From Desulfovibrio sp. TomC (GTDB lineage Bacteria; Desulfobacterota; Desulfovibrionia; Desulfovibrionales; Desulfovibrionaceae): a stretch of DNA of 64,000 nucleotides. Where the stretch lies: assembly GCF_000801335.2 (NCBI RefSeq), contig NZ_JSEH01000003.1, forward strand, positions 62,001 through 126,000, given 5' to 3'. Made by a program: the position numbers and the translations under genes. The notes below the pieces were generated by a model. The model searched no databases. It was not told the DNA's origin and was given only the letters and a program-made list of their open reading frames with translations. How positions within the stretch are numbered: the stretch's first letter is position 1; each line of letters opens with the position of its first letter. Positions 1-64,000 of this stretch are shown in pieces.

Positions 1-991
1 CGCCTAAGCTGACCGCTTCGAGCACCAGTTCCAGGTTGTCCATGAAGCAGCGGGCGGCCTCGGGCGGGCAGTCGAGATCAAACGACATCATGCCGCCAAA
101 GCCGCGCATCTGGCGTTTGGCCAGGGCGTGGCCGGGGTGGCTTGGCAGGCCCGGGTAGTGGACGGCGGCAACGCCTTTGCGCCCGGCCAGGAACTCGGCC
201 ACGGCCTGGGCGTTTTCGTTGTGGCGGGCCATGCGCAGGGCCAGGGTCTTCATGCCGCGTTCAAGCAGATAGCAGTCGTAGGTGTTAAGGGTCTGGCCGA
301 AGTTGACGGCCCGTTCCTTGACGGCGTCGACCAGGGATTTCGATCCGGCCACGGCCCCGCAGTTGAGGTCGCTGTGGCCGTTTAAGTATTTCGTGCCGCT
401 GTGGATGGACAGGTCGAAGCCAAGTTCCAGCGGGCGCTGGTTGATGGGCGAGGCAAAGGTGTTGTCCACCATGGAGACAAGGCCCCGGCGGGCGGCCATG
501 GCGGCAGTGCCTTCCAGGTCGATGATGCGCAACAGCGGGTTGCTTGGCGTCTCCACATAGACCACCCGGGTGCGCTCGGTGACGGCGGCTTCCAGCGTGG
601 TCGGGTCGGCGTCCGGGACCAGGGTGAAGCCGATGCCGAGACGGGCCAGTTCGGCCATGAGGAAGCGGTGGGTGCCGCCGTAGAGGTCGGCCTGGAGCAC
701 CACGTGGTCGCCGGTGGTGAGCACGGCGAGCAGGCTTGAGGAGATGGCGGCCATGCCCGAAGCCAGGACCAACCCGGCGGCGGCCCCTTCCAGGGCGGCG
801 AGCTTTTCGGCCGGCGCGGCCTGGGTGGGGATATTGCAGTAGCGCGGATAGCGGTAGGCTCCGTCCACGCCTTCGGCGGCCATGTAGGCGGCAGCGGTGT
901 GAATGGGCGTGGTGACGCCGCCGACCGTGCGGTCGAGTTGTTCCCCGGCCCGGACGCTACGGGTGTTTTCTCCCAGGCTCGTGATGTCCAT
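1..991 (-). CDS. Cys/Met-metabolism PLP-dependent enzyme (cystathionine gamma-synthase / methionine gamma-lyase family), partial
   Basis: The minus strand reads as one open frame from an ATG at 991 to the window edge, about 330 residues, so the C-terminus is missing. An AAGGAG-type ribosome site lies just upstream. The fold-type I PLP signature is clear: a DNTFASP segment and then SGTKYLNGHSD, whose lysine (near residue 201) should form the Schiff base with pyridoxal phosphate. Family members catalyse gamma-elimination or replacement on homoserine esters, cystathionine or methionine. I cannot separate cystathionine gamma-synthase, O-acetylhomoserine sulfhydrylase and methionine gamma-lyase from what is visible. 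The gene is transcribed away from phoA. The family call is secure; the substrate is not. Confidence 0.88.
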   Translation of the reverse strand, partial: MDITSLGENTRSVRAGEQLDRTVGGVTTPIHTAAAYMAAEGVDGAYRYPRYCNIPTQAAPAEKLAALEGAAAGLVLASGMAAISSSLLAVLTTGDHVVLQADLYGGTHRFLMAELARLGIGFTLVPDADPTTLEAAVTERTRVVYVETPSNPLLRIIDLEGTAAMAARRGLVSMVDNTFASPINQRPLELGFDLSIHSGTKYLNGHSDLNCGAVAGSKSLVDAVKERAVNFGQTLNTYDCYLLERGMKTLALRMARHNENAQAVAEFLAGRKGVAAVHYPGLPSHPGHALAKRQMRGFGGMMSFDLDCPPEAARCFMDNLELVLEAVSLG

Positions 992-1164
992 TGCGGCTCC
1001 TCCTTGGTATCGGTTTTCAGAAAATGTAGCCGGGAACCCGATGGTTGCCAAGGCAATCACAGCTGCTTCGACCCGGGCGGCAACGGACCTGGGGTCGGGG
1101 ACGCGGCCTTTGGCCCGGGGGCCGGGCGGAGCGGAAAGAGCCACGGCTGTAAACGCAACAGCCA

Positions 1165-1181
1165 TGTCACCTCCGTGTCAC
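1165..1181 (+). promoter_or_regulatory. Possible PhoB (Pho box) half-site pair upstream of phoA
   Basis: TGTCAC occurs at 1165-1170 and again at 1176-1181, exactly 11 bp apart. PhoB binds direct repeats of a TGTCA-type 7-mer at 11-bp spacing. The pair lies about 50 bp before the start codon of an alkaline phosphatase, the classic Pho regulon member. No good -10 element was recognised, so this is a context-supported candidate only. Confidence 0.4.
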
Positions 1182-1231
1182 ACGGGCCGGGCTATCTGGG
1201 ACGCGATACCCCCAACGGAGGAAAACACACC

Positions 1232-2788
1232 ATGCGTCGACACGCTTTGCCGCCGTTTTGCGCGGCCACGATCAACCGTGTGGCCTGGATCGTCCTGGCC
1301 ATCATCATGCTCGTTGCCGCCCAGGCCCACGCCGGGGCCGGCAACGCCCCCAAGTACGTGTTCCTGTTCATCGGCGACGGCATGGCCATGCCCCAGCGCA
1401 GCGCCGCCGAGTATTTCCTGGCCGCCAAAGACGGCAAATCCGAGCCCGGCATCGTCAAGCTGACCATGAACAAGCTCCCGGTCCAGGGCATGACCACCAC
1501 CTATTCGCTCAATTCCATCATCACCGATTCCGGCGCAGCCGGCACTGCCCTGGCCTCCGGGGTCAAGACCTACAACGGGGCGATTAGCGTCGACGGGGCC
1601 AAAAAACCCGTGCCCACCCTGGCGGAAAAGGCCCGCGACCAGGGCATGAAGGTCGGCGTCGTCTCCAGCGTGTCGCTCGACCACGCCACCCCGGCCTGCT
1701 TCTATGCCCACCAGACCAGCCGCAACAACTACTACGAAATCGCCCTGGACGCGGCCAAAAGCGGCTTTGATTACTTTGGCGGCGGCGGTTTCAAAGACCC
1801 GGCCGGCAAGAAATCCAAGACCGAGGGTGAAAAGCCAAACGCCCTGGATGTGCTCAAAACCGCCGGCTACGCCGTGGCCGATACCCGCGACGCCATCCTG
1901 GCCGCCAAGCCCGGGGCCAGGCTCGTGGCCCTTAATCCCGAACTCGACGCCGACAAGGCCCTGCCCTACGCCCTCGACGGCGACACGAAAGGCCTGACCC
2001 TGGCCGAATACACGACCAAAGGCATCGAGCTGCTCGACAACCCCAAGGGCTTTTTCTTCATGGTCGAAGGCGGCAAGATCGACTGGGCCTGCCACGCCAA
2101 CGACGCCGCCGCCTCCATTCAAGACACCGTGGCCTTTGACGCCGCCGTGGCCGAGGCGGTCAAATTCGCCGAAGCCCATCCCAAGGAAACGCTGATCGTC
2201 GTCACCGGCGACCACGAGTGCGGCGGCATGACCCTGGGCTTTGCCGGCACGCGCTACGGCAACTATTACGATTACTTGAAAAGCCAGAAGGACTCGTTTG
2301 AGGGCTTTACCACGGCGCTTAAGGCATACAAAAAGACCCACGACGCGGCTTCGGCCAAGTTCGAAGACGTGATTCCCATGATCAAGGACAGCTTCGGCCT
2401 CGTTGTCCCGGCCGCCGCCGACCTTGAGGCCATGAAGACCGTGGCCAAGCCCGATGAGAACAACACCTCCCCGGCCAACCCCTACGGCATGCATCTGCGC
2501 GACTTCGAGCTGACCGCCGTGAAGGACGCCTTCACCCGGTCCATGCAGGGCGACGCGGAAAAGTCCGGCAACGAAATGGACTACCGGGCCTACGGCGGCT
2601 ATGAGCCCCTGGCCGTGACCCTGACCCACATTCTCGACAACAAGGCCGGCATTGCCTGGACCAGCTACTCCCACACCGGGGTGCCGGTCATGACCTCGGC
2701 CGTTGGCTCGGGTTCGGACGTTTTCGCCGGCTACTACGACAACACTGATCTGTCCAAAAAGATCATGGCCGCCCTGGCCGAGAAGTAG
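1232..2788 (+). CDS. phoA: Alkaline phosphatase, secreted
   Basis: 518 residues. The ATG at 1232 is chosen because ACGGAGGA lies 9-17 bases upstream and because it gives a clean signal peptide (basic start, hydrophobic run, cleavage near AQAHA). Family motifs are in order: FLFIGDGM binds metal; TDSGAAGT carries the nucleophilic serine (the DSA/S motif of E. coli PhoA); SLDHATPA holds metal and phosphate ligands; DWACHAND and GDHECGG supply zinc ligands. The enzyme hydrolyses phosphate monoesters in the periplasm to release inorganic phosphate. The gene stands alone, with divergent and unrelated neighbours. A possible Pho box upstream suggests induction on phosphate starvation. The same frame stays open upstream to 899, but that part lacks a signal and a ribosome site. 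Confidence 0.95.
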   Translation: MRRHALPPFCAATINRVAWIVLAIIMLVAAQAHAGAGNAPKYVFLFIGDGMAMPQRSAAEYFLAAKDGKSEPGIVKLTMNKLPVQGMTTTYSLNSIITDSGAAGTALASGVKTYNGAISVDGAKKPVPTLAEKARDQGMKVGVVSSVSLDHATPACFYAHQTSRNNYYEIALDAAKSGFDYFGGGGFKDPAGKKSKTEGEKPNALDVLKTAGYAVADTRDAILAAKPGARLVALNPELDADKALPYALDGDTKGLTLAEYTTKGIELLDNPKGFFFMVEGGKIDWACHANDAAASIQDTVAFDAAVAEAVKFAEAHPKETLIVVTGDHECGGMTLGFAGTRYGNYYDYLKSQKDSFEGFTTALKAYKKTHDAASAKFEDVIPMIKDSFGLVVPAAADLEAMKTVAKPDENNTSPANPYGMHLRDFELTAVKDAFTRSMQGDAEKSGNEMDYRAYGGYEPLAVTLTHILDNKAGIAWTSYSHTGVPVMTSAVGSGSDVFAGYYDNTDLSKKIMAALAEK

Positions 2789-2818
2789 ACGAGAGAGCGT
2801 GCGAAGAAAAGAAGACGG

Positions 2819-2855
2819 AAGAGGCCTCCGGCGGCCAAAGGGCTGAGCCCTTTGG
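2819..2855. repeat. Intergenic hairpin repeat, copy 1
   Basis: An 18-base core (2819-2836, rich in GGCCTCCGGCGGCC) runs into a perfect 9-bp stem, 2835-2843 with 2847-2855, closed by a TGA loop. Copy 2 at 44910-44946 has the same core and TGA loop but a different stem sequence. No T-run follows. It lies just after phoA in a gap of about 390 bases (2789-3181) that holds no convincing gene. Confidence 0.65.
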
Positions 2856-3181
2856 AATCCCACCTGGAGGCAAGGGGTTAAGGGGGGAACGGCGTTGGCT
2901 GGCAGTCCGGTCGGCAGCAGACCGGAAACCCCGGTGGCTGGCCTGCCGGGAACCACTGTTGTTCCGGCGGCCGGTGGCCTGCGGCCTCCGGATCTCCCAA
3001 AGGGGGAAAGTGAGGAGACGGGTTGTTTGCCCTGACTGACCATCCGGTCGGCCGGACCCTGGACCGCCTTGTGATCTTGAAGTCTGTTTGACGGGGCCGC
3101 AGCCCGCCGGAGTGTTCTTTCGGCGAGCTGCGGCCCCAACGCTGTCCCGGGCCAGGGTGGGTTTCGGGAAAAAGGGAAGCT

Positions 3182-4330
3182 ATGAGACGTTTTTCGTTGG
3201 GGGCGCGCAAGGATCTGCTGCTGCTGGCCGTGGTCGCGGCCTTGTGCGTCGGCTTGTGGTTTTTGCCCACCGGCTTTGAGGAGCGGTTGCCGGCCGACGC
3301 CTTGCAGGTCAAGGCCACGGTGACGGCCGTGGACAATGCCTATGTGCGCCAATATGGCCTCGTGCGCGAGGGCGAGCAGCGGGTGTCGGTCGTGCCGCTG
3401 GCCGGGCCTTATGCCGGCCAGACAATCGTTGCCGACAACATTTTGCTTGGCAAGCTTGAGATGGACAAGGTCTTTGCCCCAGGCGAAACGGCCCTGGTCG
3501 TCTTGTCCCTTCGGGACGGGAAAATCGTCTCGGCCGTGGCCCAGGACCATTGGCGGCTTGGGCTGCAAGGCCTGCTCTTGGGCCTCTTTGCCCTGGTCCT
3601 TATCGCCTATGCCGGCATGACCGGGGTCAAGGCCGTGCTGTCGTTCGTCTTTACGGCCCTGCTTCTGTGGAAGGTGCTGGTGCCGCTGACGCTTGGCGGG
3701 GTCGATCCCATGCTGACGGTGCTTGGGGTCACGGCGGCGCTCATGGCCGGGGTCGTGTTCCTGGTCGGCGGGGTCAACCGCCGGGCTGTGGCCGCCTATC
3801 TGGGGTCCCTGGGCGGCGTGGCCGTCACCTGTCTGCTGTCCCTGGCCACGGCCCCGGGCTTTGCCCTGCCCGGCGCGGTCAAGCCCTTTGCCGAGACGCT
3901 CCTTTATACCGGCTTTGCCCACCTGGATCTTGGCCGCATGTTTCTGGCCACCATCTGTCTGGGGGCCAGCGGGGCCATCATGGACGTGGCCATGGACGTG
4001 GCCGCTTCCCAGGCCGAGGTGGCGGCGCATCACCCGGAGATCGGGCGCATGGCGTTGTGCCGGTCGGGCTTTCGCGTCGGGCGGGTGGTGGTCGGCACCA
4101 TGGCCACCACGCTGCTGTTGGCTTACTGTGGCGGCTCGTTGGCCCTGCTCATGGTGGTCATGGCCCAGGGCGTGCCGCTTATAAACGTCGCCACCATGCC
4201 GCATGTGGCTGCCGAGATCGCCAACACGCTGGTTGGCAGTTTCGGGCTGGTCACGGCCGCGCCGCTGACCGCTGCGGCCGGGGGGATGCTCTTGGCGCGG
4301 GGCACAGGGGCGGCGCGCGAGAAGCGATAG
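3182..4330 (+). CDS. YibE/F-like multi-pass membrane protein
   Basis: 382 residues. The N-terminus has one transmembrane helix (about 10-28), then a soluble domain of roughly 100 residues, then seven or so hydrophobic helices from about 125 to the end. The segment GASGAIMDVAMDVAASQAEV near residue 265 is the recognisable signature of the YibE/F family. The biochemical role of the family is not established; a transport or permease-like function is often suggested. GGGAAGCT lies upstream of the ATG. The next gene is another small membrane protein about 160 bases downstream, possibly co-transcribed. The family call is firm and the function is open. Confidence 0.85.
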   Translation: MRRFSLGARKDLLLLAVVAALCVGLWFLPTGFEERLPADALQVKATVTAVDNAYVRQYGLVREGEQRVSVVPLAGPYAGQTIVADNILLGKLEMDKVFAPGETALVVLSLRDGKIVSAVAQDHWRLGLQGLLLGLFALVLIAYAGMTGVKAVLSFVFTALLLWKVLVPLTLGGVDPMLTVLGVTAALMAGVVFLVGGVNRRAVAAYLGSLGGVAVTCLLSLATAPGFALPGAVKPFAETLLYTGFAHLDLGRMFLATICLGASGAIMDVAMDVAASQAEVAAHHPEIGRMALCRSGFRVGRVVVGTMATTLLLAYCGGSLALLMVVMAQGVPLINVATMPHVAAEIANTLVGSFGLVTAAPLTAAAGGMLLARGTGAAREKR

Positions 4331-4488
4331 GGAAGAGGACAAAGGCCAGGACGCTGCCCTGGACGTGCAGAGGTGGGGGAGTGGCCCTGGACCCCGGCGT
4401 CGGGCCGTGGCCGGGCTGCTTGACGCCGCAGGCGTGGCGGGGCACATGGTGGAGCATGCCCTCTTGTGCCGAGTCCTGCGGAGGCGTC

Positions 4489-4956
4489 ATGGATCGACCC
4501 GCTACGTCCCAACCGCTCTCGCTTCCGACCCGGGCCTTGTACGTCCTGGCTGCGGCCGTGGGCTATCCGCCGGCCTTTCTGACCGCCTATTTTTGCACCA
4601 TGGCCAGTCCCTACGGTACGGTTGCGCGTGGGACCAACGTCGTGTCGCTGGTGCTGCCGGTCTTCGCCCTGTTTGCAGCGGCGGTGTTTTTGGCCCGCTG
4701 CCAGCTGTGGCGTATCCTCTGCCGGCGATTTCGGCCCCAGGCCAAGACGGAGGCCTGGGAGGCCTTTCTGGTCGCCCATCGGCCGTGTCTTTTTATGCTG
4801 CCGCTCACGGGAGCCGTCGCGGCCATGGACATGGAAGGCAACGTCTTCGGATTCTTGGTCTTCCCATTGCTGCTCGTCGCCAGTCTGGTGTTTGGCTTTT
4901 GGGTCCAGCGCCGGTTGTGGCAAAGCCCCCGGGGCTCGGCTGGCGCGACACAGTGA
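4489..4956 (+). CDS. Small membrane protein of unknown function
   Basis: 155 residues with an ATG at 4489 preceded by GCGGAGGCG. The frame is open far upstream, but that portion is antisense-like G/R/H-rich sequence overlapping the YibE/F gene, so the short form is preferred. Four hydrophobic segments can be seen (about 15-38, 48-68, 98-112 and 118-142), with a basic loop containing RRFRPQAK between the second and third. I do not recognise a family. Its position downstream of the YibE/F gene on the same strand may mean a shared transcript. Confidence 0.65.
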   Translation: MDRPATSQPLSLPTRALYVLAAAVGYPPAFLTAYFCTMASPYGTVARGTNVVSLVLPVFALFAAAVFLARCQLWRILCRRFRPQAKTEAWEAFLVAHRPCLFMLPLTGAVAAMDMEGNVFGFLVFPLLLVASLVFGFWVQRRLWQSPRGSAGATQ

Positions 4957-4999
4957 GCGTGCTTGGGGCGTGCGGCTAGCCGAGGCGGGGTCCTGTCGG

Positions 5000-5797
5000 T
5001 CAGGATGCGGGCGCGGCGGCCTTGGACTTGCCTTTGGCCGCAGCCTTGGGCTTGGCCGCAGGGGATTTTTGGGGGGACAGGCCTGGGTGGCTGTCTTTGA
5101 GCATGGCGTAGCGGGTCATGATCCGATCCACATAATTGAGCGTTTCCGCAATGTTGGGCACGCCGCCGCAGCGGGCGACCGTCTCCGGGCCGGCATTGTA
5201 GGCGGCCAGAGCCAAGCGCACGTCGCCAAAGCGGGTGATGAGCTGGCGGAGAAATTTCGCCCCGCTGGCCACGTTGCGTTCGGGATCGAACGGATCGGCC
5301 ACGCCGAACTGGGCCTGGGTGTCGGGCATCAGCTGCATGAGACCGGCTGCGCCCTTGGGCGACACGGCGCAGGAGGAAAACCGCGATTCCTGCTCGATGA
5401 CGGCATAGAGCAGCTCCGGGGCCAGGCCCGAGGCCGCGCTCTTGGTGCGCACCAGATCAAGGAGCGGCCCGGATTCGATGACCGCCGGATAGCCTGACGG
5501 CCCAAGCGGGGCCAGACCCATGCGCCGATAGGCCTTGGTCGCTTCGAGAATCCAGCCGTCCTTGCGGTCCTTGGAAACGGCCCCTTTTTCCTCAATGCGT
5601 TTTTTGATGGCCGCAAAACCGAGTTTGGGATCGGTCGGGCCTTCGTAGATGAGCACGTAGTGTTCGTCGCGCGGCTCTTCGCTCAAGTGGACGAGGCCGT
5701 AGTCGTCCTCATAGCCGTACAGCGTAAAGGCGTTGGCCACGACAGGGGCAAAAAGCAGCAAAATCCCCAGGGCAAGCGGGACGGAAACATTGGTCAT
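5000..5797 (-). CDS. Secreted lytic transglycosylase (SLT domain)
   Basis: About 265 residues from the ATG at 5797, which has GGAGA upstream and gives a good signal peptide (hydrophobic run ending PVVANA). An in-frame ATG at 5827 has poor spacing and would bury the signal. After an N-terminal region of about 100 residues comes the SLT fold: AVIEQESRF holds the catalytic glutamate, followed by SPKGAAGLMQLMP and AYNAGPETV, all standard family 1 motifs. The enzyme cleaves peptidoglycan between MurNAc and GlcNAc to give 1,6-anhydro ends. The C-terminal tail is Lys/Ala/Pro-rich (PAAKPKAAAKGKSK), which might bind wall or nucleic acid. It ends next to a convergent gene. Confidence 0.9.
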   Translation of the reverse strand: MTNVSVPLALGILLLFAPVVANAFTLYGYEDDYGLVHLSEEPRDEHYVLIYEGPTDPKLGFAAIKKRIEEKGAVSKDRKDGWILEATKAYRRMGLAPLGPSGYPAVIESGPLLDLVRTKSAASGLAPELLYAVIEQESRFSSCAVSPKGAAGLMQLMPDTQAQFGVADPFDPERNVASGAKFLRQLITRFGDVRLALAAYNAGPETVARCGGVPNIAETLNYVDRIMTRYAMLKDSHPGLSPQKSPAAKPKAAAKGKSKAAAPAS

Positions 5798-5859
5798 TGG
5801 TTCTCCGGCGGGTTCGCCATTCTCCAATAGGACGGCGAACCCGGCCGGTCAAGGGGCGG

Positions 5860-7503
5860 TTATTTGCCAAACGGGCATTTGGGGTAGGTACACGAGCGGC
5901 ACGACAGGCACATGGAGCCTTCGGCCAGCTCGGCCAGATCGTGACGGGTGAGCGTCAGTCCGGCCAGCACCCGGGGCAGGAGCAGGTCAAAGCTGGTGGT
6001 GCGGTGAAAAAGGGCGCAGGCCGGCACGCCGATGACGTCGGCCCCGCCAATGTGTCCGACAATGGCCATGGCTCCGGGCAACACCGGCATCCCGTGCACG
6101 GCGTCGGTCAGCCCGGCGTCGTCCAGGCCCTGGCGGGTGACGTCGTCAGGGTCCACGGACAACCCGGCCGTGGTGACGATGAGATCGGCCCCGGCGGCCA
6201 GCAGTTCGGCCACGGCCGCAGCCACGGCGGCCCGGTCGTCCGGGACCTTGCGCACGGCCACGACCTCGCCGGCCAGGGCCTCGATCTTGGCCCGCACCAC
6301 CGGCTCGAACTTGTCTTCGATGATGCCGGAATAGATCTCCGTGCCCGTGACCAGCACCCCGGCCCTGGTCTGGCGGATGGGCCGGATGGTGAACAGCGGT
6401 CCGTCGGCCAGCACCCGCATGGCCACGTCAAAGACGCGGCGCGGCAGATAGAGCGGGATGGCCCGGCAGCCGGCCACGGCCTTGCCCGCCTCGACCACGA
6501 GATGGGACTGGCGCGAGGCGCACATGACGCCTTCGATGCAGTTGAAGGCCACCAACCGGTCCCGGGCCACGGTCAAGAGGCCTCCGGCCTCGGCCACCAG
6601 TTCCACCTTGCCTTCGCGCGGCGGGCCGGAAGTGACCAGCCCCACCCCGGCCATGGCCTGGGCAAAGGCCAGGGCGGCCTCGTTTTCGTGGACGAAATCG
6701 CCCAGCGGCTCGGACAGGTCTTCGACGTACAGGCTGTTTTTGCCCATGGTCTGCAGCCGGCAGACGTCGCCGGCGTGGATGTCGGCCCCGGCCTCAAATT
6801 CCACGCCCTTGGACTCGCCCGGCACGATGCGGGTCATGTCGTGGAGCACCCGGCGTCCGGCCGCTTCGCCCACCGGCACGGCCCGCAGGCGCGGGGAGTC
6901 GGATTCGATGACATACGGCGCCTCGCCGGCGCAGCCGCGGCAGATGGCCCCGTCGGCTTTGGGGTAGCCTTCGCCGCAGGCCGGGCACACGGCAATGGCC
7001 CCCATGTTGGGCTTGATCATAAACGCGGGGCGGATGGTCACCGGCGCAAGCAGGCAGATGCTGCGGGCGGCGGCCTTGATCTCGGCAAAAAGCACGGCCC
7101 GGTCTTGTTCTTTTTTCGGCTTGGTCTTTAAAAACCAGGCCTGGATTTCCGGCCAGTTGCCCAGGTGAACAGGATCAAGCCAGGCCCGATAGCCTTGGCC
7201 GGTGAACTTGTCATAGAGACTTAAGGCATAGCGGCCGAGGTTGATGACCCGCATCCAGCCGTTGCCGTAGCTTGGCGGGGTCAGGATCTGCACGGCGTCG
7301 GGCAGGCATTTTTTGGTCTCGACCACGGCGTCGAAGAGCGTCCCTTCCGGCAGCATGGACCGGGCCGCGTCGACCATGAAGCCGCCGATGATAAGCCCCG
7401 GGGCGGGATTGCCGTGGAAGGCGGCGGCCACGCCCAGAAATTCTTCAAAGGTGTGGGGGCCAATAGAGCTGTCATGAGCCTTGAGCTCGGTCATTTTTGA
7501 CAT
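5860..7503 (-). CDS. FmdE domain / molybdopterin-binding (MoaB/Mog-like) fusion protein
   Basis: 547 residues. The frame is open upstream to 7872, but that part lies over the MarR gene, so the ATG at 7503 is used. The N-terminal 190 residues match the FmdE family (FHGNPAPGLIIGGFMVDAA), the subunit E type domain of formylmethanofuran dehydrogenase, followed by a zinc-ribbon pattern CPACGEGYPKADGAICRGC. The C-terminal half is a molybdopterin-binding domain with TGTEIYSG and TTAGLSVDPDD, like MoeA/MoaB. The last residues are Cys-rich (CLSCRSCTYPKCPFGK) and may hold a metal or Fe-S centre. It sits behind a MarR gene and a Mo-bisPGD oxidoreductase, so a role in cofactor delivery to that enzyme is the natural inference. 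The start has only a weak ribosome site. Confidence 0.85.
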   Translation of the reverse strand: MSKMTELKAHDSSIGPHTFEEFLGVAAAFHGNPAPGLIIGGFMVDAARSMLPEGTLFDAVVETKKCLPDAVQILTPPSYGNGWMRVINLGRYALSLYDKFTGQGYRAWLDPVHLGNWPEIQAWFLKTKPKKEQDRAVLFAEIKAAARSICLLAPVTIRPAFMIKPNMGAIAVCPACGEGYPKADGAICRGCAGEAPYVIESDSPRLRAVPVGEAAGRRVLHDMTRIVPGESKGVEFEAGADIHAGDVCRLQTMGKNSLYVEDLSEPLGDFVHENEAALAFAQAMAGVGLVTSGPPREGKVELVAEAGGLLTVARDRLVAFNCIEGVMCASRQSHLVVEAGKAVAGCRAIPLYLPRRVFDVAMRVLADGPLFTIRPIRQTRAGVLVTGTEIYSGIIEDKFEPVVRAKIEALAGEVVAVRKVPDDRAAVAAAVAELLAAGADLIVTTAGLSVDPDDVTRQGLDDAGLTDAVHGMPVLPGAMAIVGHIGGADVIGVPACALFHRTTSFDLLLPRVLAGLTLTRHDLAELAEGSMCLSCRSCTYPKCPFGK

Positions 7504-7553
7504 AGTACATCCCGTAGGCGTCCGTCCGCACAAGAGGCAGCGGCCCGGTTGGG

Positions 7554-8021
7554 TTACTCGGAAACGTTGGCGTAGACGCGATTGAGCAGAGCTTTGAGCG
7601 TGGCGACTTCCTGGCTGGAAAGGCCCAGACAGGCGCGTTCCAGGCACTGGACGCCCAGTTCGAGGAGCTTGTCTTTGAGGGCGTTGCCGGCCTCGGTCAG
7701 GTGGATGCGATGGCTGCGCCGGTCCTTGGGATCGGGCTTTCGCATCACCAGTGCTTTGTCTTCGAGAATTTTGAGCAGGCGGGTGACGTTGGGCTTGTCC
7801 TTGTCGGCGCGCCGGGCCAGTTCCACCGGCGTCTGGCCGTCGCTTTCCCACAAGAGATTCAAGATGCCCCATTGGTCCACGGTGATGTCTTCGCCGGCGT
7901 CCTGGAGAATCGTGTTGCCGAGCAGGCGTAGCTTGAGCGCGGTGCGCACCAGCAGAAAGCCCAGGGATTGGCGCAATGGAAAGGGACGAACGTCCTCGGG
8001 GGTGAGCAGTGAACCATCCAT
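7554..8021 (-). CDS. MarR family transcriptional regulator
   Basis: 155 residues with the winged-helix MarR layout: a helix with ITVDQWGILNLLWE, recognition region TPVELARRADKDKPNVTRLLKILEDK (positions about 62-87), and the wing DPKDRRSHRIHLTEAG. MarR proteins bind palindromic operators as dimers and are usually released by small ligands or oxidants. It lies 50 bases upstream of the FmdE fusion and 150 bases after the Mo-oxidoreductase, all on the minus strand, so it probably controls the molybdoenzyme locus. A perfect 6-bp inverted repeat at 8036-8052, just before its start codon, is a possible autoregulatory site. Confidence 0.92.
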   Translation of the reverse strand: MDGSLLTPEDVRPFPLRQSLGFLLVRTALKLRLLGNTILQDAGEDITVDQWGILNLLWESDGQTPVELARRADKDKPNVTRLLKILEDKALVMRKPDPKDRRSHRIHLTEAGNALKDKLLELGVQCLERACLGLSSQEVATLKALLNRVYANVSE

Positions 8022-8035
8022 GATGTTTTTAACAT

Positions 8036-8052
8036 AACGGCCTGATGCCGTT
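8036..8052. promoter_or_regulatory. Inverted repeat upstream of marR-type gene (possible operator)
   Basis: AACGGC and GCCGTT form a perfect 6-bp inverted repeat with a 5-base centre, starting 15 bases before the MarR start codon. MarR regulators commonly bind such dyads over their own promoters. The assignment is positional and unproven. Confidence 0.3.
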
Positions 8053-8122
8053 TGGTCAACGATTTTTCAGGAAACCGTGACAGCGATGACGGATTTTGGA
8101 CACGGTTCCTGACTGTGGCGGC

Positions 8123-8155
8123 AGGGGAGTGTGGCCAACGGCGCAACACTCCCCT
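8123..8155 (-). terminator. Hairpin downstream of the Mo-oxidoreductase gene
   Basis: AGGGGAGTGT (8123-8132) pairs perfectly with ACACTCCCCT (8146-8155) over a 13-base loop. It lies 20 bases after the stop codon of the minus-strand oxidoreductase. No T-run follows, so it may be a transcript-stabilising or attenuating hairpin and not a full intrinsic terminator. Confidence 0.45.
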
Positions 8156-8174
8156 CGTCGTCGGAACCAACGGA

Positions 8175-10262
8175 TCAGGCCGGCTGCACCGTCACGAAGT
8201 GCTCCTGCATGCACACGCCGCCGCCGCCTTTGTCCCAGTTGGCAATGCCCTGGGGCATAAGCTCGTTGTCGGCCACGCCGCGGCCTCTGGCCCGGCTCTC
8301 CACCGGCAGGGTGTGGCCGAAGCCATGCACCATGAAGACCGTCTCGGGATGTATGCCCTCGGTGACCTTGGCCCGCAGCGTGCCTGCATGGGAGCCGTTG
8401 CGCACTTCCACCATGGCCCCGTCGGCAATGCCGAGCTTGCCGGCTTCAACATCGTTAATCCACAGCTCGTTTTCCGGCATCTGGGCAAAGAGCAGCGGGT
8501 TGTTGACGGTGTGGCCCTGGGTGTGCAGCCCGATGCGGCCAAAGCTGATGCGGTAGCGGCCCTGGGGCGGCGCGGCCGGGGAGACGTAGGGGGCCAGCGA
8601 CTCCAGGCCGTCGGCCGCAAGCTTGGCCGAGAGGATCTCGATCTTGCCGGACGGCGTCTTGAAGCTTTTTTCGTCCAACGGCCGCAGGAGCGGGCCGCCG
8701 AGCTTGACCATGCCCGTGGCCTCGAAATCGGCCATGGCGACCCCGGTGTCCTTGAGCTGGAAGTCCCAGATGGCCTCGATGGAGTCGAAATCAAGCTCTT
8801 TTAAGCCCATGTGCCGGGCCAGATCGCGGTAGATCTCCCAGTCGGCCCGGGTGTCGAAGCGGGGAGCCAGGGCGCGCTTTCGCACGAAAAACTGCGGCGC
8901 GGCCCCGGCCTTGGAGGCGATCATGGATTCGCGTTCGAGGTAGGGCGACATGGGCAGCACCACGTCGGAATACCAGGCCGTGTCCGACCAGGAGAAGGTG
9001 ACCGAGACGAGCAGCTCCAGGTTATCAAGCTTCTTTTTGACGTCGGCCGTGTCCGGAAAGGACATGAGCGGATCGTGGCGGTGCACGATATAGGCCTTGA
9101 TGGGATAGGGCTGGCCGGTGGCGATGGCTTCGATGGCCAGATTGACCAGTCCCGGACCGGCTTCGAAGTGGCTGCGGCCTTCCATCCAGCCCACGCCGTC
9201 CACCCGCTTGTCTTCGGGCTTGGGGAAGAGATCCACAAGCTGCTTGAGACCCTTTCGGCCGACATGGGCCGGCTTGTTCATCTGGGGCAGGCCGCCCTTG
9301 GCCCCGATGGAGCCGAGCAGGGCGTTTATGATGTAGGCGGTGCGGCAGACGTTGAAGGAATCGCCGTAGCGGGCGGTCATCCAGCCGGGATGCCAGATGA
9401 CGGCCGGCGCGGCGGCGGCCAGCTGGTCGGCCAGCTCGCGGATGCGCCGGGCTGGCAGGCCGGTCTCGGCCGCGGCGAAGTCGGCGTCATACGGCGCGAC
9501 AAAGGCCCGCAAGGCGTCGAGATCATTGATCCAGGCGGCAGCGAAGTCCTTGTCGTAGAGATCGCGGGTGAGCAGTTCGTGGATGACGGCCAGGTTTAAC
9601 GCATAGTCCGTGCCCGGGCGCACCATGAGAAAGGTGTCGGCTTTGGCGGCGGTCACGGTGGAACGCACGTCGATGCAGGTGATCTTGCAGCCGGCGTCTT
9701 TGGCGTCCAGGAGATCGTTGACCTCTTTGACGTTGATGGCTTCGAAGATGTTTCTGGTCTGCAAGACGACATGCTTGCTGTTCTTGTAGTCGTAGGCCAC
9801 GTCCTTGCGGCCGAAGCCGAACAGGGACAGGGCGGCGTGCTGGACGTTTCTGGCGCAGGCCGAATCGTGGTTGCAGTAGTTGGGGCTGCCAAGGCCTTTT
9901 AGAAAGGCCCGGTGCATGTCGCGGAACGGGCCGCCCCGGTCGGAGAGCAGGATGGAGCGTGCGCCGTGGGCCTCGCGGATACGGGAGAGTTCGCCGGCAA
10001 CGTAGGCCAGGGCTTCTTCCCAGGACGCCTTGCGCCATTTGCCTTCGCCGCGCGCCCCGGCACGGATCATGGGAAACTGGGGCCGCTCGTCATCGGCGAT
10101 AAGCGCCCCGCCAGCCGCGCCGCGGGCGCAAAGCGCCCCCTTGATGCCGGCGGCATGGGGGTTGCCCTGCAGGTACACCACCTTGTTGCCCTCGACCGTG
10201 ACCATCATCGGGCACCGTACGGTGCACATGCCGCAGACGCTGTAGACGTTTTTTCGATTCAT
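8175..10262 (-). CDS. Molybdopterin (Mo/W-bisPGD) oxidoreductase, cytoplasmic, PhsA/PsrA-like
   Basis: 695 residues from the ATG at 10262, which has CGGAG 8 bases upstream; an in-frame ATG 18 codons earlier has none. Cysteines at 10, 13, 17 and 45 form the N-terminal [4Fe-4S] motif (CGMCTVRC plus LCARGAA). The segment NHDSAC at 131-136 sits where PhsA/PsrA-type enzymes carry the cysteine that ligates molybdenum. There is no twin-arginine leader, so the enzyme should stay in the cytoplasm. The C-terminal domain has the family's dinucleotide-binding fold (GRIGLHTQGHTVNNPLL, VHGFGHTLP). The divergent ferredoxin genes at 10522-11609 are plausible electron-transfer partners. The substrate cannot be told: thiosulfate, polysulfide and other oxyanion or sulfur reductases are all possible. 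Confidence 0.9.
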   Translation of the reverse strand: MNRKNVYSVCGMCTVRCPMMVTVEGNKVVYLQGNPHAAGIKGALCARGAAGGALIADDERPQFPMIRAGARGEGKWRKASWEEALAYVAGELSRIREAHGARSILLSDRGGPFRDMHRAFLKGLGSPNYCNHDSACARNVQHAALSLFGFGRKDVAYDYKNSKHVVLQTRNIFEAINVKEVNDLLDAKDAGCKITCIDVRSTVTAAKADTFLMVRPGTDYALNLAVIHELLTRDLYDKDFAAAWINDLDALRAFVAPYDADFAAAETGLPARRIRELADQLAAAAPAVIWHPGWMTARYGDSFNVCRTAYIINALLGSIGAKGGLPQMNKPAHVGRKGLKQLVDLFPKPEDKRVDGVGWMEGRSHFEAGPGLVNLAIEAIATGQPYPIKAYIVHRHDPLMSFPDTADVKKKLDNLELLVSVTFSWSDTAWYSDVVLPMSPYLERESMIASKAGAAPQFFVRKRALAPRFDTRADWEIYRDLARHMGLKELDFDSIEAIWDFQLKDTGVAMADFEATGMVKLGGPLLRPLDEKSFKTPSGKIEILSAKLAADGLESLAPYVSPAAPPQGRYRISFGRIGLHTQGHTVNNPLLFAQMPENELWINDVEAGKLGIADGAMVEVRNGSHAGTLRAKVTEGIHPETVFMVHGFGHTLPVESRARGRGVADNELMPQGIANWDKGGGGVCMQEHFVTVQPA

Positions 10263-10439
10263 GAGTTGCTCCGATTGAGGCGGCGTTGCGTGTGCCGGAG
10301 AGTTTTGAGTCTTCACGCACTAGCAGGAAATCGTGATTCGTGGCAAGGAAAAAGTGTTGTGAAATGAGGAACGTGCATTCTAAAGAATCACGCCCTGAGA
10401 CCAAGATGATTGTGAAGCCGGGAACTTGTGCCCCATCCG

Positions 10440-10468
10440 TTGACAAGGCCGCTAAAAACCCGTTTAGA
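10440..10468 (+). promoter_or_regulatory. Likely sigma-70 promoter of the ferredoxin pair
   Basis: A consensus TTGACA at 10440-10445 is followed after 17 bases by TTTAGA (10463-10468), or after 19 bases by TAGACT. The GTG start at 10522 is about 50 bases further on, with GGGAGG as ribosome site. The -35 is perfect and the -10 is weak. Confidence 0.5.
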
Positions 10469-10521
10469 CTGGGGGAAACCATGGCTTTGGTCCAAGGGGC
10501 GAAGTCCCCGGGAGGTCAAGC

Positions 10522-11106
10522 GTGTCTCTAGCCGATCTGATCAGCGAAGCGGCGACCGGGCTTAAAAGCCTGTTCGTCGGTCTGGGCATCACGGGCAAGG
10601 CCTTTACCCGGCCGGCCGTGACGGTCATCTATCCCCGCCAGGAAGTGGGCAATCTCGACACCTATCGGGGCCATGTGGAACTGATTGGCCGCGAGGACAA
10701 TCCGGCCCTGCCGCGTTGCATCGCCTGCGGGGCCTGTGTTCGGGCCTGTCCGTCCCAATGCCTGGGCGTGGGCTGCGCTGTTGGCAGCGGCAGCGTCGAC
10801 GGGCACGAGAACATGGAAGGGGTGGAGATGGCCGGCGAGCTGATTGCCCGGGCCGCGGTCATGGCCCCGGCTCCCCAGAAGGGGTGCAAGGTCCCGGGCG
10901 CGTTTTATTACGACTATTCCCTGTGCAGCCTGTGCGGCCAGTGCGTCAAGGCCTGTCCCGTGGATTCGCTGCGCTTTTCCGGCCACGCCTATTTCGTCGG
11001 CGCTTCGCGCGCGGACTTCCGCCTCGACCTGCTGGCCCGGCTGGCGCGGCAGGCGGCCAACGTCCCGGCCTCGTCGCCGGCTGCCCCCTTGGAGGAACAC
11101 GCATGA
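10522..11106 (+). CDS. Ferredoxin-like 2x[4Fe-4S] protein (NuoI/HycF-like)
   Basis: 194 residues from a GTG at 10522 with GGGAGG upstream. Two cysteine clusters of the 8Fe ferredoxin type are visible: CIACGACVRACPSQC (about 66-80) and CSLCGQCVKACPVDS (about 134-148). The N-terminus resembles NuoI/HycF proteins, including the RPAVTVIYP stretch. Such subunits carry electrons between flavin or quinone modules and a catalytic partner. The stop overlaps the next ATG (ATGA), so the two genes are translationally coupled. Given the divergent Mo-enzyme gene, it probably belongs to the same electron-transfer complex, though complex membership is inferred from position. Confidence 0.85.
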   Translation: MSLADLISEAATGLKSLFVGLGITGKAFTRPAVTVIYPRQEVGNLDTYRGHVELIGREDNPALPRCIACGACVRACPSQCLGVGCAVGSGSVDGHENMEGVEMAGELIARAAVMAPAPQKGCKVPGAFYYDYSLCSLCGQCVKACPVDSLRFSGHAYFVGASRADFRLDLLARLARQAANVPASSPAAPLEEHA

Positions 11107-11609
11107 GCAAGTACATGATCCAACTGGACAAGAAGCGCTGCATCAGCTGCCACGCCTGCGAAGTGCATTGCCAGGTCAAAAACGCCGTGCCGCCCTCGGC
11201 CAAGCCCGGCAAGCTGGTTTCCATCGGCCCGGACATGGTCAAGGGCAAACCGCGCCTGTTGAACCTCTACATGTCGTGCTTTCACTGCGAGCGGCCGTGG
11301 TGCGTCCCGGCCTGCCCGACCGGCGCGATGTTCCGGCGCGAGGAAGACGGCATCGTCTACGTCAAGGAAGAGCTGTGCGTGGGCTGCAAGGCCTGCATCC
11401 AGGCCTGTCCCTGGCGCATTCCCCAGTGGAACGAAGCCACCGGCAAGGTGGTCAAGTGCGACTATTGCCGCGAGCGCCTCGACGACGGCCTGGACCCGTC
11501 CTGCGTGACCGGCTGCACCGCCCACGCCCTGCGCTTTGTGCGGCCTGGAAAAAAAAACGAGGATGAGCGCGACGTCTACGGCAAGCGGCTGCTGTTAAGA
11601 CAGAGTTAG
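11103..11609 (+). CDS. 4Fe-4S ferredoxin, HycB/PhsB-like electron-transfer subunit
   Basis: 168 residues; the ATG at 11103 overlaps the upstream stop by four bases and has TTGGAGGAA before it. The protein has the four-cluster layout of HycB/DmsB/PhsB subunits: CISCHACEVHC (13-23), CFHCERPWCVPACP (about 59-72), CVGCKACIQACPW (about 92-104) and CDYCRERLDDG...CVTGC (about 119-139). These proteins wire bisPGD molybdoenzymes to their electron partners. No signal or membrane anchor is present. The natural partner is the Mo-oxidoreductase encoded divergently at 8175-10262. A strong hairpin follows at 11636-11672. Confidence 0.9.
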   Translation: MSKYMIQLDKKRCISCHACEVHCQVKNAVPPSAKPGKLVSIGPDMVKGKPRLLNLYMSCFHCERPWCVPACPTGAMFRREEDGIVYVKEELCVGCKACIQACPWRIPQWNEATGKVVKCDYCRERLDDGLDPSCVTGCTAHALRFVRPGKKNEDERDVYGKRLLLRQS

Positions 11610-11635
11610 CCCGGCCGTCTGACGGCAATCGTTTC

Positions 11636-11672
11636 GGGCCGGCGTCCGGGAGAGTCTCCCGGGCGTCGGCCC
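11636..11672 (+). terminator. Intrinsic-type terminator after the ferredoxin operon
   Basis: A long GC-rich inverted repeat, GGGCCGGCGTCCGGGAGA against TCCCGGGCGTCGGCCC with small mismatches, is followed by the T-rich stretch GTTGTGTTTGGT. It starts 26 bases after the second ferredoxin stop codon. Confidence 0.65.
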
Positions 11673-11706
11673 GTTGTGTTTGGTCTGGGCAGGGAACGGG
11701 GCGTTT

Positions 11707-12063
11707 CTAGGCGCTTGCGGCGGGGACTCCCTTTGGGGAAGTCGTCGGGGGAGGCGTTTGCGCGGCGCTTTGCAGGGCTGTTCGCACCGCGTCGGGATTT
11801 TGGGAAATGACGAGCAGATAGGCCCTGGCCGGACCCTCCGGCGTACGGCGTTTCTGTTCCCAGTGACGCAGGGTGTCCAGAGAAAAGCCGAACTCCTGGG
11901 CAAAGTGCTTTTGCGTCATCTTGAGCTTTTTGCGGATCTCGCGGACGTCCACCGATACGGCGTGGACCCGGTAGTCCTCGGTTCCTGCCTCGCCCTTGGC
12001 GTAGGCCACGGCCTCGCGCATGCTTTGCAGCAGTTTTTCACCCATGGCGGTCATGACGGTCAC
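11707..12063 (-). CDS. Antitoxin-like XRE helix-turn-helix protein
   Basis: 118 residues with a HTH of the Cro/CI (HigA/MqsA-like) type at about 45-75: REIRKKLKMTQKHFAQEFGF and then SLDTLRHWEQKRRTPEG. The tail is Pro/Thr/Ala-rich. Its start overlaps the end of the upstream toxin gene by four bases, so the pair is coupled with the toxin first, the order typical of HigBA-type systems. As an antitoxin it would bind the toxin and repress the shared promoter. The exact N-terminus is uncertain because ATGs at codons 1, 4 and 7 all fit. Confidence 0.85.
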   Translation of the reverse strand: MTVMTAMGEKLLQSMREAVAYAKGEAGTEDYRVHAVSVDVREIRKKLKMTQKHFAQEFGFSLDTLRHWEQKRRTPEGPARAYLLVISQNPDAVRTALQSAAQTPPPTTSPKGVPAASA

Positions 12064-12407
12064 CTCGGATTGTAGGAGTCGATCAGTTCCCGGGCCAGTT
12101 GCTTAAGCGCGTTGCGTTCTCCCTGGGTGAGGGAGCATTTTGCGTTTTTCGGATAGAGCATGAGGGCAAACAGGGGCATATCTTCGTTATAGAAATAGTA
12201 GATGACCCGGTAGCCGCCGCTTTTCCCTTCATGCGCCCTGGCAAAACGCAGCTTGCGCACGCCTCCCGTGCCGGGCATCACCTTGCCGGCTTCGGGATTG
12301 CGCGCCAGCGAGGTGATGAGTTCGAGCCGTTCCTCTTCGCCGAGCAGGCTGTCGGCGTCGTTTTTAAATGTCGCCGTTTCGACGACCGTGATCGGCGGCG
12401 GGAACAT
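12060..12407 (-). CDS. RelE/HigB-like toxin
   Basis: 115 residues. The chain VVETATFKNDADSLLGEEE, then GGVRKLRFARAHEGKSGGYR and VIYYFYNEDMPLFALMLYPKNAK, follows the RelE/ParE-superfamily core, with a conserved basic patch and the KN(A/E)K segment before a final amphipathic helix. Most such toxins cleave ribosome-bound mRNA. It is followed by a four-base overlap with an XRE antitoxin. The gap of about 400 bases on its upstream side (12408-12813) contains no gene I can support and grades into AT-rich sequence. Confidence 0.85.
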   Translation of the reverse strand: MFPPPITVVETATFKNDADSLLGEEERLELITSLARNPEAGKVMPGTGGVRKLRFARAHEGKSGGYRVIYYFYNEDMPLFALMLYPKNAKCSLTQGERNALKQLARELIDSYNPR

Positions 12408-12813
12408 GGCTCAAGGTAGTGCAGTGGACGACAGGCGTCAAGGCACGAGGGGTTGGTTACATGATATTTTGGGCCGGTCTGCGGGAGGGTATCCCGGGGG
12501 CTGGCCCTGTATCGTTGCTGCGGTTGGGAGGTGGGATGCGGCCCCGCCCGCAGAGGCAAAGCGTTGTCCCCACTCGTGCCGTGTCGTCAAACGGAGGCCT
12601 GCGGGATCTGGCGTGGTGTCGACTTGGCCTGGAGGATGACGAAATATTATTCTTGAAGTAAGAAAAATTATACAACAAACTATAAGCTGAGCGCATTACA
12701 GTGCTTGGCCTTGCAAACGACTAGGGCATCCTTTGAAGAGGCGCTTTTCGTGTGGCTGAAGCAGTGATGCGTATTGGTCTGAGCCGTTATCGCAAAGGAT
12801 ACGGAAACGAACG

Positions 12814-13278
12814 ATGTTTCTCTGGATAGTGCTCAGTTGTCTGTATTTTGTTCCTGGCGTGCTGTTGCTGCAGGGGGCGCTTTGGTTTGTGACCAAAGGG
12901 AAGCACGATTTTTATGATGTACTTAAAGTTGTGTGTCTGGCATCTGTCTTATTTCCATTCGCAGCGAGATTGTTATATCTTGTGTGTTGCTTTTGGCCAG
13001 ATGTAATTATTGTCTGTGTGATTTTAAATAAATTTATTAGTATAATAACAAGAGAATGGAAGTTTCTCGACATAGCTGTTTATGCTTTGATGTTGCTGTT
13101 CGTTGTTCAGACTCTCCTTTGTGCTTGGTTCGTGCGGCTGGGTGGCGGAAAGCGTCTCGGCTTGTTGCGGGCTGCGGCGGCAATTGCCTTGCAAGAATTC
13201 ATGGCGGTGGGATTTTTGGTAATATGCTGCGGATTATTCAGGCTCTTTGCTCTTTTCGTGGCGTCCCTTGGTCGATAG
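12814..13278 (+). CDS. Orphan hydrophobic membrane protein in an AT-rich island
   Basis: 154 residues, almost wholly hydrophobic, with four predicted membrane spans (about 1-27, 37-65, 85-110 and 120-150). I recognise no family. The region from about 12650 to 13250 is far richer in A and T than the rest of the window, with runs such as AAATAAATTTATTAG, and codon use differs accordingly, so it is likely a recent acquisition. The ribosome site is weak (CGGAAACG). It lies beside a toxin-antitoxin pair. That the frame is translated is probable but not certain. Confidence 0.5.
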   Translation: MFLWIVLSCLYFVPGVLLLQGALWFVTKGKHDFYDVLKVVCLASVLFPFAARLLYLVCCFWPDVIIVCVILNKFISIITREWKFLDIAVYALMLLFVVQTLLCAWFVRLGGGKRLGLLRAAAAIALQEFMAVGFLVICCGLFRLFALFVASLGR

Positions 13279-13376
13279 CCCGGCACATGGCTTTTCCCTG
13301 GCTAACCGTTCCGCTCACCTGTCTTGGCCATGGTTGCCTGTCTTGCGGCGTATTCGTGCTGCCTGTGATCCACTCA

Positions 13377-14555
13377 CTACCCCCGTCGCGCCGGCAGCAA
13401 ATCATTTAATTCATTGATATAGTTCTTTTCGAGTTGGTTGACCCGGTCGATGTGGGTGCGAAAGATCATGTCCATGCGCGGGTCGAAGAAGCGGTGGGCG
13501 CTGTAGCTTGAAACGGACACGAATCCCCGCCGGGCCTTGTGTGCGCCGCCCATGCCGGGATCGTAGCGGGTGATGCCGTTTGCGATGGCGTAGGCGATGG
13601 GGGCGTAGTAGCACAGCTCGAAGTGGAGAAACGGCACGTCCTCGAAGGCGCCCCAGTAGCGGCCGTAGAGGATGTCGTTCTTGCCGGCCAGCATGGCCAG
13701 GGCGATGGGATCGCGCCGGCGGGGCCGGTAGGCGGCGGCAAAGGCCAGCCGGTGGCGGAACGCGCCGGCCATGCCCTCGAAGAATTCGTCGGTGAGGTAG
13801 CGGCAGCCCCAGGGGCCGAACTTGGTGTTGGTCCGTTCGTAGAGGCGCTGCATGAGCGGGAAAAACGAGTCCGGGATGTCGGAGCCGGCCACGATCTCGA
13901 CGGTCACGCCGGCATCGGCCAGGGCTTTGCGTTCACGGTGGATGGCCTTTCGCCGGTTGGCGTTGAGCGTTCCCAGGAACGCCTCGAAATCGGCAAAGCC
14001 CCGGTTGCGCCACATATAGCCCTGGTGCCGCCAGGTGGAGAACCCGTAGTCCTCGGCCGAGGCGGCAAACTCCGGTTCGGTAAAAAGGAGCGCCGCGCCC
14101 TGGATGCCGTTGCCCTGGCAGTACTGCTCCATGGTCTCAAACAGCCGCCGCGACAGGCGCATCTGGTTGACGTCGGGGGCCATGAGAAAGCGCATGCCCG
14201 TGGCCGGCGTAAACGGCGTGGCCCCGACCAGACGCGGATAGTAGGGCAGGCCCAGGCGCACTGCGGCCTCGGCCCAGAGCTGGTCGAAGACGAATTCGCC
14301 GTCGGAATGCCACTTGAGGTACATGGGCAGCGCGCCGATGAGCCGGCCGCCGGAGCTGGCGATGAGGTGGTTGGGATACCAGCCCCGGGCCGGGGCGGCG
14401 CTGCCGGAATCCTCTAAGAGTTTCAGCCATTCCCATTCGAAAAAAGGGGTATCCAGGGGCTCGGCCAGGGCGTTCCAGGCTGGGCCGTCGATTTCGGACA
14501 TGGACCGGGCAAAGCGCAGGGTGAGCTGCTCGTTGGGGACTGTCATAGCCGGCAT
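13377..14555 (-). CDS. FemAB/GNAT-like predicted N-acyltransferase (DUF482 / COG3146 type)
   Basis: About 392 residues. The protein shows features of the DUF482 family: an N-terminal domain with WNALAEPLDTPFFEWEWLK, a central RRKAIHRERKAL basic segment, and a C-terminal domain ending with YYAPIAYAIANG and GMGGAHKARRGF. These proteins share the FemAB/GNAT acyltransferase fold and are annotated as peptidoglycan biosynthesis or recognition proteins; real substrates are unknown. The start is 14555 or 14546 (ATG-Pro-Ala-ATG); neither has a strong ribosome site. It begins 23 bases after the stop of the upstream methyltransferase, so it is probably in one operon with it and the STAS gene. Confidence 0.8.
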   Translation of the reverse strand: MPAMTVPNEQLTLRFARSMSEIDGPAWNALAEPLDTPFFEWEWLKLLEDSGSAAPARGWYPNHLIASSGGRLIGALPMYLKWHSDGEFVFDQLWAEAAVRLGLPYYPRLVGATPFTPATGMRFLMAPDVNQMRLSRRLFETMEQYCQGNGIQGAALLFTEPEFAASAEDYGFSTWRHQGYMWRNRGFADFEAFLGTLNANRRKAIHRERKALADAGVTVEIVAGSDIPDSFFPLMQRLYERTNTKFGPWGCRYLTDEFFEGMAGAFRHRLAFAAAYRPRRRDPIALAMLAGKNDILYGRYWGAFEDVPFLHFELCYYAPIAYAIANGITRYDPGMGGAHKARRGFVSVSSYSAHRFFDPRMDMIFRTHIDRVNQLEKNYINELNDLLPARRG

Positions 14556-14577
14556 ATAAGCCTTGGCGGCGCTCCTG

Positions 14578-15243
14578 TCACCCGCCGGCCGCGACAGGCC
14601 GGCATAAAATACTGGTGCGCCACACGCCGTTTTCAAAGTCCTGGCGCGTCCAGCCGGCGGTTATGGCAAAGATCGGGGCGTATTTTTCCCATTCGCTGTT
14701 GTCCAGCACCAGGAACCCGCCCGGCCGCACCCGGCTTATGGCATTGAGCGCGCATTCGACCCTGGCCCGGCCGTCGATGATGACGAAATCCAGGCTGTCT
14801 TCGGGGAAATCCAGGATGGCGTCGCTGTAGGCGGCAAACTCCGGCCGTCGATGGACATGGCCCAGGCGCTGCCAGATGGCCGGCCGGGCCTGGGGGTGTC
14901 CGGGCGCATCCCCGGGCGGCAGGAAGCGGCTTTGGACATTGCCGATGCAGTGCCGGGCCAGCAGGGCCGCCGTCTTTCGCCGCCATTTGGCGTTGTGCTC
15001 GACCGTGACCAGGGTGAGCACCCGCCGGGCGATAAAGACCGTGCTGCGGCCGCCGCCCCACTCAAACCCGATCATACGGCGGGTGAGGCGGCGATTGAGG
15101 AAGCGGACCGCGCCGGCATTGAGCCAGGGATAGCAGGAATCGGCCGCCATGCGGCAGGCGGTCGGCAGATAGAGCACGGCCCGGACCGCCCGACGCAACT
15201 GCGCGGCCGGGCCGGTTGCGCCAGGGGTGTAGCGGATCAACAT
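14578..15243 (-). CDS. SAM-dependent methyltransferase-like protein
   Basis: 221 residues from the ATG at 15243. The open frame extends to 15474, but that part is antisense-like Pro/Trp/Cys-rich sequence overlapping the STAS gene and is rejected. Class I methyltransferase landmarks are visible: IGFEWGGGRSTVFIAR (glycine loop), VTVEHNAKWRRK (acidic residue after strand 2), FVIIDGRARVE and VRPGGFLVLDN. The methyl acceptor cannot be guessed. It sits between the STAS gene and the acyltransferase gene, 25 bases from each, implying one transcript. The start lacks a clear Shine-Dalgarno sequence. Confidence 0.75.
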   Translation of the reverse strand: MLIRYTPGATGPAAQLRRAVRAVLYLPTACRMAADSCYPWLNAGAVRFLNRRLTRRMIGFEWGGGRSTVFIARRVLTLVTVEHNAKWRRKTAALLARHCIGNVQSRFLPPGDAPGHPQARPAIWQRLGHVHRRPEFAAYSDAILDFPEDSLDFVIIDGRARVECALNAISRVRPGGFLVLDNSEWEKYAPIFAITAGWTRQDFENGVWRTSILCRPVAAGG

Positions 15244-15268
15244 GCTGGAAACGGCCGGGAGGGAAGGA

Positions 15269-15610
15269 TCAGGCCTGACAGGCGGCCAGGGCCGATGCCG
15301 TATCGGGATACAGGGCAAACACCTTGCCCAGATCGGCAATGCGCAGCACCTTGGCCACGCCCTCGCCCATGGAACACAGGGCCACGGTCCCGCCGCCGGC
15401 CAACAGCCGGTTTCGCACCGTAATGAGGCTGCCAATGGCGCTGGAATCCATGAAATCCACCCCGGACAGATCAAAGGCCAACACGGCGGGCGTGGCTTCC
15501 AAATGGGCGGCCAGCTCCCGCTGAAAATCCGGACAGACTGTATAATCGAACATTTTGGGCAGGCCGGACACCAGGGTCAGCCGGCCTTGCTGCGTCACAA
15601 CCAAGTTCAT
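15269..15610 (-). CDS. STAS-domain anti-sigma factor antagonist
   Basis: 113 residues from the ATG at 15610, with TTGGAGG 5 bases upstream. It is a single STAS domain of SpoIIAA/RsbV type: VLAFDLSGVDFMDSSAIGSLI contains the DSSAIG motif whose serine is normally phosphorylated by a cognate anti-sigma kinase. Unphosphorylated STAS protein binds the kinase and frees its target. No RsbW-type kinase or PP2C phosphatase is in the window, so partners must lie elsewhere. It heads a probable three-gene run with the methyltransferase and acyltransferase. Confidence 0.9.
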   Translation of the reverse strand: MNLVVTQQGRLTLVSGLPKMFDYTVCPDFQRELAAHLEATPAVLAFDLSGVDFMDSSAIGSLITVRNRLLAGGGTVALCSMGEGVAKVLRIADLGKVFALYPDTASALAACQA

Positions 15611-15774
15611 TGCGCCTCCAAATCGCCTCAGGGCGATGGCCGGACACCTACCATGCCGCCCCCCCACGGGCAAGCCGGCACAATCCGCCGCCCGCCCCTT
15701 CCGGTAGGACGAAAATGCATGTATACTATCCCGCGTGCCCTTCTCTGCGTTGCAACACGAGGTGAACCCCGCCC

Positions 15775-16821
15775 ATGAACAAGGTCCCGGAATCCGCCAG
15801 AAAGCCGTGTCCGCACGATGTCTGTGCCGAATCGGTCTGCGCCATGCTCGACCGGGTCGGCGTCCCCAAGGACTCCAAATGGCGCGGGTTGATCCTGTAT
15901 ATGCGCAGCATCAAGAACTATGATTTTCTGGACAACGAGCAGAAGGAACAGTTCCAGGCCCTGGGCATGGAAGTGCTGCGGGCCAGGGACTTCACCGAAG
16001 AGAAATTTCGTGAAGTCATCAAGGCCAACGAACGCATTTTAAGCGCGCCCTGGAACCGCGCCCTGACCCGCACCCTGGCCGAGACCGCCGCCCTGGTCCA
16101 GGAGTTCCAGGACACGCTGTTTCGGCACAAAGGCGGCGTGCAGAAACTCGAAAGCGTTGCCGTTGATGCCGTGGAATCCGGCGGCGACGTCGAACGGATG
16201 CTTGGCACCATCCGTCGCGGGTTCAAAGACATGGTGGCCATGATCGAGGAAGACGCCGAGAAGATGGTGGCGCTCACCCTCACCGACGCCCTGACCGCCA
16301 TTTCCAATCGTCGGGCGTTTGACGAACACATGAGCCGCACCGTGGCCCTGTCCACCCTGGAACGCCGGCCCCTGTCGCTTTTCATGCTCGATATCGACCA
16401 CTTCAAACGCTTCAACGACGAACACGGCCACCGCATCGGCGATCAGGCCCTGGTCGTTGTCGGCGCCATCCTCAAAGGCTTTGCCGAGGAAATGAAGCAG
16501 CTTGAGGACCGCGATATTTTCCCCGCCCGCTACGGCGGCGAAGAATTCGCCGTCACCCTGCTTGATGTCTCCAAACAGGAAGCCGAAGAGCTGGCCGACA
16601 TCATTCGCCGCAAAATCGAACGCTACAACTTCGTCATCCGCGACCCGGACGGACAGATCCTGGCGGCCGGCATCAAGATCAACGTCAGCATCGGCGTGGC
16701 CGAACTGCTCGCCGACTGTCCCACCGCCGACATCGCCCACCTCGTCGACGCCGCCGACAAGGCCCTGTATATCGCCAAATCCTCCGGGCGAAACAAGGTG
16801 TGCGTGTACGTGAAAGGGTAG
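15775..16821 (+). CDS. Diguanylate cyclase (GGDEF domain)
   Basis: 348 residues. The N-terminal 170 residues are helical and do not match a sensor family I know. The GGDEF domain starts near residue 172 (LTLTDALTAISNRRAFDEH) and contains DIDHFKRFND and the active-site RYGGEEFAV near 250. It should condense two GTP into c-di-GMP in the cytoplasm. No RxxD inhibitory site stands at the usual spot before GGEEF (the residues there read DRDI), so product feedback is probably absent. AGGTGAAC precedes the ATG. The c-di-GMP made could act on the PilZ synthase at 34060. A 7-bp hairpin follows the stop; 16841-17104 holds nothing I can call. Confidence 0.92.
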   Translation: MNKVPESARKPCPHDVCAESVCAMLDRVGVPKDSKWRGLILYMRSIKNYDFLDNEQKEQFQALGMEVLRARDFTEEKFREVIKANERILSAPWNRALTRTLAETAALVQEFQDTLFRHKGGVQKLESVAVDAVESGGDVERMLGTIRRGFKDMVAMIEEDAEKMVALTLTDALTAISNRRAFDEHMSRTVALSTLERRPLSLFMLDIDHFKRFNDEHGHRIGDQALVVVGAILKGFAEEMKQLEDRDIFPARYGGEEFAVTLLDVSKQEAEELADIIRRKIERYNFVIRDPDGQILAAGIKINVSIGVAELLADCPTADIAHLVDAADKALYIAKSSGRNKVCVYVKG

Positions 16822-17104
16822 GCGGCGCGGGGGCCGCGCCAACCATCCAGACGGCAAGGCGGCCGAGCGTGCCGACGTCCCGCAGTCTTCATTTCCTCCC
16901 GCATCCCCAGCCGCCCCGTCCTGCGTCCGCGCCATGCCTCCCATCCAGGGGCAGGACGGGACGAGGCGAGGGCATTCTCCCTGACAGGTCCAGAGGCGCA
17001 CCCCGGCGGGTCTTGCGGGACAGCGCCGTTCTGGCTGTGGCCTGGGGCCATCAATTCCCTTGTCTCGGGATGGAATCGCTTCAGTCTTCCGCTGTCCCTG
17101 CCGC

Positions 17105-18304
17105 TTACAACGAATTCTGAAAGATCCGCTCCACCACCGAGCCGTCCACCCGGATGGGGGCCTGAGGCAGGAGTTGCTTGGACAGGGGCGATTTGACGGC
17201 CAGGCGGGTGAGCGCCGGCACGTCGGCCCCGGTGAAGTAGGCGGACATGCTGGCCGGCTGGCCGATGCTGGCGAACCACTGTTTGAGACGTTCGACAGCG
17301 GTATCGGTCTCGCCCGGGTTGCCGGTCAGGTCCGGGGCCAGGGGGTGGAGCAGGTCGGCCAGGATTTCCGGGGTGGCCGGGTAGATTTCGCGCAACACGG
17401 CCGGCAGGAGGATGCCCAGGCCGTCGCCGTGGGTGACGTCGGCATTGAGCGTGCTCATGGTGTGTTCCAGGGCGTGGGTGATGTGCAGGCTGCCGAGGTC
17501 GAAGCTGATGCCGGCAATGGCCGAGGCGTACATGAGCCAATAGCGGGCGGTGAGGTTGCCGGGTTGTCGGATGGCTGTGGGCAGGAAGGCGGCAATGGTG
17601 CGGATGGCGTCTTTGGCCAGGCAGATGGAATAGGGCGAGGCCGTGGTGGCGGTGGCGGTCTCCAGGGCGTGGGTCAGGGCGTCGACGGCCGTGGCCACGG
17701 TGTGTTTGGCCGGCAGGGAGACGGTGAGTCTCGGGTCTTCGATGGTGAAGGCCGGGTAGAGGTGGGGCGAGTGGATGACCGGTTTGTCTTCGCCGTCGGA
17801 CTGGGCCGTGGCGAAGGCGTTGCATTCCGAGCCGGAGCCGTGGGTGGTGTTGATGGCGATGATGGGGAGCGCTGCGGTGATGGCGGCGTTTTTTTCGAAG
17901 AAATCCGCGGCTTTTTTGCCGGGGTGGGCCAGTAGCACGGCTGCGGTTTTGGCGGTGTCTAGGGCGCTGCCGCCGCCAATGGCCAACACGGCCTTGGCGT
18001 TTATGAGGCGGCCGGCCTTGGCGGCGGCCTCGCAATTGGCGAACGTCGGATTGGGGCGCACGCCGTCGTAATGGTCCCAGGTGACGTGGGCGTTGAGGGC
18101 CGGGCGCACGGTGTCCCAGGCGGTGCTGGCCTTATAGGCAATGGGATCGGTGACGACCAGGACGGCGTCGCAGCCGGACTGGGCCAGGCCGGCCAGGATG
18201 TCGTCGATCCTGGCCAGGGCGCCGATGCCGAAATAGGTCGTCGGCCGGGTTGGTTGCAGGATAAAGACTCGGTTGATGTCGATTTTGCACTGCCAGCTGC
18301 CCAT
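17105..18304 (-). CDS. Iron-containing alcohol dehydrogenase
   Basis: 399 residues, usual length for the group III Fe-ADH family. Motifs in order: GGGSALDTAK (110-119) binds the NAD(P) pyrophosphate, NTTHGSGSEC follows in the linker, and metal ligands lie in VDALTHALE and in SLHITHALEHTM plus THGDGLG. The enzyme interconverts a primary alcohol and its aldehyde with NAD(P)H. Desulfovibrio-type bacteria use such enzymes for ethanol and related alcohols, but the substrate here is not known. The gene is monocistronic; terminator-like hairpins lie in the upstream gap (18305-18686), separating it from emrB. Confidence 0.92.
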   Translation of the reverse strand: MGSWQCKIDINRVFILQPTRPTTYFGIGALARIDDILAGLAQSGCDAVLVVTDPIAYKASTAWDTVRPALNAHVTWDHYDGVRPNPTFANCEAAAKAGRLINAKAVLAIGGGSALDTAKTAAVLLAHPGKKAADFFEKNAAITAALPIIAINTTHGSGSECNAFATAQSDGEDKPVIHSPHLYPAFTIEDPRLTVSLPAKHTVATAVDALTHALETATATTASPYSICLAKDAIRTIAAFLPTAIRQPGNLTARYWLMYASAIAGISFDLGSLHITHALEHTMSTLNADVTHGDGLGILLPAVLREIYPATPEILADLLHPLAPDLTGNPGETDTAVERLKQWFASIGQPASMSAYFTGADVPALTRLAVKSPLSKQLLPQAPIRVDGSVVERIFQNSL

Positions 18305-18519
18305 GCCGTACCTCGCTTGCTTGGTTGCTCGGGGTCCGTCTGAAGGCGGCGGTCCGGGAAAACGCTATCAATTCCCGTGCCAGCCAGGATCGGGACTGTT
18401 TCCGGGGGGATGGAGGCAGGCCGTTCCGGTCGAGATGGCCAAATCAGCCCGGCGTTGGCTTCCGGGGATGGTTTACACAGCTGTAATGAGCGCGGGGGCG
18501 GGGCCTTTGGCGTATGGGT

Positions 18520-18651
18520 AAAAAAGAAACACCCCCGTCCGAATCGGGGAATTAATGACCCGGACCGGAAACGGGCTTTGGGAAAAGATGTCCCGGCCGG
18601 GCCGGCCGGCCGGGACAAGGGACATGAAAAAGGCCGCCCGCAGGCGGCCTT
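18520..18651 (-). terminator. Terminators downstream of emrB (two hairpins)
   Basis: Read on the minus strand, AAGGCCGCC / GGCGGCCTT (18630-18651, CGCA-type loop) is followed directly by TTTTT, a strong intrinsic terminator 36 bases past the emrB stop. A weaker 5-bp CCCCG/CGGGG hairpin at 18533-18549 is followed by TTTCTTTTTT. A perfect 10-bp stem at 18589-18617 lies between them. Confidence 0.8.
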
Positions 18652-18686
18652 GAGGCAACGTCGGATCGTCGAAATGCCGGCGTTTG

Positions 18687-20243
18687 TCAGTGCATCCCCT
18701 CGGGCATTTTGGAGCCCATGGGCGGTTTTTTCATGATCCACATCATGACGGCCAGCCCCAGGAACATGAGGCCCTGGGCATAGAACACGTCGCAAAAGGC
18801 CATGGCGTTGGCCTGTCTGAGCATGAGCCGGTAGAGGGTCGCGCCGGCGGTCTGGGCGGCGTCGTGGATGCCGAGCAGCTTGGGGGCGAGGTAGGCGGCC
18901 AGGCGATCCTGGGCCGTCTGGTAGTTGAGGTCAAAGGGCGTGAGATTTTCCGTCAGGCGCAATTGGTGGAACTGGGCGCGCCGGGCGAGCAGGGTGGTGA
19001 CAAAGGCCACGCCAAAGGAGCCACCCAGGTTTCGCAGAAGATTAAAGATCGCCGAGGCGTTGTTCATGGCTTGGCGCGGGAGGTAGGCCATGGTCAGATA
19101 CGACAGGGGCACGAAGAAAAAGGCGATGCCCACAGCCTGGATGTTGCGGGCGGCAATGGCCGTGCCGATGTCGATGTCGAGCGAAAAGCCGGACATGTTA
19201 AACAGCGAATAGCCGCTGATTAAAAGGCCCACCCACAAGATGAAGCGGGCGTCGATCTTGGTGGTCATCTTGCCGACGATGGGCAGCACGGCCAGCATGA
19301 TGAGCCCGCCCGGGCCAAGGACCACGCCCGCGAGAAAGGCCGAGTAGCCCATGAGATTTTGCAGGTAGAGCGGGAGCAGCACAATGGCCCCGAAAAAGGC
19401 GAAATAGCCGAAAAACATGACCACGTTGCCAGTGGCGAAACTGCGGTCCTTGAACACTCTGAGATCGACCACCGGGTGTTTGCAGACCAGTTCCCAGATG
19501 AGAAAGGCGGTCAGGGCGAGGCCGGCCACAATGGACAGGCTGAAGATGAAGTCCGAACTGAACCAGTCGTCCTGCTGGCCCTTGTCGAGCACGATCTGCA
19601 GGCAGCCAAGACCCACGGTCAAAAGGGCCAGGCCGATGTAGTCCACGGATTCCCCGGCCTTGCGCCGCTCCAGATAGTCCGGGTCCTTGATGTAGAGCCA
19701 GATCATGGCCACGGCCAGGATGCCGACGGGCACGTTGATGTTGAAAATCCAGCGCCAGGAATAGTTGTCGGTGATGTAGCCGCCAAGGAGCGGGCCGAGG
19801 ATGGGGCCGAGCACCGCGCCCATGGCAAAGATGGCCATGGCCAGGCCGCGTTCCCGGGGCGGATAGGCTTCGAGCAGGATCGCCTGGGACATGGGTTGCA
19901 GCCCGCCGCCGCCAAGGCCCTGGATGATGCGGAAAAAGACCAGCATGCCAAGGCTTGTGGCCAGCCCGCACAGCATGCTGGCAATGGTGAAGATCACGAC
20001 CGAGGCTATCAGATAATTGCGCCGGCCAAGCACCTTGGACAGAAAGCCGCTGATCGGGATGACGATGGCGTTGGAGACCAGGTACGAGGTGAGCACCCAG
20101 GTGACCTCGTCCTGGCCGGCCGACAGGCTGCCCTGGATATGCCCGAGGGCCACGTTGGCAATGGACGTGTCGAGAATTTCGATCAGCGTCGGGATCATCA
20201 CCGCCAGGGTGATGAGCCATTTATTGGGGGCGGAGTCAGCCAT
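18687..20243 (-). CDS. emrB: DHA2-family multidrug efflux permease (EmrB/QacA)
   Basis: 518 residues with about fourteen hydrophobic spans, as in the 14-TMS DHA2 major facilitator family. N-terminal motifs LDTSIANVALGHIQG and WVLTSYLVSNAIVIPISGFLS match EmrB (motif D1 and following), and GAVLGPILGPLLGGYI is the antiporter motif C. It would export hydrophobic drugs or uncouplers in exchange for protons, working with the periplasmic adaptor EmrA. The gene starts 4 bases after emrA ends. A terminator follows. Confidence 0.93.
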   Translation of the reverse strand: MADSAPNKWLITLAVMIPTLIEILDTSIANVALGHIQGSLSAGQDEVTWVLTSYLVSNAIVIPISGFLSKVLGRRNYLIASVVIFTIASMLCGLATSLGMLVFFRIIQGLGGGGLQPMSQAILLEAYPPRERGLAMAIFAMGAVLGPILGPLLGGYITDNYSWRWIFNINVPVGILAVAMIWLYIKDPDYLERRKAGESVDYIGLALLTVGLGCLQIVLDKGQQDDWFSSDFIFSLSIVAGLALTAFLIWELVCKHPVVDLRVFKDRSFATGNVVMFFGYFAFFGAIVLLPLYLQNLMGYSAFLAGVVLGPGGLIMLAVLPIVGKMTTKIDARFILWVGLLISGYSLFNMSGFSLDIDIGTAIAARNIQAVGIAFFFVPLSYLTMAYLPRQAMNNASAIFNLLRNLGGSFGVAFVTTLLARRAQFHQLRLTENLTPFDLNYQTAQDRLAAYLAPKLLGIHDAAQTAGATLYRLMLRQANAMAFCDVFYAQGLMFLGLAVMMWIMKKPPMGSKMPEGMH

Positions 20244-20247
20244 CGCA

Positions 20248-21459
20248 TCAGTTGGTGTGGATGGTGGGCACCACGCTCATGCCCAGACGAAGCGGCGGCA
20301 GCGCCTCGTTATCCTTGTCGAAAACGATTTTGACCGGAATACGCTGGACAATCTTCACGTAGTTGCCTGAGGCGTTTTCCGAGGGGAACAGCGAGAAGAC
20401 CGAGCCGGTGCCGGCCATGATGGACTCCACGATGCCGGTAATGGGATGGCCGGGGTAGGTGTCCACGTCGATTTCGACCTTCTGCCCCGGGCGCACGTCT
20501 TTGAGCTGGGTTTCCTTGAAATTGGCCGTGACCCACAGGTCCTTGGTTTCCAGGGGGACGACGGTCATAAGGGCCTGCCCGGCCGCCACCAGCCGGCCGG
20601 ATTCGATCTGTTTTTTGGTCACATGCCCGGCCACGGGGGAGACGATGCGGGTGTAAGACAGGTTGAGTTCGGCCTGCTTGACCTTTTGCCGGGCCAGTTC
20701 CACCCGGGCCTTTTGGGCCGAGGCTTCCTTGGACTGGATGACGGCCTGCTCCTCGCCGGTCTGGGCCAGAACGATTTCCGAGCGCAGACGTTTGATGTCG
20801 GCCAGGATCGACTCCAGGCGGCGTCCGGCCCCTTCGGCCTTGGCCCGGGCCGCCCGCAGCTGGGCCTCGTGGGCCCGGCGTTTGTTTTCGATGGTGTCGA
20901 GGTCGGACTGGGACACGGCGTCCTTGTGGCGAAGGACGCTGATGCGCCCCCAGTCGAGCTTGTCCTGGTCGAGCTGGGCCTCGATCTGGGCGGCGTCCTG
21001 GATGGCGGCGTCGCGTTCCTTGGTGGCCTGCTCCAGGCTTCGCTGCTCGCTTTCGAGCTGGGCGTTGGCCGAGGTCACCTTGGACGAGGTCTGGGAGCGT
21101 TGCAGGGGGACGCCGAGTTCCTGGGCCGAGAACTGGCTTTCGGCCGAGGCCAGATCGGCCCGGGCCTGGGCCAGGGCCACTTCGAAATCGGTGGGGTCCA
21201 GCACGGCCAGGACGTCGCCGGCGGCCACGAGCTGGTTGTCTTCCACCGGGGCCTCGTTGACGTAGCCGGCCACCCGGGGGGTGATGGGGTGGATGCGGCC
21301 ATCCACAAAGGCGTCGTCGGTGGTGACCTTGCCCCGCAGGTAGATGGCATAGCCAAGGACCAGGACGGCGATGGCGGCGGCCGCGATGATCATGAGCCGC
21401 TTTTTGCGGTTGATCGGCTGGCCTTCGGGTTTATGCTTGGGGCGGAAAAGCGGTTTCAT
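20248..21459 (-). CDS. emrA: EmrA-like membrane fusion protein (HlyD family)
   Basis: 403 residues. A basic N-terminus is followed by one transmembrane helix (about 24-44), then the biotinyl-lipoyl half-motif (VDGRIHPITPRVAGYV), a long alpha-hairpin coiled coil (about 95-235, rich in Ala/Gln/Glu), the second lipoyl half (SPVAGHVTKKQIESGRLV) and a beta-barrel. It links the inner-membrane pump EmrB to an outer membrane channel, which is not encoded nearby. It overlaps the MarR gene by four bases and precedes emrB by four. Confidence 0.93.
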   Translation of the reverse strand: MKPLFRPKHKPEGQPINRKKRLMIIAAAAIAVLVLGYAIYLRGKVTTDDAFVDGRIHPITPRVAGYVNEAPVEDNQLVAAGDVLAVLDPTDFEVALAQARADLASAESQFSAQELGVPLQRSQTSSKVTSANAQLESEQRSLEQATKERDAAIQDAAQIEAQLDQDKLDWGRISVLRHKDAVSQSDLDTIENKRRAHEAQLRAARAKAEGAGRRLESILADIKRLRSEIVLAQTGEEQAVIQSKEASAQKARVELARQKVKQAELNLSYTRIVSPVAGHVTKKQIESGRLVAAGQALMTVVPLETKDLWVTANFKETQLKDVRPGQKVEIDVDTYPGHPITGIVESIMAGTGSVFSLFPSENASGNYVKIVQRIPVKIVFDKDNEALPPLRLGMSVVPTIHTN

Positions 21460-21926
21460 GGTTCGTCCTTGGGTTCGGGCATGGCGTCGAGACGGGCTTC
21501 GATGCGCGCAAGAATGCGGCGCAGGATCGTCGCCTCCTCGTCGGTGAGATCAGCATAGGCGATGGCGGCGAAATTTCGCACCACCGGAGCCAGGGCGCGG
21601 ACCACGTCTTCGCCTTCGGGCGTCGGGAACAGGCGCTGGCTGCGACGGTCGCGGGCGTCGCGTCGCCGGGATATGAGGCCTCGCGTTTCCAGGCGGTCGA
21701 GGATGCGGGTGATGGAGGTCTTGTCCTTGACCGTGCGTTCGCCCAGGCCCACCTGGGTCATGCCGGTGGTTTCACACAGACGGTAGAGCACGATCCACTG
21801 CTCCGGGGTGACGTCGTGGCCGGCGGCGGCAAAGGCCCGGCGAAGGGCCATTTTGATCCTGGCGGCGGCGTGGCCCACGGTGTAGCCGATGGCGCGGTCG
21901 ATGTCGTAAAACGTGCTGGCATCCAT
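21456..21926 (-). CDS. MarR family repressor of the emrAB operon
   Basis: 156 residues from the ATG at 21926 with AGGAT upstream; an open extension to 22364 runs over the Nramp gene and is discarded. It has winged-helix MarR architecture: VTPEQWIVLYRLCE, MTQVGLGERTVKDKTSITRIL recognition region (about 54-74) and the wing DARDRRSQRLFPTPEG. It is the first gene of a marR-emrA-emrB operon, with overlaps of 4 bases and then a 4-base gap, the same order as mprA-emrA-emrB in E. coli. It probably represses the operon until a drug ligand binds. Confidence 0.93.
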   Translation of the reverse strand: MDASTFYDIDRAIGYTVGHAAARIKMALRRAFAAAGHDVTPEQWIVLYRLCETTGMTQVGLGERTVKDKTSITRILDRLETRGLISRRRDARDRRSQRLFPTPEGEDVVRALAPVVRNFAAIAYADLTDEEATILRRILARIEARLDAMPEPKDEP

Positions 21927-21966
21927 AAAGGGGCATCCTGGGACGAGCGGAAAAGTTGTCGTGCGG

Positions 21967-21995
21967 AAAATATACATGGCAACTATTGACGTCAA
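21967..21995 (-). promoter_or_regulatory. Promoter of marR-emrAB with palindromic -35 region
   Basis: On the minus strand TTGACG (21995-21990) stands 17 bases before TATTTT (21972-21967), or 15 before TATATT. The -35 lies inside the perfect 10-bp palindrome TTGACGTCAA (21986-21995), which could serve as a MarR operator blocking polymerase. The transcription start would be about 30 bases before the marR ATG. Confidence 0.5.
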
Positions 21996-22064
21996 GACGT
22001 TCCGGAAGGTCTTGCCCCGGGCGGGGGTGTCTGACAGGTTGGCGGGAAGTTTGAGGAGGCGATC

Positions 22065-23351
22065 ATGCAGGCATTGCATCGGATGTGGCAGGCGGTGGGG
22101 GATATGGTCCGGTTTCGCGACCGGGTCCGGCCCCGACTGACGGCCCTGGAGATTTTTAAATATATCGGGCCGGGACTGCTTGTGACCGTGGGATTTATCG
22201 ATCCGGGCAACTGGGCCTCCAACGTGGCGGCCGGCGCGGACTACGGCTATGCGCTCTTGTGGATGGTGACGCTGTCCACGGTGATGCTCATCGTGTTGCA
22301 GCACAATGCGGCCCATCTCGGCATTGCCACCGGGCTTTGCCTGTCCGAGGCGGCCATGCGCCATTTGCCCCGGGGGGTGGCGGTAACGGCCCTGGCCACG
22401 GCTGTCGGGGCCTCGGTGTCAACCTCCCTGGCCGAGCTGTTGGGCGGGGCCATTGCCTTGCGGATGCTCTTTGGGCTGCCCCTTGGCGTTGGGACGCTCA
22501 TGGTGCTGGCTGTGGTGCTGTGGATGCTTTTTTCCAAATCCTACCGCCACCTGGAACGCTACATCATCGGCTTCGTGTCGCTGATCGGGATGTCCTTCGT
22601 CTTTGAACTGTCGTTGGTGCATATCGACTGGGGGGCGGCGGTCGTGGGCTGGGTGCGCCCGCAGCTGCCCGAAGGGTCGCTGCCGGTGGTCATGAGCGTC
22701 CTTGGGGCGGTAGTCATGCCGCACAACCTGTTTTTGCATTCCGAGGTCATCCAGAGCCGGCAGTGGAACCTGGACGAGCCGGCCATGATCCGACGCCAAC
22801 TCAAGTACGAATATCTGGATACGCTGTTTTCCATGACGGTCGGGTTTTGCATCAACAGCTCCATGATCCTGCTGGCCGCGGCGGCCTTTTTCAGCCACGG
22901 CCTGCCGGTGTCGGAACTGGAGCAGGCCCGGTCCCTGCTTGACCCCTTGCTCGGCTCGGCGGCGGGCCTGGTTTTCGCCGTCAGCCTGCTCTTGGCCGGG
23001 CTGGCTTCCAGCGTGACGGCGGGCATGGCCGGCGGCAGCATCTTTGCCGGCATCTTCAGCGAGCCCTACGACATCCGCGACAGCCATTCCCGCATGGGTG
23101 TGGTCATCACCCTGGTCGGCGGGGCGGCGGCCGTGCTTTTCGTGGGCGATCCGCTCAAAGGGCTGATCTGGTCCCAGATCGTCCTGTCCATCCAACTGCC
23201 CATCACGATCGTCATGCAACTGTGCCTGACCTCGCGCCGGGCCGTCATGGGACCCTATGTCAACAAGCCCTTTACCACGGCGGTTCTGGCGGTGGTGGCC
23301 CTGGTGGTCATCGGCCTCAACATCATGCTGCTCATAAGTACCCTGTCCTGA
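22065..23351 (+). CDS. Nramp-family divalent metal (Mn2+/Fe2+) transporter
   Basis: 428 residues, about eleven membrane helices. Metal-site motifs are present: IDPGNW in helix 1 (the Nramp DPGN) and VVMPHNLFLHS in helix 6 (the MPHN motif, with Phe where many members have Tyr). Family members import manganese or iron by proton symport. TTGAGGAGG lies just before the ATG. It is divergent from the marR-emrAB operon, sharing a 138-base gap. No Mur or MntR box was recognised. The family is sure; the preferred ion is inferred. Confidence 0.93.
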   Translation: MQALHRMWQAVGDMVRFRDRVRPRLTALEIFKYIGPGLLVTVGFIDPGNWASNVAAGADYGYALLWMVTLSTVMLIVLQHNAAHLGIATGLCLSEAAMRHLPRGVAVTALATAVGASVSTSLAELLGGAIALRMLFGLPLGVGTLMVLAVVLWMLFSKSYRHLERYIIGFVSLIGMSFVFELSLVHIDWGAAVVGWVRPQLPEGSLPVVMSVLGAVVMPHNLFLHSEVIQSRQWNLDEPAMIRRQLKYEYLDTLFSMTVGFCINSSMILLAAAAFFSHGLPVSELEQARSLLDPLLGSAAGLVFAVSLLLAGLASSVTAGMAGGSIFAGIFSEPYDIRDSHSRMGVVITLVGGAAAVLFVGDPLKGLIWSQIVLSIQLPITIVMQLCLTSRRAVMGPYVNKPFTTAVLAVVALVVIGLNIMLLISTLS

Positions 23352-23382
23352 CGGCTCCGCACGCTGGCCTGACGGCCCCACG

Positions 23383-23421
23383 AAAAAACGCCGCCGTCCG
23401 GTCAGGCCGGGCGGCGGCGTT
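23383..23421 (-). terminator. Terminator between Nramp gene and the small secreted protein
   Basis: AACGCCGCC and GGCGGCGTT (23387-23421) form a stem with a GC-rich interior. Read on the minus strand it is followed by TTTTTT (complement of 23383-23388). It ends transcription of the small gene at 23442 and may also stop the convergent Nramp transcript. Confidence 0.75.
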
Positions 23422-23441
23422 CTCCCCTCGAAAAACGGAAA

Positions 23442-23684
23442 CTACTTTTTGGCTTTTTTGGCCTTGCCCTTCATCGGGGCGGCCTTGTCCGGGCCGGGGT
23501 AGTTGGCGACCATGCCGCCGAGCTTCATGCACTCGTCCACAGAGCCGGTCATGACCGTGTTGGCGCCGACCGTGCACTGCCAGGTCTTTTTGGGGGCGGC
23601 CTTCTTGGCTTTGCCTTTGGCAAAGGCCGGGACAGCGGACAGGGCCAGGGTCAGGGCGGCGGCGAAAACGATGAACTTTTTCAT
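23442..23684 (-). CDS. Small secreted basic protein of unknown function
   Basis: 80 residues from the ATG at 23684, with GAGGAGGG upstream. It has a textbook signal peptide (MKKF, hydrophobic core, AFA cleavage near 22), leaving a mature chain of about 58 residues with Lys/Ala-rich ends (KGKAKKAAPKK and MKGKAKKAKK) around a core with two cysteines (WQCTVGANTV and DECMKLGG), which may form a disulfide. I know no family for it. It has its own terminator and a candidate TATATT -10 upstream, so it is probably a separate unit. The 23685-23998 gap holds only that promoter region. Confidence 0.7.
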   Translation of the reverse strand: MKKFIVFAAALTLALSAVPAFAKGKAKKAAPKKTWQCTVGANTVMTGSVDECMKLGGMVANYPGPDKAAPMKGKAKKAKK

Positions 23685-23998
23685 GGGATCCCTCCTCGAA
23701 CGGAACATTTTTTCGTGGAATATAACGCTACGCAGGGGAGTGCAAGAGAAGCGTTGGCATAAAACCCCTGCCAAGGGCTGTCCCAGGCGCTTTCGGCCGG
23801 TTTGCCGACTCACGGGCGGCGGCGGGCAGGGTGCACAAGGGCGCTTGGCGGCCGCGTCCGGACAGCGCATCGCTGCGGGGTGCGGCGCATTGCCCTGTGC
23901 CGCAGGCGGCAAGGCGGCCGGCAAACAGCGCCATATTTCAAAAATGCAATGCGCACCGGTTCCCGGGCGCGGCGCAGGGCGGCCGTACAGGCGGCCGG

Positions 23999-24790
23999 CT
24001 AGCGGCGCAGCAGAAGGTACACGGTGCTGGTCAGCAGATCGTCCGGGGAATAGGCGCACAAAAGCGACTGCGGCGGGATGAACTCGCCGGAGACGCGCAC
24101 TGGTACGGCCCGCAGCAAGGTCAGGCCCGAGGTCTGGACGGCGTGGAGCAGTTGGCGCACGGTGAGGCGGTTGAGATCCAGGAACTGTTCGATCAGATGC
24201 TTCCGGTAGGCGGCGAAGTCGTTTTGACTGTAGAGCAGGTCCCCTTTTTCCGTATTGTCGGCATCGTCTTCGGCGCTGCCGGCCTGTTTGACAAAGGCGG
24301 CCGTGCTCATGAGCAGATGGCCCCAGGGAATGTCCACCAGGCGGCGCAGATGGGAGCCAAAGGGCGAGAGATAGAGCGGATCGATCTGGATGAGGCAGTG
24401 CCCGCCGGGTTTTAAGGCCAGACGCAGGGCGGCCAGGGCGGCCGGCACATCGGGCAGATGCTCGAACACCGACCAACTGTAGGCCGCGTCAAAGGTTCCT
24501 TCGGCAAAGGGCAGCCGGCAATCCGGCCCCACCTGGGCAAAGGCGAGATTCGCCGGCAGGGCCGGGCTGCCGGTATTGGCGGCGGCCAGTTGCGGCAGGT
24601 GGAGAAACGACGGATGGATGTCCGCGCCGACGACCAGCCCGGCTCCCAGGGCGGCCACGCCGGCGGCGGTGATGCCGTCGCCGCAACCGAAATCGAGGAT
24701 GCGGGCTCCGGCCAGGGGGGCGCATTCAGCCAAAAAGCCGCAAACAATGCGGGCGGCGTGCACAAAGTGGCTCTCGAACCAGGGATCCAT
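23999..24790 (-). CDS. Class I SAM-dependent methyltransferase
   Basis: 263 residues from the ATG at 24790; an open extension to 25018 overlaps the metalloprotease gene. Motif I is ILDFGCGDGITAAG (about 31-44), followed by GADIHPSF (motif post-I), LPFAEGTFDAAYSWSVFEHL (motif II region, Methyltransf_11 type) and LKPGGHCLIQIDP. The rest (about 150-263) is a less conserved region that probably recognises the substrate. The substrate is unknown. The start has only a weak ribosome site. It follows the metalloprotease gene after about 110 bases. Confidence 0.82.
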   Translation of the reverse strand: MDPWFESHFVHAARIVCGFLAECAPLAGARILDFGCGDGITAAGVAALGAGLVVGADIHPSFLHLPQLAAANTGSPALPANLAFAQVGPDCRLPFAEGTFDAAYSWSVFEHLPDVPAALAALRLALKPGGHCLIQIDPLYLSPFGSHLRRLVDIPWGHLLMSTAAFVKQAGSAEDDADNTEKGDLLYSQNDFAAYRKHLIEQFLDLNRLTVRQLLHAVQTSGLTLLRAVPVRVSGEFIPPQSLLCAYSPDDLLTSTVYLLLRR

Positions 24791-24902
24791 GGCGTCTCGC
24801 TTGGTGGAATGTGGGGCTGCGGGCAAGGCCTGATAGCAGCCCGGGCCGGCAAAGTCATGCGGCCCAGGCGATGCCCGCTCGGCGGCCCATTCGGACAGAC
24901 CG

Positions 24903-26129
24903 CTACGGGGCGGCCGCCTGGGTACGGGATTGGGACAGCCGGCGGCTGGTTTCAAGGTCCAGTTCCCGGCGCAGTTCGTCGGGCATGGGCCGGCTGTCGG
25001 CGGCGGCTCTGGCCGCACGGGTGGCCCTGGGGCCGAGCAGCCCGCCGGCGTTGTAGTTGATATTGGCCCAGTTGTTCTGGGCCACGAGGGCCGTTATGGA
25101 CCCGTCGCCGTTAATGTCGGCCGCGACATTGGCCTCTATGGAGCCGTTATGGTTCCAGTCGATGGGAGCGGCGGCATCGCCGGCCAGCGCCCCTTGCGCC
25201 CCGCTGTTGTAATAGTAGTACGTGCCGTAGCCGGCCACGCTGTCCGCCCCGGTCAGGCCGAGATTCTCATTGAGGGCGGCCTCGTTGAGGGTCGGCGTGG
25301 TCAGACGCTGGTAGTCGAACTGCAGCGGATAGCCCCCATCCCCCCAGTGGCCGTCCTGGTACAGGCCGATGGTCTGGAAAGAATAATTCATTACGCTTAA
25401 ATAGTTCGGCTTGTAGTTTTCGTGGTCCGAGCCGCCGTGGGTGAGTCCCAGGCAATGGCCCAGCTCGTGGACGAAGGTGCCGAGCTTTTCCCAGTCTGTT
25501 CCGCCGGTCGGACCCCACAGGCCCAGGCTGACCAGGAAGTCCGTGGCCGGGATATCGCGGGCCAGGCCGCTGGAGGAATCCTCGTTGTAGGAGTTGGCCC
25601 AAATCATGTATCGAAAAGATTTGGCATAGGCCGGGTCAAACGAGAGGTTCTTGCGGGTTTCGAAATCCACCCAGACCTGGGTGTAATTATTCTGCACGCC
25701 AAGGGTCTCGGCGTACAGGACGCTGTTTTTGAGGATGGGATGGATGCGGATGCCGGTTGTGCCGTCGGGGTTGGTCACGGGCGCATGGGCAAACACGGCC
25801 TTTATGTTGTCGATGACAGTCTGGGACGGCCCGAGGCTCCCCTTGGTCGGATGGATCATGTAGTCCATCCAGACAAACAGGTCCTTGTGCAGGGGGTCGG
25901 CCCCCATGCCCGGCAGATCCACGAACGTGTTGCCGACGAAGTAGCCGTTTCGTTCCCAGACGTCGGGCAGCCCGTCGCCGTCGGTGTCGCGCGACAGGGG
26001 GGCGGTGATGGCCGGGAGGAAAAGCGGCAGGTTGAATTCGTCGGCGTGGCTGACGTCTGGCCAGGCCGTCAGTCCGGGCAGCAGTGCCAGCATGCAACAG
26101 ATCATGACATTTTTGATATGGGCTGCCAT
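24903..26129 (-). CDS. Secreted zinc metalloprotease-like protein (HExxHxxGxxH zincin)
   Basis: 408 residues with a signal peptide (cleavage near SHADEF). The zinc signature HELGHCLGLTHGG lies near 224-236 and a downstream YLSVMNYSF supplies the Met-turn, the metzincin layout. Near the mature N-terminus DTDGDGLPDVWE is a calcium-binding TSP3-like loop, and near the C-terminus DWNHNGSIEANVAADINGDG looks like a second Ca2+ loop pair (dockerin/EF-hand-like). It would act outside the cytoplasm as a calcium-stabilised peptidase. No propeptide cysteine switch was noticed. A good promoter lies upstream at 26204-26233. The gene stands alone and is more AT-rich upstream than its neighbours. Confidence 0.85.
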   Translation of the reverse strand: MAAHIKNVMICCMLALLPGLTAWPDVSHADEFNLPLFLPAITAPLSRDTDGDGLPDVWERNGYFVGNTFVDLPGMGADPLHKDLFVWMDYMIHPTKGSLGPSQTVIDNIKAVFAHAPVTNPDGTTGIRIHPILKNSVLYAETLGVQNNYTQVWVDFETRKNLSFDPAYAKSFRYMIWANSYNEDSSSGLARDIPATDFLVSLGLWGPTGGTDWEKLGTFVHELGHCLGLTHGGSDHENYKPNYLSVMNYSFQTIGLYQDGHWGDGGYPLQFDYQRLTTPTLNEAALNENLGLTGADSVAGYGTYYYYNSGAQGALAGDAAAPIDWNHNGSIEANVAADINGDGSITALVAQNNWANINYNAGGLLGPRATRAARAAADSRPMPDELRRELDLETSRRLSQSRTQAAAP

Positions 26130-26203
26130 GTGAAATCCTGGTGTGGCTATGGGCCGGTCGTTCTGTTGTGTTTGGGAATAGTTGTAATAATATTGTTAGT
26201 TAA

Positions 26204-26233
26204 AGAATAGGTATGCTTTGAAATAAATGTCAA
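26204..26233 (-). promoter_or_regulatory. Sigma-70 promoter of the metalloprotease gene
   Basis: On the minus strand TTGACA (26233-26228) is followed after 18 bases by TATTCT (26209-26204), in a locally AT-rich stretch 75-105 bases before the start codon. The -35 is a full consensus match. Confidence 0.55.
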
Positions 26234-26503
26234 GCGGCAGACGGGTTGCAGGGGTTGGTTGGGGTTGCTGTTGGTGAATGACAGTGAGAAACGAGCTGTT
26301 GCAGTGTGTCAGGTTTGATGCTAATTTGTGACTGTCCAGTGCCGACTCTTTGTCGTAGCGGCGGGGGCTGCCCCCTGCGTCCATCAGAGGGCTTGGCCGA
26401 ATCGCACGAATGGGAACCAAAAGGTGACTCTCCGGGTGTCCGGAGTACCGCAATCCGTGGCACGATCATATCTCAACCGAGCGGAGGCCAAGGGAGACAT
26501 TGC

Positions 26504-28774
26504 ATGCAACTCAAATCCATACAAGCTAAAATCATCTTGCTGGCCGGCGTCTGCCTGCTGGCCACTGCGGCCTCCCTGGTCGGCTATGGCCTGTATTCGT
26601 CGGGCAAGACCCAGTCCTTTGTGTCAAAACGGGTCGGAACCTTGCTGGAAGACGAGGCCAAGCGCAATCTTGGCGCCCTGGCGGCCACCCAGGCCGCCGT
26701 CATCCAGAGCGCCCTGGAAGACAACCTCGTCACCGCCCGGACCATGGCCAAGACCTTTGAGGTGCTGCGCGAGCAGTTCGCCGGCCTGGCCGGGCAGGAC
26801 GGCGTAAAAAACCCGGCCCGCGAAGTGCTCGACACCATTTTGGTGGAAGTTCTCAAAAACAATCCGCAGTATCTGGGCGCCTATTCGGCCTGGGAACCCG
26901 GAGCCTTGGACGGCCGGGACAAGGAATTCGCCGGCGCAGCCAAGGGCGATCACGACGAGACCGGTCGTTTTGTCCCCTACTGGAACCGCGATCAAGCCGG
27001 CAAGATTGCCCAGCAGCCGTTGGTCGAATTTGAGAGCCAGGACCGCCATCCCAACGGCGTGCGCAAGGGCGGCTGGTATCTCTGGCCCCGGGAATCCGGC
27101 AAGGAAAGCGTTCTCGACCCCTTCCCCTACATCGTTCAGGGCCGCCAGGAATGGCTGACCACCCTGTCCGTGCCGGTCAAAAAGGACGGCAAATTCCTGG
27201 GTGTGGCCGGCACCGACCTGCGCCTCAACTTTCTTCAGGAGCTGGCCAAGAAGGTCGATACCAGCCTCTACGGCGGCCAGGGCGATGTGGCCATCGTCAG
27301 CCATGACGGCCTGATCGTGGCCAGCAGCGAGAAGCCCGAGACCGTGGGCCAGCCTTTAAGCACGATCTCAAAGGATTGGGAAGAACTGGCCAAGGCGGTC
27401 AAGGAAGGCCGGTCCGTGATTGACATCAGCGACGTCTCCGGCAACTACCGGGCCTTGGTCCCGATTCAGCTCGGCCGCACCGACCGGCCCTGGGCCGTTC
27501 TCATCCGGGTGCACCCGGACGTCGTGCTGGCCGAAAGCAAGAAGCTCGACGCCGAGATGGCGGCCTTGGGACATGAGAGCACCGTCTGGCAGATCGGCGT
27601 GGGCCTTGGGGTCACGGTCGTGGCCCTGGCCGTGCTGTGGATTTTCGCCGCCGGTCTGGTGCGCCCTCTGCGTCAGGCCGCAGCCTTTGCCGGCGCAGTG
27701 GCCGAGGGCGATTTCACCCAAACCCTGGCCATCAATCAGGTGGATGAGACCGGTGTGTTGGCCAAGGCGCTCACCCGCATGGTCGACAACCTCAAGAAAA
27801 TGATCGCTCAGGCCGAAGACAAAACCAGCGAAGCCGCAGCTGAGGCCGAACGCGCCCGGGCGGCCGTGGCCGAGGCCGAGGTGGCCCGCGGTCAGGCGGC
27901 CGAGGCCCAGCGCCAGGGCCGGCTCGACGCAGCCGCCCATATTGAGGATGTGGCCCAGGCCGTCTCGGCCGCCTCAAGCGAGCTGGCTTCCCAGATAGAC
28001 CAATCCAAGGAAGGGGCCGACATCCAGCGGCAGCACGCCGGGGAAACGGCCACGGCCATGGAGGAAATGAACGCCACCGTGCTTGAAGTGGCCAGAAACG
28101 CCTCCCAGGCCGCCAGCGGCGCCGGAACCGCCCGGGACAAGGCCAAGGAAGGGGCCGGCATGGTGCGTCAGGTGGTGGCGGCCATAGGCGCCGTCCAGGA
28201 CCGTGCGGCCACGTTGCGCACCAACATGGACGCGCTGGGCCGTCAGGCCGACGGCATCGGCAACATCATCGGCGTTATTTCAGACATCGCCGACCAGACC
28301 AACCTGCTGGCCCTAAACGCCGCCATTGAGGCCGCCCGGGCCGGCGACGCCGGGCGCGGGTTCGCGGTGGTGGCCGACGAGGTGCGCAAGCTGGCGGAAA
28401 AGACCATGACCGCCACCAAGGAAGTGGGCGCTGCCGTGCACGCCATCCAGGCCGGGGCCAAGTCGAGCATCGACGGCGTCGAAGGCGCGGTCCGGGCCGT
28501 GGATCAGGCCACGGAGCTGGCCGGCCAGTCGGGCGCGGTCCTGGAAGAGATCGTGTCCATCGTGGAGAGTTCCGCCGATCAGGTGCGCTCCATCGCCACG
28601 GCCTCCGAGCAGCAGTCCGCCGCCAGCGAAGAGATCAACCGGGCCGTGGAAGACATCAACCGCATATCCGACGACACCGCCCAGTCCATGGCCAGGGCGG
28701 CCGGGTCGGTCGAGGAATTGGCGCAGCAGGCCGAGAACCTGAATCGTCTGGTGGCCTCGCTCAAGGCCGACTGA
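26504..28774 (+). CDS. Methyl-accepting chemotaxis protein (dCache-HAMP-MCP)
   Basis: 756 residues. The ATG at 26504 follows AGGGAGACATTGC; an open extension to 26306 has no signal. Helix 1 is at about 8-30, then a periplasmic sensor of about 330 residues with Cache features ([25 protein letters not shown]), helix 2 near 362-385, a HAMP linker, a coiled coil, and the signalling hairpin near 585-635 ([38 protein letters not shown]). It would bind small organic ligands and steer CheA. It lacks a C-terminal CheR/CheB-binding pentapeptide. No che or flagellar genes are near. Confidence 0.93.
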
Positions 28775-29008
28775 TCCAGCCCGGCGCACCGCAGACAACG
28801 GGGAGGGGACCAGCGTCCTCTCCCCGTTTGCCGTCTTTGCCTCTGCCCGTTTATCCCTCTTGACCCGGCCGGTCCAAGCCGGCACAACTCGCCCCGGACG
28901 CGTCCCGTCCGCGTCTGTTTCGATGGCCGGGACCGGCCGTTTGCGCTACCTTTGCCCGCACGTCCCGGTCCGGCAACCCCGCCCCACCGCAAACACCTGG
29001 AGAGAGCC

Positions 29009-29635
29009 ATGCCCGTCACCGTCGTCGATCATCCCCTGGTGCGCCACAAGCTCGGTCTGCTGCGCGAAAATGGCCTGAGCACGAAGGATTTTCGTGATCT
29101 GGCCAATGAAATCGGCCGGCTGCTCACCTACGAGGCCACCAAATCCCTGCCCACCGAGAAGAAAATGATCCATGGCTGGGCCGGCCCGGTGGAGGTGGAT
29201 CAGATCGTCGGCAAGAAGATCACTGTCGTGCCTATCCTGCGGGCGGGGCTTGGCATGATGGACGGCGTGCTCGACATGATCCCCGGGGCCAAGGTCAGCG
29301 TGGTCGGCATGTACCGCAACGAAGAGACCCTGGAGCCGGTCAGCTACTACGTCAAACTGGCCAAGAAGATCCACAAGCGCCACGCCATGATTCTCGACCC
29401 CATGCTGGCCACCGGCGGCACCCTGATCGCCACGGTCAAGCTGCTCAAAGAAGCCGGCTGCCGGCGCATTATGGGCCTTTTCCTGGTTTGCGCCCCGGAG
29501 GGGCTGGCCCGGTTGGAAAAAGAGCATCCCGACGTGGCCGTCTACACGGCGGCCATTGATGAGCGCCTCAATGAAAACGGCTATATCCTGCCCGGCCTCG
29601 GTGATGCCGGGGACAAGATTTTCGGAACGAAGTAG
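29009..29635 (+). CDS. upp: Uracil phosphoribosyltransferase
   Basis: 208 residues from the ATG at 29009 (CCTGGAGAGAG upstream), the usual length. Upp hallmarks: [13 protein letters not shown] near 70-85, the PRPP loop [15 protein letters not shown] near 126-140, and the C-terminal [16 protein letters not shown]. The enzyme makes UMP from uracil and PRPP for pyrimidine salvage. The uracil permease gene follows after 63 bases, so import and capture of uracil are coupled in one operon. Confidence 0.97.
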
Positions 29636-29698
29636 GGCGGCTGCGCTTTGACGCCGGCCCGGCAGTGCGGCCCCGGCAAAAGATAACCGGAGGGTGTG

Positions 29699-30946
29699 AT
29701 GGCTGAAAAATCGGGCTCTGATTATAAACTGCGGTTGCGGGATTTTCCCGTCGGCGCGCAAATGCTGTTCGTGGCCTTTGGCGCATTGGTGCTGGTGCCG
29801 CTTTTGACCGGGCTTAACCCCAATGTGGCCCTGTTTTGCGCCGGTATTGGCACGCTGATCTATCAGGTGCTGACCAAATTTCGCATCCCGATCTTTCTGG
29901 GCTCGTCGTTCGCCTTTATCGCGCCCATCATGTTTTGCGTCAAAACCTATGGCGTGCCGGCCACGCTCGGGGCCCTGGCCTGCGTGGGGTTTGCCTACAT
30001 GCTGGCGGCGCTGGCGATCAAATGGCGCGGGGTGGGGTTCCTGCTCAAACTGCTGCCCACCATTGTCACCGGCCCGGTCATCATGGTCATCGGTCTGATC
30101 CTCGCCCCGGTCGGCGTCTACATGGCCATGGGCAAGACCGGCGACGGGGCGGCTGTCCTCTATCCGCAAGCCATGGCCATGGGGGTGTCGCTTTTTTCCC
30201 TGGCCGTCACCGTGCTGGTGGCCATCCGGGGCCGGGGGCTGCTGCGGCTGGTGCCGATTTTGTGCGGCATCGGGGCCGGGTATATAGCCAGCCTGTTCCT
30301 GGGGATGGTGGATTTTTCGGCCGTGGCCGCTGCCCCGTGGTTTGCCCTGCCGTCCTTTGTCGGCCCCGAATTCAATCTCGACGCCATCCTGGTCATCGTG
30401 CCGGTGGCCATTGCCCCCATCATCGAGCACTTTGGCGGGGTCATCGCCATCGGCCAGGTGACGGGGCGCAATTATCTGGAAAATCCGGGCGTGCACCGTT
30501 CGCTTATGGGCGACGGCGTGGCCACCTTCCTGGCCGGCTGCCTGGGCGGCCCGCCGCTGACCACCTATGCCGAGGTGACCGGCGCGGTGTCGCTTATAAA
30601 GATTTACAACCCGGCGCTCATGACCTGGGCGGCGGTGACCGCTGTCTGTCTGGCTTTCGTGGGCAAGCTCGGGGCGCTGTTGCAGACCATCCCCACCCCG
30701 GTCATGGGCGGCATCATGCTGCTTTTATTCGGGGCAATCATGGTGGTCGGCCTCAACTCCCTGGTGCGCGAGGGGGCCGATCTCATGGAGCCGCGCAACA
30801 TGGCCATTGTGGCGCTGATCATCGTCTTTGGCATGGGCAAGATGGCCTTCTCCTTTGGCGGCATCCACCTGGAAGGCATCGGTCTGGCCGGCGTGATCGG
30901 GGTGGTCTTAAACGCGGTCCTGCCCCGTTCGCCCAAGGACGCCTGA
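29699..30946 (+). CDS. uraA: Uracil-xanthine permease (NCS2 family)
   Basis: 415 residues from the ATG at 29699, with CCGGAGGG upstream (a GTG one codon earlier is less well placed). About 12-14 hydrophobic spans. The NCS2 layout is visible: LGSSFAFIAPI near helix 3, a central IAPIIEHFGGVIAIGQVTG (helix 8 with the substrate glutamate) and GPPLTTYAEVTGAVSLIKIYN (helix 10 region). It imports uracil by proton symport and is encoded right behind upp. A strong intrinsic terminator follows. Confidence 0.94.
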   Translation: MAEKSGSDYKLRLRDFPVGAQMLFVAFGALVLVPLLTGLNPNVALFCAGIGTLIYQVLTKFRIPIFLGSSFAFIAPIMFCVKTYGVPATLGALACVGFAYMLAALAIKWRGVGFLLKLLPTIVTGPVIMVIGLILAPVGVYMAMGKTGDGAAVLYPQAMAMGVSLFSLAVTVLVAIRGRGLLRLVPILCGIGAGYIASLFLGMVDFSAVAAAPWFALPSFVGPEFNLDAILVIVPVAIAPIIEHFGGVIAIGQVTGRNYLENPGVHRSLMGDGVATFLAGCLGGPPLTTYAEVTGAVSLIKIYNPALMTWAAVTAVCLAFVGKLGALLQTIPTPVMGGIMLLLFGAIMVVGLNSLVREGADLMEPRNMAIVALIIVFGMGKMAFSFGGIHLEGIGLAGVIGVVLNAVLPRSPKDA

Positions 30947-30973
30947 ATCCCGTCGCCGGCTGCGGCCGCACAG

Positions 30974-31003
30974 GCCCCGGGCGATCCGCCCGGGGCTTTT
31001 TTT
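30974..31003 (+). terminator. Intrinsic terminator of upp-uraA
   Basis: GCCCCGGGC and GCCCGGGGC form a perfect 9-bp stem with a 5-base loop (30974-30996), followed by seven T residues (30997-31003). It lies 28 bases after the uraA stop and isolates the sigma-54 unit that follows. Confidence 0.95.
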
Positions 31004-31035
31004 ATGCCCCGGCCCGGGCGCAGGCGGGCAGGAGA

Positions 31036-31051
31036 TGGCACGCGTGTTGCT
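31036..31051 (+). promoter_or_regulatory. Consensus sigma-54 promoter (-24/-12)
   Basis: TGGCACGCGTGTTGCT matches the sigma-54 consensus TGGCAC-N5-TTGCW at every fixed position, with GG at 31037-31038 and GC at 31049-31050 separated by exactly 10 bases. The predicted transcription start is near 31062, only about 18 bases before an ATG with its own GCGGAGG. Activation would need an enhancer-binding protein; one such gene lies at 45019-46347, but a link is unproven. Confidence 0.85.
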
Positions 31052-31079
31052 CAATACCTGGCAAGCGGAGGTAACGCCC

Positions 31080-31181
31080 ATGTTCGTAGAAAAACTTCTT
31101 CTTGTATCCATGGTGGTTGTGGTCTGCTTTGCCCTGTCCCGTCTGGCTGATGCGGTGCTCAAACCTCAATCGGTCGATTAA
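31080..31181 (+). CDS. 33-residue single-span membrane peptide
   Basis: A 34-codon frame (including stop) with GCGGAGGTAACGCCC before the ATG, an excellent ribosome site. The peptide begins MFVEKLLLVSMVVVVCF and ends KPQSVD. It has one hydrophobic span of about 17 residues, one cysteine (16) and a charged polar tail. It is flanked by a perfect sigma-54 promoter 29 bases upstream and an intrinsic terminator 60 bases downstream, so it is a complete, separate transcription unit of about 210 bases. The size recalls small inner-membrane regulators or subunits (CydX, KdpF and similar), but I recognise no family. The transcript might also act as an RNA; its 3' half after the stop is non-coding. Confidence 0.7.
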   Translation: MFVEKLLLVSMVVVVCFALSRLADAVLKPQSVD

Positions 31182-31241
31182 CGAAATAAGAAAGTGAAAC
31201 GCCTGCCCGTCGCCAAGGGGCAGCTCCCTCGCTCCCTCCTC

Positions 31242-31273
31242 GGGACCGGTCTGACCCCCGGTCCCTTTTTTTT
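31242..31273 (+). terminator. Intrinsic terminator of the sigma-54 small-peptide unit
   Basis: GGGACCGG (31242-31249) pairs with CCGGTCCC (31258-31265), followed by eight T residues (31266-31273). Confidence 0.93.
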
Positions 31274-31295
31274 GGCCAACGCCTGAAAAAGGGTG

Positions 31296-31323
31296 TTGCT
31301 CCGGTTGTTAAATTCTATATAAC
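31296..31323 (+). promoter_or_regulatory. Candidate promoter of the beta-helix/deacetylase gene, possibly leaderless
   Basis: TTGCTC (31296-31301) and TATAAC (31318-31323) are 16 bases apart. The start point would fall at or next to the ATG at 31330. That ATG has no Shine-Dalgarno sequence, which fits a leaderless message. The -35 is weak. Confidence 0.35.
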
Positions 31324-31329
31324 GACAGG

Positions 31330-33549
31330 ATGATTCAAGGAAGGGTTGCGTACGGCCTGGGCCGCGTTGGATTGGCAACACTGTTTTTTATCCTGACTGC
31401 AGGTTTGACGGTACTTCAGGGCGTTCCGGCCCAGGCGGCCACCTGGTATGTGAAGGCGGGGTCCTCTGGCAACGGCACGACCTGGGGCACGGCCTTCGGC
31501 TCCATCCAGGAGGGCCTCAATGTTGCCGGCAGCGGCGACGTGGTCGAGGTGGCCGGGGGCCTCTACTCCGAGGCCATCCACTCGGTGAGCGCCGGGGTCA
31601 CCGTGGTCGGCAGCACGGCGTCGGGGTACAACTCCCAGGTGGTCGTCAAGGCCGGCGATGGGCAAGAGGTCCTCACCGTTTCCCATCAGACCGTCTGGAA
31701 GGGTCTGACCTTTGATGGTTCGGCCAACAACAATACCAGCAACACCGATCTTGCCGTGGTCCATATCACGGCCGGGTCTCCCGCCTTCGAGGCCTGCGCC
31801 ATTGGTCCGGGCCCACGGCTGCTCATCATCGGCGCCGGCGGGGCCACCTTCTCGCGCTGCACCATCCAGGAGGCCCGGCTTGGCAACCGGGTCTACAGCA
31901 AGGTGGTGGAGGTCCTCTCCGGCAGCTCTCCGGTCGTCTTCAACTATTGTCTGTTCGGCGATATGGAATATGGCTCCATCTATGTAAACAGCGCCTCGCA
32001 AGTGGATTTCAACAACTGCCTGCTGGCTGGTTTTGCCGGCGACATCCTCTATGTCCCGTCGGGCGTTGTTGTTGCCGGCGGCATCCATTTGACCAACTGT
32101 CTGGCCCTGGGCAACGGCTTTGCCGCGACTGCCCTCATTGAGAATGCGTCTACCAGCGCGCCGGTGACCCTGACCAACTGTCTTTTCCAGGACAAAAGCC
32201 CGGTGGAAATGACCGGGCTGCGCTATAGCGGCGACGTCACGGAAGTGTCCCCGCTCACTCCCGGTTCTCCGCAGTTGACCCACGGGCGGCGGGCGGCCCT
32301 GCTCAACCTCGGCATCGACGACGCCGCCAACGCCTCGTACGCGACCCAGGTGGCCGCCTTGACGAGCAGCCATGGCATGCAGCTGACCCTGGCCCTGGAC
32401 GCCTCCGACGCCGTAGACGCGAACTGGGCCGATGCCCAGGCCCTGATCAATGCCGGCAACGAGGTGGCCGCCCACAGCGCCCACCATGTCTATCTGCCGG
32501 AAACAAAGCTCATGACCCTGGCCTATGCCGGCGGAGGGACCGGGGCCAAGGTCACGGTGGCCAGCACGGGCACGGCGGCCACGACCCTGACGGTGACGGC
32601 CGCCGGCGACGCAAACGCCAATTTCAGCCTGAATCTGGCCGACAGCGCCACCGACACCATCGGCAAGGTGTGCACTGCCATCAACGCCAAGTCGGGCTTT
32701 ACCTGCGGGCTGATCACCATCGCTGGGACCACCTACACGAGCGCTTCGGTGCTCTCGCGGGATTTAAACGGCGTGTCCGGCGTGTCCATCCAAAACGTCA
32801 CGGCGACCTTGCTGCGAAACGACGCCCAGTTTTTTGCCGACGAGATCACAGCCCCCAAGACCCTGATCGAATCCAGGCTGACGGCCCCGGGCAGTTCCGT
32901 GGCCTATTCCTGCGGCAGTTTCGTCTATCCGTTCCTGGGCGCGGACCCCGCCGTGATCGCGGCCACAGCCGCTGCCGGCTACACTGCGGCCCGCAGCGGC
33001 TACGACGGGTCGTACGCCATGGGCGGCCTGTACGCTGGGACCACCCCGGGCAGCTATGACACGCTCAATATCTGGGCCACGCAGCCCGGCCTCATCTTTG
33101 GTCGGCATCTCGACGCGGCCACCCTGGGCCGGCGGGTGTCGGCCTTCCTGGAATGGGCCAAGTTTACCGGCGCGGCCGTGTCGCTTTTCAGCCACGGCGC
33201 GAACGAATACGACCTGACCGAATGGTCGGCCCTGCTGGCGCTGATCGCGGCCGACGGCCAGATCCAGACCGCTGCCCTGGCCGGGATACGCCAGTACGTG
33301 GCCCAAAACGCCCAGTCTTCGTCTGGCTCGACCTTCGTGCGCACGGTCTGGCCGCCGGTGGCCGACTACCGGCCTCTCTACGGGTCGCCGCTTCTGCGGG
33401 CCGGAACGGCCTACGCCACAGCCAAGACGGACTTTGGCGGGGCGGTGGTTTCGGCCGGAACCACCCCCACGGTTGGGTTGTACCAGGCAAATTCCTTCAA
33501 TCCGGCAGGAGCATCGCCGGCAGCCAATCTGCTCCTGCTCCTGCAATGA
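31330..33549 (+). CDS. Secreted beta-helix protein fused to a NodB-like polysaccharide deacetylase domain
   Basis: 739 residues. Signal peptide with cleavage near AQA/AT (36-38). Residues about 40-300 look like a right-handed parallel beta-helix (repeated FxxCxI/NNCLLAG turns) of the kind that binds or cleaves polysaccharide. From about 320 a NodB-type domain begins: LNLGIDDAANAS carries the metal-binding Asp pair and VAAHSAHH the His pair, with FVYPFLGADP and LFSHGANEYDLTEW later. An insertion of roughly 120 residues splits the domain. The same insertion and the same downstream motifs recur in the deacetylase at 43722-44873, so the two are paralogues. It precedes the exopolysaccharide operon and probably acts on that polymer outside the cell. 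The ATG lacks a ribosome site. Confidence 0.75.
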   Translation: MIQGRVAYGLGRVGLATLFFILTAGLTVLQGVPAQAATWYVKAGSSGNGTTWGTAFGSIQEGLNVAGSGDVVEVAGGLYSEAIHSVSAGVTVVGSTASGYNSQVVVKAGDGQEVLTVSHQTVWKGLTFDGSANNNTSNTDLAVVHITAGSPAFEACAIGPGPRLLIIGAGGATFSRCTIQEARLGNRVYSKVVEVLSGSSPVVFNYCLFGDMEYGSIYVNSASQVDFNNCLLAGFAGDILYVPSGVVVAGGIHLTNCLALGNGFAATALIENASTSAPVTLTNCLFQDKSPVEMTGLRYSGDVTEVSPLTPGSPQLTHGRRAALLNLGIDDAANASYATQVAALTSSHGMQLTLALDASDAVDANWADAQALINAGNEVAAHSAHHVYLPETKLMTLAYAGGGTGAKVTVASTGTAATTLTVTAAGDANANFSLNLADSATDTIGKVCTAINAKSGFTCGLITIAGTTYTSASVLSRDLNGVSGVSIQNVTATLLRNDAQFFADEITAPKTLIESRLTAPGSSVAYSCGSFVYPFLGADPAVIAATAAAGYTAARSGYDGSYAMGGLYAGTTPGSYDTLNIWATQPGLIFGRHLDAATLGRRVSAFLEWAKFTGAAVSLFSHGANEYDLTEWSALLALIAADGQIQTAALAGIRQYVAQNAQSSSGSTFVRTVWPPVADYRPLYGSPLLRAGTAYATAKTDFGGAVVSAGTTPTVGLYQANSFNPAGASPAANLLLLLQ

Positions 33550-33858
33550 TCTCCCCCGGCAATGACCTTCCCCAGCGGGAGCCTGCGGCAGGAATCCCTG
33601 CCCTGACGGTTTGTTGCCAGTGCGGCCTTTGGCCGCAGGCGGGCGGCGCAAGGCGAGGCCGCCGGGTCGGATGCGGTCTGGCCCTGAAAATATGTTTTTT
33701 GGGGAATACGTTTTGTTGAAATAAGCTGCATGGCTTCACAGAGGAAGCGGGGAGTTGCTTGGGTTATGGTTTCATTTTTGCACGATGGCCGGCAGCCTAT
33801 TTTTTATTTGACAACGCATGATCCAGGCCCCGTTGCCGATCCCCCCTAACCGCGATGT

Positions 33859-33879
33859 ATTGTTACAATATTATACAAT
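33859..33879. promoter_or_regulatory. AT-rich inverted repeat upstream of the PilZ synthase gene
   Basis: ATTGT (33859-33863) and ACAAT (33875-33879) flank an AT-rich centre with TATTAT/TATACA, about 180 bases before the synthase start. It is the only strongly AT-rich part of the 33550-34059 gap, which otherwise holds no gene I can support. It could be a regulator site or the operon promoter; no good -35/-10 pair was fixed. Confidence 0.3.
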
Positions 33880-34059
33880 GTTGGAGAAAACCGTGGGCCG
33901 AGAAACCGGACGAGCCGGGTGGAAGAATCCTCTGGATGCGTCAATCGGGCGGTTGCACAGTTTGAATAATTGAAACACGAAGTTGAGGAAAAAGGTTGGC
34001 GGAAGCTGTTTTCCCCCCAGCCCAAGTCCATGACACCGATAGCTGCGGAGGTTGAGACG

Positions 34060-35730
34060 ATGACGGAAGTATTCCCCCAAACAAGACCTGATCGCCGCTT
34101 CCTCCCGGACATACCGTCCAAAAGCGAGGGCCGCAGGACCGCCGGAGAACGCTATTTTTCCCAGGGCCAGGCCGATGTCTACAGTGCCGACGGCAAGTAT
34201 CGCTACGCCTCGGGCGAGACAGTCGACATCTCCGAAGGGGGAATGCTCATTAAGCCGGACAAGCCGCTGCGGGTGGGGGACAAGACCGTGGTGCGGTTTT
34301 TCCTAAGCGCCGGGACCATGCCCGAGGGGTACGAATCGTTTGTCAAGCTGCCGGCCCGGGTGGTGCGGGTGGACTCGTCCACCGGGTATGCGGCCTTTGA
34401 ATTTGCCAAGCCGATGTCCCAGTATCTGCGCCGCAAACGCTGGCGGTATTTCGAGACGGCCTCCCTGCTTGGCATCCTCCTCACCCTGATTGGGGTGTGG
34501 TTTATCAAAAAAGAGAGCATTTTTTATTTCTGGTTCGACGTGCCGGTTTTTCTCTACGGGCTGTGCGCCGTTTTCTACCTGCTCTCGCGCTTTTTCTTTG
34601 CCGCCCTCTACAAGCCCTATCCTGTGGTTCCCGGCTTTCAGCCCAGTGTGAGCATCGTCATTCCCTGCTTTAACGAAGAGGAATGGATCGAAAAGACCAT
34701 TCGCGGCTGCCTGAACCAGCACTACCCCGAGGAACTCCTCGAAGTCATCCTGGTGGATGACGGCAGCACGGACAACTCCGTGGCCGTGGCCCGGGCCGTG
34801 GAGGCCAAGATCCGGGACGAGGCGGGCGGCCGGCTGACCATCCACGCCTTCGAGCAGAACCAGGGCAAGCGCCAGGCCCTGGCCGCCGGGGCGCGCATGG
34901 CCAAGAACGATCTCGTGGTCTTTGTCGACTCCGACAGTTTTCTGCAGCCCGACGCGATCTTGCACATGGTCCAGCCGTTTCACAATCCCCACATCGGGGG
35001 CGCGGCCGGACGCTGCGAAGTGGAAAACAAGTGGACCAACATGCTGACCCGCATGCAGGCCGTGCGCTACTTCATCGGCTTTCGCATCTTCAAGGCGGCC
35101 GAGAGCATTTTCGACGTGGTCACCTGCCTGTCCGGCCCGCTGGCCTGCTACCGCCGCGAGGTGCTCATGCGCTACCTCGACGACTGGGTGAACCAGAAGT
35201 TCCTGGGCCAGCCGGCCACCTTCGGCGACGACAGAAGCCTCACCAACTTCGTCCTTGGCAGTCACTATGCCGTTTATCAGCACACCGCCGTCTCCAGCAC
35301 CATTGTGCCTTCCACCTACGGCAAGTTTTTTAACCAGCAGATGCGCTGGAAACGGTCATGGCTGCGCGAGAGCCTTCGGGCCTGCAAGTTCATGTGGCTC
35401 AAAGAGCCGTTCATGGCCATCTCGTTTTATCTGGGCCTCATTTTGCCGGTCATGGCCCCGGTGGTGGTGCTTCGGGCCTTTGTCTTCATGCCGGTCGCCT
35501 ACGGGATATGGCCCACCATGTATCTGGCCGGGGTGCTGCTCATGAGTATGCTCATGTGCACCTCCTACCTGCTCTTGAAGCGTTCCAATCTGTGGCTGTA
35601 CGGTGTGCCCTTCTGCTTCTTCTACTTGTTCGTGCTCCTGTGGCAGATCGTGTGGGCCGTGCTGACCTTCTGGAAGTCCGACTGGGGAACCCGGCCGTCG
35701 AAGCACGACAAGGGCCAGGCCATGGGCTGA
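34060..35730 (+). CDS. PilZ-glycosyltransferase 2 (c-di-GMP-controlled polysaccharide synthase)
   Basis: 556 residues from the ATG at 34060, chosen for GCGGAGG nine bases upstream (earlier in-frame TTG and ATG lack one). Residues 24-120 form a PilZ domain with DISEGG at 56-61; its arginine motif (RRTAGER, 25-31) is one residue longer than the usual RxxxR, so c-di-GMP binding needs testing. Two helices follow (about 131-180), then a processive GT2 domain: DDGST 233-237, DSD 290-292, GDD 389-391 and QQMRW 426-430, the BcsA/hyaluronan-synthase set. More helices complete the translocation pore. It would polymerise a sugar nucleotide and push the chain through the inner membrane. BcsA carries PilZ at the C-terminus, so the N-terminal placement here is different. 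Confidence 0.9.
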   Translation: MTEVFPQTRPDRRFLPDIPSKSEGRRTAGERYFSQGQADVYSADGKYRYASGETVDISEGGMLIKPDKPLRVGDKTVVRFFLSAGTMPEGYESFVKLPARVVRVDSSTGYAAFEFAKPMSQYLRRKRWRYFETASLLGILLTLIGVWFIKKESIFYFWFDVPVFLYGLCAVFYLLSRFFFAALYKPYPVVPGFQPSVSIVIPCFNEEEWIEKTIRGCLNQHYPEELLEVILVDDGSTDNSVAVARAVEAKIRDEAGGRLTIHAFEQNQGKRQALAAGARMAKNDLVVFVDSDSFLQPDAILHMVQPFHNPHIGGAAGRCEVENKWTNMLTRMQAVRYFIGFRIFKAAESIFDVVTCLSGPLACYRREVLMRYLDDWVNQKFLGQPATFGDDRSLTNFVLGSHYAVYQHTAVSSTIVPSTYGKFFNQQMRWKRSWLRESLRACKFMWLKEPFMAISFYLGLILPVMAPVVVLRAFVFMPVAYGIWPTMYLAGVLLMSMLMCTSYLLLKRSNLWLYGVPFCFFYLFVLLWQIVWAVLTFWKSDWGTRPSKHDKGQAMG

Positions 35731-35776
35731 TTGCGCCCGCCAATCGTTATCAACCCACAGAAACGGGACGTACGCC

Positions 35777-37753
35777 ATGAGAAAATTTTTTCGCTACCTC
35801 TTCCAATACGCCATTTTGGTCGCGTTTGGGTATTTCGTCTACCAGACGGCCTTTAAAAAAGACACGCCGCCGGTGCACGACCGGGCCGCCTGGACCCAGC
35901 GCGATGGGTTTGTGGCCTTAGGCTACGGCGGCATCACCATTGACGAGAATGTCCACTCGCTGGTCTCCAAAAGCCGCCTGCGGGAGCATCTGACGGCCCT
36001 GGCCAAAGCCGGCTATAAGACCATAACCACAAGCGATCTTGTTGATTTTTATGAGAAAAACAAGCCGTTGCCGGAGAAGGCCCTCTACCTGATGTTCGAG
36101 GGCGGGCGCAAGGACAGCGTGCTTTTTAGCCAGCCGGTCCTGACCGGCGTCGGCTTCAACGCCGCGCTGTATCTGTACGGCGACCGGCTGACCGGCTGGC
36201 AGCGGTTTTTCGTGCGCCGCTCGGAACTGCGCAAAATTGCCGACAACCCCTTCTGGGACGTCGGCTCCATGGGCTACCACTCCGAACTGATCAACCAGAC
36301 CCCGTCCGGCGGCTACGCCTACTACCTGACGGAGCGGCTGGCCGGCGCTGCCGGGGCGTCCGAAGAAACACAGGAAGCCTACGACGCCCGGGTTGCCGCA
36401 GACTTCACTCTGGCCCGGCAGTCCATCGAGGACCTCGCCGGCAAGGCCCCGCTTGGCTATCTTTTCATGCCGGCCAATACCCTCGGCGTCAGTCTGCCTG
36501 CGGCCGAGGCCCGGCCCAACGAAGCGGCCCTGGCCAAGAACTTCCCGGTGGCCTTTACCCGGGTGGGCGAGACCTACAACCCCCGGGACGCCAACCCGAG
36601 GGGCCTTACCCGGATGCAGGTCGCTCCGGACTGGACGGCCGACCGCCTGCTCCTGGAAATCGAATCCCGCCAGCCCAAATCCCGCTATATGGATTTCTCC
36701 CAGTCCGTGCGCCAGGGACTGTGGCAGGTGACCCTGGGCGATATGGCCGTCATGGGCCAGAGCCTGACCATGACCGCCCCGGTCGGCAAGGACGGCTTTG
36801 CCCGCCTGCGCGGCAGCGAAGGGTTTGAGAACTTCCTGTGCGAGGTCAAGACCACGCCGCCGGACGGCGGGGCCAGCACCATCTACCTGCGCTACCGCGA
36901 CGCCGGCTCCTTCGTGCGTATCCGCACCACGGCCGAGCGGGTCATGGTCCAGGAGAAAAACGGCCCCTCGCTCAACACCATCTTCCAATACGTCCTGCCC
37001 CTTGACCACACCGGCCCGGTCGCCTTTGACCTGTGCGTCAAGGGCAACCGGCTGCTGCTCGGCGTGGACGGCAAGAACGTCAGCCGCTATCCCATCCCGC
37101 TGACGGCCGACACCATCCGCGGCAGCTTCGCCCTGGGCGCGGCCGACGAGGACGATCCCACGCCCGAACCGGCCACGTTTACCGACCTGACCTTGTCCAC
37201 CTTCCCGCCGCGTTGGATCAGCGCCCCGACCATCGGCGACGTGCCTCTGGGCGATGCCCGCACGCTGACGGCCGTGGTCCTGCCGGCCGACACCCTGCAA
37301 GCCGACCCCCTGCGCGATGCCGCCGCCCTCATCACAGCCTCCGTCAATGGCGTCGGCGTCCATCTCGACCTGACCGGACAGGGACCGGAAGCCGTCTTGC
37401 AGACCGTCCATTTCGTGGAGACCGCCCCGGCCTCCATGGTTTTTGCCAAGCTCCTGCGCGGCTTTGTCCTGCCCCTGGGAGGACCCGGCGACCTGGGCCA
37501 GCTCAAGGTCGCCATCGACACCCTGCACGCCAAGGGTTTTTCCGTGGCCCTGCGGGTGGATGCGGCCTGGCAGGCCCGGCTCCTCGACCTGGACCGCGCT
37601 CTGTCCCCGGACTGGCTGCTCTTTGACACGCCGCCGCCGGCCGACGACTCGGCCCTGACTGCCCTGGAAAATCGTTTTGACCGGACCCGCATGTTGTTCC
37701 GGGCCGCCTCCCAGGCCGGCTCCCAAACCGTTTCCTACGATGTGAAGAGGTAG
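35777..37753 (+). CDS. Membrane-anchored degenerate NodB/PgaB-like protein
   Basis: 658 residues with one N-terminal helix (about 7-24) and a large periplasmic part. Residues about 45-290 follow the PgaB/NodB pattern: LGYGGITIDENVHSLVS, REHLTALAKAGYKTITTSDLVDF, then LYLMFEGG where active enzymes have FDDG. The metal-binding Asp pair is replaced by Glu-Gly, and the His motif is reduced to GYHSEL, so deacetylation is doubtful. The middle (about 300-470) resembles a concanavalin-like sugar-binding fold, and the C-terminal 180 residues look like a TIM-barrel-like module, as in PgaB. It probably guides or binds the polymer in the periplasm. It lies 46 bases after the synthase and 4 bases before the export gene. 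Confidence 0.7.
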   Translation: MRKFFRYLFQYAILVAFGYFVYQTAFKKDTPPVHDRAAWTQRDGFVALGYGGITIDENVHSLVSKSRLREHLTALAKAGYKTITTSDLVDFYEKNKPLPEKALYLMFEGGRKDSVLFSQPVLTGVGFNAALYLYGDRLTGWQRFFVRRSELRKIADNPFWDVGSMGYHSELINQTPSGGYAYYLTERLAGAAGASEETQEAYDARVAADFTLARQSIEDLAGKAPLGYLFMPANTLGVSLPAAEARPNEAALAKNFPVAFTRVGETYNPRDANPRGLTRMQVAPDWTADRLLLEIESRQPKSRYMDFSQSVRQGLWQVTLGDMAVMGQSLTMTAPVGKDGFARLRGSEGFENFLCEVKTTPPDGGASTIYLRYRDAGSFVRIRTTAERVMVQEKNGPSLNTIFQYVLPLDHTGPVAFDLCVKGNRLLLGVDGKNVSRYPIPLTADTIRGSFALGAADEDDPTPEPATFTDLTLSTFPPRWISAPTIGDVPLGDARTLTAVVLPADTLQADPLRDAAALITASVNGVGVHLDLTGQGPEAVLQTVHFVETAPASMVFAKLLRGFVLPLGGPGDLGQLKVAIDTLHAKGFSVALRVDAAWQARLLDLDRALSPDWLLFDTPPPADDSALTALENRFDRTRMLFRAASQAGSQTVSYDVKR

Positions 37754-37757
37754 CGCC

Positions 37758-40700
37758 ATGGTACTCAAAGGCATTCTTCTGACTCTGGCGCTGACCTTGG
37801 CTGCGCCGGCAACCGGCTTCGCCGCCGAGGCCTCGGTGGTGACGCTTTTGCGCCAGTCCCAACAGGCCGCCGCCCGGGGACAGCTCGAGCAGGCCATGGA
37901 ACTGGTCTCCCAGGCTCTGGCCCAGGACCCGGCCTATCCGCCGCTGTGGAACCAGAAGGCCACGCTGCAACTGCGGGCCAAGGATTACGCCGGGGCCATG
38001 GAAACCCTGGCCGTGGCCCTTAAAGTCGAACCCGAAAATGCCGAAACCAACATCCTGGCCCTGGCCGCCCTGCTGCGCCTGGATGAGAAGGCCGGCGGCA
38101 AGGACCCGGCCTTTAGCCGCTACGTCTCGGGCATAAGCGAGGACACTGCCGCCGCCCTGACCCTGGATCTCCTGGGCAAACCGGCCTCGAAGTCCGATCT
38201 CAAACGCTTCCTGTCCGCCTGGACCCCGGCCTCGGCCGAAGGCCGGACCACGGCCCGGCTGGCTGCCGGCTATGCCGCCGGCGATCCCGCCGTCATGACG
38301 GAACTGGCCACGGCCCAGGCGGCTGCGGCCCGCAAGAACGTGCTGGCCGCCCTGCAATTCTACGCCGGCCAGGACATGCTGGCGGAAAAACGCCTGGAAC
38401 TGGCCCAACAACTCCTCACGGCCTCGGGCCAGAACGGCTACGACAAGGTGGCCGTTGGCGGCGAGCTGGGCTGGGTGCTCTACAACCAGGGCAAGTTCGC
38501 GTCGGCCGCCGATTTGTGGGAAAAAGACTGGAGAAACGCCCCGGACGTCGGCCGCTGGGCCGGCTGGATCGCCGATGCCCGGCTGGCGGCCAAAGACTAT
38601 AAGCAGGCCGCCGACTTCCTGGAAAAGAGCCTTCAGTTCGATCCCAAAAACCCGGTGCTCCAGGGCCAGTACATTCTGGCGCTGACGGCTTCGGGCCAGG
38701 GCCAGGCAGCCGCCAAATTCGAGAGCAGTCTGGCCGACGAGGCCGACCAGGACGGCGTCAATTTCGGCAGGGGCCTTGTGGCCTGGCATAACGGGGCCTA
38801 CGCCGATGCCGCGGCTGCCCTGACCCGCATCAAAAACCGCAGGCCCTTCCGCGACCAGTTGATCGAGTTGGCCAACGTCATGGTGGCCCGCCTGGGCCAG
38901 TCCGCCGACTCGGCCAAGGTCATCGCCGACGTGCGCGCGCTGGTGGCCGGTATGGACGTCAAACCGGCCATCATGCGCGACATCGGCTGGCGCATGTGGG
39001 CGGCCCATCGCTACGACACCGCCCTTGTCTTTTGGAAGGAAGCCTTAAGCGACGGCCTTGGCAACGACGATCCCCTGGTTGCCCGGGTGGTGCCGCTGTT
39101 GATCGAACAGGGCAAGACCGGCGAAGCCCTGGCCCTGCTCAAGGCCCAGGCCCCGGAAGTCACGCCCCTTGGCCTGGCCTGGAGTCTGGCCGCCCAGAAT
39201 CGCTGGGATCTGGTTGGCAAGGTGGTGGCCGGTGCGCCGGCCGGACCCTATGTCGACCTGCTGGCCGCCATGGCCGGCCTGCAAAACGGGCAGGCTCCCC
39301 TGGCGCTGGACAAGTTGCGAAGCCTCGCCGCCCTGGGCGCAACCGGCCTTGGCCAGATGGGCGTGACCGGGTTTAATGCCGACGGCCGGCTGGTCAAAGG
39401 GGCGCTCACCCCGGCCCTGGCCCGCGAACTCTATCTGCGCATTGCCCGCACCTTGGCCGATCAGCAGATCGTGGACGGCTTTTTCTTCCTGACCCCGCCG
39501 GCCTGGGCTGCGGGCATCCCGGCCAAATCCCTGGCCGCAGTCCAGGCCGAAGCCGGCAAGGTGCTGTGGCGGGTGGGGCGCTTAAGCGAAGCCGCCACCT
39601 TCCTCACCGCCGCCATTGCCGCCGATCCGGCCCAGAATCAGGCCCGGCTCTATCTGGCCCTGGTCAAGAAACGCCAAGGCAATACGGCCGAGGCCGAGGC
39701 CCTTTTGGCCCAGGCCATCCAGGGCGCTTCGCCCTTTGACCGGGATTATGCCCTGGGCGAGTTTGCCTTCCTCGACGGCGACATGACCAAGGCCCTGACC
39801 CATTTCCAGCGTTGTCTGGCTCTGGCCCCGGGCGACGAACTCATGCGGATGCGCGTCATCACGCTGCTTGCGGCCGAAAACCGTTTCGCCGAAGCCCGGC
39901 AGTATGCCTCGTGGTACGAGGCCCGGGTGGCCAAGCAGGAGCGGGCCGTTTTTGGCACCGCCGCGGTGGTGCGCCTGGAACTGGGCGATCCGGCCGGGGC
40001 CGAGACGCTTTATCGCAAGCTTCTGGCTGAAAATCCCGGCTCCCTGGACTACCTCTCCGGCCTTGGCCGGGCGCTTATTCGCCAAAACAAGTTTGCCGCA
40101 ACCGTGGACGCCCTGTCCGCCGCCTATGCCGCCTCGGCCGATCCGGCCCTGGGTTCGGTGTTGTGCGAGGCGCTCATGGGCCTTGGCAACTACTCCGAAG
40201 TGGTGCGCCGGGCCGAAATCGGACTGGTCCGCCATCCTGCGGACAAGGAACTCCTGCGGTTTGCCGCCGAAGCGTCGGAGTTCACCAAGGAGCTGGCCGC
40301 CTGCGAAGGCTATGTGCGCCGGTCCCTGGCCCTTGATCCGGATTCGCTCACCATGCAGAACATGCTTGGCCGGGTGCTCCTGGATCAGGAGAAGTTCCCG
40401 GAGGCCAAGGAGCAGTTCGAAGCGCTTTTGGCCAAAAACCCCCGCCACCTTTCGTCGCTTCGCGGGTTGCTAAGCGTCTACCAGCTGACGGGCAAGGCCG
40501 AGGACGCCTACAAGGTGGCCAAGACCCTGCGCGAGGTCGCCCCGGACGACGCCGCAGCCAGCCTCAAGTTTGCCATTGCCGCTGCGGCCGACCACTCCTT
40601 CCGTCCGGCCTATCCGACCCTGGAAAAGCTGCGCGACTTCGGCCCTGGGGCCGGGGTGCTGAGCCTGTATTACGCCGATGTGCGCGACACCGAGGCGGCC

Positions 40701-42623
40701 GGCAAGGTCCGCCTGTCCCAGCTCGCCGACCATATCCAGGCCGTGGCCGCCCGAAACGGCCGGTTCTTGAGCATCGACGATCTGGCCGCCCGGCCGGTGG
40801 GCGAGGCCGCCCTCAAGCAGAAAGCCACGGACACGGCCCCCTCGGTCATTTTGTTGATCGACCGCACCGACGCCGCCGTGCTCGATAAAATCGACGCAAA
40901 GCTCGCTGCTGTCGGCGGCAAGGCCGTGCTCATCGTTGGCGGCGAATCCCTGACTCCCGGGACCCCGTATCTGCCCGACGCCGGGCAGGTGGCCCGCCTC
41001 GTCGGCACCGGCCGCTGGTCCCTGGCGCTCACCGACCACAATCCGCCAAACGTCCCGGTTGGCGACGGCCAGAAGACCAGCCTGTGGTACGCCGCCGGAG
41101 CCGATCCCGGCGTTGCCGGCGGGGGAGACGCCCAGGCCCGGCTAGCGGCCCGGCTCAAGGCCCTTGATCCCACCGGTGAAATCCTCGGCAAGACCCGGCC
41201 GGTCTTCTTCTACCCCGGCGGGGCCTCCCCCAACGAACTGCTGACCGCTGACGTCGCCCCCTACGACAAGGTGGTGGCCGACGCCTTCCCCATGGCTTTC
41301 GAGCTGTCGCCCGAAGGCTTCTGGACCCCGGTGTCGAGTCCCAAGCAGGTCGCCTCCAAGGCCGTGTCCCCGGCCATGGACGCAGCCGGCCTGGAGACCT
41401 GGCTCAATCAGGCCGACCCCATGCATCAGGTGTCCCTGGAACTGGCCAAGGTCTATTCCTGGCACGAGCAGGTCGGACAGGCCGGGAACTACTTCGAGGA
41501 AGCCGGCGAACTCAAAGTCAATCCGGCTGATCTGACCTATAATCAGGCGGTCAACGCCTACTACGGCTACGACGATCCCGTGGCCATGGACCTGGCCCGC
41601 AAGGCCGTGGCCCTGGCCCCGGATTCGCTGCGCGCCGCCGACCAGCTCTACCGGGCCGAACTGCGGGTGCGTCCCAAGGCCGAAGCCATCGCCACCACCT
41701 GGTGGGACAGCGACAACCGGCGCTACTACTGGTATGGCCTGGGCGGCAACGTCCATATCCGCGAAGACTTCACCGTCTTTGCCAAGGTCGGCGGGGTGGA
41801 GTGGTCCATCGAGAGCTTCCAACGCCGGGGCCAGATCCTCAAGGCCTTTGCCAACGCGGCCCAGAACGGAACCGTCTCGGCCGGGGACCTCTACAACATC
41901 GCCAACTCGCGCTACAGCCAGACCCTGGACGGCCAGGACCTGACCGTGGGCGGCCGCTGGTTCTTCCATCCCGAATACTGGTTGGAAGTGCAGGGCCAGC
42001 TGACCACCACCACCGGCGGCCCCGGCCCCTGGGCCAACGGGCAGGCCACTTTGCACGGTCCGCTTGCCCCCAAGGGCGTCAAGATCGACGGCACCTGGGA
42101 TCTCCAGGTGGCCCACGAACGCATCGACACCGTGGAAGCCATATCCGACCAGATCATGGCCAACCGGGTGAGCCTTTTTACCCACAACCGCGTCCTGGAT
42201 TTCTGGGACCTGTTCGTCAACGTCCACGGCATCTCGCGCACCGACGGCAACAACACCGCCTCCATCGACGGCCGCCTGCTGCGCCGGTTGACCGAGTTCC
42301 CCCTGTTCTCGCTGGGCTACGCCTTCCAGTTTGCCAACAGCGACCGCAACCCCATCCAGTACTGGGCGCCCCAGAGTCTGGCCACCCATCTGGCCTACGG
42401 ATCGTTTGGCTACTCGCCCACCCGCTGGTTCAACATCAACGGCAGCCTGGGCTACGGCACCTCGAGCGACCGCAACAACAGCTGGCGGGAAGTCTGGCGG
42501 GCCAACGCGGGCATGGACATAACTATGCGCGACAGGTTAAAGCTGTCACTGAAGTACTCCTACTTCAGTACGCCAGACTATAACCTCAATGAAGCATGGG
42601 CCGGAATAACCTACACCTTCTGA
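37758..42623 (+). CDS. Giant TPR / NodB-like / outer-membrane beta-barrel exopolysaccharide exporter
   Basis: 1621 residues. Signal peptide (cleavage near GFAAEA, about 23). Residues about 25-1020 are TPR-type repeats (for example AQDPAYPPLWNQKATLQLRAK). About 1028-1200 is an unexpected NodB-like region (SVILLIDRTD, RWSLALTDHN, RPVFFYPGGASPNELL) without an obvious metal triad. Further TPRs lead to about 1300, then an antiparallel beta-barrel to the C-terminal phenylalanine (AGITYTF), the usual outer-membrane insertion signal. TPR plus barrel is the plan of PgaA, BcsC and the AlgK/AlgE pair: the TPR superhelix collects the polymer and the barrel exports it. The NodB-like insert is not part of those. 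The stop overlaps the next ATG (TGATG). Confidence 0.85.
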   Translation: MVLKGILLTLALTLAAPATGFAAEASVVTLLRQSQQAAARGQLEQAMELVSQALAQDPAYPPLWNQKATLQLRAKDYAGAMETLAVALKVEPENAETNILALAALLRLDEKAGGKDPAFSRYVSGISEDTAAALTLDLLGKPASKSDLKRFLSAWTPASAEGRTTARLAAGYAAGDPAVMTELATAQAAAARKNVLAALQFYAGQDMLAEKRLELAQQLLTASGQNGYDKVAVGGELGWVLYNQGKFASAADLWEKDWRNAPDVGRWAGWIADARLAAKDYKQAADFLEKSLQFDPKNPVLQGQYILALTASGQGQAAAKFESSLADEADQDGVNFGRGLVAWHNGAYADAAAALTRIKNRRPFRDQLIELANVMVARLGQSADSAKVIADVRALVAGMDVKPAIMRDIGWRMWAAHRYDTALVFWKEALSDGLGNDDPLVARVVPLLIEQGKTGEALALLKAQAPEVTPLGLAWSLAAQNRWDLVGKVVAGAPAGPYVDLLAAMAGLQNGQAPLALDKLRSLAALGATGLGQMGVTGFNADGRLVKGALTPALARELYLRIARTLADQQIVDGFFFLTPPAWAAGIPAKSLAAVQAEAGKVLWRVGRLSEAATFLTAAIAADPAQNQARLYLALVKKRQGNTAEAEALLAQAIQGASPFDRDYALGEFAFLDGDMTKALTHFQRCLALAPGDELMRMRVITLLAAENRFAEARQYASWYEARVAKQERAVFGTAAVVRLELGDPAGAETLYRKLLAENPGSLDYLSGLGRALIRQNKFAATVDALSAAYAASADPALGSVLCEALMGLGNYSEVVRRAEIGLVRHPADKELLRFAAEASEFTKELAACEGYVRRSLALDPDSLTMQNMLGRVLLDQEKFPEAKEQFEALLAKNPRHLSSLRGLLSVYQLTGKAEDAYKVAKTLREVAPDDAAASLKFAIAAAADHSFRPAYPTLEKLRDFGPGAGVLSLYYADVRDTEAAGKVRLSQLADHIQAVAARNGRFLSIDDLAARPVGEAALKQKATDTAPSVILLIDRTDAAVLDKIDAKLAAVGGKAVLIVGGESLTPGTPYLPDAGQVARLVGTGRWSLALTDHNPPNVPVGDGQKTSLWYAAGADPGVAGGGDAQARLAARLKALDPTGEILGKTRPVFFYPGGASPNELLTADVAPYDKVVADAFPMAFELSPEGFWTPVSSPKQVASKAVSPAMDAAGLETWLNQADPMHQVSLELAKVYSWHEQVGQAGNYFEEAGELKVNPADLTYNQAVNAYYGYDDPVAMDLARKAVALAPDSLRAADQLYRAELRVRPKAEAIATTWWDSDNRRYYWYGLGGNVHIREDFTVFAKVGGVEWSIESFQRRGQILKAFANAAQNGTVSAGDLYNIANSRYSQTLDGQDLTVGGRWFFHPEYWLEVQGQLTTTTGGPGPWANGQATLHGPLAPKGVKIDGTWDLQVAHERIDTVEAISDQIMANRVSLFTHNRVLDFWDLFVNVHGISRTDGNNTASIDGRLLRRLTEFPLFSLGYAFQFANSDRNPIQYWAPQSLATHLAYGSFGYSPTRWFNINGSLGYGTSSDRNNSWREVWRANAGMDITMRDRLKLSLKYSYFSTPDYNLNEAWAGITYTF

Positions 42624-43705
42624 TGGATAAACGGGCTGCGCGCCAGGGGTTTCCCCTGGCGCTGGCCCTTTTGGCCCTGTGTCTGCTGTGGGCCTGCGTG
42701 CCTCCGGCGAAGCAGGGCTCGGCCCAGACCGCCGCACCCGCCGCCAGCCTGGGACCAAACGACCGCATCACCGCCTGGATCGCCGATTGGGATCTGGCCA
42801 GCGGCTTGGCCGAATGGCGCGCCCATCCGCAACTCTTTGATTCCGTGCGTATTTTTGCCGCCTATTTCGACCAGAGCGACCATGCCGCCCTGTCGCCGGC
42901 CTGGACTGCCGCCCTGGGCAACGACGTCACATCCGTCTTTGGCCCCACGCCCGCCTATCTCACCGTGGTCAACGACATCGCCACCCCGACCGGCAAGGGC
43001 AACAAGCTCAAAGATCCGGAACTGGTGCGCCGCCTCCTGGCCACGCCCCAATCCCGGGCCGCCCACATCGACGAACTGATCCGCCTCGCCAAACGCCACC
43101 ATTTCGCCGGCATTGAAATCGACTACGAAAACGTGGCCGCCCCGACCTGGCCGGATTTTTCCCTCTTCATCGCCGAACTATACGCCGCCGCCTCGCCCCA
43201 GAGGCTGGCCGTGTCGATTGTGCTCCAGCCCCAGCGCCGCTACTTGACAGCTCCCCTGCCCATTGGGCCGGCCTACGTGCTCATGGGCTACAATCTCTTC
43301 GGCTCCCACTCCGGCCCTGGTCCCAAAGCCACCCCGGCCTTTCTGACCGAGCAGGCCAATTCCCTGCGCGCCATCGGGCTGCTCGGCGATACCGCCCTGG
43401 CCCTGGCCACCGGCGGCTTCGACTGGACCGAGGGCAAGGCCGCCAAACAGCTCACCGAAGTCGAGGCCGCCGCCCTGGTGGCCCAAAAAAGCGCCCAGTC
43501 CACGCGCTCCGCCCTCGATGGCTACCTCGTTTCCCGCTACCGCGACGCAGCCGGCAAAGACCATGAGGTCTGGCACGCCGACGCCGCCACCTTTGAGACG
43601 CTCTGGCAGGCCGCCCGGACTGCCGGCTTCACCCGTCTGGCCGTCTGGCGGCTGGGGGGCAATGCCCCGGCCCTGTTTGACTGGCTGGCCACCCACAAAC
43701 ATTGA
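42623..43705 (+). CDS. GH18-like glycoside hydrolase lipoprotein
   Basis: 360 residues starting at 42623, overlapping the previous stop by one base. The N-terminal hydrophobic run ends LLWAC, a near-lipobox with Cys25, so the protein is probably lipid-anchored. The GH18 signature appears as FAGIEIDYE (161-169), with Glu169 as catalytic acid and Asp167 preceding it, although the first Asp of DxxDxDxE is not conserved. SVRIFAAYF (strand 2), YVLMGYNLF and LALATGGFDW are further TIM-barrel strands. Family members cleave GlcNAc-containing polymers. In this operon it may trim or edit the polymer, which hints at an amino-sugar backbone. Confidence 0.82.
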   Translation: MDKRAARQGFPLALALLALCLLWACVPPAKQGSAQTAAPAASLGPNDRITAWIADWDLASGLAEWRAHPQLFDSVRIFAAYFDQSDHAALSPAWTAALGNDVTSVFGPTPAYLTVVNDIATPTGKGNKLKDPELVRRLLATPQSRAAHIDELIRLAKRHHFAGIEIDYENVAAPTWPDFSLFIAELYAAASPQRLAVSIVLQPQRRYLTAPLPIGPAYVLMGYNLFGSHSGPGPKATPAFLTEQANSLRAIGLLGDTALALATGGFDWTEGKAAKQLTEVEAAALVAQKSAQSTRSALDGYLVSRYRDAAGKDHEVWHADAATFETLWQAARTAGFTRLAVWRLGGNAPALFDWLATHKH

Positions 43706-43721
43706 CCCCGGAGGCCTGTTC

Positions 43722-44873
43722 GTGTCCCGACGTTATCCCGCCGTTGCCGGCGGTATCCTCATCGTCTGCCTGCTCCTCGCCGCCACCGCCCGTTTCGCCC
43801 CGGCCCAGGGTCTCTCCCCGGCCACGCGCGGCGTTCCGCTGCCCGGATCAGGCCCCCGCGCCTACGTCAATATCATCATCGACGACCTGGTGAATTTTGA
43901 TCTCTGGGCGCAACTCGCCACCGACTGCGACGCCTTCGGCATGAAAGCCACCCTGGCCCTCAATACCGCCAAGACCACCCCTGACGATTACGCCCGCATG
44001 GCCGCATTCGTCGCCAAAGGCCACGAAATAGCCAACCATACCCGCGACCACGTGGCCGTGGCCCCGGGCAGCGTCATCAAACTGCGCTACTTCAGCACCG
44101 CCGCCAAATCCGCCTATGCCGCCGTGGACGAGCAAAACGCCACTCTGCGCATCATCGTCGACGACAATTCCAAACCCCTGGCCGAATTCGACCTGTCCGA
44201 AAACGGCCGCTACGCCAGCCTCAAACTCCTCGTTGAAGCCTTAAACAACGTGCGCGGCATCGTGGCCGAACTCGGCGATCCCTACTGCGCCAATATCCAC
44301 TCCCGGTTCCTCCAGGAACGCAACAAGACCGATATCTTTTACAAAAACGGCTTCGCGCCGTTGTTCGTCAACGTCCCGGCCAACGCCCGTTACGAAATGG
44401 AAACCGCCCAGGCCGACATCGCTGCCGGTATCCCCAACTATGCCGCCAAATCCATGGTCTACCCGTTCCTCGTCACCGACGCCGATTCCCGCCAAGTCGC
44501 CCGTGACCTCGGCTTCACCTGCGGCCGCGTCGGCACCGCCGGCAACGCCGCCCTCGGCTCCCCCGGCGGCTACAATCTCTATCAGATCTACGCCGTCAAA
44601 CCCCGCGACGCCTTCGGCATCGATCCCTCAACCCCGGAATTCGCCGCCAAAGTCACCGCCTTCCTCAACAAACTCAAAGAAGTCGGAGGCGTCTGCTGCC
44701 TCTATTCCCACGGCCCCGACGAATTCACCAACGAACAATGGAAAGCACTGCTGCCGCTGCTCGCCAAGGACAAAGACATCGCCTACGTGACGCTCGGCAG
44801 CCTCGGCGAATTCGTGCGCAAGACGGCGCAACTGCGCGACGGGAAGTACTACCTGCCCCAGGCAGGGAAGTAG
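43722..44873 (+). CDS. Polysaccharide deacetylase (NodB-type), secreted
   Basis: 383 residues from a GTG at 43722 with CCGGAGG upstream. Signal peptide (cleavage near APAQG, 29-30). The NodB domain looks active: IIIDDL (Asp54-Asp55) and HEIANHTRDH (101-110; His106, His110) give the metal triad, followed by MVYPFLVTDAD and LYSHGPDEFTNEQW. An insertion of about 120 residues sits between motif 2 and motif 3, as in the beta-helix protein at 31330, showing common descent. It would remove N- or O-acetyl groups from the exported polymer. It is the last gene of the operon; the hairpin repeat copy 2 follows. Confidence 0.88.
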   Translation: MSRRYPAVAGGILIVCLLLAATARFAPAQGLSPATRGVPLPGSGPRAYVNIIIDDLVNFDLWAQLATDCDAFGMKATLALNTAKTTPDDYARMAAFVAKGHEIANHTRDHVAVAPGSVIKLRYFSTAAKSAYAAVDEQNATLRIIVDDNSKPLAEFDLSENGRYASLKLLVEALNNVRGIVAELGDPYCANIHSRFLQERNKTDIFYKNGFAPLFVNVPANARYEMETAQADIAAGIPNYAAKSMVYPFLVTDADSRQVARDLGFTCGRVGTAGNAALGSPGGYNLYQIYAVKPRDAFGIDPSTPEFAAKVTAFLNKLKEVGGVCCLYSHGPDEFTNEQWKALLPLLAKDKDIAYVTLGSLGEFVRKTAQLRDGKYYLPQAGK

Positions 44874-44909
44874 GGCGGAGGACGTAGGGGAAAAGGGGAG
44901 GCAAAGACG

Positions 44910-44946
44910 AAGAGGCCTCCGGCGGCCGGGGGGATGATCCCCCCGG
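44910..44946. repeat. Intergenic hairpin repeat, copy 2
   Basis: It shares the GGCCTCCGGCGGCC core and the TGA loop with copy 1 at 2819-2855. The 9-bp stem, 44926-44934 with 44938-44946, differs at four positions and each difference is compensated on the other side. It lies at the end of the exopolysaccharide operon, converging with the sigma-54 activator gene. Confidence 0.65.
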
Positions 44947-45018
44947 ACCCCTGCAATGGGGGGTGGTAAGCGGGTGGAGTGGTGTGCGTGCGTGAGTGAA
45001 TGGGGTCTGGCTCTCCCT

Positions 45019-46347
45019 TTACTCCCCTGGCCCTATGGCCAGAATGCGGCGCAGGGTGTCTTTGGTGACGTCGAGTTCGCGGCAGGCGGCCATGGTTTTG
45101 CCGTCGTGCCGGGCCAGGGCGGCTTTGGCGGCCTGGTATTTGGCGGCGCGCATGGTGGTTGGCATGGCTGGCGGGGTTTCGGGACTGCGGGATTTGGGCA
45201 GCAGGTAATCGGGCAGGTGTTCGGGGGTGATGCGGCCGGCCGGGCAGAGGATGAAGGCGTATTCCAGGATGTTTTGCAGTTCGCGGACGTTGCCGGGGAA
45301 GCTGTGGCGCACGAGCAGCCGCATGGCGTTGTCGGACAGGCCGGTGACGGCTTTTTGGGTCAGCAGGTTTTGGCGTTCGATGAAGGTGGCGGTCAGGAGC
45401 GGGATGTCTTCGGGCCGTTCGCGCAGGGGGGGCAGGGCGATGCGGGCGACGCTCAGGCGATAGAACAGGTCGCGGCGAAACGCGCCGGTTTCGGCCATGG
45501 TTTCGAGATCGCGGTTGGTGGCGGCGACAATGCGGGCGTTGGTGGTGCTGGAGGCGTCGGAGCCGAGCGGTTCGAAGGTGTGTTCCTGGAGGACGCGCAG
45601 GAGTTTGACTTGCAGCGCCAGGGGCAGTTCGCCGACTTCATCAAGGAAGAGCGTGCCGTTTTGAGCCAGGGCGAAGCGCCCTTTGCGATCGGTTTTCGCG
45701 TCGGTAAACGCGCCGCGCTTGTGGCCGAAAAGTTCCGATTCCAGGAGTTCGCCGGGGATGGCCCCGCAATTGACGGCGATAAACGGGCCTTGGGCGGCCG
45801 GGCTTAAGGTGTGGATGGCCCGGGCGAAGAGTTCCTTGCCGGTGCCGGATTCGCCAAGGAGCAGCACGGTGGAGCCGGATTCGGCGATGCGCGGCAACAG
45901 TTCCAGGGAGCGGGCCAGGGTTTTGTTTTTGGTGACGATGTCTTCGAGGGTGCACACGCCTTCGAGTTCTTTGCGCAGCCGGCTGATGTCCGAGATGTCG
46001 CGGAAGGTTTCGACGCCGCCGACGATGCGGCCGGAACCGTCGCGCAGCGGGGCGGCGCTGATGCTGACGGGAACCTTGGTTCCGTCGGGCCGCACGATGA
46101 AGATGGACTGGTTTTGGAGCGTGGTGTCCTTGGCGATGCAGTGGCCGAGCGCGCAGCCTCCGTCACACAGGCTTGAGTGGAAGACCTCCCAGCATTTGCG
46201 GCCCAGGGCCTTGTCCGGGGCGAGGCCGGCGATGGCGCCGGCGGCGCGATTGAAAAAGGTGATGGTGAAATCGGTGTCGACAGTGAATACGCCGTCGGCC
46301 AGGGATTCCATGATGGATTCGCAGGGGATATCGCGGGGGAGGGCCAT
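45019..46347 (-). CDS. PAS domain sigma-54-dependent transcriptional activator
   Basis: 442 residues from the ATG at 46347; the open extension to 46521 is non-coding in appearance. The N-terminal PAS domain (about 8-125) carries Cys52, Cys61, Cys65 and Cys70 ([15 protein letters not shown]), a possible redox or metal site. The AAA+ domain has Walker A GESGTGKE (164-171), Walker [10 protein letters not shown] (231-239) and the R-finger region. The sigma-54 contact loop reads GAFTDA (211-216) instead of GAFTGA. The C-terminus is a Fis-type HTH ([18 protein letters not shown]). It should activate sigma-54 promoters; the one at 31036 is the only consensus site I found in the window. There is no receiver domain, so control is by the PAS domain. 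Confidence 0.93.
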
Positions 46348-46427
46348 AGTCGAAGTACCGCCTTTGGGCCGGGGTGGGATGTTCTTGTAACCGAGGCCGT
46401 CGTCGGTGTCCAAGGCGCGGGAACCAA

Positions 46428-46456
46428 TTGACTTTTCACCGGGCGGGTTTGATAGA
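46428..46456 (+). promoter_or_regulatory. Candidate promoter of the glycosyltransferase-like gene
   Basis: TTGACT (46428-46433), 17-base spacer, GATAGA (46451-46456), then GGGGAGGG and the ATG at 46502. The -35 is near consensus and the -10 is poor. Confidence 0.4.
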
Positions 46457-46501
46457 GGGGGAATCGGGCAGCCCGGGAGGGGTTGCCAGGGGAGGGTGCG
46501 C

Positions 46502-47284
46502 ATGGCTGAGAATACGCCCATGCTGATGATTGGAACACCGGCCTACAGCGGGCAGGTGACGGTGCATTATATGCGGGCGCTGGTCTCGTGCGTCGGGTTT
46601 CTGGAGCGCCAGGGCATCAAGACCGGGATGCTGACCCCTGCCCAGGAGAGTCTTATTCCCAGAGCGCGCAATCTGATTGCCAACGAGTTCTTGCGCCTCA
46701 AAGAATACACGCATCTGCTTTTTATTGACGCCGACATCGGATTTACGCCGGAATTGCCGCTCAAATACCTGGAGGCCGACAAGGATGTGGTCTGCGGCAT
46801 CTATCCGGTCAAGTATCTCGACATCGACAAGTTGCGCATGGTGGATCGCAAGGCTTTGTCCCGGGTGGCGGCGGCGGCGGCCATGCACTACGCGGTCAAG
46901 CTCAAGCCCGGGGGCCGGCCCGAGCCGGTGACCGGCCTGTTGCCGGTGGAATACGGGGCCACGGGCTTTATGATGATCAAGCGCGAGGTATTGGTGCGCA
47001 TGGCCGAGGCCTATCCGGAACTGGCCTATGACTATTCCCACACCAACGACGACAACATCAACAACGTGGCCTTTTTCGATACCGGCATCGACACCGAGCG
47101 GCGCGAGTATCTGCCTGAGGATTATGCCTTTTGCAAACGCTGGACCGACATTGGCGGCGAGATCTTTGCAGACGTGCACAGTGTGTTCACCCACGTCGGT
47201 TCCTTTGAGTACACGGGCAATTTTACGGCCTTTCTGACCCATCTGGGCGGCGGGGCGCAGGATGACGGGAAGACGGACGGTTGA
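46502..47284 (+). CDS. Glycosyltransferase-like protein (GT-A fold)
   Basis: 260 residues from the ATG at 46502 (CAGGGGAGGG upstream). [14 protein letters not shown] and [11 protein letters not shown] near 75 look like the nucleotide-sugar domain of GT-A enzymes, with DAD as the DxD metal site. [13 protein letters not shown] and [16 protein letters not shown] are typical of this poorly described group, often seen in phage or surface glycosylation contexts. [12 protein letters not shown] carries acidic and Tyr residues seen near the catalytic base region in such enzymes. No membrane span. The acceptor is unknown. It is encoded divergently from the sigma-54 activator and 107 bases before the DsrE-like gene. 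Confidence 0.7.
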
Positions 47285-47391
47285 TGGGCACTGCCCGGGG
47301 CAGTCCCGGGCGGGTGTTGTGGACGGTTTGGGCGTATGGCCCGCTGTCGGCCGGCTGCGGCCGGCCACGTGAACGCAGAAGGAGCATGGCC

Positions 47392-47760
47392 ATGCAGAAG
47401 GTGTTTTTCCTGGTGTCTTGCGGTCCGGACGAGCAATCCAAGGCCACCCGGGCCTTTCAGTTTGCCAAGCTGGCGGCCGAGCGGGGGGCGCTGGCCGGCA
47501 TCCTGCTCGTGGATGATGCGGTCTATCTGGCCAAGCCGGAGATTGCCGACCGGGTACGGGCGGTGACTGGCGACTCCCTGGCCGATCATGCCGGCTGGCT
47601 GCGCGAGAACGCCAAGGGGCTGCCGTTTCTGGCCTGTACGCCGTGTTGCCACGCCCGGGGCGTGACGGCTGACGACCTTGATCCGCTGTGGGTGCTGGGC
47701 ACGGGCGGGACGGCCATGGACGTGCTGATCCAGGACGGGGTGACGTCGCTGTCCTTTTAG
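47392..47760 (+). CDS. DsrE-like small protein
   Basis: 122 residues. The ATG at 47392 is chosen because AAGGAG lies about 8 bases upstream; an ATG two codons earlier is too close. The Rossmann-like DsrE/F fold is suggested by FFLVSCGPDEQSKATRAFQFAKLAAERG, then AGILLVDDAVYLA and GLPFLACTPCCHARGV. The CTPCC segment may hold reactive cysteines; sulfur-carrier DsrE/TusD proteins use such a residue. A sulfur-transfer role fits a sulfate reducer but is inference. No partner subunits (DsrF/H) are nearby. Confidence 0.7.
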   Translation: MQKVFFLVSCGPDEQSKATRAFQFAKLAAERGALAGILLVDDAVYLAKPEIADRVRAVTGDSLADHAGWLRENAKGLPFLACTPCCHARGVTADDLDPLWVLGTGGTAMDVLIQDGVTSLSF

Positions 47761-47914
47761 TGGTGTGTCTGGCCTTGGCCGCGAGGCTTTTCCGTGCGGC
47801 AAAGCTTTGAATTTATAGTGTTTGTTCGAAAAATACCGGAAAAGTTTTTTGTAAGCGCCCCACAAACCTGGCCGACGGTCGGACCGTCGGGAACAGCAGA
47901 CCTGCCTTGTTGCG

Positions 47915-47944
47915 GAGCCGGCCCTGGGCCGGCTCTTTGCTTTT
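47915..47944 (+). terminator. Terminator upstream of the DUF134 gene
   Basis: GAGCCGGCC and GGCCGGCTC form a perfect 9-bp stem with a CTG loop (47915-47935), followed by the T-rich TTTGCTTTT. It may end the DsrE transcript. The 47761-47914 stretch also holds a perfect 8-bp dyad (about 47872-47890) and could be a structured 3' region or small RNA. Confidence 0.7.
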
Positions 47945-47951
47945 GGAGACC

Positions 47952-48030
47952 TATTTTGCTCATATGAGCAAAATAAGAGGCCCGGCCTCTTGACCCTGGG
48001 ACAGGGCGACCTATTTTGCTCATATGAGCA
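47952..48030. promoter_or_regulatory. Twin palindromic operators before the DUF134 gene
   Basis: A perfect 24-bp palindrome with core TTTTGCTCATATGAGCAAAA lies at 47952-47975. A second copy, exact over the left half and the 14-bp core TGCTCATATGAGCA (48017-48030), is centred exactly 60 bp downstream. The 23 bases at 47948-47970 and 48008-48030 are identical. The second copy overlaps an in-frame ATG and ends 18 bases before the preferred start. The natural binder is the HTH protein encoded next to it. Confidence 0.75.
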
Positions 48031-48047
48031 TTACGAAGGAGTCGAGC

Positions 48048-48797
48048 ATGCCGAGACAGCGCCGATTGCGCCGGGTGGCCGGGGTTCCTGCCGCAGCCTA
48101 TTTCAAGCCGCAGGGAAGGCCGCTTCGCGGCGTCGAGGAGATCGTTTTGACCGTGGAAGGGCTTGAGGCCCTGCGGCTGGCCGATCTTGAGGGGCTTTCG
48201 ACCGAAGCAGCGGCGGCGCATATGGCGGTGTCGCGCCACACCTTCGGCCGGGTGCTGACCGAGGCCAGACAGACGGTGGCCCGGGCCTTGGTCGGCGGAT
48301 TGGCTCTTCGTATTGAGGGCGGCAATTATCAATTGGCCGGCGGCGGGCCGGCGGCAACAGCCAATACGGACATGCGCCCCCTGGATGACGGGGTTTCCCC
48401 GACAGGCGGGGCGCAGGAGGATCAGGCCATGAAAGGACAAGGACAATGCGGTCGGGGCAGTGGCCAGGGCCAGGGCGGCCGACAGGGGCGAGGACAGGGA
48501 CAGGGGCAGGGCCTGGGGCAGGGACAGAGCGGCAAGGGCCAAGGTCGGGGCCAATGCAACGGCGCTGGGGCGGGTCTGGGCCAGGGGCGCGGGCGCAGCC
48601 AGAACGGCGGTCCGGTGCAAGGCGCTCTGCGCCAGGGAAACCAGGGCGGCCAGGGAAACCAGGAAAGCATCATTCCGGCCGGCCAGCCGACGGCGACGGC
48701 TCCAATGGCCCTGGGTACGGACAGCCTGTGCCCGGCCTGCGGCGCGGCGGCGCCGGCCGGCGAAATCTGCCCGGCCTGCGGCGTCGCCCAGGTCTAA
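48048..48797 (+). CDS. DUF134 DNA-binding protein with Gly/Gln-rich region and zinc ribbon
   Basis: 249 residues from the ATG at 48048 (GAAGGAG upstream); the ATG at 48024 lies inside the second operator. Residues 1-90 match DUF134: RRLRRVAGVPAAAYFKPQG, then a sigma-factor-like HTH (GLEALRLADLEGLSTEAAA, MAVSRHTFGRVLTEAR). Residues about 125-205 are low complexity, rich in Gly, Gln and Arg, and unusual in this family. The C-terminus has a zinc ribbon with CPACGAAA and CPACGVAQV. The role is DNA binding, most likely autoregulation at the twin palindromes. In related bacteria DUF134 genes sit with DUF5320 and NifX-like Fe-Mo cofactor proteins; only the DUF5320 gene is here. Confidence 0.82.
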   Translation: MPRQRRLRRVAGVPAAAYFKPQGRPLRGVEEIVLTVEGLEALRLADLEGLSTEAAAAHMAVSRHTFGRVLTEARQTVARALVGGLALRIEGGNYQLAGGGPAATANTDMRPLDDGVSPTGGAQEDQAMKGQGQCGRGSGQGQGGRQGRGQGQGQGLGQGQSGKGQGRGQCNGAGAGLGQGRGRSQNGGPVQGALRQGNQGGQGNQESIIPAGQPTATAPMALGTDSLCPACGAAAPAGEICPACGVAQV

Positions 48798-48845
48798 AAG
48801 GCCCGAAGAATACATATAACAGGCCATCGATACAGGAGAAAAAGA

Positions 48846-49196
48846 ATGCCACGACATGACGGAACAGGGCCGCAGGGCCAGGGGAGCGGCGCAGGACGCG
48901 GATTGGGACGTTGCGGCGGGCCGGCCCGTTGGACGGCCGGCGGGTCGGAGATGGCCGGACGAGGCTGCGGCGGCCCGGGCTTTGGCGGGCGTCGGCGCGG
49001 TTTCGGCCGGGGCGGCCAGGGCGAGCTGGCCGGCAGAGCCGGTCAGGCCGAGGGTTTTGGGCCCGGCCGGCATCCGCGGGGCCGGTGCAGCGACGATCGG
49101 GACACGCTAACCCGTCGGGCCGAGGCCTTGCGCGCCGCTCTCGATGCGGTCAACGGCCGCTTGGCCAGTCTGGATGGAGACTCCCAGGCGCACTAG
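48846..49196 (+). CDS. DUF5320 family Gly/Arg-rich small protein
   Basis: 116 residues with AGGAGAAAAAG before the ATG. The N-terminus MPRHDGTGPQGQGSGAGRGL is the DUF5320 signature (MPxxDGTGPxGxGxxTGRGxGxC), with Cys23 (RCGG) and a second cysteine about 35 residues later. The C-terminal 35 residues (RDTLTRRAEALRAALDAVNGRL) form a short coiled coil. The family is linked by context to DUF134 and to iron-molybdenum cofactor-binding proteins; no function is proven. It lies 48 bases after the DUF134 gene, so it is co-transcribed and under the same operators. Confidence 0.8.
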   Translation: MPRHDGTGPQGQGSGAGRGLGRCGGPARWTAGGSEMAGRGCGGPGFGGRRRGFGRGGQGELAGRAGQAEGFGPGRHPRGRCSDDRDTLTRRAEALRAALDAVNGRLASLDGDSQAH

Positions 49197-49427
49197 GACA
49201 GCACCAGTCTGTTGCCCCGGGGAATGAAGAAGGGAATCTGCGGTTGGCAGGTTCCTTTCTTTTTTGTCGTGTTCGCCTGCCGGGCAGGACTTTTAAAATG
49301 GTTGGCGCATGTTTTCGCTGTTTCTATCGGGTGTCAGGCAGCGTAAGGAGCAGATTGGGAATTGACGCATCGGGATAATCACGGCAACGATAGCGATCGC
49401 AGTACATTCATTCCCGCGAGGCCATTG

Positions 49428-52400
49428 ATGACGCCATTTCTGCGCCGTACCATCGCCCTGTCCACCTGCCTGGCGTTTGCCCTGGCCTGCGCCGCTGCGG
49501 CAACGGGAATTGCCAAATCATGGACATTTGAAAAACGCCGGGCTGCATTGGTCGAAGCGGGCATCAAGCTCCAACGGGAACTGTTGGCCGAGACGATTGA
49601 AAGCCGGGTTATGGGCGCAACTATCCTGCTTGGCCTGATTCAACCCACGATCAAGCTGGCCGTGACGGGCAACAGACTGTCGGAAAACGACCAAAGCGAA
49701 ATCCACAACGTCCTGGAACCGCTGCGGCGGCAGTTTGAAGCCAGCGGCACCTATCTCATCAGCGCTGACGGCGAAATCCGTATCCACGATACAGACACTT
49801 CCTCCTCGGTTGGCTTAAACGTCGCCTTTCGTCCCTATTTCAGGCTGGCCATGGCCGGCAAGGCCAATGTCTACGCCGCCGTGGGCAGCCAGACCCTTGA
49901 GCGTGGCCTGTACTACGCCGCCCCGGTCCATGCCGGGCCGCTGCGCTCTTCGGCGGTTCTTGGCGTGGTGGTCACCAAGCTGTCGGCGGATTTCCTCGAC
50001 GGGATGCTGGCCGGGTCCGGCCGCCAAGCCGTGCTGCTGAGCCCCGGCGGCGTGGTCTTTGCCACAACCAACCGCGACTGGCTCTACGCCATGGCCCCGC
50101 CGATCACCGAACAGCGCCTGGAGACCGTCCGGCTGCAGCGCCGCTTCGGCCGGGTCTTCGACACTGTCCGGCCCGTCGAGCTGCCCTTTGCCGCCACGAA
50201 TGGCACGGTCGACGACGACGGCAGGCAACGGTCGCTGGCGACCGCCAGTCTTGATTGGGATGATCCGGCCGGGGATTGGACCCTGGTGGTCATAGAGGAC
50301 ACAGCCCTGTGGTTTCCCGCCTCTGAACGGGCGCTGACGGCCGCTCTGGCCGGACTGGCCGGGCTGTTGGCGGCGCTGCTGTATTGGGCCGTGGCCGTGG
50401 GGCGGCGGCGTCGCGTCCGGGCCGCCGCCCGTTTCCGGACCCTGGGGGTGGCCCTGGAGGTCAGTCCGCTGGCGGTGGTCATCACCGATGCGGCCATGGC
50501 CATCGAGTGGGTCAATCCGCAGTTCGAGCGCACCACCGGCTACGCCCTGGCCGAGGCCAGGGGGCGAAATCCCAATATCCTGGCCAGCGGACGCACGCCG
50601 CCTGAGACCTATGACGCGATGCGCCGCACCCTTGCCACCGGACAGCCCTGGAGTGGCGAATTCATCAACCGGCGCAAGGACGGTTCGACGTACTATGCCC
50701 GGGTGGCCATTTCGCCGGTGGCCGACGCCGCCGGCCGGCTGTTGGGCTATGTCGGCCTCCAAGAGGACGTCAGCGAATACAAACAGCTCCTGGCCCGGCT
50801 GAAGTCCCAGCTGCGGCTCGGGGATGGGCTGAAAGCCTTTGCCGAGTCCCTGGTCAATGAGTTCTCTCCCGAGCTTTTGGCCCGGAAGGGCCTGGACGAA
50901 CTGGTCCGCTTTCTGTCGGCCCCTTACGGCGCGGTCCATGTCGGCCGGTATGGGACCAACCCCCAGGTGCTGGCCCGGTTTGGCGGCAACTGGCAGTCCA
51001 ACGATACGCTGTCGTCGGAGCACCCCTTGGTGGCCGACGTCGTGGCTTCGGGACGGCCCATGATTTTGCGCCAGCTGCCCGAGACGGCAGTGGCGGCCTT
51101 GGCCGGGGGCACGGTCCGGCTGACCGAAATCCGCATCCTGCCCCTGGGCGAAGGGCAGGCCTGCGTGGGCGCTCTGGAAATCGGGCTGCTGCGCGGCCCT
51201 TCCGAGGAGGAGGAGCGCTATATCGACAAGGCCTGCGCCGAGTTGGCCCTGGCCCTGACCCTGGCCCTGGACGTCACCGAACGTCTGGCCGCCCAGAAGG
51301 CCCTGGCCGACCAGCTGGCTTTTCAGAAGGTGCTCCTCGACACCATTCCCAATCCGGTTTTCTACAAAGGGGCGGATACCCGGTTTCTCGGCTTCAACCG
51401 GGCCTATGAAGAGACCTTTGCCGTGCACCGCGAAGAGCTTGTGGGCAAGCGGGTGCTCGATCTCAAGTATCTGCCCGAGGCCGACCGCATAGCCTACCAG
51501 CGCGAGGACGAGGCCATGATCGCCACGGCCGGTTCGGTGCGAAAGGGGATGCGCATCCCCTTTGCCGACGGCGAGATGCACGAGACGCTCTATTATGTGG
51601 CCGGGTTTCGCCGCTCCGACGGCAGCCCCGGCGGACTGGTCGGCACCTTCGTGGACATAAGCGAGCAAAAGGAAACCGAACGGGCTTTGGCCGCGGCCAA
51701 AGAGGCTGCCGTGGAAGCCACCCTGCTCAAATCCGATTTCCTGGCCAACATGAGCCATGAAATCCGAACGCCCATGAATGCTATCGTCGGCATGTCCCAT
51801 CTGGCCATGAAGACCGACCTGACCCCCCGCCAGCGCGACTACCTGACCAAAATCCGCCTTTCCAGCCAGCATCTGCTCGGCATCATCAACGACATCCTCG
51901 ATTTCTCCAAGATCGAGGCCGGCAAGCTCAGCATCGAAACCGTCGATTTCGATCTGGCGACAGTGCTCGAGAACGTGGCCACCCTCATCCGGGAAAAGGC
52001 CGAAGCCAAGGGCCTGGAACTCATTTTCGACGTGGCGGCCGATGTGCCCCAGATTCTCGTGGGCGATCCGTTGCGCCTGGGCCAGATTTTGATCAATTTC
52101 GCCAATAACGCCGTCAAATTCACCGAGACAGGCGAGATCGACATCCGGGTGCGCCTGACCAGCGAGGACGTGTCCGAGGCCGAACTCAGCTTTGAAGTCC
52201 GGGACACCGGCATCGGGCTTAGCCAGGAACAGATTGAGCGGTTGTTTCAGAGCTTTTCCCAGGCCGACACCTCCACCACCCGCAAATACGGCGGCACGGG
52301 CCTGGGGCTGGCCATTTCCCAGCGGCTGGCCACCCTCATGAACGGCGCGGTAGGGGTGCGCTCGGCCCCGGGGGAGGGCTCGACCTTCTGGTTTACGGTC

Positions 52401-54029
52401 CGCCTGGGCAAAAGCAACAAACGCCGGCGGGTCCTTCTGCCCGATCCGGACCTGCGCGGCCGGCACATGCTGGTTGTGGACGACAATGACAGCGCCCGCA
52501 CGGTCCTCACCGAGATGCTGGCCTCCATGAGTTTTGCCGTGGAAGCCGTCCCGGGCGGCCAGGAGGCCCTTGCGGCCGTCACGGACCGGCAGGCCCAGGG
52601 GGAGCCTTTTGACGTGGTCTTTCTCGACTGGCAGATGCCGGACATGGACGGCATCGAGACGGCCATGAAGATCAATGCCCTGCCCCTGTCGCCGCTGCCC
52701 CGTCTGATCATGGTCACGGCCTATGGCCGCGAAGAGGTGATCCGGGCGGCCGAGGGCGCCGGCATCGAAGACGTGTTGCTCAAACCCGTGACCAACTCCC
52801 TGCTCTTTGACACGGTCATGCGGGTGCTCGGGGCTTTTCGTGAGGAGGTTGACGCTGCGGCCCAGGCCGACCGTTCCATGACCGGGCCTGTGCCGGCCGG
52901 CAACGGGGAGCGGCTGCTGGTGGTCGAAGACAACGAGATCAACCAGCAGGTGGCTCTGGAACTGCTCACGGATGCCGGCTACGCCGTTGACGTGGCGGCC
53001 AATGGCGAGATCGCCCTGGCCATGGTGCAGCGCGCGCCCTACGCCCTGGTCCTTATGGACATGCAGATGCCGGTCATGGACGGTCTGGCCGCCACCATCG
53101 CCATTCGCAAGCTCCCCGGGTTGGCCGGGCTTCCCATTGTGGCCATGACCGCCAACGCCATGCAACAGGACCGCGACAAATGCCGGGCTGTGGGCATGAA
53201 CGAGTTTCTGGCCAAGCCCATTGATCCCGAGGAGTTGCTGGAGACGGTGGCGTCGCTGATTCCCCGCAGCCCGATCCGTCGGGTGGCCGGGGCGGCGGAT
53301 GCGGCCGCTGCCGCCGCCCTGGCCGACGGCCTGCCCGGCCTGGATGTGGCGGGCGGCCTCTCCCGGGTGAGCGGCAATACGGCCCTGTACCGCAAACTGC
53401 TTCTGAAGATGGGCCGGGACTTTCCGGCCGTGCCTGCCAGCATCCGGGCGGCGCTTGGCGTTGACGATTTTCGAACGGCCGAGATTGCCGCCCATTCGGT
53501 CAAGGGCGCGGCCGGCAACGTCGGCGCAACCGCCCTGGAACAGGCCGCGGCAGCCCTGGAAAAGGCCCTGCGCGACACGGATGGGCAGGAAACAGCCCTG
53601 TGCCTGCCAGCCTTCGAGACGGCCCTTGAGGCCTTTGTGGCCGTGGTCGCCGGTCTGGCTCCGGCCCCGGGCGATGGTGCGCCTGAGGCGGCGGCCGGAC
53701 AGGCTGGGCCGGATGCCTCTGGACCGGAGGCGTTTGGCCCGGACAGGCCGTCCTCGGGAGCGGAGGCTCGGACCGGTGGCCAGGAAAGCGGTCCGTCCGC
53801 CTGCCCGCCGGAATTGTATCCCGCCCTGCGTTCCCTCATGCCGCATCTGACGGCGCGCAAACCCAAGCCCTGCGCCAGCGTCATGGCCCAGCTGACGGCC
53901 ATGGCCTGCACGGCCCCGGTCCGTGAGCGACTGTCCGAGGCGGCCCGGCTCATTGCCGGCTACAAGTTCGCCCAGGCCCAGGAAATCGTTGCCGGGCTGT
54001 TGGCCGGGGAAGGGGGAGAGCCGTCATGA
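49428..54029 (+). CDS. Large hybrid histidine kinase (sensor-PAS-GAF-PAS-HisKA-HATPase-REC-REC-Hpt)
   Basis: 1533 residues from the ATG at 49428 (CGAGG upstream); a TTG at 49362 behind AAGGAG is an alternative adding 22 residues. Helix 1 (about 5-28), extracytoplasmic Cache-like sensor to about 305, helix 2 (about 310-330), PAS (about 342-454), GAF-like segment, PAS (about 634-751), HisKA with LANMSHEIRTPMN (His near 776), HATPase with GGTGLGLAISQRL, receiver 1 (FLDWQMPDMDG, Asp near 1065), receiver 2 (LMDMQMPVMDG, Asp near 1208) and Hpt (AAHSVKGAAGN, His near 1354). A C-terminal extension of about 130 residues follows. It runs a full phosphorelay. It overlaps the HD-GYP gene by four bases, so that regulator is the likely target. 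Confidence 0.93.
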   Translation: MTPFLRRTIALSTCLAFALACAAAATGIAKSWTFEKRRAALVEAGIKLQRELLAETIESRVMGATILLGLIQPTIKLAVTGNRLSENDQSEIHNVLEPLRRQFEASGTYLISADGEIRIHDTDTSSSVGLNVAFRPYFRLAMAGKANVYAAVGSQTLERGLYYAAPVHAGPLRSSAVLGVVVTKLSADFLDGMLAGSGRQAVLLSPGGVVFATTNRDWLYAMAPPITEQRLETVRLQRRFGRVFDTVRPVELPFAATNGTVDDDGRQRSLATASLDWDDPAGDWTLVVIEDTALWFPASERALTAALAGLAGLLAALLYWAVAVGRRRRVRAAARFRTLGVALEVSPLAVVITDAAMAIEWVNPQFERTTGYALAEARGRNPNILASGRTPPETYDAMRRTLATGQPWSGEFINRRKDGSTYYARVAISPVADAAGRLLGYVGLQEDVSEYKQLLARLKSQLRLGDGLKAFAESLVNEFSPELLARKGLDELVRFLSAPYGAVHVGRYGTNPQVLARFGGNWQSNDTLSSEHPLVADVVASGRPMILRQLPETAVAALAGGTVRLTEIRILPLGEGQACVGALEIGLLRGPSEEEERYIDKACAELALALTLALDVTERLAAQKALADQLAFQKVLLDTIPNPVFYKGADTRFLGFNRAYEETFAVHREELVGKRVLDLKYLPEADRIAYQREDEAMIATAGSVRKGMRIPFADGEMHETLYYVAGFRRSDGSPGGLVGTFVDISEQKETERALAAAKEAAVEATLLKSDFLANMSHEIRTPMNAIVGMSHLAMKTDLTPRQRDYLTKIRLSSQHLLGIINDILDFSKIEAGKLSIETVDFDLATVLENVATLIREKAEAKGLELIFDVAADVPQILVGDPLRLGQILINFANNAVKFTETGEIDIRVRLTSEDVSEAELSFEVRDTGIGLSQEQIERLFQSFSQADTSTTRKYGGTGLGLAISQRLATLMNGAVGVRSAPGEGSTFWFTVRLGKSNKRRRVLLPDPDLRGRHMLVVDDNDSARTVLTEMLASMSFAVEAVPGGQEALAAVTDRQAQGEPFDVVFLDWQMPDMDGIETAMKINALPLSPLPRLIMVTAYGREEVIRAAEGAGIEDVLLKPVTNSLLFDTVMRVLGAFREEVDAAAQADRSMTGPVPAGNGERLLVVEDNEINQQVALELLTDAGYAVDVAANGEIALAMVQRAPYALVLMDMQMPVMDGLAATIAIRKLPGLAGLPIVAMTANAMQQDRDKCRAVGMNEFLAKPIDPEELLETVASLIPRSPIRRVAGAADAAAAAALADGLPGLDVAGGLSRVSGNTALYRKLLLKMGRDFPAVPASIRAALGVDDFRTAEIAAHSVKGAAGNVGATALEQAAAALEKALRDTDGQETALCLPAFETALEAFVAVVAGLAPAPGDGAPEAAAGQAGPDASGPEAFGPDRPSSGAEARTGGQESGPSACPPELYPALRSLMPHLTARKPKPCASVMAQLTAMACTAPVRERLSEAARLIAGYKFAQAQEIVAGLLAGEGGEPS

Positions 54030-55150
54030 GCGCCCTGGACGACGCCTTGGTCCTTGTCGTCGACGACCTGGAAACCAACATCGATATCCTGGTCGAAACC
54101 CTGGGCGACGCCTATGACGTGGCCGTGGCCATGGATGGTCCGTCGGCCCTGGAACTGGCTGCCGCCCAGCGTCCCGACCTCATCCTGCTCGACATCATGA
54201 TGCCGGGCATGGACGGCTACGAGGTCTGCCGGCGGCTGGCCGCCGATCCGGCCACTGCCGACATCCCGGTGATCTTTTTAACGGCCATGACCGACGTGGC
54301 CGACAAGGCCCGCGGCTTTGCCTCCGGGGCCGTGGACTACGTGACCAAGCCCTTCGAGCCCTTGGAAGTCCAGGCCCGGGTCCGCACCCATCTGGCCCTG
54401 ACCCAGGCCCGCCGTGAACTGGCCCGGCAAAACGAGATTTTGGAGAGCAAGGTGCTTGAGCGCACCCGGGAACTGGCCGTGACCCAGGAGGCCATCATCG
54501 AGGCCATGGCCGGTCTGGCCGAATACCGCGACCCGGAAACCGGCGGGCATATCAAACGCACGAAAAACTATATGCGCCTTCTGGCCGCCACGTTGCGCGA
54601 CCATCCCCGGTTTTGCCGCTTTCTGACCGACGAGACCATTACGCTTTTGTACAAGTCGGCCCCGCTGCACGACATCGGCAAGGTGGGGGTGCGCGACGAT
54701 ATTTTGCTCAAACCCGGGCAGCTCACCGAGGCGGAATTGACGGTCATGCGCCGCCATCCGATCTACGGCCGCGAAGCCATCCAGGCGGCCTCGCTAAAGC
54801 TCGGTCCCAATTCCTTCCTGGAATTGGCCGAGGAAATCGCCTACACCCACCAGGAGCGCTATGACGGCTCCGGCTATCCCCAGGGGCTTGCCGGCGAGGC
54901 CATCCCCATTTCCGGGCGTCTCATGGCCCTTGCCGACGTCTACGATGCCCTGATCAGCCGGCGAGTGTATAAAAAACCCTTCACGCATGCCCAGGCCGTC
55001 GCCATTATTCTGGAAGGGCGGGGGACCCATTTCGATCCCGACATGGTGGACGCCTTCATGACCGTCCAGGAGGCCATGCGGCAGATCGCCCTGGATTTTG
55101 CCGATCACGACGACGAACGACAGGCGTTGGAGAACCCCTATGTGGCCTGA
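54026..55150 (+). CDS. Response regulator with HD-GYP c-di-GMP phosphodiesterase domain
   Basis: 374 residues. The receiver domain (about 8-125) has LVVDDLETN, phospho-acceptor LLDIMMPGMDG (Asp near 53) and VDYVTKPFEP. A coiled-coil linker leads to the HD-GYP domain: GGHIKRTKNYM, LHDIGKVGVRDDILLK, HPIYGREAI, HQERYDGSGYPQGLAG and ADVYDAL, all expected metal and substrate motifs. It should hydrolyse c-di-GMP when phosphorylated. The start overlaps the kinase stop (ATGA). It opposes the GGDEF cyclase at 15775 in the same window. Confidence 0.95.
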   Translation: MSALDDALVLVVDDLETNIDILVETLGDAYDVAVAMDGPSALELAAAQRPDLILLDIMMPGMDGYEVCRRLAADPATADIPVIFLTAMTDVADKARGFASGAVDYVTKPFEPLEVQARVRTHLALTQARRELARQNEILESKVLERTRELAVTQEAIIEAMAGLAEYRDPETGGHIKRTKNYMRLLAATLRDHPRFCRFLTDETITLLYKSAPLHDIGKVGVRDDILLKPGQLTEAELTVMRRHPIYGREAIQAASLKLGPNSFLELAEEIAYTHQERYDGSGYPQGLAGEAIPISGRLMALADVYDALISRRVYKKPFTHAQAVAIILEGRGTHFDPDMVDAFMTVQEAMRQIALDFADHDDERQALENPYVA

Positions 55151-56282
55151 GTGTAACCAAATGGTGATTGATATGGTACGAAACGCCAAGCAGACTATTC
55201 TGATTGTCGACGACGTCGAGACCGACCTCGATACGCTGGTGGGAACGCTTGGCGACAACTACGACATTGCCGTGGCCCTGGACGGCCCGTCTGCCCTGGA
55301 GATTTTAAAGAACCAGCGGCCGGATCTGGTGCTGCTCGACATCCTCATGCCGGGCATGGACGGCTATGAGGTTTGCCGCCGGCTCAAAGCCGACCCGGCC
55401 ACCCGGACCATTCCGATCATCTTTCTCACCGCCCTGACCGAGATTCAAGACAAGGTCACGGGCTTTGCCTTGGGGGCCGTGGACTATATCACCAAGCCCT
55501 TCGATACCTTGGAGGTCAAGGCCCGGGTGACCACCCATCTGGCCCTCAAGGCCGCCATGGAACGCCTGGAGCGGCAGAACCAGACCCTGGCCGAAGCGGC
55601 CAGACTGCGCGAGGACGTGGAGTACATCACCCATCATGACCTCAAAGGGCCGCTCAATGCCATTATTTCCCTGCCCCAGCTCATGCTCGCCGCCGACAAC
55701 CTGACCGCGGAACAGCGCGACTATCTCGATATCATTGAACAATCCGGTTACAAGATGCTCAGTATGATCAACCTGTCGCTGGATCTGCTGAAAATGGAGC
55801 AGGGGCGCTATGAGCTGTCGCCTTCGGCGGTGGATATTTTCCGGGTGGCGCGCAAGGTGACGGCGGAGTTTGCCGCGCTGCGGGCGGCTCGGAAGGTGTC
55901 CCTGGCCTTTTTCCTGTCCGGCGCGTCCGTTGCCGAGGATACGGCCTTTGCGGTCATCGGCGAGGATCTGCTGTGCTATTGCATGCTGTCCAATCTTATC
56001 AAAAACGCCATCGAGCATTCCCCGCCTGGGGAGCAGGTGACATTTTCCGTCCAAGGCGCGGGCGACGGCGGCTGCGAGCTGCGCATCACGAACGGGGGGG
56101 AAACAGCCCGGGAATTTCGGGAGCGGTTTTTCGACAAATACGCCACCTTCGGCAAGGCCGGCGGCACGGGCCTTGGCACCTATTCGGCCCGGCTCATGGC
56201 CCGCACCATGCAAGGCGACCTGATGCTGGACGCTTCGACGCCCGGCCAGACGACCCTGGTGTTGCGCCTGCCCTGCCCGTGA
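55140..56282 (+). CDS. Receiver-histidine kinase (REC-HisKA-HATPase)
   Basis: About 380 residues. The N-terminal receiver is very close to that of the preceding protein (LIVDDVETDLDTLV, LLDILMPGMDGYEVCRRL, VDYITKPFDTLEVKARV), so the two genes probably share a duplication. A short coiled coil leads to a HisKA region (YITHHDLKGPLNAI) and an HATPase with NLIKNAIEHSPPGE and GGTGLGTYSARL. No sensor or membrane domain, so input comes through the receiver. The start is uncertain: ATGs at 55140 (best ribosome site, overlapping the previous gene), 55161 and 55173 are possible. Confidence 0.88.
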   Translation: MWPECNQMVIDMVRNAKQTILIVDDVETDLDTLVGTLGDNYDIAVALDGPSALEILKNQRPDLVLLDILMPGMDGYEVCRRLKADPATRTIPIIFLTALTEIQDKVTGFALGAVDYITKPFDTLEVKARVTTHLALKAAMERLERQNQTLAEAARLREDVEYITHHDLKGPLNAIISLPQLMLAADNLTAEQRDYLDIIEQSGYKMLSMINLSLDLLKMEQGRYELSPSAVDIFRVARKVTAEFAALRAARKVSLAFFLSGASVAEDTAFAVIGEDLLCYCMLSNLIKNAIEHSPPGEQVTFSVQGAGDGGCELRITNGGETAREFRERFFDKYATFGKAGGTGLGTYSARLMARTMQGDLMLDASTPGQTTLVLRLPCP

Positions 56283-56364
56283 GCTTCGGGCTGTCCGGCA
56301 AGGGGCGAGCCTCGGGCCGCAACGGGAACCGGGCGTGTCCAGGGAAAGCGGGGGAAAGGGGCGG

Positions 56365-56464
56365 GCCGGAGGGAAAAGACCCCGACCGACGCAACGGTAG
56401 CACCGGTTGCCAAGGAGGTATCGCGAACGAAGGCCTGCCGGAGGGAAAAGACCCCGACCGACGC
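56365..56464. repeat. 28-bp direct repeat pair
   Basis: The 28 bases at 56365-56392 recur exactly at 56437-56464, 72 bp apart, in the gap between the kinase gene and the MucR-type gene. Each unit contains GCCGGAGGG and GACCCCGACCGACGC. The intervening 44 bases hold a small dyad (AACGGTAGCACCGGTT). The function is unknown. Confidence 0.8.
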
Positions 56465-56494
56465 GGCGGGCGGTCCACGTCGGCCGGGTCCAAT

Positions 56495-56902
56495 TTATTC
56501 AGCAGTCTTTTTGACGCGCCGTTCCCATAATTTCATGTCTTTCATCTTGGCGCGCCGGGTACGCACCAGGGACTTGGCGGCAAGAGCCTGGGTCTTTTTG
56601 TAGCCGTACTTGCTTTTGTAGGCATCAGGGGTCAGGTCGTGATGGGCCAGATGCTTGGCCGTGATGACTTTGAAGGCTTTGCCGCACTCCAGACAGGTGA
56701 CGGAGCTTTCCTTGATGGCCTTCTTGGGGTCCATGGCCGGGGCTGCATCCGCAGCGTCACTGAGCGTCGCCTGTCCGCTGCCTATAGCGGCGATACCGTC
56801 AGCCAACGATTTGACCATGCTTACGATTTCGGTTTCGGTCATCGGTCGTGCACTGGCCTGCGCCTTCACAATCTCCAGGGCACTTTGCAGATAATCTTCC
56901 AT
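56495..56902 (-). CDS. Ros/MucR family zinc-finger transcriptional regulator
   Basis: 135 residues. The Ros/MucR zinc finger is clear: CLECGKAFKVITAKHLAHH (about 70-88), then LTPDAYKSKYGYKK and a basic C-terminal tail (RTRRAKMKDMKLWERRVKK). The N-terminal 40 residues are helical, as in MucR dimerisation regions. MucR proteins bind AT-rich DNA and often control exopolysaccharide and surface genes. The upstream DNA (56925-56970) is AT-rich and could hold its own binding site and promoter. Confidence 0.92.
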   Translation of the reverse strand: MEDYLQSALEIVKAQASARPMTETEIVSMVKSLADGIAAIGSGQATLSDAADAAPAMDPKKAIKESSVTCLECGKAFKVITAKHLAHHDLTPDAYKSKYGYKKTQALAAKSLVRTRRAKMKDMKLWERRVKKTAE

Positions 56903-57161
56903 TGGGTCCTCGTTTGTTATTTCGGTTAATCAAATCTAGATATAATACTGTTGTGGTAGAAATCAACCAGTATTGTCCTGGATCAAGGATGCGGGATATT
57001 GCCTGGCCAGCCATGGAATGAACCGGGACAGGCACATGCAGTGAAGCGTCACAGACTGGCTTCGCCGCTTTTCGCCTCTTGTATGGCCGCGAGGCGTTCC
57101 CGAAAGACCGGCCGCCAAGCGGGGGGAGCGGGGCCGGGACAAAGCCGAAACACCCGGCAAC

Positions 57162-57192
57162 AAAAAAAGGAGCCAGACGTTTGTCTGGCTCC
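57162..57192 (-). terminator. Terminator of the tRNA-Asn gene
   Basis: GGAGCCAGAC and GTCTGGCTCC (57169-57192) form a perfect 10-bp stem with a 4-base loop. On the minus strand seven T residues follow (complement of 57162-57168). Confidence 0.93.
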
Positions 57193-57202
57193 CTGAATTA
57201 TC

Positions 57203-57278
57203 TGGCTCCCCGGGACGGACTCGAACCGCCAACCTAGTGATTAACAGTCACCCGCTCTGCCAATTGAGCTACCGGGGA
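57203..57278 (-). tRNA. tRNA-Asn (anticodon GUU)
   Basis: 76 bases on the minus strand. Acceptor arm TCCCCGG/CCGGGGA closes perfectly. The D-arm GCTCAATTGGCAGAGC, the anticodon stem-loop with CTGTTAA (anticodon GTT, complement of 57243-57245) and the T-arm GGCGGTTCGAGTCCGTC are all standard. The 3' CCA is encoded (57203-57205). A terminator follows at 57162. Confidence 0.97.
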
Positions 57279-57296
57279 TCAGCAAGGCGAGGTAGG

Positions 57297-57325
57297 CATT
57301 TATCCCTATCCCGCGGACCCGTCAA
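57297..57325 (-). promoter_or_regulatory. Promoter of tRNA-Asn
   Basis: On the minus strand TTGACG (57325-57320), a 17-base spacer and TAAATG (57302-57297) lie 18 bases before the first tRNA base. The -35 is near consensus. Confidence 0.5.
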
Positions 57326-57498
57326 GAGTGTTTTTTGCGGGTGGCGAAGATTTCTCTCGGCCGCCCCGTGCTCGCCGTCCGGGACGGGGAAAAGCTTTCC
57401 CTCGCCATTCTTGACGCCACACGGTATTTCTCGTAGGCAAATGCGCTTGCCCGGCCGTTCCGGGGGGCACAACCGATTTGCAGCAACGGAGAATCGCC

Positions 57499-59088
57499 GT
57501 GGGCAGCGACGCGCCACGTAAGAAAGAATACAAGCTCGCGGTCAAGTCCAAGCGGGTGGAGGATTTCCGTCCTCTGCTCGAAAGCCTGGACGCCCGTGAC
57601 GAGCTCAACGAAGTCTTTAAGAACCGCATCGCCAAGGCCGTCCAGCTCCTTGACGACGGGGTCCCTCTCTATCCCAACGACTTTGAAAAAGGCGACGACA
57701 TCGGTCCCGTGGCGACTGTTCACGAGCCTCTGGACGAGGCGGCCCTGGCCGCCCTGGACCGGACCTTCCGGCTGGCCGGACGCATCGTGTCCCTGCGCTC
57801 CTTTGGCAAGGTGGCCTTTTTCACCATCCAGGATTCCTCGGGCCGCATCCAGGTCTTTGCCGAGCGCGAGAGCCTGGGCCAGGAAGCCTACACGGTCTTT
57901 AAAAAGTTCGACATCGGCGACATCGTGGGCGTGTCCGGGCGGCTTTTCCGCACCAAGACCGGCGAGCTGACGCTCCATGCCGACGCCGTGCGTCTGGTCA
58001 CCAAGTCCATGCGCCCGCTGCCGGAGAAGTACCACGGCCTAAAAGACGTGGAGACCCGCTACCGCCAGCGCTACGTGGACCTGATCGTCACCCCGCGCGC
58101 GGTGGAGATTTTCAAGGCCCGCACCACCATCATCCGGGAACTGCGCGCCTTCCTCGACGACTCCGGCTTCATGGAGGTGGAAACCCCCATGATGCAGGCC
58201 ATTCCCGGCGGGGCCACGGCCCGGCCGTTTGTCACGCATCACAACGCCCTGGACATGCCCCTTTTCATGCGCATCGCTCCGGAGCTGTATTTGAAGCGCC
58301 TGCTCGTGGGCGGCTTTGAGAAGGTCTACGAGGTCGGACGCCAATTTCGCAACGAAGGCGTGTCCACCCGGCACAATCCCGAATTCACCATGTGCGAGTT
58401 TTACTGGGCCTACGCCCGCTATACCGACCTCATGGACCTGACCGAGCGCCTTTTTTCGCGTCTGGCCAAGTCTGTAACCGGCTCGGACACGGTGGAATAC
58501 CAGGGCAACCCCATCAATCTCGCCCCGGGCTGGGCCAGACTGACCTTCCACGAGTCCATCGAGAAGATTGGCGGCATCGACCCGGCCGTCATTGCCGATT
58601 TTGAAGCAGCCAAGGCCCTGGTGGAAAAAAACGGCGAGAAGGTGCTCAAGGGCGAAAAGCTCGGCAAGGTGCAGGCCAAGCTCTTCGACATCTTTGTCGA
58701 GCCCAAGCTCATCCAGCCCCATTTCATCTACCACTATCCCACGGAAATCTCGCCGCTCTCGCGCCGCAACGCCGACAACCCCGAGATCACCGACCGGTTT
58801 GAGCTCTTTATCGCCGGCCGGGAAATGGCCAATGCCTTTTCCGAATTAAACGACCCCGTGGACCAGCGCCAACGGTTCGAGGATCAGGTCCGCGAAAAGG
58901 AAGCCGGCGACGACGAGGCCCACCGCATGGACGAGGACTACGTTCGGGCGCTCGAATACGGCATGCCTCCGGCGGCCGGCGAGGGCATCGGCATCGATCG
59001 GCTGGTCATGCTTTTGACCGACCAGGCCTCGATCCGCGAAGTGATCCTGTTTCCGTTGCTGCGGCCTGAAGGCCAGCCGGGTTCATGA
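57499..59088 (+). CDS. lysS: Lysyl-tRNA synthetase, class II
   Basis: 529 residues from a GTG at 57499, with ACGGAGA seven bases upstream. It has an N-terminal OB-fold anticodon-binding domain (about 60-175, with RTFRLAGRIVSLRSFGK and FFTIQDSSGRIQVF) and then the class II core: motif 1 (FMEVETPMMQ), motif 2 (FRNEGVSTRHNPEFTMCEFY) and motif 3 (GIGIDRLVMLL). It charges tRNA-Lys. The stop overlaps the start of the lolC/E gene by four bases, so translation of the envelope genes is coupled to it. Confidence 0.97.
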   Translation: MGSDAPRKKEYKLAVKSKRVEDFRPLLESLDARDELNEVFKNRIAKAVQLLDDGVPLYPNDFEKGDDIGPVATVHEPLDEAALAALDRTFRLAGRIVSLRSFGKVAFFTIQDSSGRIQVFAERESLGQEAYTVFKKFDIGDIVGVSGRLFRTKTGELTLHADAVRLVTKSMRPLPEKYHGLKDVETRYRQRYVDLIVTPRAVEIFKARTTIIRELRAFLDDSGFMEVETPMMQAIPGGATARPFVTHHNALDMPLFMRIAPELYLKRLLVGGFEKVYEVGRQFRNEGVSTRHNPEFTMCEFYWAYARYTDLMDLTERLFSRLAKSVTGSDTVEYQGNPINLAPGWARLTFHESIEKIGGIDPAVIADFEAAKALVEKNGEKVLKGEKLGKVQAKLFDIFVEPKLIQPHFIYHYPTEISPLSRRNADNPEITDRFELFIAGREMANAFSELNDPVDQRQRFEDQVREKEAGDDEAHRMDEDYVRALEYGMPPAAGEGIGIDRLVMLLTDQASIREVILFPLLRPEGQPGS

Positions 59089-60314
59089 GTTTCGAACTTT
59101 TCATTGCCAGACGCTACCTCACGGCCCGCCAGAAGCAGGCATTCATCTCGGTCATCTCCCTGATTTCCATCCTCGGGGTGGGGCTCGGGGTGGCTTCGCT
59201 GATCGTGGTGGTTGGCGTCATGCACGGGTTTTCCACCGAGCTTCGGGACAAGATCCTCGGCATCAACGCCCACATGGTGGCGGCGGTGGCCGGCGGGGCC
59301 ATGCACGATTACCGCGGGCTCATGGAAAAGGCCGAAGCGGTGCCCGGCGTGGCCGGAGCCACGCCCTTCGTCTATACCGAGGTCATGCTGTCCAGTCCGC
59401 GCGGGGTCAAGGGAGTGGTCCTTCGCGGCGTGGATGCGGCTTCGGCCGGACGGGTGCTGGCCCTGCCTCGGGAGATGATTGCCGGCAGCCTGGACGATCT
59501 GAGCGCTCCGGGGCTGTTCCCGGGCATCATCGTCGGGCGCGAGCTGGCCGATCGCCTGGGGCTGGCCGTGGGCGACACGGTCAACCTCATGTCCCCGGCC
59601 GGCAAGGAGAGCGCCGCCGGGTTCTCGCCCAAGGTCAAGACCTTCAGCTTGCGCGGGATGTTCAAGTCCGGCATGTACGAGTACGACTCCACCCTGGCCT
59701 ATGTCTCCATCCCGGCCGCCCAGGAACTGCTCGGTTTCAAGCGCGACATCGTCTCCGGCCTGGAGCTCAAGGCCGTCGACGTCGACGCCGTGGACCGCCT
59801 GGCGCCGATGGTCCGCACGGCCCTTGGCGGGCCGCCGCTGTTCGTGCGCACCTGGATCGACATGAACGGCAATCTGTTCAAGGCCCTGCACCTGGAAAAG
59901 ACGGCCATGTTCGTGATCTTGGTCATGATCGTGGTGGTTGGGTCCTTTTCCATCATCACCACCCTGGTCATGCTGGTCATGGAGAAAACCCGCGACATCG
60001 CCATCCTCATGTCCATGGGGGCGACGCCGGCGGCGATCCGCACCATTTTCATGCTCCAGGGGGCGATCATCGGCCTGGTGGGCACGGCGCTGGGCTTCGC
60101 CCTGGGGCTCGGAGTGGCCCTGGCCCTGGAAAAATACCAGTTCATCAAGATTCCCGGGGACGTCTATCCCATGGACCATCTGCCCGTGAAGCTCGACTGG
60201 CCCGATCTGGTGGTGATCGGCCTGACCTCGTTGACCCTGTGCTTTCTGGCCACCCTGTATCCGGCCCGGCAGGCGGCGGGGCTCAAGCCTGTGGAGGCCC
60301 TTCGCCATGAGTGA
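59085..60314 (+). CDS. Lipoprotein-releasing ABC permease LolC/LolE
   Basis: 409 residues. One N-terminal helix (about 20-45), a periplasmic MacB-like core domain (about 46-265) and three C-terminal helices, the LolCE plan; the N-terminal FIARRYLTARQKQAFISVIS and the late GATPAAIRTIFMLQGAIIG are family signatures. With LolD it extracts mature lipoproteins from the inner membrane for LolA. A single permease gene next to lolD suggests a homodimeric LolF-like arrangement, though a second copy could lie elsewhere. It overlaps lysS and lolD. Confidence 0.93.
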   Translation: MSFELFIARRYLTARQKQAFISVISLISILGVGLGVASLIVVVGVMHGFSTELRDKILGINAHMVAAVAGGAMHDYRGLMEKAEAVPGVAGATPFVYTEVMLSSPRGVKGVVLRGVDAASAGRVLALPREMIAGSLDDLSAPGLFPGIIVGRELADRLGLAVGDTVNLMSPAGKESAAGFSPKVKTFSLRGMFKSGMYEYDSTLAYVSIPAAQELLGFKRDIVSGLELKAVDVDAVDRLAPMVRTALGGPPLFVRTWIDMNGNLFKALHLEKTAMFVILVMIVVVGSFSIITTLVMLVMEKTRDIAILMSMGATPAAIRTIFMLQGAIIGLVGTALGFALGLGVALALEKYQFIKIPGDVYPMDHLPVKLDWPDLVVIGLTSLTLCFLATLYPARQAAGLKPVEALRHE

Positions 60315-61005
60315 GGCCCTCTACGAGCTCAACAAGGTCCGCAAGGTCTACCAGGGGCCGGCCGAGGAAGTGACCGTGCTGACGGGCCTGGACTTCACCA
60401 TCGCCCCGGGCGACTCCCTGGCCATCCTGGGGGCCTCGGGTTCGGGAAAATCTTCCCTGCTCCATCTTTTGGGCGCCCTTGACCAACCGACCTCGGGAAC
60501 CATCCATTTTGCCGGCCGGGATCTGGCGAAATTGACCGTGAAAGAGGCGGCGTCGATACGTAACCATGAGATAGGATTCATTTTTCAATTCCACCATCTG
60601 CTGCCCGAATTCACGACGCTGGAAAATGTGGCCATGCCGGCCCTTATTGCCGGCACCGAAAGAAAACAAGCTTTTGCCCAGGCCAGGGCATCTTTGTCGC
60701 TCGTGGGACTTGATGAAAGGGCCGAACACAGGGTAACAACCCTTTCCGGGGGAGAGAGACAGAGGGCGGCCATCGCCCGTGCCGTCCTATTGCGGCCGTC
60801 TGTCCTTTTGGCCGATGAACCTACCGGTAATCTCGACGAAGCCACTGGCGCCCGGGTCGGCGAAATGCTCGCCCACCTCAACGCCGAGTTAGGCATGACG
60901 TTGGTTGTGGTCACACACAACCATAACCTGGCCGCTCTGATGGGCCGGAGACTGGAGCTGCAGGGTGGAGAACTCTATGCGCGGAATGAAAAAATTCGGT
61001 CTTAA
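60307..61005 (+). CDS. lolD: Lipoprotein-releasing ABC ATPase LolD
   Basis: 232 residues. Walker A GASGSGKSS (about 43-51), Q-loop FQFHHLLPEFT, signature LSGGERQR, Walker B VLLADEPTGNLD and the H-loop VVTHNH are all present. LolD powers lipoprotein release by the LolC/E permease encoded just before it (8-base overlap). The gene runs into bamA by 29 bases in another frame, so the whole lysS-lolC/E-lolD-bamA block is one compact transcript. Confidence 0.95.
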   Translation: MSEALYELNKVRKVYQGPAEEVTVLTGLDFTIAPGDSLAILGASGSGKSSLLHLLGALDQPTSGTIHFAGRDLAKLTVKEAASIRNHEIGFIFQFHHLLPEFTTLENVAMPALIAGTERKQAFAQARASLSLVGLDERAEHRVTTLSGGERQRAAIARAVLLRPSVLLADEPTGNLDEATGARVGEMLAHLNAELGMTLVVVTHNHNLAALMGRRLELQGGELYARNEKIRS

Positions 61006-63634
61006 AGGGCTGTTGCTCGTCGCGTGCCTGGTTATGGCCGCCGGACAGGCCCTGGCCCAATCCGGCAAAGTGCTGGTAGTGCCTTTTGAGATCAATGCGG
61101 CCGACGCCTTGCATTCCGTCCAGGGAAGCCTGCCCCAGATCCTGGCCGACAAACTCAAGGCCGCCGGGGTCGCGGCCCAGGCCGAACCCGGCAAAACGGC
61201 GCCCAATGCCGCAGCCGCCCGCAAGCTCGCTTCGGCGGCCCGGGCCGAGTATGTCGTTTTTGGCAGTATTTCCAAGGTTGGCGAAGGGTTGAGCCTCGAT
61301 GCCCGGGTGGCCAAGGTGGCCGGGGGCGAAGCCCAGGCCGTTTTTGCCTCGGCCCCGAACGTCATGGGACTCGACGCCGCCGCCGCCGATCTGGCCGGCA
61401 AGATCCGTCCCCTGGTGGCCGTGGCCGCTGCCGGCGGCGGTTCCGACCGTATTGTCGAAGTCGATGTCGAGGGCAACTCGATCCTCGACAAGGAAGTGGT
61501 CATTTTAAAGATCAAAAGCCAGGTCAACCAGAGCTATGATCCCAAGGCCGTCAACGACGACGTCAAGAAACTCTTCGAAATGGGGTACTTTGACGATGTC
61601 CAGGTGCGCCTGGACAACGTCCCCGGCGGCAAGCGCCTGACCTTCGTGGTCAAGGAAAAACCGCGCATTCAGGCCATCGGCGTCATCGGCAACGGCGACG
61701 TCAAGAAAGATGACATCCTTGAAGCCATGAGCACCAAGACCGGCGGCGTCTTAAACCTCAAGGTGCTGGCCGACGATCTGGGCAAGATCCGCGAACTCTA
61801 CAGCAAGAAAGGCTACTACAAAACGGAAGTCACCTACGAGTTGGAGCAGACCGATGCCCGCATCGCCCGCCTCAACATCGTCATCAAAGAGCCCAAAAAG
61901 CTCTATATCAAAGAAGTCAAAATCGAAGGGGCCAAGCAGATCCCGGAAAGCGATCTGAGCGGCGAGCTGGCCACTTCCACCCGGCACTTCTGGTCCTGGG
62001 TTACCGGCACGGGCGTGCTCAAGGAAGAAATGCTCGAGCGCGACGCCGCCGCCCTGGAAGCCTACTACGCCAACCGCGGCTTTGTTGACGCCAAGGTCGG
62101 CCAGCCCGAAGTCATCTACGGCGACGACGGCATCACCGTCATCTTCCGGGTTGAGGAAGGCGACCGCTACAAGGTCGGCACCGTCTCCTTTACCGGCGAC
62201 CTGCTCTACGACCAGCCCAAATTGATGGACCGGATCAAGCTCGACGAATTGGCCGCTACCGGCGAATACTTCAACCGGTCGGTGGTTCGCGACGACTTGA
62301 ACTCCCTGGCCGAACTCTATGCCGACGACGGTTACGCCTTTGCCGAGGCCGACGTCGACATGCAAAAGCATCCCGACACCAAGACCATCGACGTGGGCTA
62401 CACCATCACCAAGGGCCGCAAGGTCTATGTGCGCCGCGTCACCATCGAGGGCAACGACAAGACCCGCGACAACGTCATCCGTCGCGAAGTCAAGCTGGCC
62501 GACGGCGACTTGTTCTCCGGCTCCAAGCTGCGCCGCTCCAACGAGCGTCTGGACAAGCTTGAGTACTTCGAGAAGCTCGACATCGAGACCGTGCCCACCG
62601 ACAACCCCGGCGAAGTCGACATCAAGGTCAAGGTCAAGGACAAGAACACCGGCTCCATCAGCCTCGGCGCCGGCTACTCGACCTCAGACAGCGTGTTCTT
62701 CGGCGGTTCGGTCGAAGAGAAGAACCTCTTTGGCAAGGGCTACCACGCCAAGTTCCAGGGCATGTTCAGCGGCAAGTCCAGCCGCGGCATCCTGTCGTTC
62801 ACCAACCCGCACGTCTACGACTCCAAACTGTCCGCGGGCGTGGACATCTATCAGGTCTACCGGGCCTACGACGACTTCAAGAAATCCACGACCGGCGCCA
62901 AGGCCCGCTTCGCCTACCCGCTTGGCGAGTACACGATTCTGTCCTGGGATTACCGCCTGGATCACTACCACATCTATCACACCAACCCCTATGCCTCGAG
63001 CGTGATCACCCAGTCTGCGGGCTGGCACTGGACGAGTTCGGTCTACGCCGAAATCGACCGCGACACCGTGGACAGCGCCACCAAACCGACCAAGGGCACC
63101 AAGAACACCCTGGGCTTCGAATACGCCGGCGGCGTGGTCGGCGGGGATGACGCCTACGTCAAGCCCATGTTCACCTCGAACATCTTCTACCCCCTGCCCT
63201 TTGACAGCGTCTTCCACTGGCGCGGTCAGGCCGGAACCCTGTTCCCGAACTTTGGCGGCGACATTCCGGTGTACGAGCGCTTCTACCTCGGCGGCATCAA
63301 CAACGTCCGCGGCTATGAACTCGACAAGATTTCACCCCGCGACCCCTGGACCCATGAGCGTATCGGCGGCAAGGCCGAGTTCTTCACCAACTTTGAAACC
63401 ATCTTCCCCATCAGCAAGTCCAACGGCCTGTACGGCGTTGCCTTCTTTGACGCCGGTAATTCCTGGATGGATGTCTCCGACGTCGACTTCGACCTGTACA
63501 AGGGCGTGGGCGCTGGCGTCCGCTGGTACTCGCCCCTGGGCCTTATCCGGGTGGAATACGGTTACGGTCTCGACGCTTCCAAGCATAACATGCAGCCGTC
63601 GCAGATCGGTTTCTCCATGGGGCAGACCTTCTAA
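60977..63634 (+). CDS. bamA: Outer membrane protein assembly factor BamA, with extra N-terminal domain
   Basis: 885 residues from the ATG at 60977 (GTGGAG six bases upstream). Signal peptide to about residue 28 (GQALAQ). Residues about 30-155 are an additional domain not found in E. coli BamA (KVLVVPFEIN, a TolB/FlgT-like alpha-beta unit). POTRA repeats start with IVEVDVEGNSILD near 160. The C-terminal barrel contains GGINNVRGYELDKISP (the VRGF/Y motif of the Omp85 L6 loop) and ends in phenylalanine (SMGQTF). It inserts beta-barrel proteins into the outer membrane. The stop is followed by a hairpin and then the ompH-like gene. Confidence 0.95.
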   Translation: MRGMKKFGLKGLLLVACLVMAAGQALAQSGKVLVVPFEINAADALHSVQGSLPQILADKLKAAGVAAQAEPGKTAPNAAAARKLASAARAEYVVFGSISKVGEGLSLDARVAKVAGGEAQAVFASAPNVMGLDAAAADLAGKIRPLVAVAAAGGGSDRIVEVDVEGNSILDKEVVILKIKSQVNQSYDPKAVNDDVKKLFEMGYFDDVQVRLDNVPGGKRLTFVVKEKPRIQAIGVIGNGDVKKDDILEAMSTKTGGVLNLKVLADDLGKIRELYSKKGYYKTEVTYELEQTDARIARLNIVIKEPKKLYIKEVKIEGAKQIPESDLSGELATSTRHFWSWVTGTGVLKEEMLERDAAALEAYYANRGFVDAKVGQPEVIYGDDGITVIFRVEEGDRYKVGTVSFTGDLLYDQPKLMDRIKLDELAATGEYFNRSVVRDDLNSLAELYADDGYAFAEADVDMQKHPDTKTIDVGYTITKGRKVYVRRVTIEGNDKTRDNVIRREVKLADGDLFSGSKLRRSNERLDKLEYFEKLDIETVPTDNPGEVDIKVKVKDKNTGSISLGAGYSTSDSVFFGGSVEEKNLFGKGYHAKFQGMFSGKSSRGILSFTNPHVYDSKLSAGVDIYQVYRAYDDFKKSTTGAKARFAYPLGEYTILSWDYRLDHYHIYHTNPYASSVITQSAGWHWTSSVYAEIDRDTVDSATKPTKGTKNTLGFEYAGGVVGGDDAYVKPMFTSNIFYPLPFDSVFHWRGQAGTLFPNFGGDIPVYERFYLGGINNVRGYELDKISPRDPWTHERIGGKAEFFTNFETIFPISKSNGLYGVAFFDAGNSWMDVSDVDFDLYKGVGAGVRWYSPLGLIRVEYGYGLDASKHNMQPSQIGFSMGQTF

Positions 63635-63698
63635 CACCGCCTGATTCCGCGGGACATCCCACGGTTGGGCGGGCGGTCGGTTAGCCACGAAATGACAC

Positions 63699-63718
63699 CG
63701 GGGGGCGCGAGCCCCCCG
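63699..63718 (+). terminator. GC hairpin between bamA and the ompH-like gene
   Basis: CGGGGGGC and GCCCCCCG form a perfect 8-bp stem with a GCGA loop. AAAA follows, not a T-run, so it is more likely an mRNA-processing or attenuation hairpin inside the operon than a terminator. Confidence 0.4.
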
Positions 63719-63747
63719 AAAACATGGAATCAGCAAGGAGCTACATA

Positions 63748-64000
63748 ATGGGCGTTCTGTTTCGGATCCTGATCGTTATGGCCGTGTTGGCTGTGCCCAT
63801 GGCGGCGCAGGCCCAGGGAAAGATCGGCATCATCAATCTTGATGACGCCATGTCCAATTCCAGTGCCGGCAAGTCCGCGTTGGGAGGCCTCAAGTCCAGG
63901 TTTGAATCCCGCGAAAAGGCTCTGGCCGCCCAGGGCGACGACCTGAAGAAAATGCAGGACGAGCTGCAGAAAAAAAGCGTGGCCCTGTCCCAGGATGCCA
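63748..64000 (+). CDS. OmpH/Skp-family periplasmic chaperone, partial
   Basis: The ATG at 63748 follows AAGGAG. The first 84 codons are in the window: a signal peptide (hydrophobic run ending PMAAQAQ), then GKIGIINLDDAM and a charged helical region rich in Lys, Glu, Gln and Leu (SREKALAAQGDDLKKMQDEL), the start of the coiled-coil tentacles of Skp. It carries unfolded outer membrane proteins to BamA. The bamA-ompH order is common in Proteobacteria. The frame continues past the window. Confidence 0.9.
   Translation, partial: MGVLFRILIVMAVLAVPMAAQAQGKIGIINLDDAMSNSSAGKSALGGLKSRFESREKALAAQGDDLKKMQDELQKKSVALSQDA

Follow-up and report, generated by a model that had tools for sequence, protein, structure and literature searches.

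The locus and its gene order

On the plus strand of the window, that is, the whole stretch of 64,000 nucleotides analysed here, a tight block of five genes (34060-44873) and a further gene upstream of it encode the following proteins, with the basis of each assignment in brackets:

31330..33549, +, optional upstream gene, beta-helix plus putative NodB-type deacetylase (Pfam, motif, congener loci)
34060..35730, +, PilZ-GT2 synthase, by sequence of the hyaluronan synthase/NodC type; reading frame open from 33970 (Pfam, NCBIfam, PDB, motifs)
35777..37753, +, membrane-anchored predicted pseudo-deacetylase with a PgaB-type NodB fold and a CBM66-like domain at about 36695-37210 (fold, alignment)
37758..42623, +, TPR exporter with a putative NodB-like insert at about 40650-41417 and a likely C-terminal beta-barrel at about 41688-42620 (Pfam, tblastn, hhalign, strand periodicity)
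42623..43705, +, GH18-like hydrolase with a signal sequence; alternative start at 42596 (Pfam, invariant residues)
43722..44873, +, predicted NodB-type deacetylase with its catalytic residues kept; GTG start inferred (Pfam, motifs)

The six open reading frames, their domains and the gaps of 46, 4, -1 and 16 bases within the five-gene block (with the starts chosen) are all there as the first-pass annotation had listed them. A survey of neighbourhoods for the same five-gene order, which that annotation had put forward as a check, found it kept in all 13 other Solidesulfovibrio genomes, which indicates that the arrangement is not due to chance, and two further genera of the family share this order. 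The original proposal of a six-gene set thus stands for the five-gene unit but not for the sixth gene, which lies 510 bases upstream of the synthase gene and was discarded as an obligate part because only some of the 13 congener loci contain it (full-length upstream in 6, partial in 1, no match in 5 and a contig edge in 1). Its product falls just under the Pfam cut-offs for the beta-helix (25.8 bits, cut-off 25.9) and for NodB (22.6 bits, cut-off 23.1), with both the Asp-Asp and HSAHH motifs found.

Riboswitch control of the block found no support, with zero Rfam matches at the gathering threshold between 28000 and 48000. Promoter-like sites (3 against 1.5 expected) were all on the minus strand, and most of the terminator-like sites (18 against 10.2 expected) lay within genes, so neither set was used as evidence.

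The synthase

Both domains of the synthase are above their Pfam cut-offs, with 36.4 bits for the N-terminal PilZ (cut-off 22.5), which bears out the annotated domain, and 114.5 bits for GT2 (cut-off 23.3). The first-pass annotation had placed the system close to Pga, a kinship that does not extend to this enzyme, since the NodC model scores 192.7 bits (NCBIfam cut-off 550) and the PgaC model only 124.7 (cut-off 422.3), whereas the CelA model reaches 34.1 bits (cut-off 699.1) over residues 154-281 only. Moreover, the best PDB matches are hyaluronan synthases, and GDDR, QQMRW (a QxxRW motif) and WGTR are found in 16 of 16 synthases of this module, a set of the type that the portions consulted of PMC11750622 and PMC10592267 give for hyaluronan and chitin synthases. 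The synthase is therefore, as far as its sequence tells, of the NodC/hyaluronan synthase type and not PgaC-like. A tree of 21 synthases does not separate the 16 module enzymes from NodC, leaving the fork that holds them open, with stem lengths of 8.35 changes per column for NodC and 6.8 for PgaC.

With regard to regulation, the [DN]xSxxG motif of PilZ occurs in all 16 module synthases, with the arginine pair mostly spaced as RxxxxR instead of RxxxR, and the PilZ domain of one Lachnospiraceae synthase (locus L066) scores 15.7 bits, below the Pfam cut-off. The synthase is probably gated by c-di-GMP.

The periplasmic, export and modifying proteins

For the second protein, the role of a working deacetylase was rejected because the NodB active-site residues are lost in 13 of the 13 members compared. 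Its NodB match (14.1 bits) is under the Pfam cut-off of 23.1 and the PgaB model gives 38.9 bits against an NCBIfam cut-off of 923; a fold search leads to PgaB, with the last 180 residues barely covered, and also locates the lectin-like domain. The predicted structure has low pLDDT in the NodB part and superposes poorly on PgaB as a whole (TM 0.25). Altogether, the protein appears to be a PgaB-type NodB fold with a lost active site.

The exporter, of 1,621 residues, has a clear TPR region (109 bits, Pfam cut-off 25). The NodB-like insert noted earlier finds moderate support, with a tblastn E of 2e-5 in a congener and an hhalign probability of 78.5, and this stretch is without active-site histidines. 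As for the beta-barrel that had been annotated, the strand periodicity of the C-terminal part resembles that of the PgaA barrel and the C-terminal Phe is invariant in 12 of 12 sequences, but the AlphaFold model of residues 937-1621 has a pLDDT of only 42, a PDB profile search with the same residues gave TPR structures and weak chance rows only, and PgaA profiles match the TPR part alone (hhalign probability 9; NCBIfam model 27.7 bits, cut-off 366.65). A C-terminal barrel is still likely.

The hydrolase had been called GH18-like, which agrees with the invariance of Asp167, Tyr168 and Glu169 in 9 of 9 homologues, although its Pfam score (26.7 bits) stays under the cut-off of 29.6. The last NodB protein scores 30.5 bits (Pfam cut-off 23.1), and its Asp-Asp and HTRDH motifs are kept in each of the 14 Solidesulfovibrio genomes; the fifth proteins of loci L073 and L074 align with Asp-Asp and HGAVH. 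Both enzymes thus retain their predicted catalytic residues.

Distribution outside the genus

Beyond what the first-pass annotation had reported, we found a core of the same genes (the synthase, the dead NodB, the GH18 and NodB proteins) in Gram-positive bacteria, namely Lachnospiraceae and a Paenibacillus. These distant carriers are rumen and soil bacteria. An exporter homologue was absent from the monoderm clusters where it was looked for, as expected if the exporter serves the outer membrane.

Proposed mechanism and product

We consider it fairly likely that the five genes encode a synthase-dependent apparatus that secretes a polymer of beta-linked N-acetylhexosamine, in the same class as chitin and hyaluronan; the retained active-site residues of the NodB and GH18 proteins would fit enzymes that modify such a chain. 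On binding c-di-GMP, the PilZ domain would free the WGTR gating loop of the GT2 enzyme. The synthase would then polymerise UDP-GlcNAc, possibly together with another UDP-sugar, and push the chain through the inner membrane. There, the membrane-anchored pseudo-deacetylase may take up the chain and guide it with its inactive NodB fold and its lectin-like domain, and the TPR/NodB-like/barrel protein would conduct it across the periplasm and the outer membrane. The GH18 enzyme would trim or clear the chain, and the last NodB protein would take off part of the acetyl groups, so that the polymer becomes partly cationic and could serve in adhesion or biofilm; a partly deacetylated product is our best reading. 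Against this picture as a whole, every family model remains below its curated NCBIfam cut-off.

Regarding the nature of the polymer, a chitin- or chitosan-like product is favoured over a hyaluronan-like one, if with slightly less than an even chance; a hexosamine with uronate seems unlikely though well worth considering, some other polymer improbable, and a PNAG-like one more improbable still. A hyaluronan-like heteropolymer, in which hexosamine and a uronic acid (for instance GlcA or GlcNAcA) alternate, would agree with the motif set of the synthase and with its 49 identities over 111 positions to frog HAS1, against 41 to NodC. Moreover, HAS1 R287 and R296, which sit near GlcA according to the portion consulted of PMC11750622, correspond to Arg and Lys in the module synthase and to Glu and Arg in NodC. 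A UDP-GlcNAc dehydrogenase resembling TviB, which scores 423 and 446 bits in two clusters from Lachnospiraceae (under the cut-off of 592), also points to uronate, and counts against the chitosan-like reading. The Solidesulfovibrio block itself, however, contains no dehydrogenase gene, the nearest TviB-like gene of the same genome is some 166 kb distant along the contig, and NodB and GH18 enzymes suit an N-acetylhexosamine homopolymer equally. Taken as the explanation of the whole system, such a heteropolymer is rather unlikely.

A divergent Pga system secreting beta-1,6-linked GlcNAc (PNAG) would account for the comparable division of labour and for the PgaB fold of the second protein, yet the synthase has WGTR and lacks the TED motif of PgaC, to which BLASTP aligns only 250 columns, the PgaB-type active site is lost and none of the five genes is PgaD-like, all of which makes this origin improbable. 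Least probable is a short lipo- or chito-oligosaccharide signal in place of a matrix polymer: the named models that lie closest include NodC and NodB, and the GH18 enzyme could limit chain length, but an operon with so large a TPR exporter does not suggest a signal, and the gating loop reads WGTR, the form found in polymerising synthases, in contrast to WLSR in NodC.

More broadly, we tentatively propose, at somewhat below even confidence, a separate class of c-di-GMP-gated systems that would secrete bacterial chitosan or a hyaluronan-like aminopolysaccharide with a hyaluronan-synthase-type enzyme and a dead PgaB-lectin guide in place of PgaD/BcsB, one core being common to diderm sulfate reducers, which add the TPR/pseudo-NodB/barrel exporter, and to monoderm Lachnospiraceae and Paenibacillus.

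Comparison with known systems

Few polymers, namely cellulose, PNAG, Pel and alginate, are accounted for by the bacterial synthase systems that have been studied well. If our proposal is true, the present system, in which an enzyme of the hyaluronan synthase type is probably controlled by c-di-GMP and accompanied by dedicated deacetylases and a GH18 hydrolase, would add a further aminopolysaccharide, made by sulfate reducers and rumen bacteria, and the diderm and monoderm versions would offer a natural pair for separating the roles of the exporter and the pseudo-deacetylase. No description of the gene set appeared among the matches listed from the open-access literature, as judged from titles and abstract openings.

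The mismatch with Pga and Bcs that had been pointed out is confirmed by the models for PgaC, PgaB, PgaA, BcsC and CelA, all far below their NCBIfam cut-offs, and a standard pga or bcs operon was rejected on these grounds. The absence of PgaD and BcsB also holds, with no PgaD-like reading frame between the five genes and no BcsB family among the Pfam and NCBIfam matches of the six proteins. Likewise, GT4, the family of the Pel synthase PelF, is missing from the Pfam matches of the six proteins, the synthase being a GT2 enzyme.

Like PgaABCD of E. coli, the system combines a TPR exporter, a NodB-fold periplasmic protein and a GT2 synthase, but it differs in synthase type, the dead NodB, the lectin-like insert, the PilZ domain on the synthase and the separate GH18 and NodB proteins. 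With class I hyaluronan synthases and NodC it shares the GT2 core, GDDR or GEDR and QxxRW, and with hyaluronan synthase also WGTR, whereas it differs from them in the N-terminal PilZ and in being encoded together with periplasmic and export proteins in one operon. In the same genome, a GH18-NodB-GT2 fusion (contig C4, L089:5173-8592) has the same three activities by Pfam, and the fourth-gene profile picks up its GH18 part at 1.6e-25, but it is a single protein whose glycosyltransferase part lacks GDDR and WGTR. Finally, the clostridial Ccs system for cellulose, as described in the portion consulted of PMC7710045, is also a monoderm PilZ-GT2 synthase system without a TPR exporter, though with a BcsA-type synthase, a GH5 hydrolase, an O-acetylation pair and the CBM11-like CcsB.

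Gene content of the block

The first-pass annotation had described six open reading frames and the gaps between five of them, and all of these proved genuine on re-examination of the window. A block of five genes encodes, in this order, a PilZ-GT2 synthase, a pseudo-deacetylase (pseudo-NodB), a TPR exporter, a GH18 protein and a last NodB protein. These and the neighbouring features are:

15775-16821, gene for a GGDEF protein (diguanylate cyclase), upstream of the synthase by some 18 kb
24906-26129, minus strand, protein with a marginal 23-residue match (25.2 bits, cut-off 25) to a model for a calcium-binding domain that takes its name from binary toxins; the match may just be a calcium-binding repeat
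31330-33549, upstream sixth gene
34060-44873, five-gene block
35777-37753, pseudo-NodB, second gene of the block
42623-43705, GH18, fourth gene of the block
45019-46521, minus strand, PAS and sigma-54 activator gene, convergent with the operon on its downstream side

In Pfam, both the PilZ and GT2 domains of the synthase and the NodB domain of the last gene scored above cut-off, and TPR was matched in the exporter. Below cut-off were GH18 and, in both the first and the second periplasmic gene, NodB.

Conservation within the family and phylum

Searched against 59 genomes, the second protein matched at E 1e-256 or better in its source genome and in every one of the 13 other genomes of the genus, taken to be Solidesulfovibrio, with weak matches only (1e-8 to 5e-4) in eight further genomes. 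A scan of genome contigs located second-protein matches (L054-L060, 61-90% identity) in Solidesulfovibrio and Desulfovibrio sp. records. The five-gene order, on one strand, recurs in 13/13 congener loci, where the upstream gene was full-length in six, partial in one, without match in five and untestable in one. Wider draws of 297 genomes each yielded 17 matches in the class (E 1e-15), namely 12 in the genus, own genome included, four in a second genus and one in a third, all of one family, and three in the phylum (1e-20), counting the own genome. Outside the genus, the complete order is found in L070 and L073, and also in L074, where the contig edge truncates the synthase; the L072 contig stops after GH18, that of L061 (identical to the contig of L071) within the exporter and that of L062 within the second gene.

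Relatives in Gram-positive bacteria

The same second-protein scan revealed seven loci in Lachnospiraceae (L063-L069). A PilZ-GT2 synthase (44-55% identity) immediately precedes the second gene in 9/9 loci L061-L069, followed by a GH18 homologue in L063, L065, L066 and L067; in the other five the contig ends before another whole gene. The gene preceding the synthase carries two to four NodB stretches in 7/7 loci L063-L069, the lower number coming from a protein truncated at the contig edge. Two further Lachnospiraceae loci, L087 and L088, each combine a multi-NodB protein with synthase, pseudo-NodB and GH18. A DltB-like protein (151 bits vs cut-off 375) is additionally encoded in L088. In this family, 3/200 genomes match, centre included. 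In Paenibacillus cellulositrophicus, the sole record among 851 matching plasmid records in which one place spanned 80% of the query, synthase (46% identity, 99% of query), pseudo-NodB and GH18 are consecutive, and a NodB protein is encoded 1.3 kb upstream. BLASTP gave no match to the exporter in L063-L069, and no exporter gene is annotated in the Paenibacillus locus L077.

Exporter, GH18 and NodB proteins

Within the last 311 residues of the exporter, 0.328 of ten-residue windows are strand-periodic, compared with 0.337 for the PgaA barrel, 0.172 and 0.165 for the TPR parts and 0.199 for shuffles (z 2.5), and the terminal Phe is invariant (12/12). Profile comparison with PgaA matched the TPR alone (probability 9), and structure prediction of the barrel region yielded no usable model. 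Judged from sequence, a C-terminal beta-barrel is likely.

The usual GH18 signature is DxxDxDxE. In the fourth gene, the first Asp is lost and the second is Glu, with Asp167, Tyr168 and Glu169 retained in 9/9. In the last NodB, Asp-Asp and HTRDH are conserved across 14/14 genus genomes; Asp-Asp and two His are present in the L070, L073 and L074 counterparts. Elsewhere in the own genome, L089:5173-8592 (contig C4) encodes a single chain of 1,140 residues with GH18, NodB and GT2, whose GH18 resembles that of the fourth gene; in 5/14 genus genomes, a frame of more than 1,100 residues contains such a second match to GH18.

Synthase and proposed product

Of the NCBIfam models, NodC scored highest for the synthase (192.7 bits), ahead of PgaC (124.7) and of cellulose synthase (34.1); none of the three reached its cut-off. 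BLASTP aligned 370 columns with NodC (181 bits) and 250 with Escherichia coli PgaC (100 bits), and hyaluronan synthases led the PDB search (131-144 bits).

From the families of the proteins, the synthase would polymerise and translocate the chain under gating by PilZ, the pseudo-deacetylase would guide it, TPR and barrel would export it, and GH18 would trim and NodB deacetylate it. N-acetylhexosamine polymers are the substrates of GH18 and NodB enzymes, and the combination of NodC, NodB and GH18 speaks for a chitin-type product. The hyaluronan synthase motifs of the synthase and the dehydrogenase genes of two Lachnospiraceae clusters speak for a polymer bearing a uronate. Those motifs are GDDR, QxxRW and WGTR(G) or WGTSG (PMC11750622), and GDDR, QQMRW and WGTR occur in 16/16 module synthases; WGTR/K is described for hyaluronan and chitin synthases alike, and FxVTxK for cellulose synthase (PMC10592267). 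Over the 111-residue acceptor region, 49 identities are shared with frog HAS1 and 41 with NodC. TviB-like UDP-GlcNAc dehydrogenase genes adjoin the core at L087:11193-12509 and L088:2862-4178 (423 and 446 bits, cut-off 592) and may hint at uronate in the polymer there; in the own genome, about 166 kb separates the operon and the nearest TviB-like gene. A pairing of chitin synthase with UDP-GlcNAc 6-dehydrogenase genes has been noted in viruses and fungi (PMC5122149).

Comparison with known systems

A synthase tree left the relation of the module synthases to NodC unsettled. Among the matches listed, titles and abstract openings of the open-access literature gave no account of the gene set. Desulfovibrio, Lachnospiraceae, GH18 and chitin are absent from the main text of a survey of synthase operons (PMC7112194), and the bacterial chitin synthases on record, from Gammaproteobacteria and one alphaproteobacterium, are division 1 genes that originated in eukaryotes (PMC5122149). 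NodC (n=3) has GEDR, QQLRW and WLSR where the module synthases have GDDR, QQMRW and WGTR; PgaC differs from them in having TEDI and QRLRW and lacking WGTR. A nodC assignment is excluded by the tested features. These features likewise exclude filing as pga, bcs or pel, which bears out the earlier view that this is not a standard Pga, Bcs or Pel operon, and the gene set is filed as a new variant among synthase-dependent systems.
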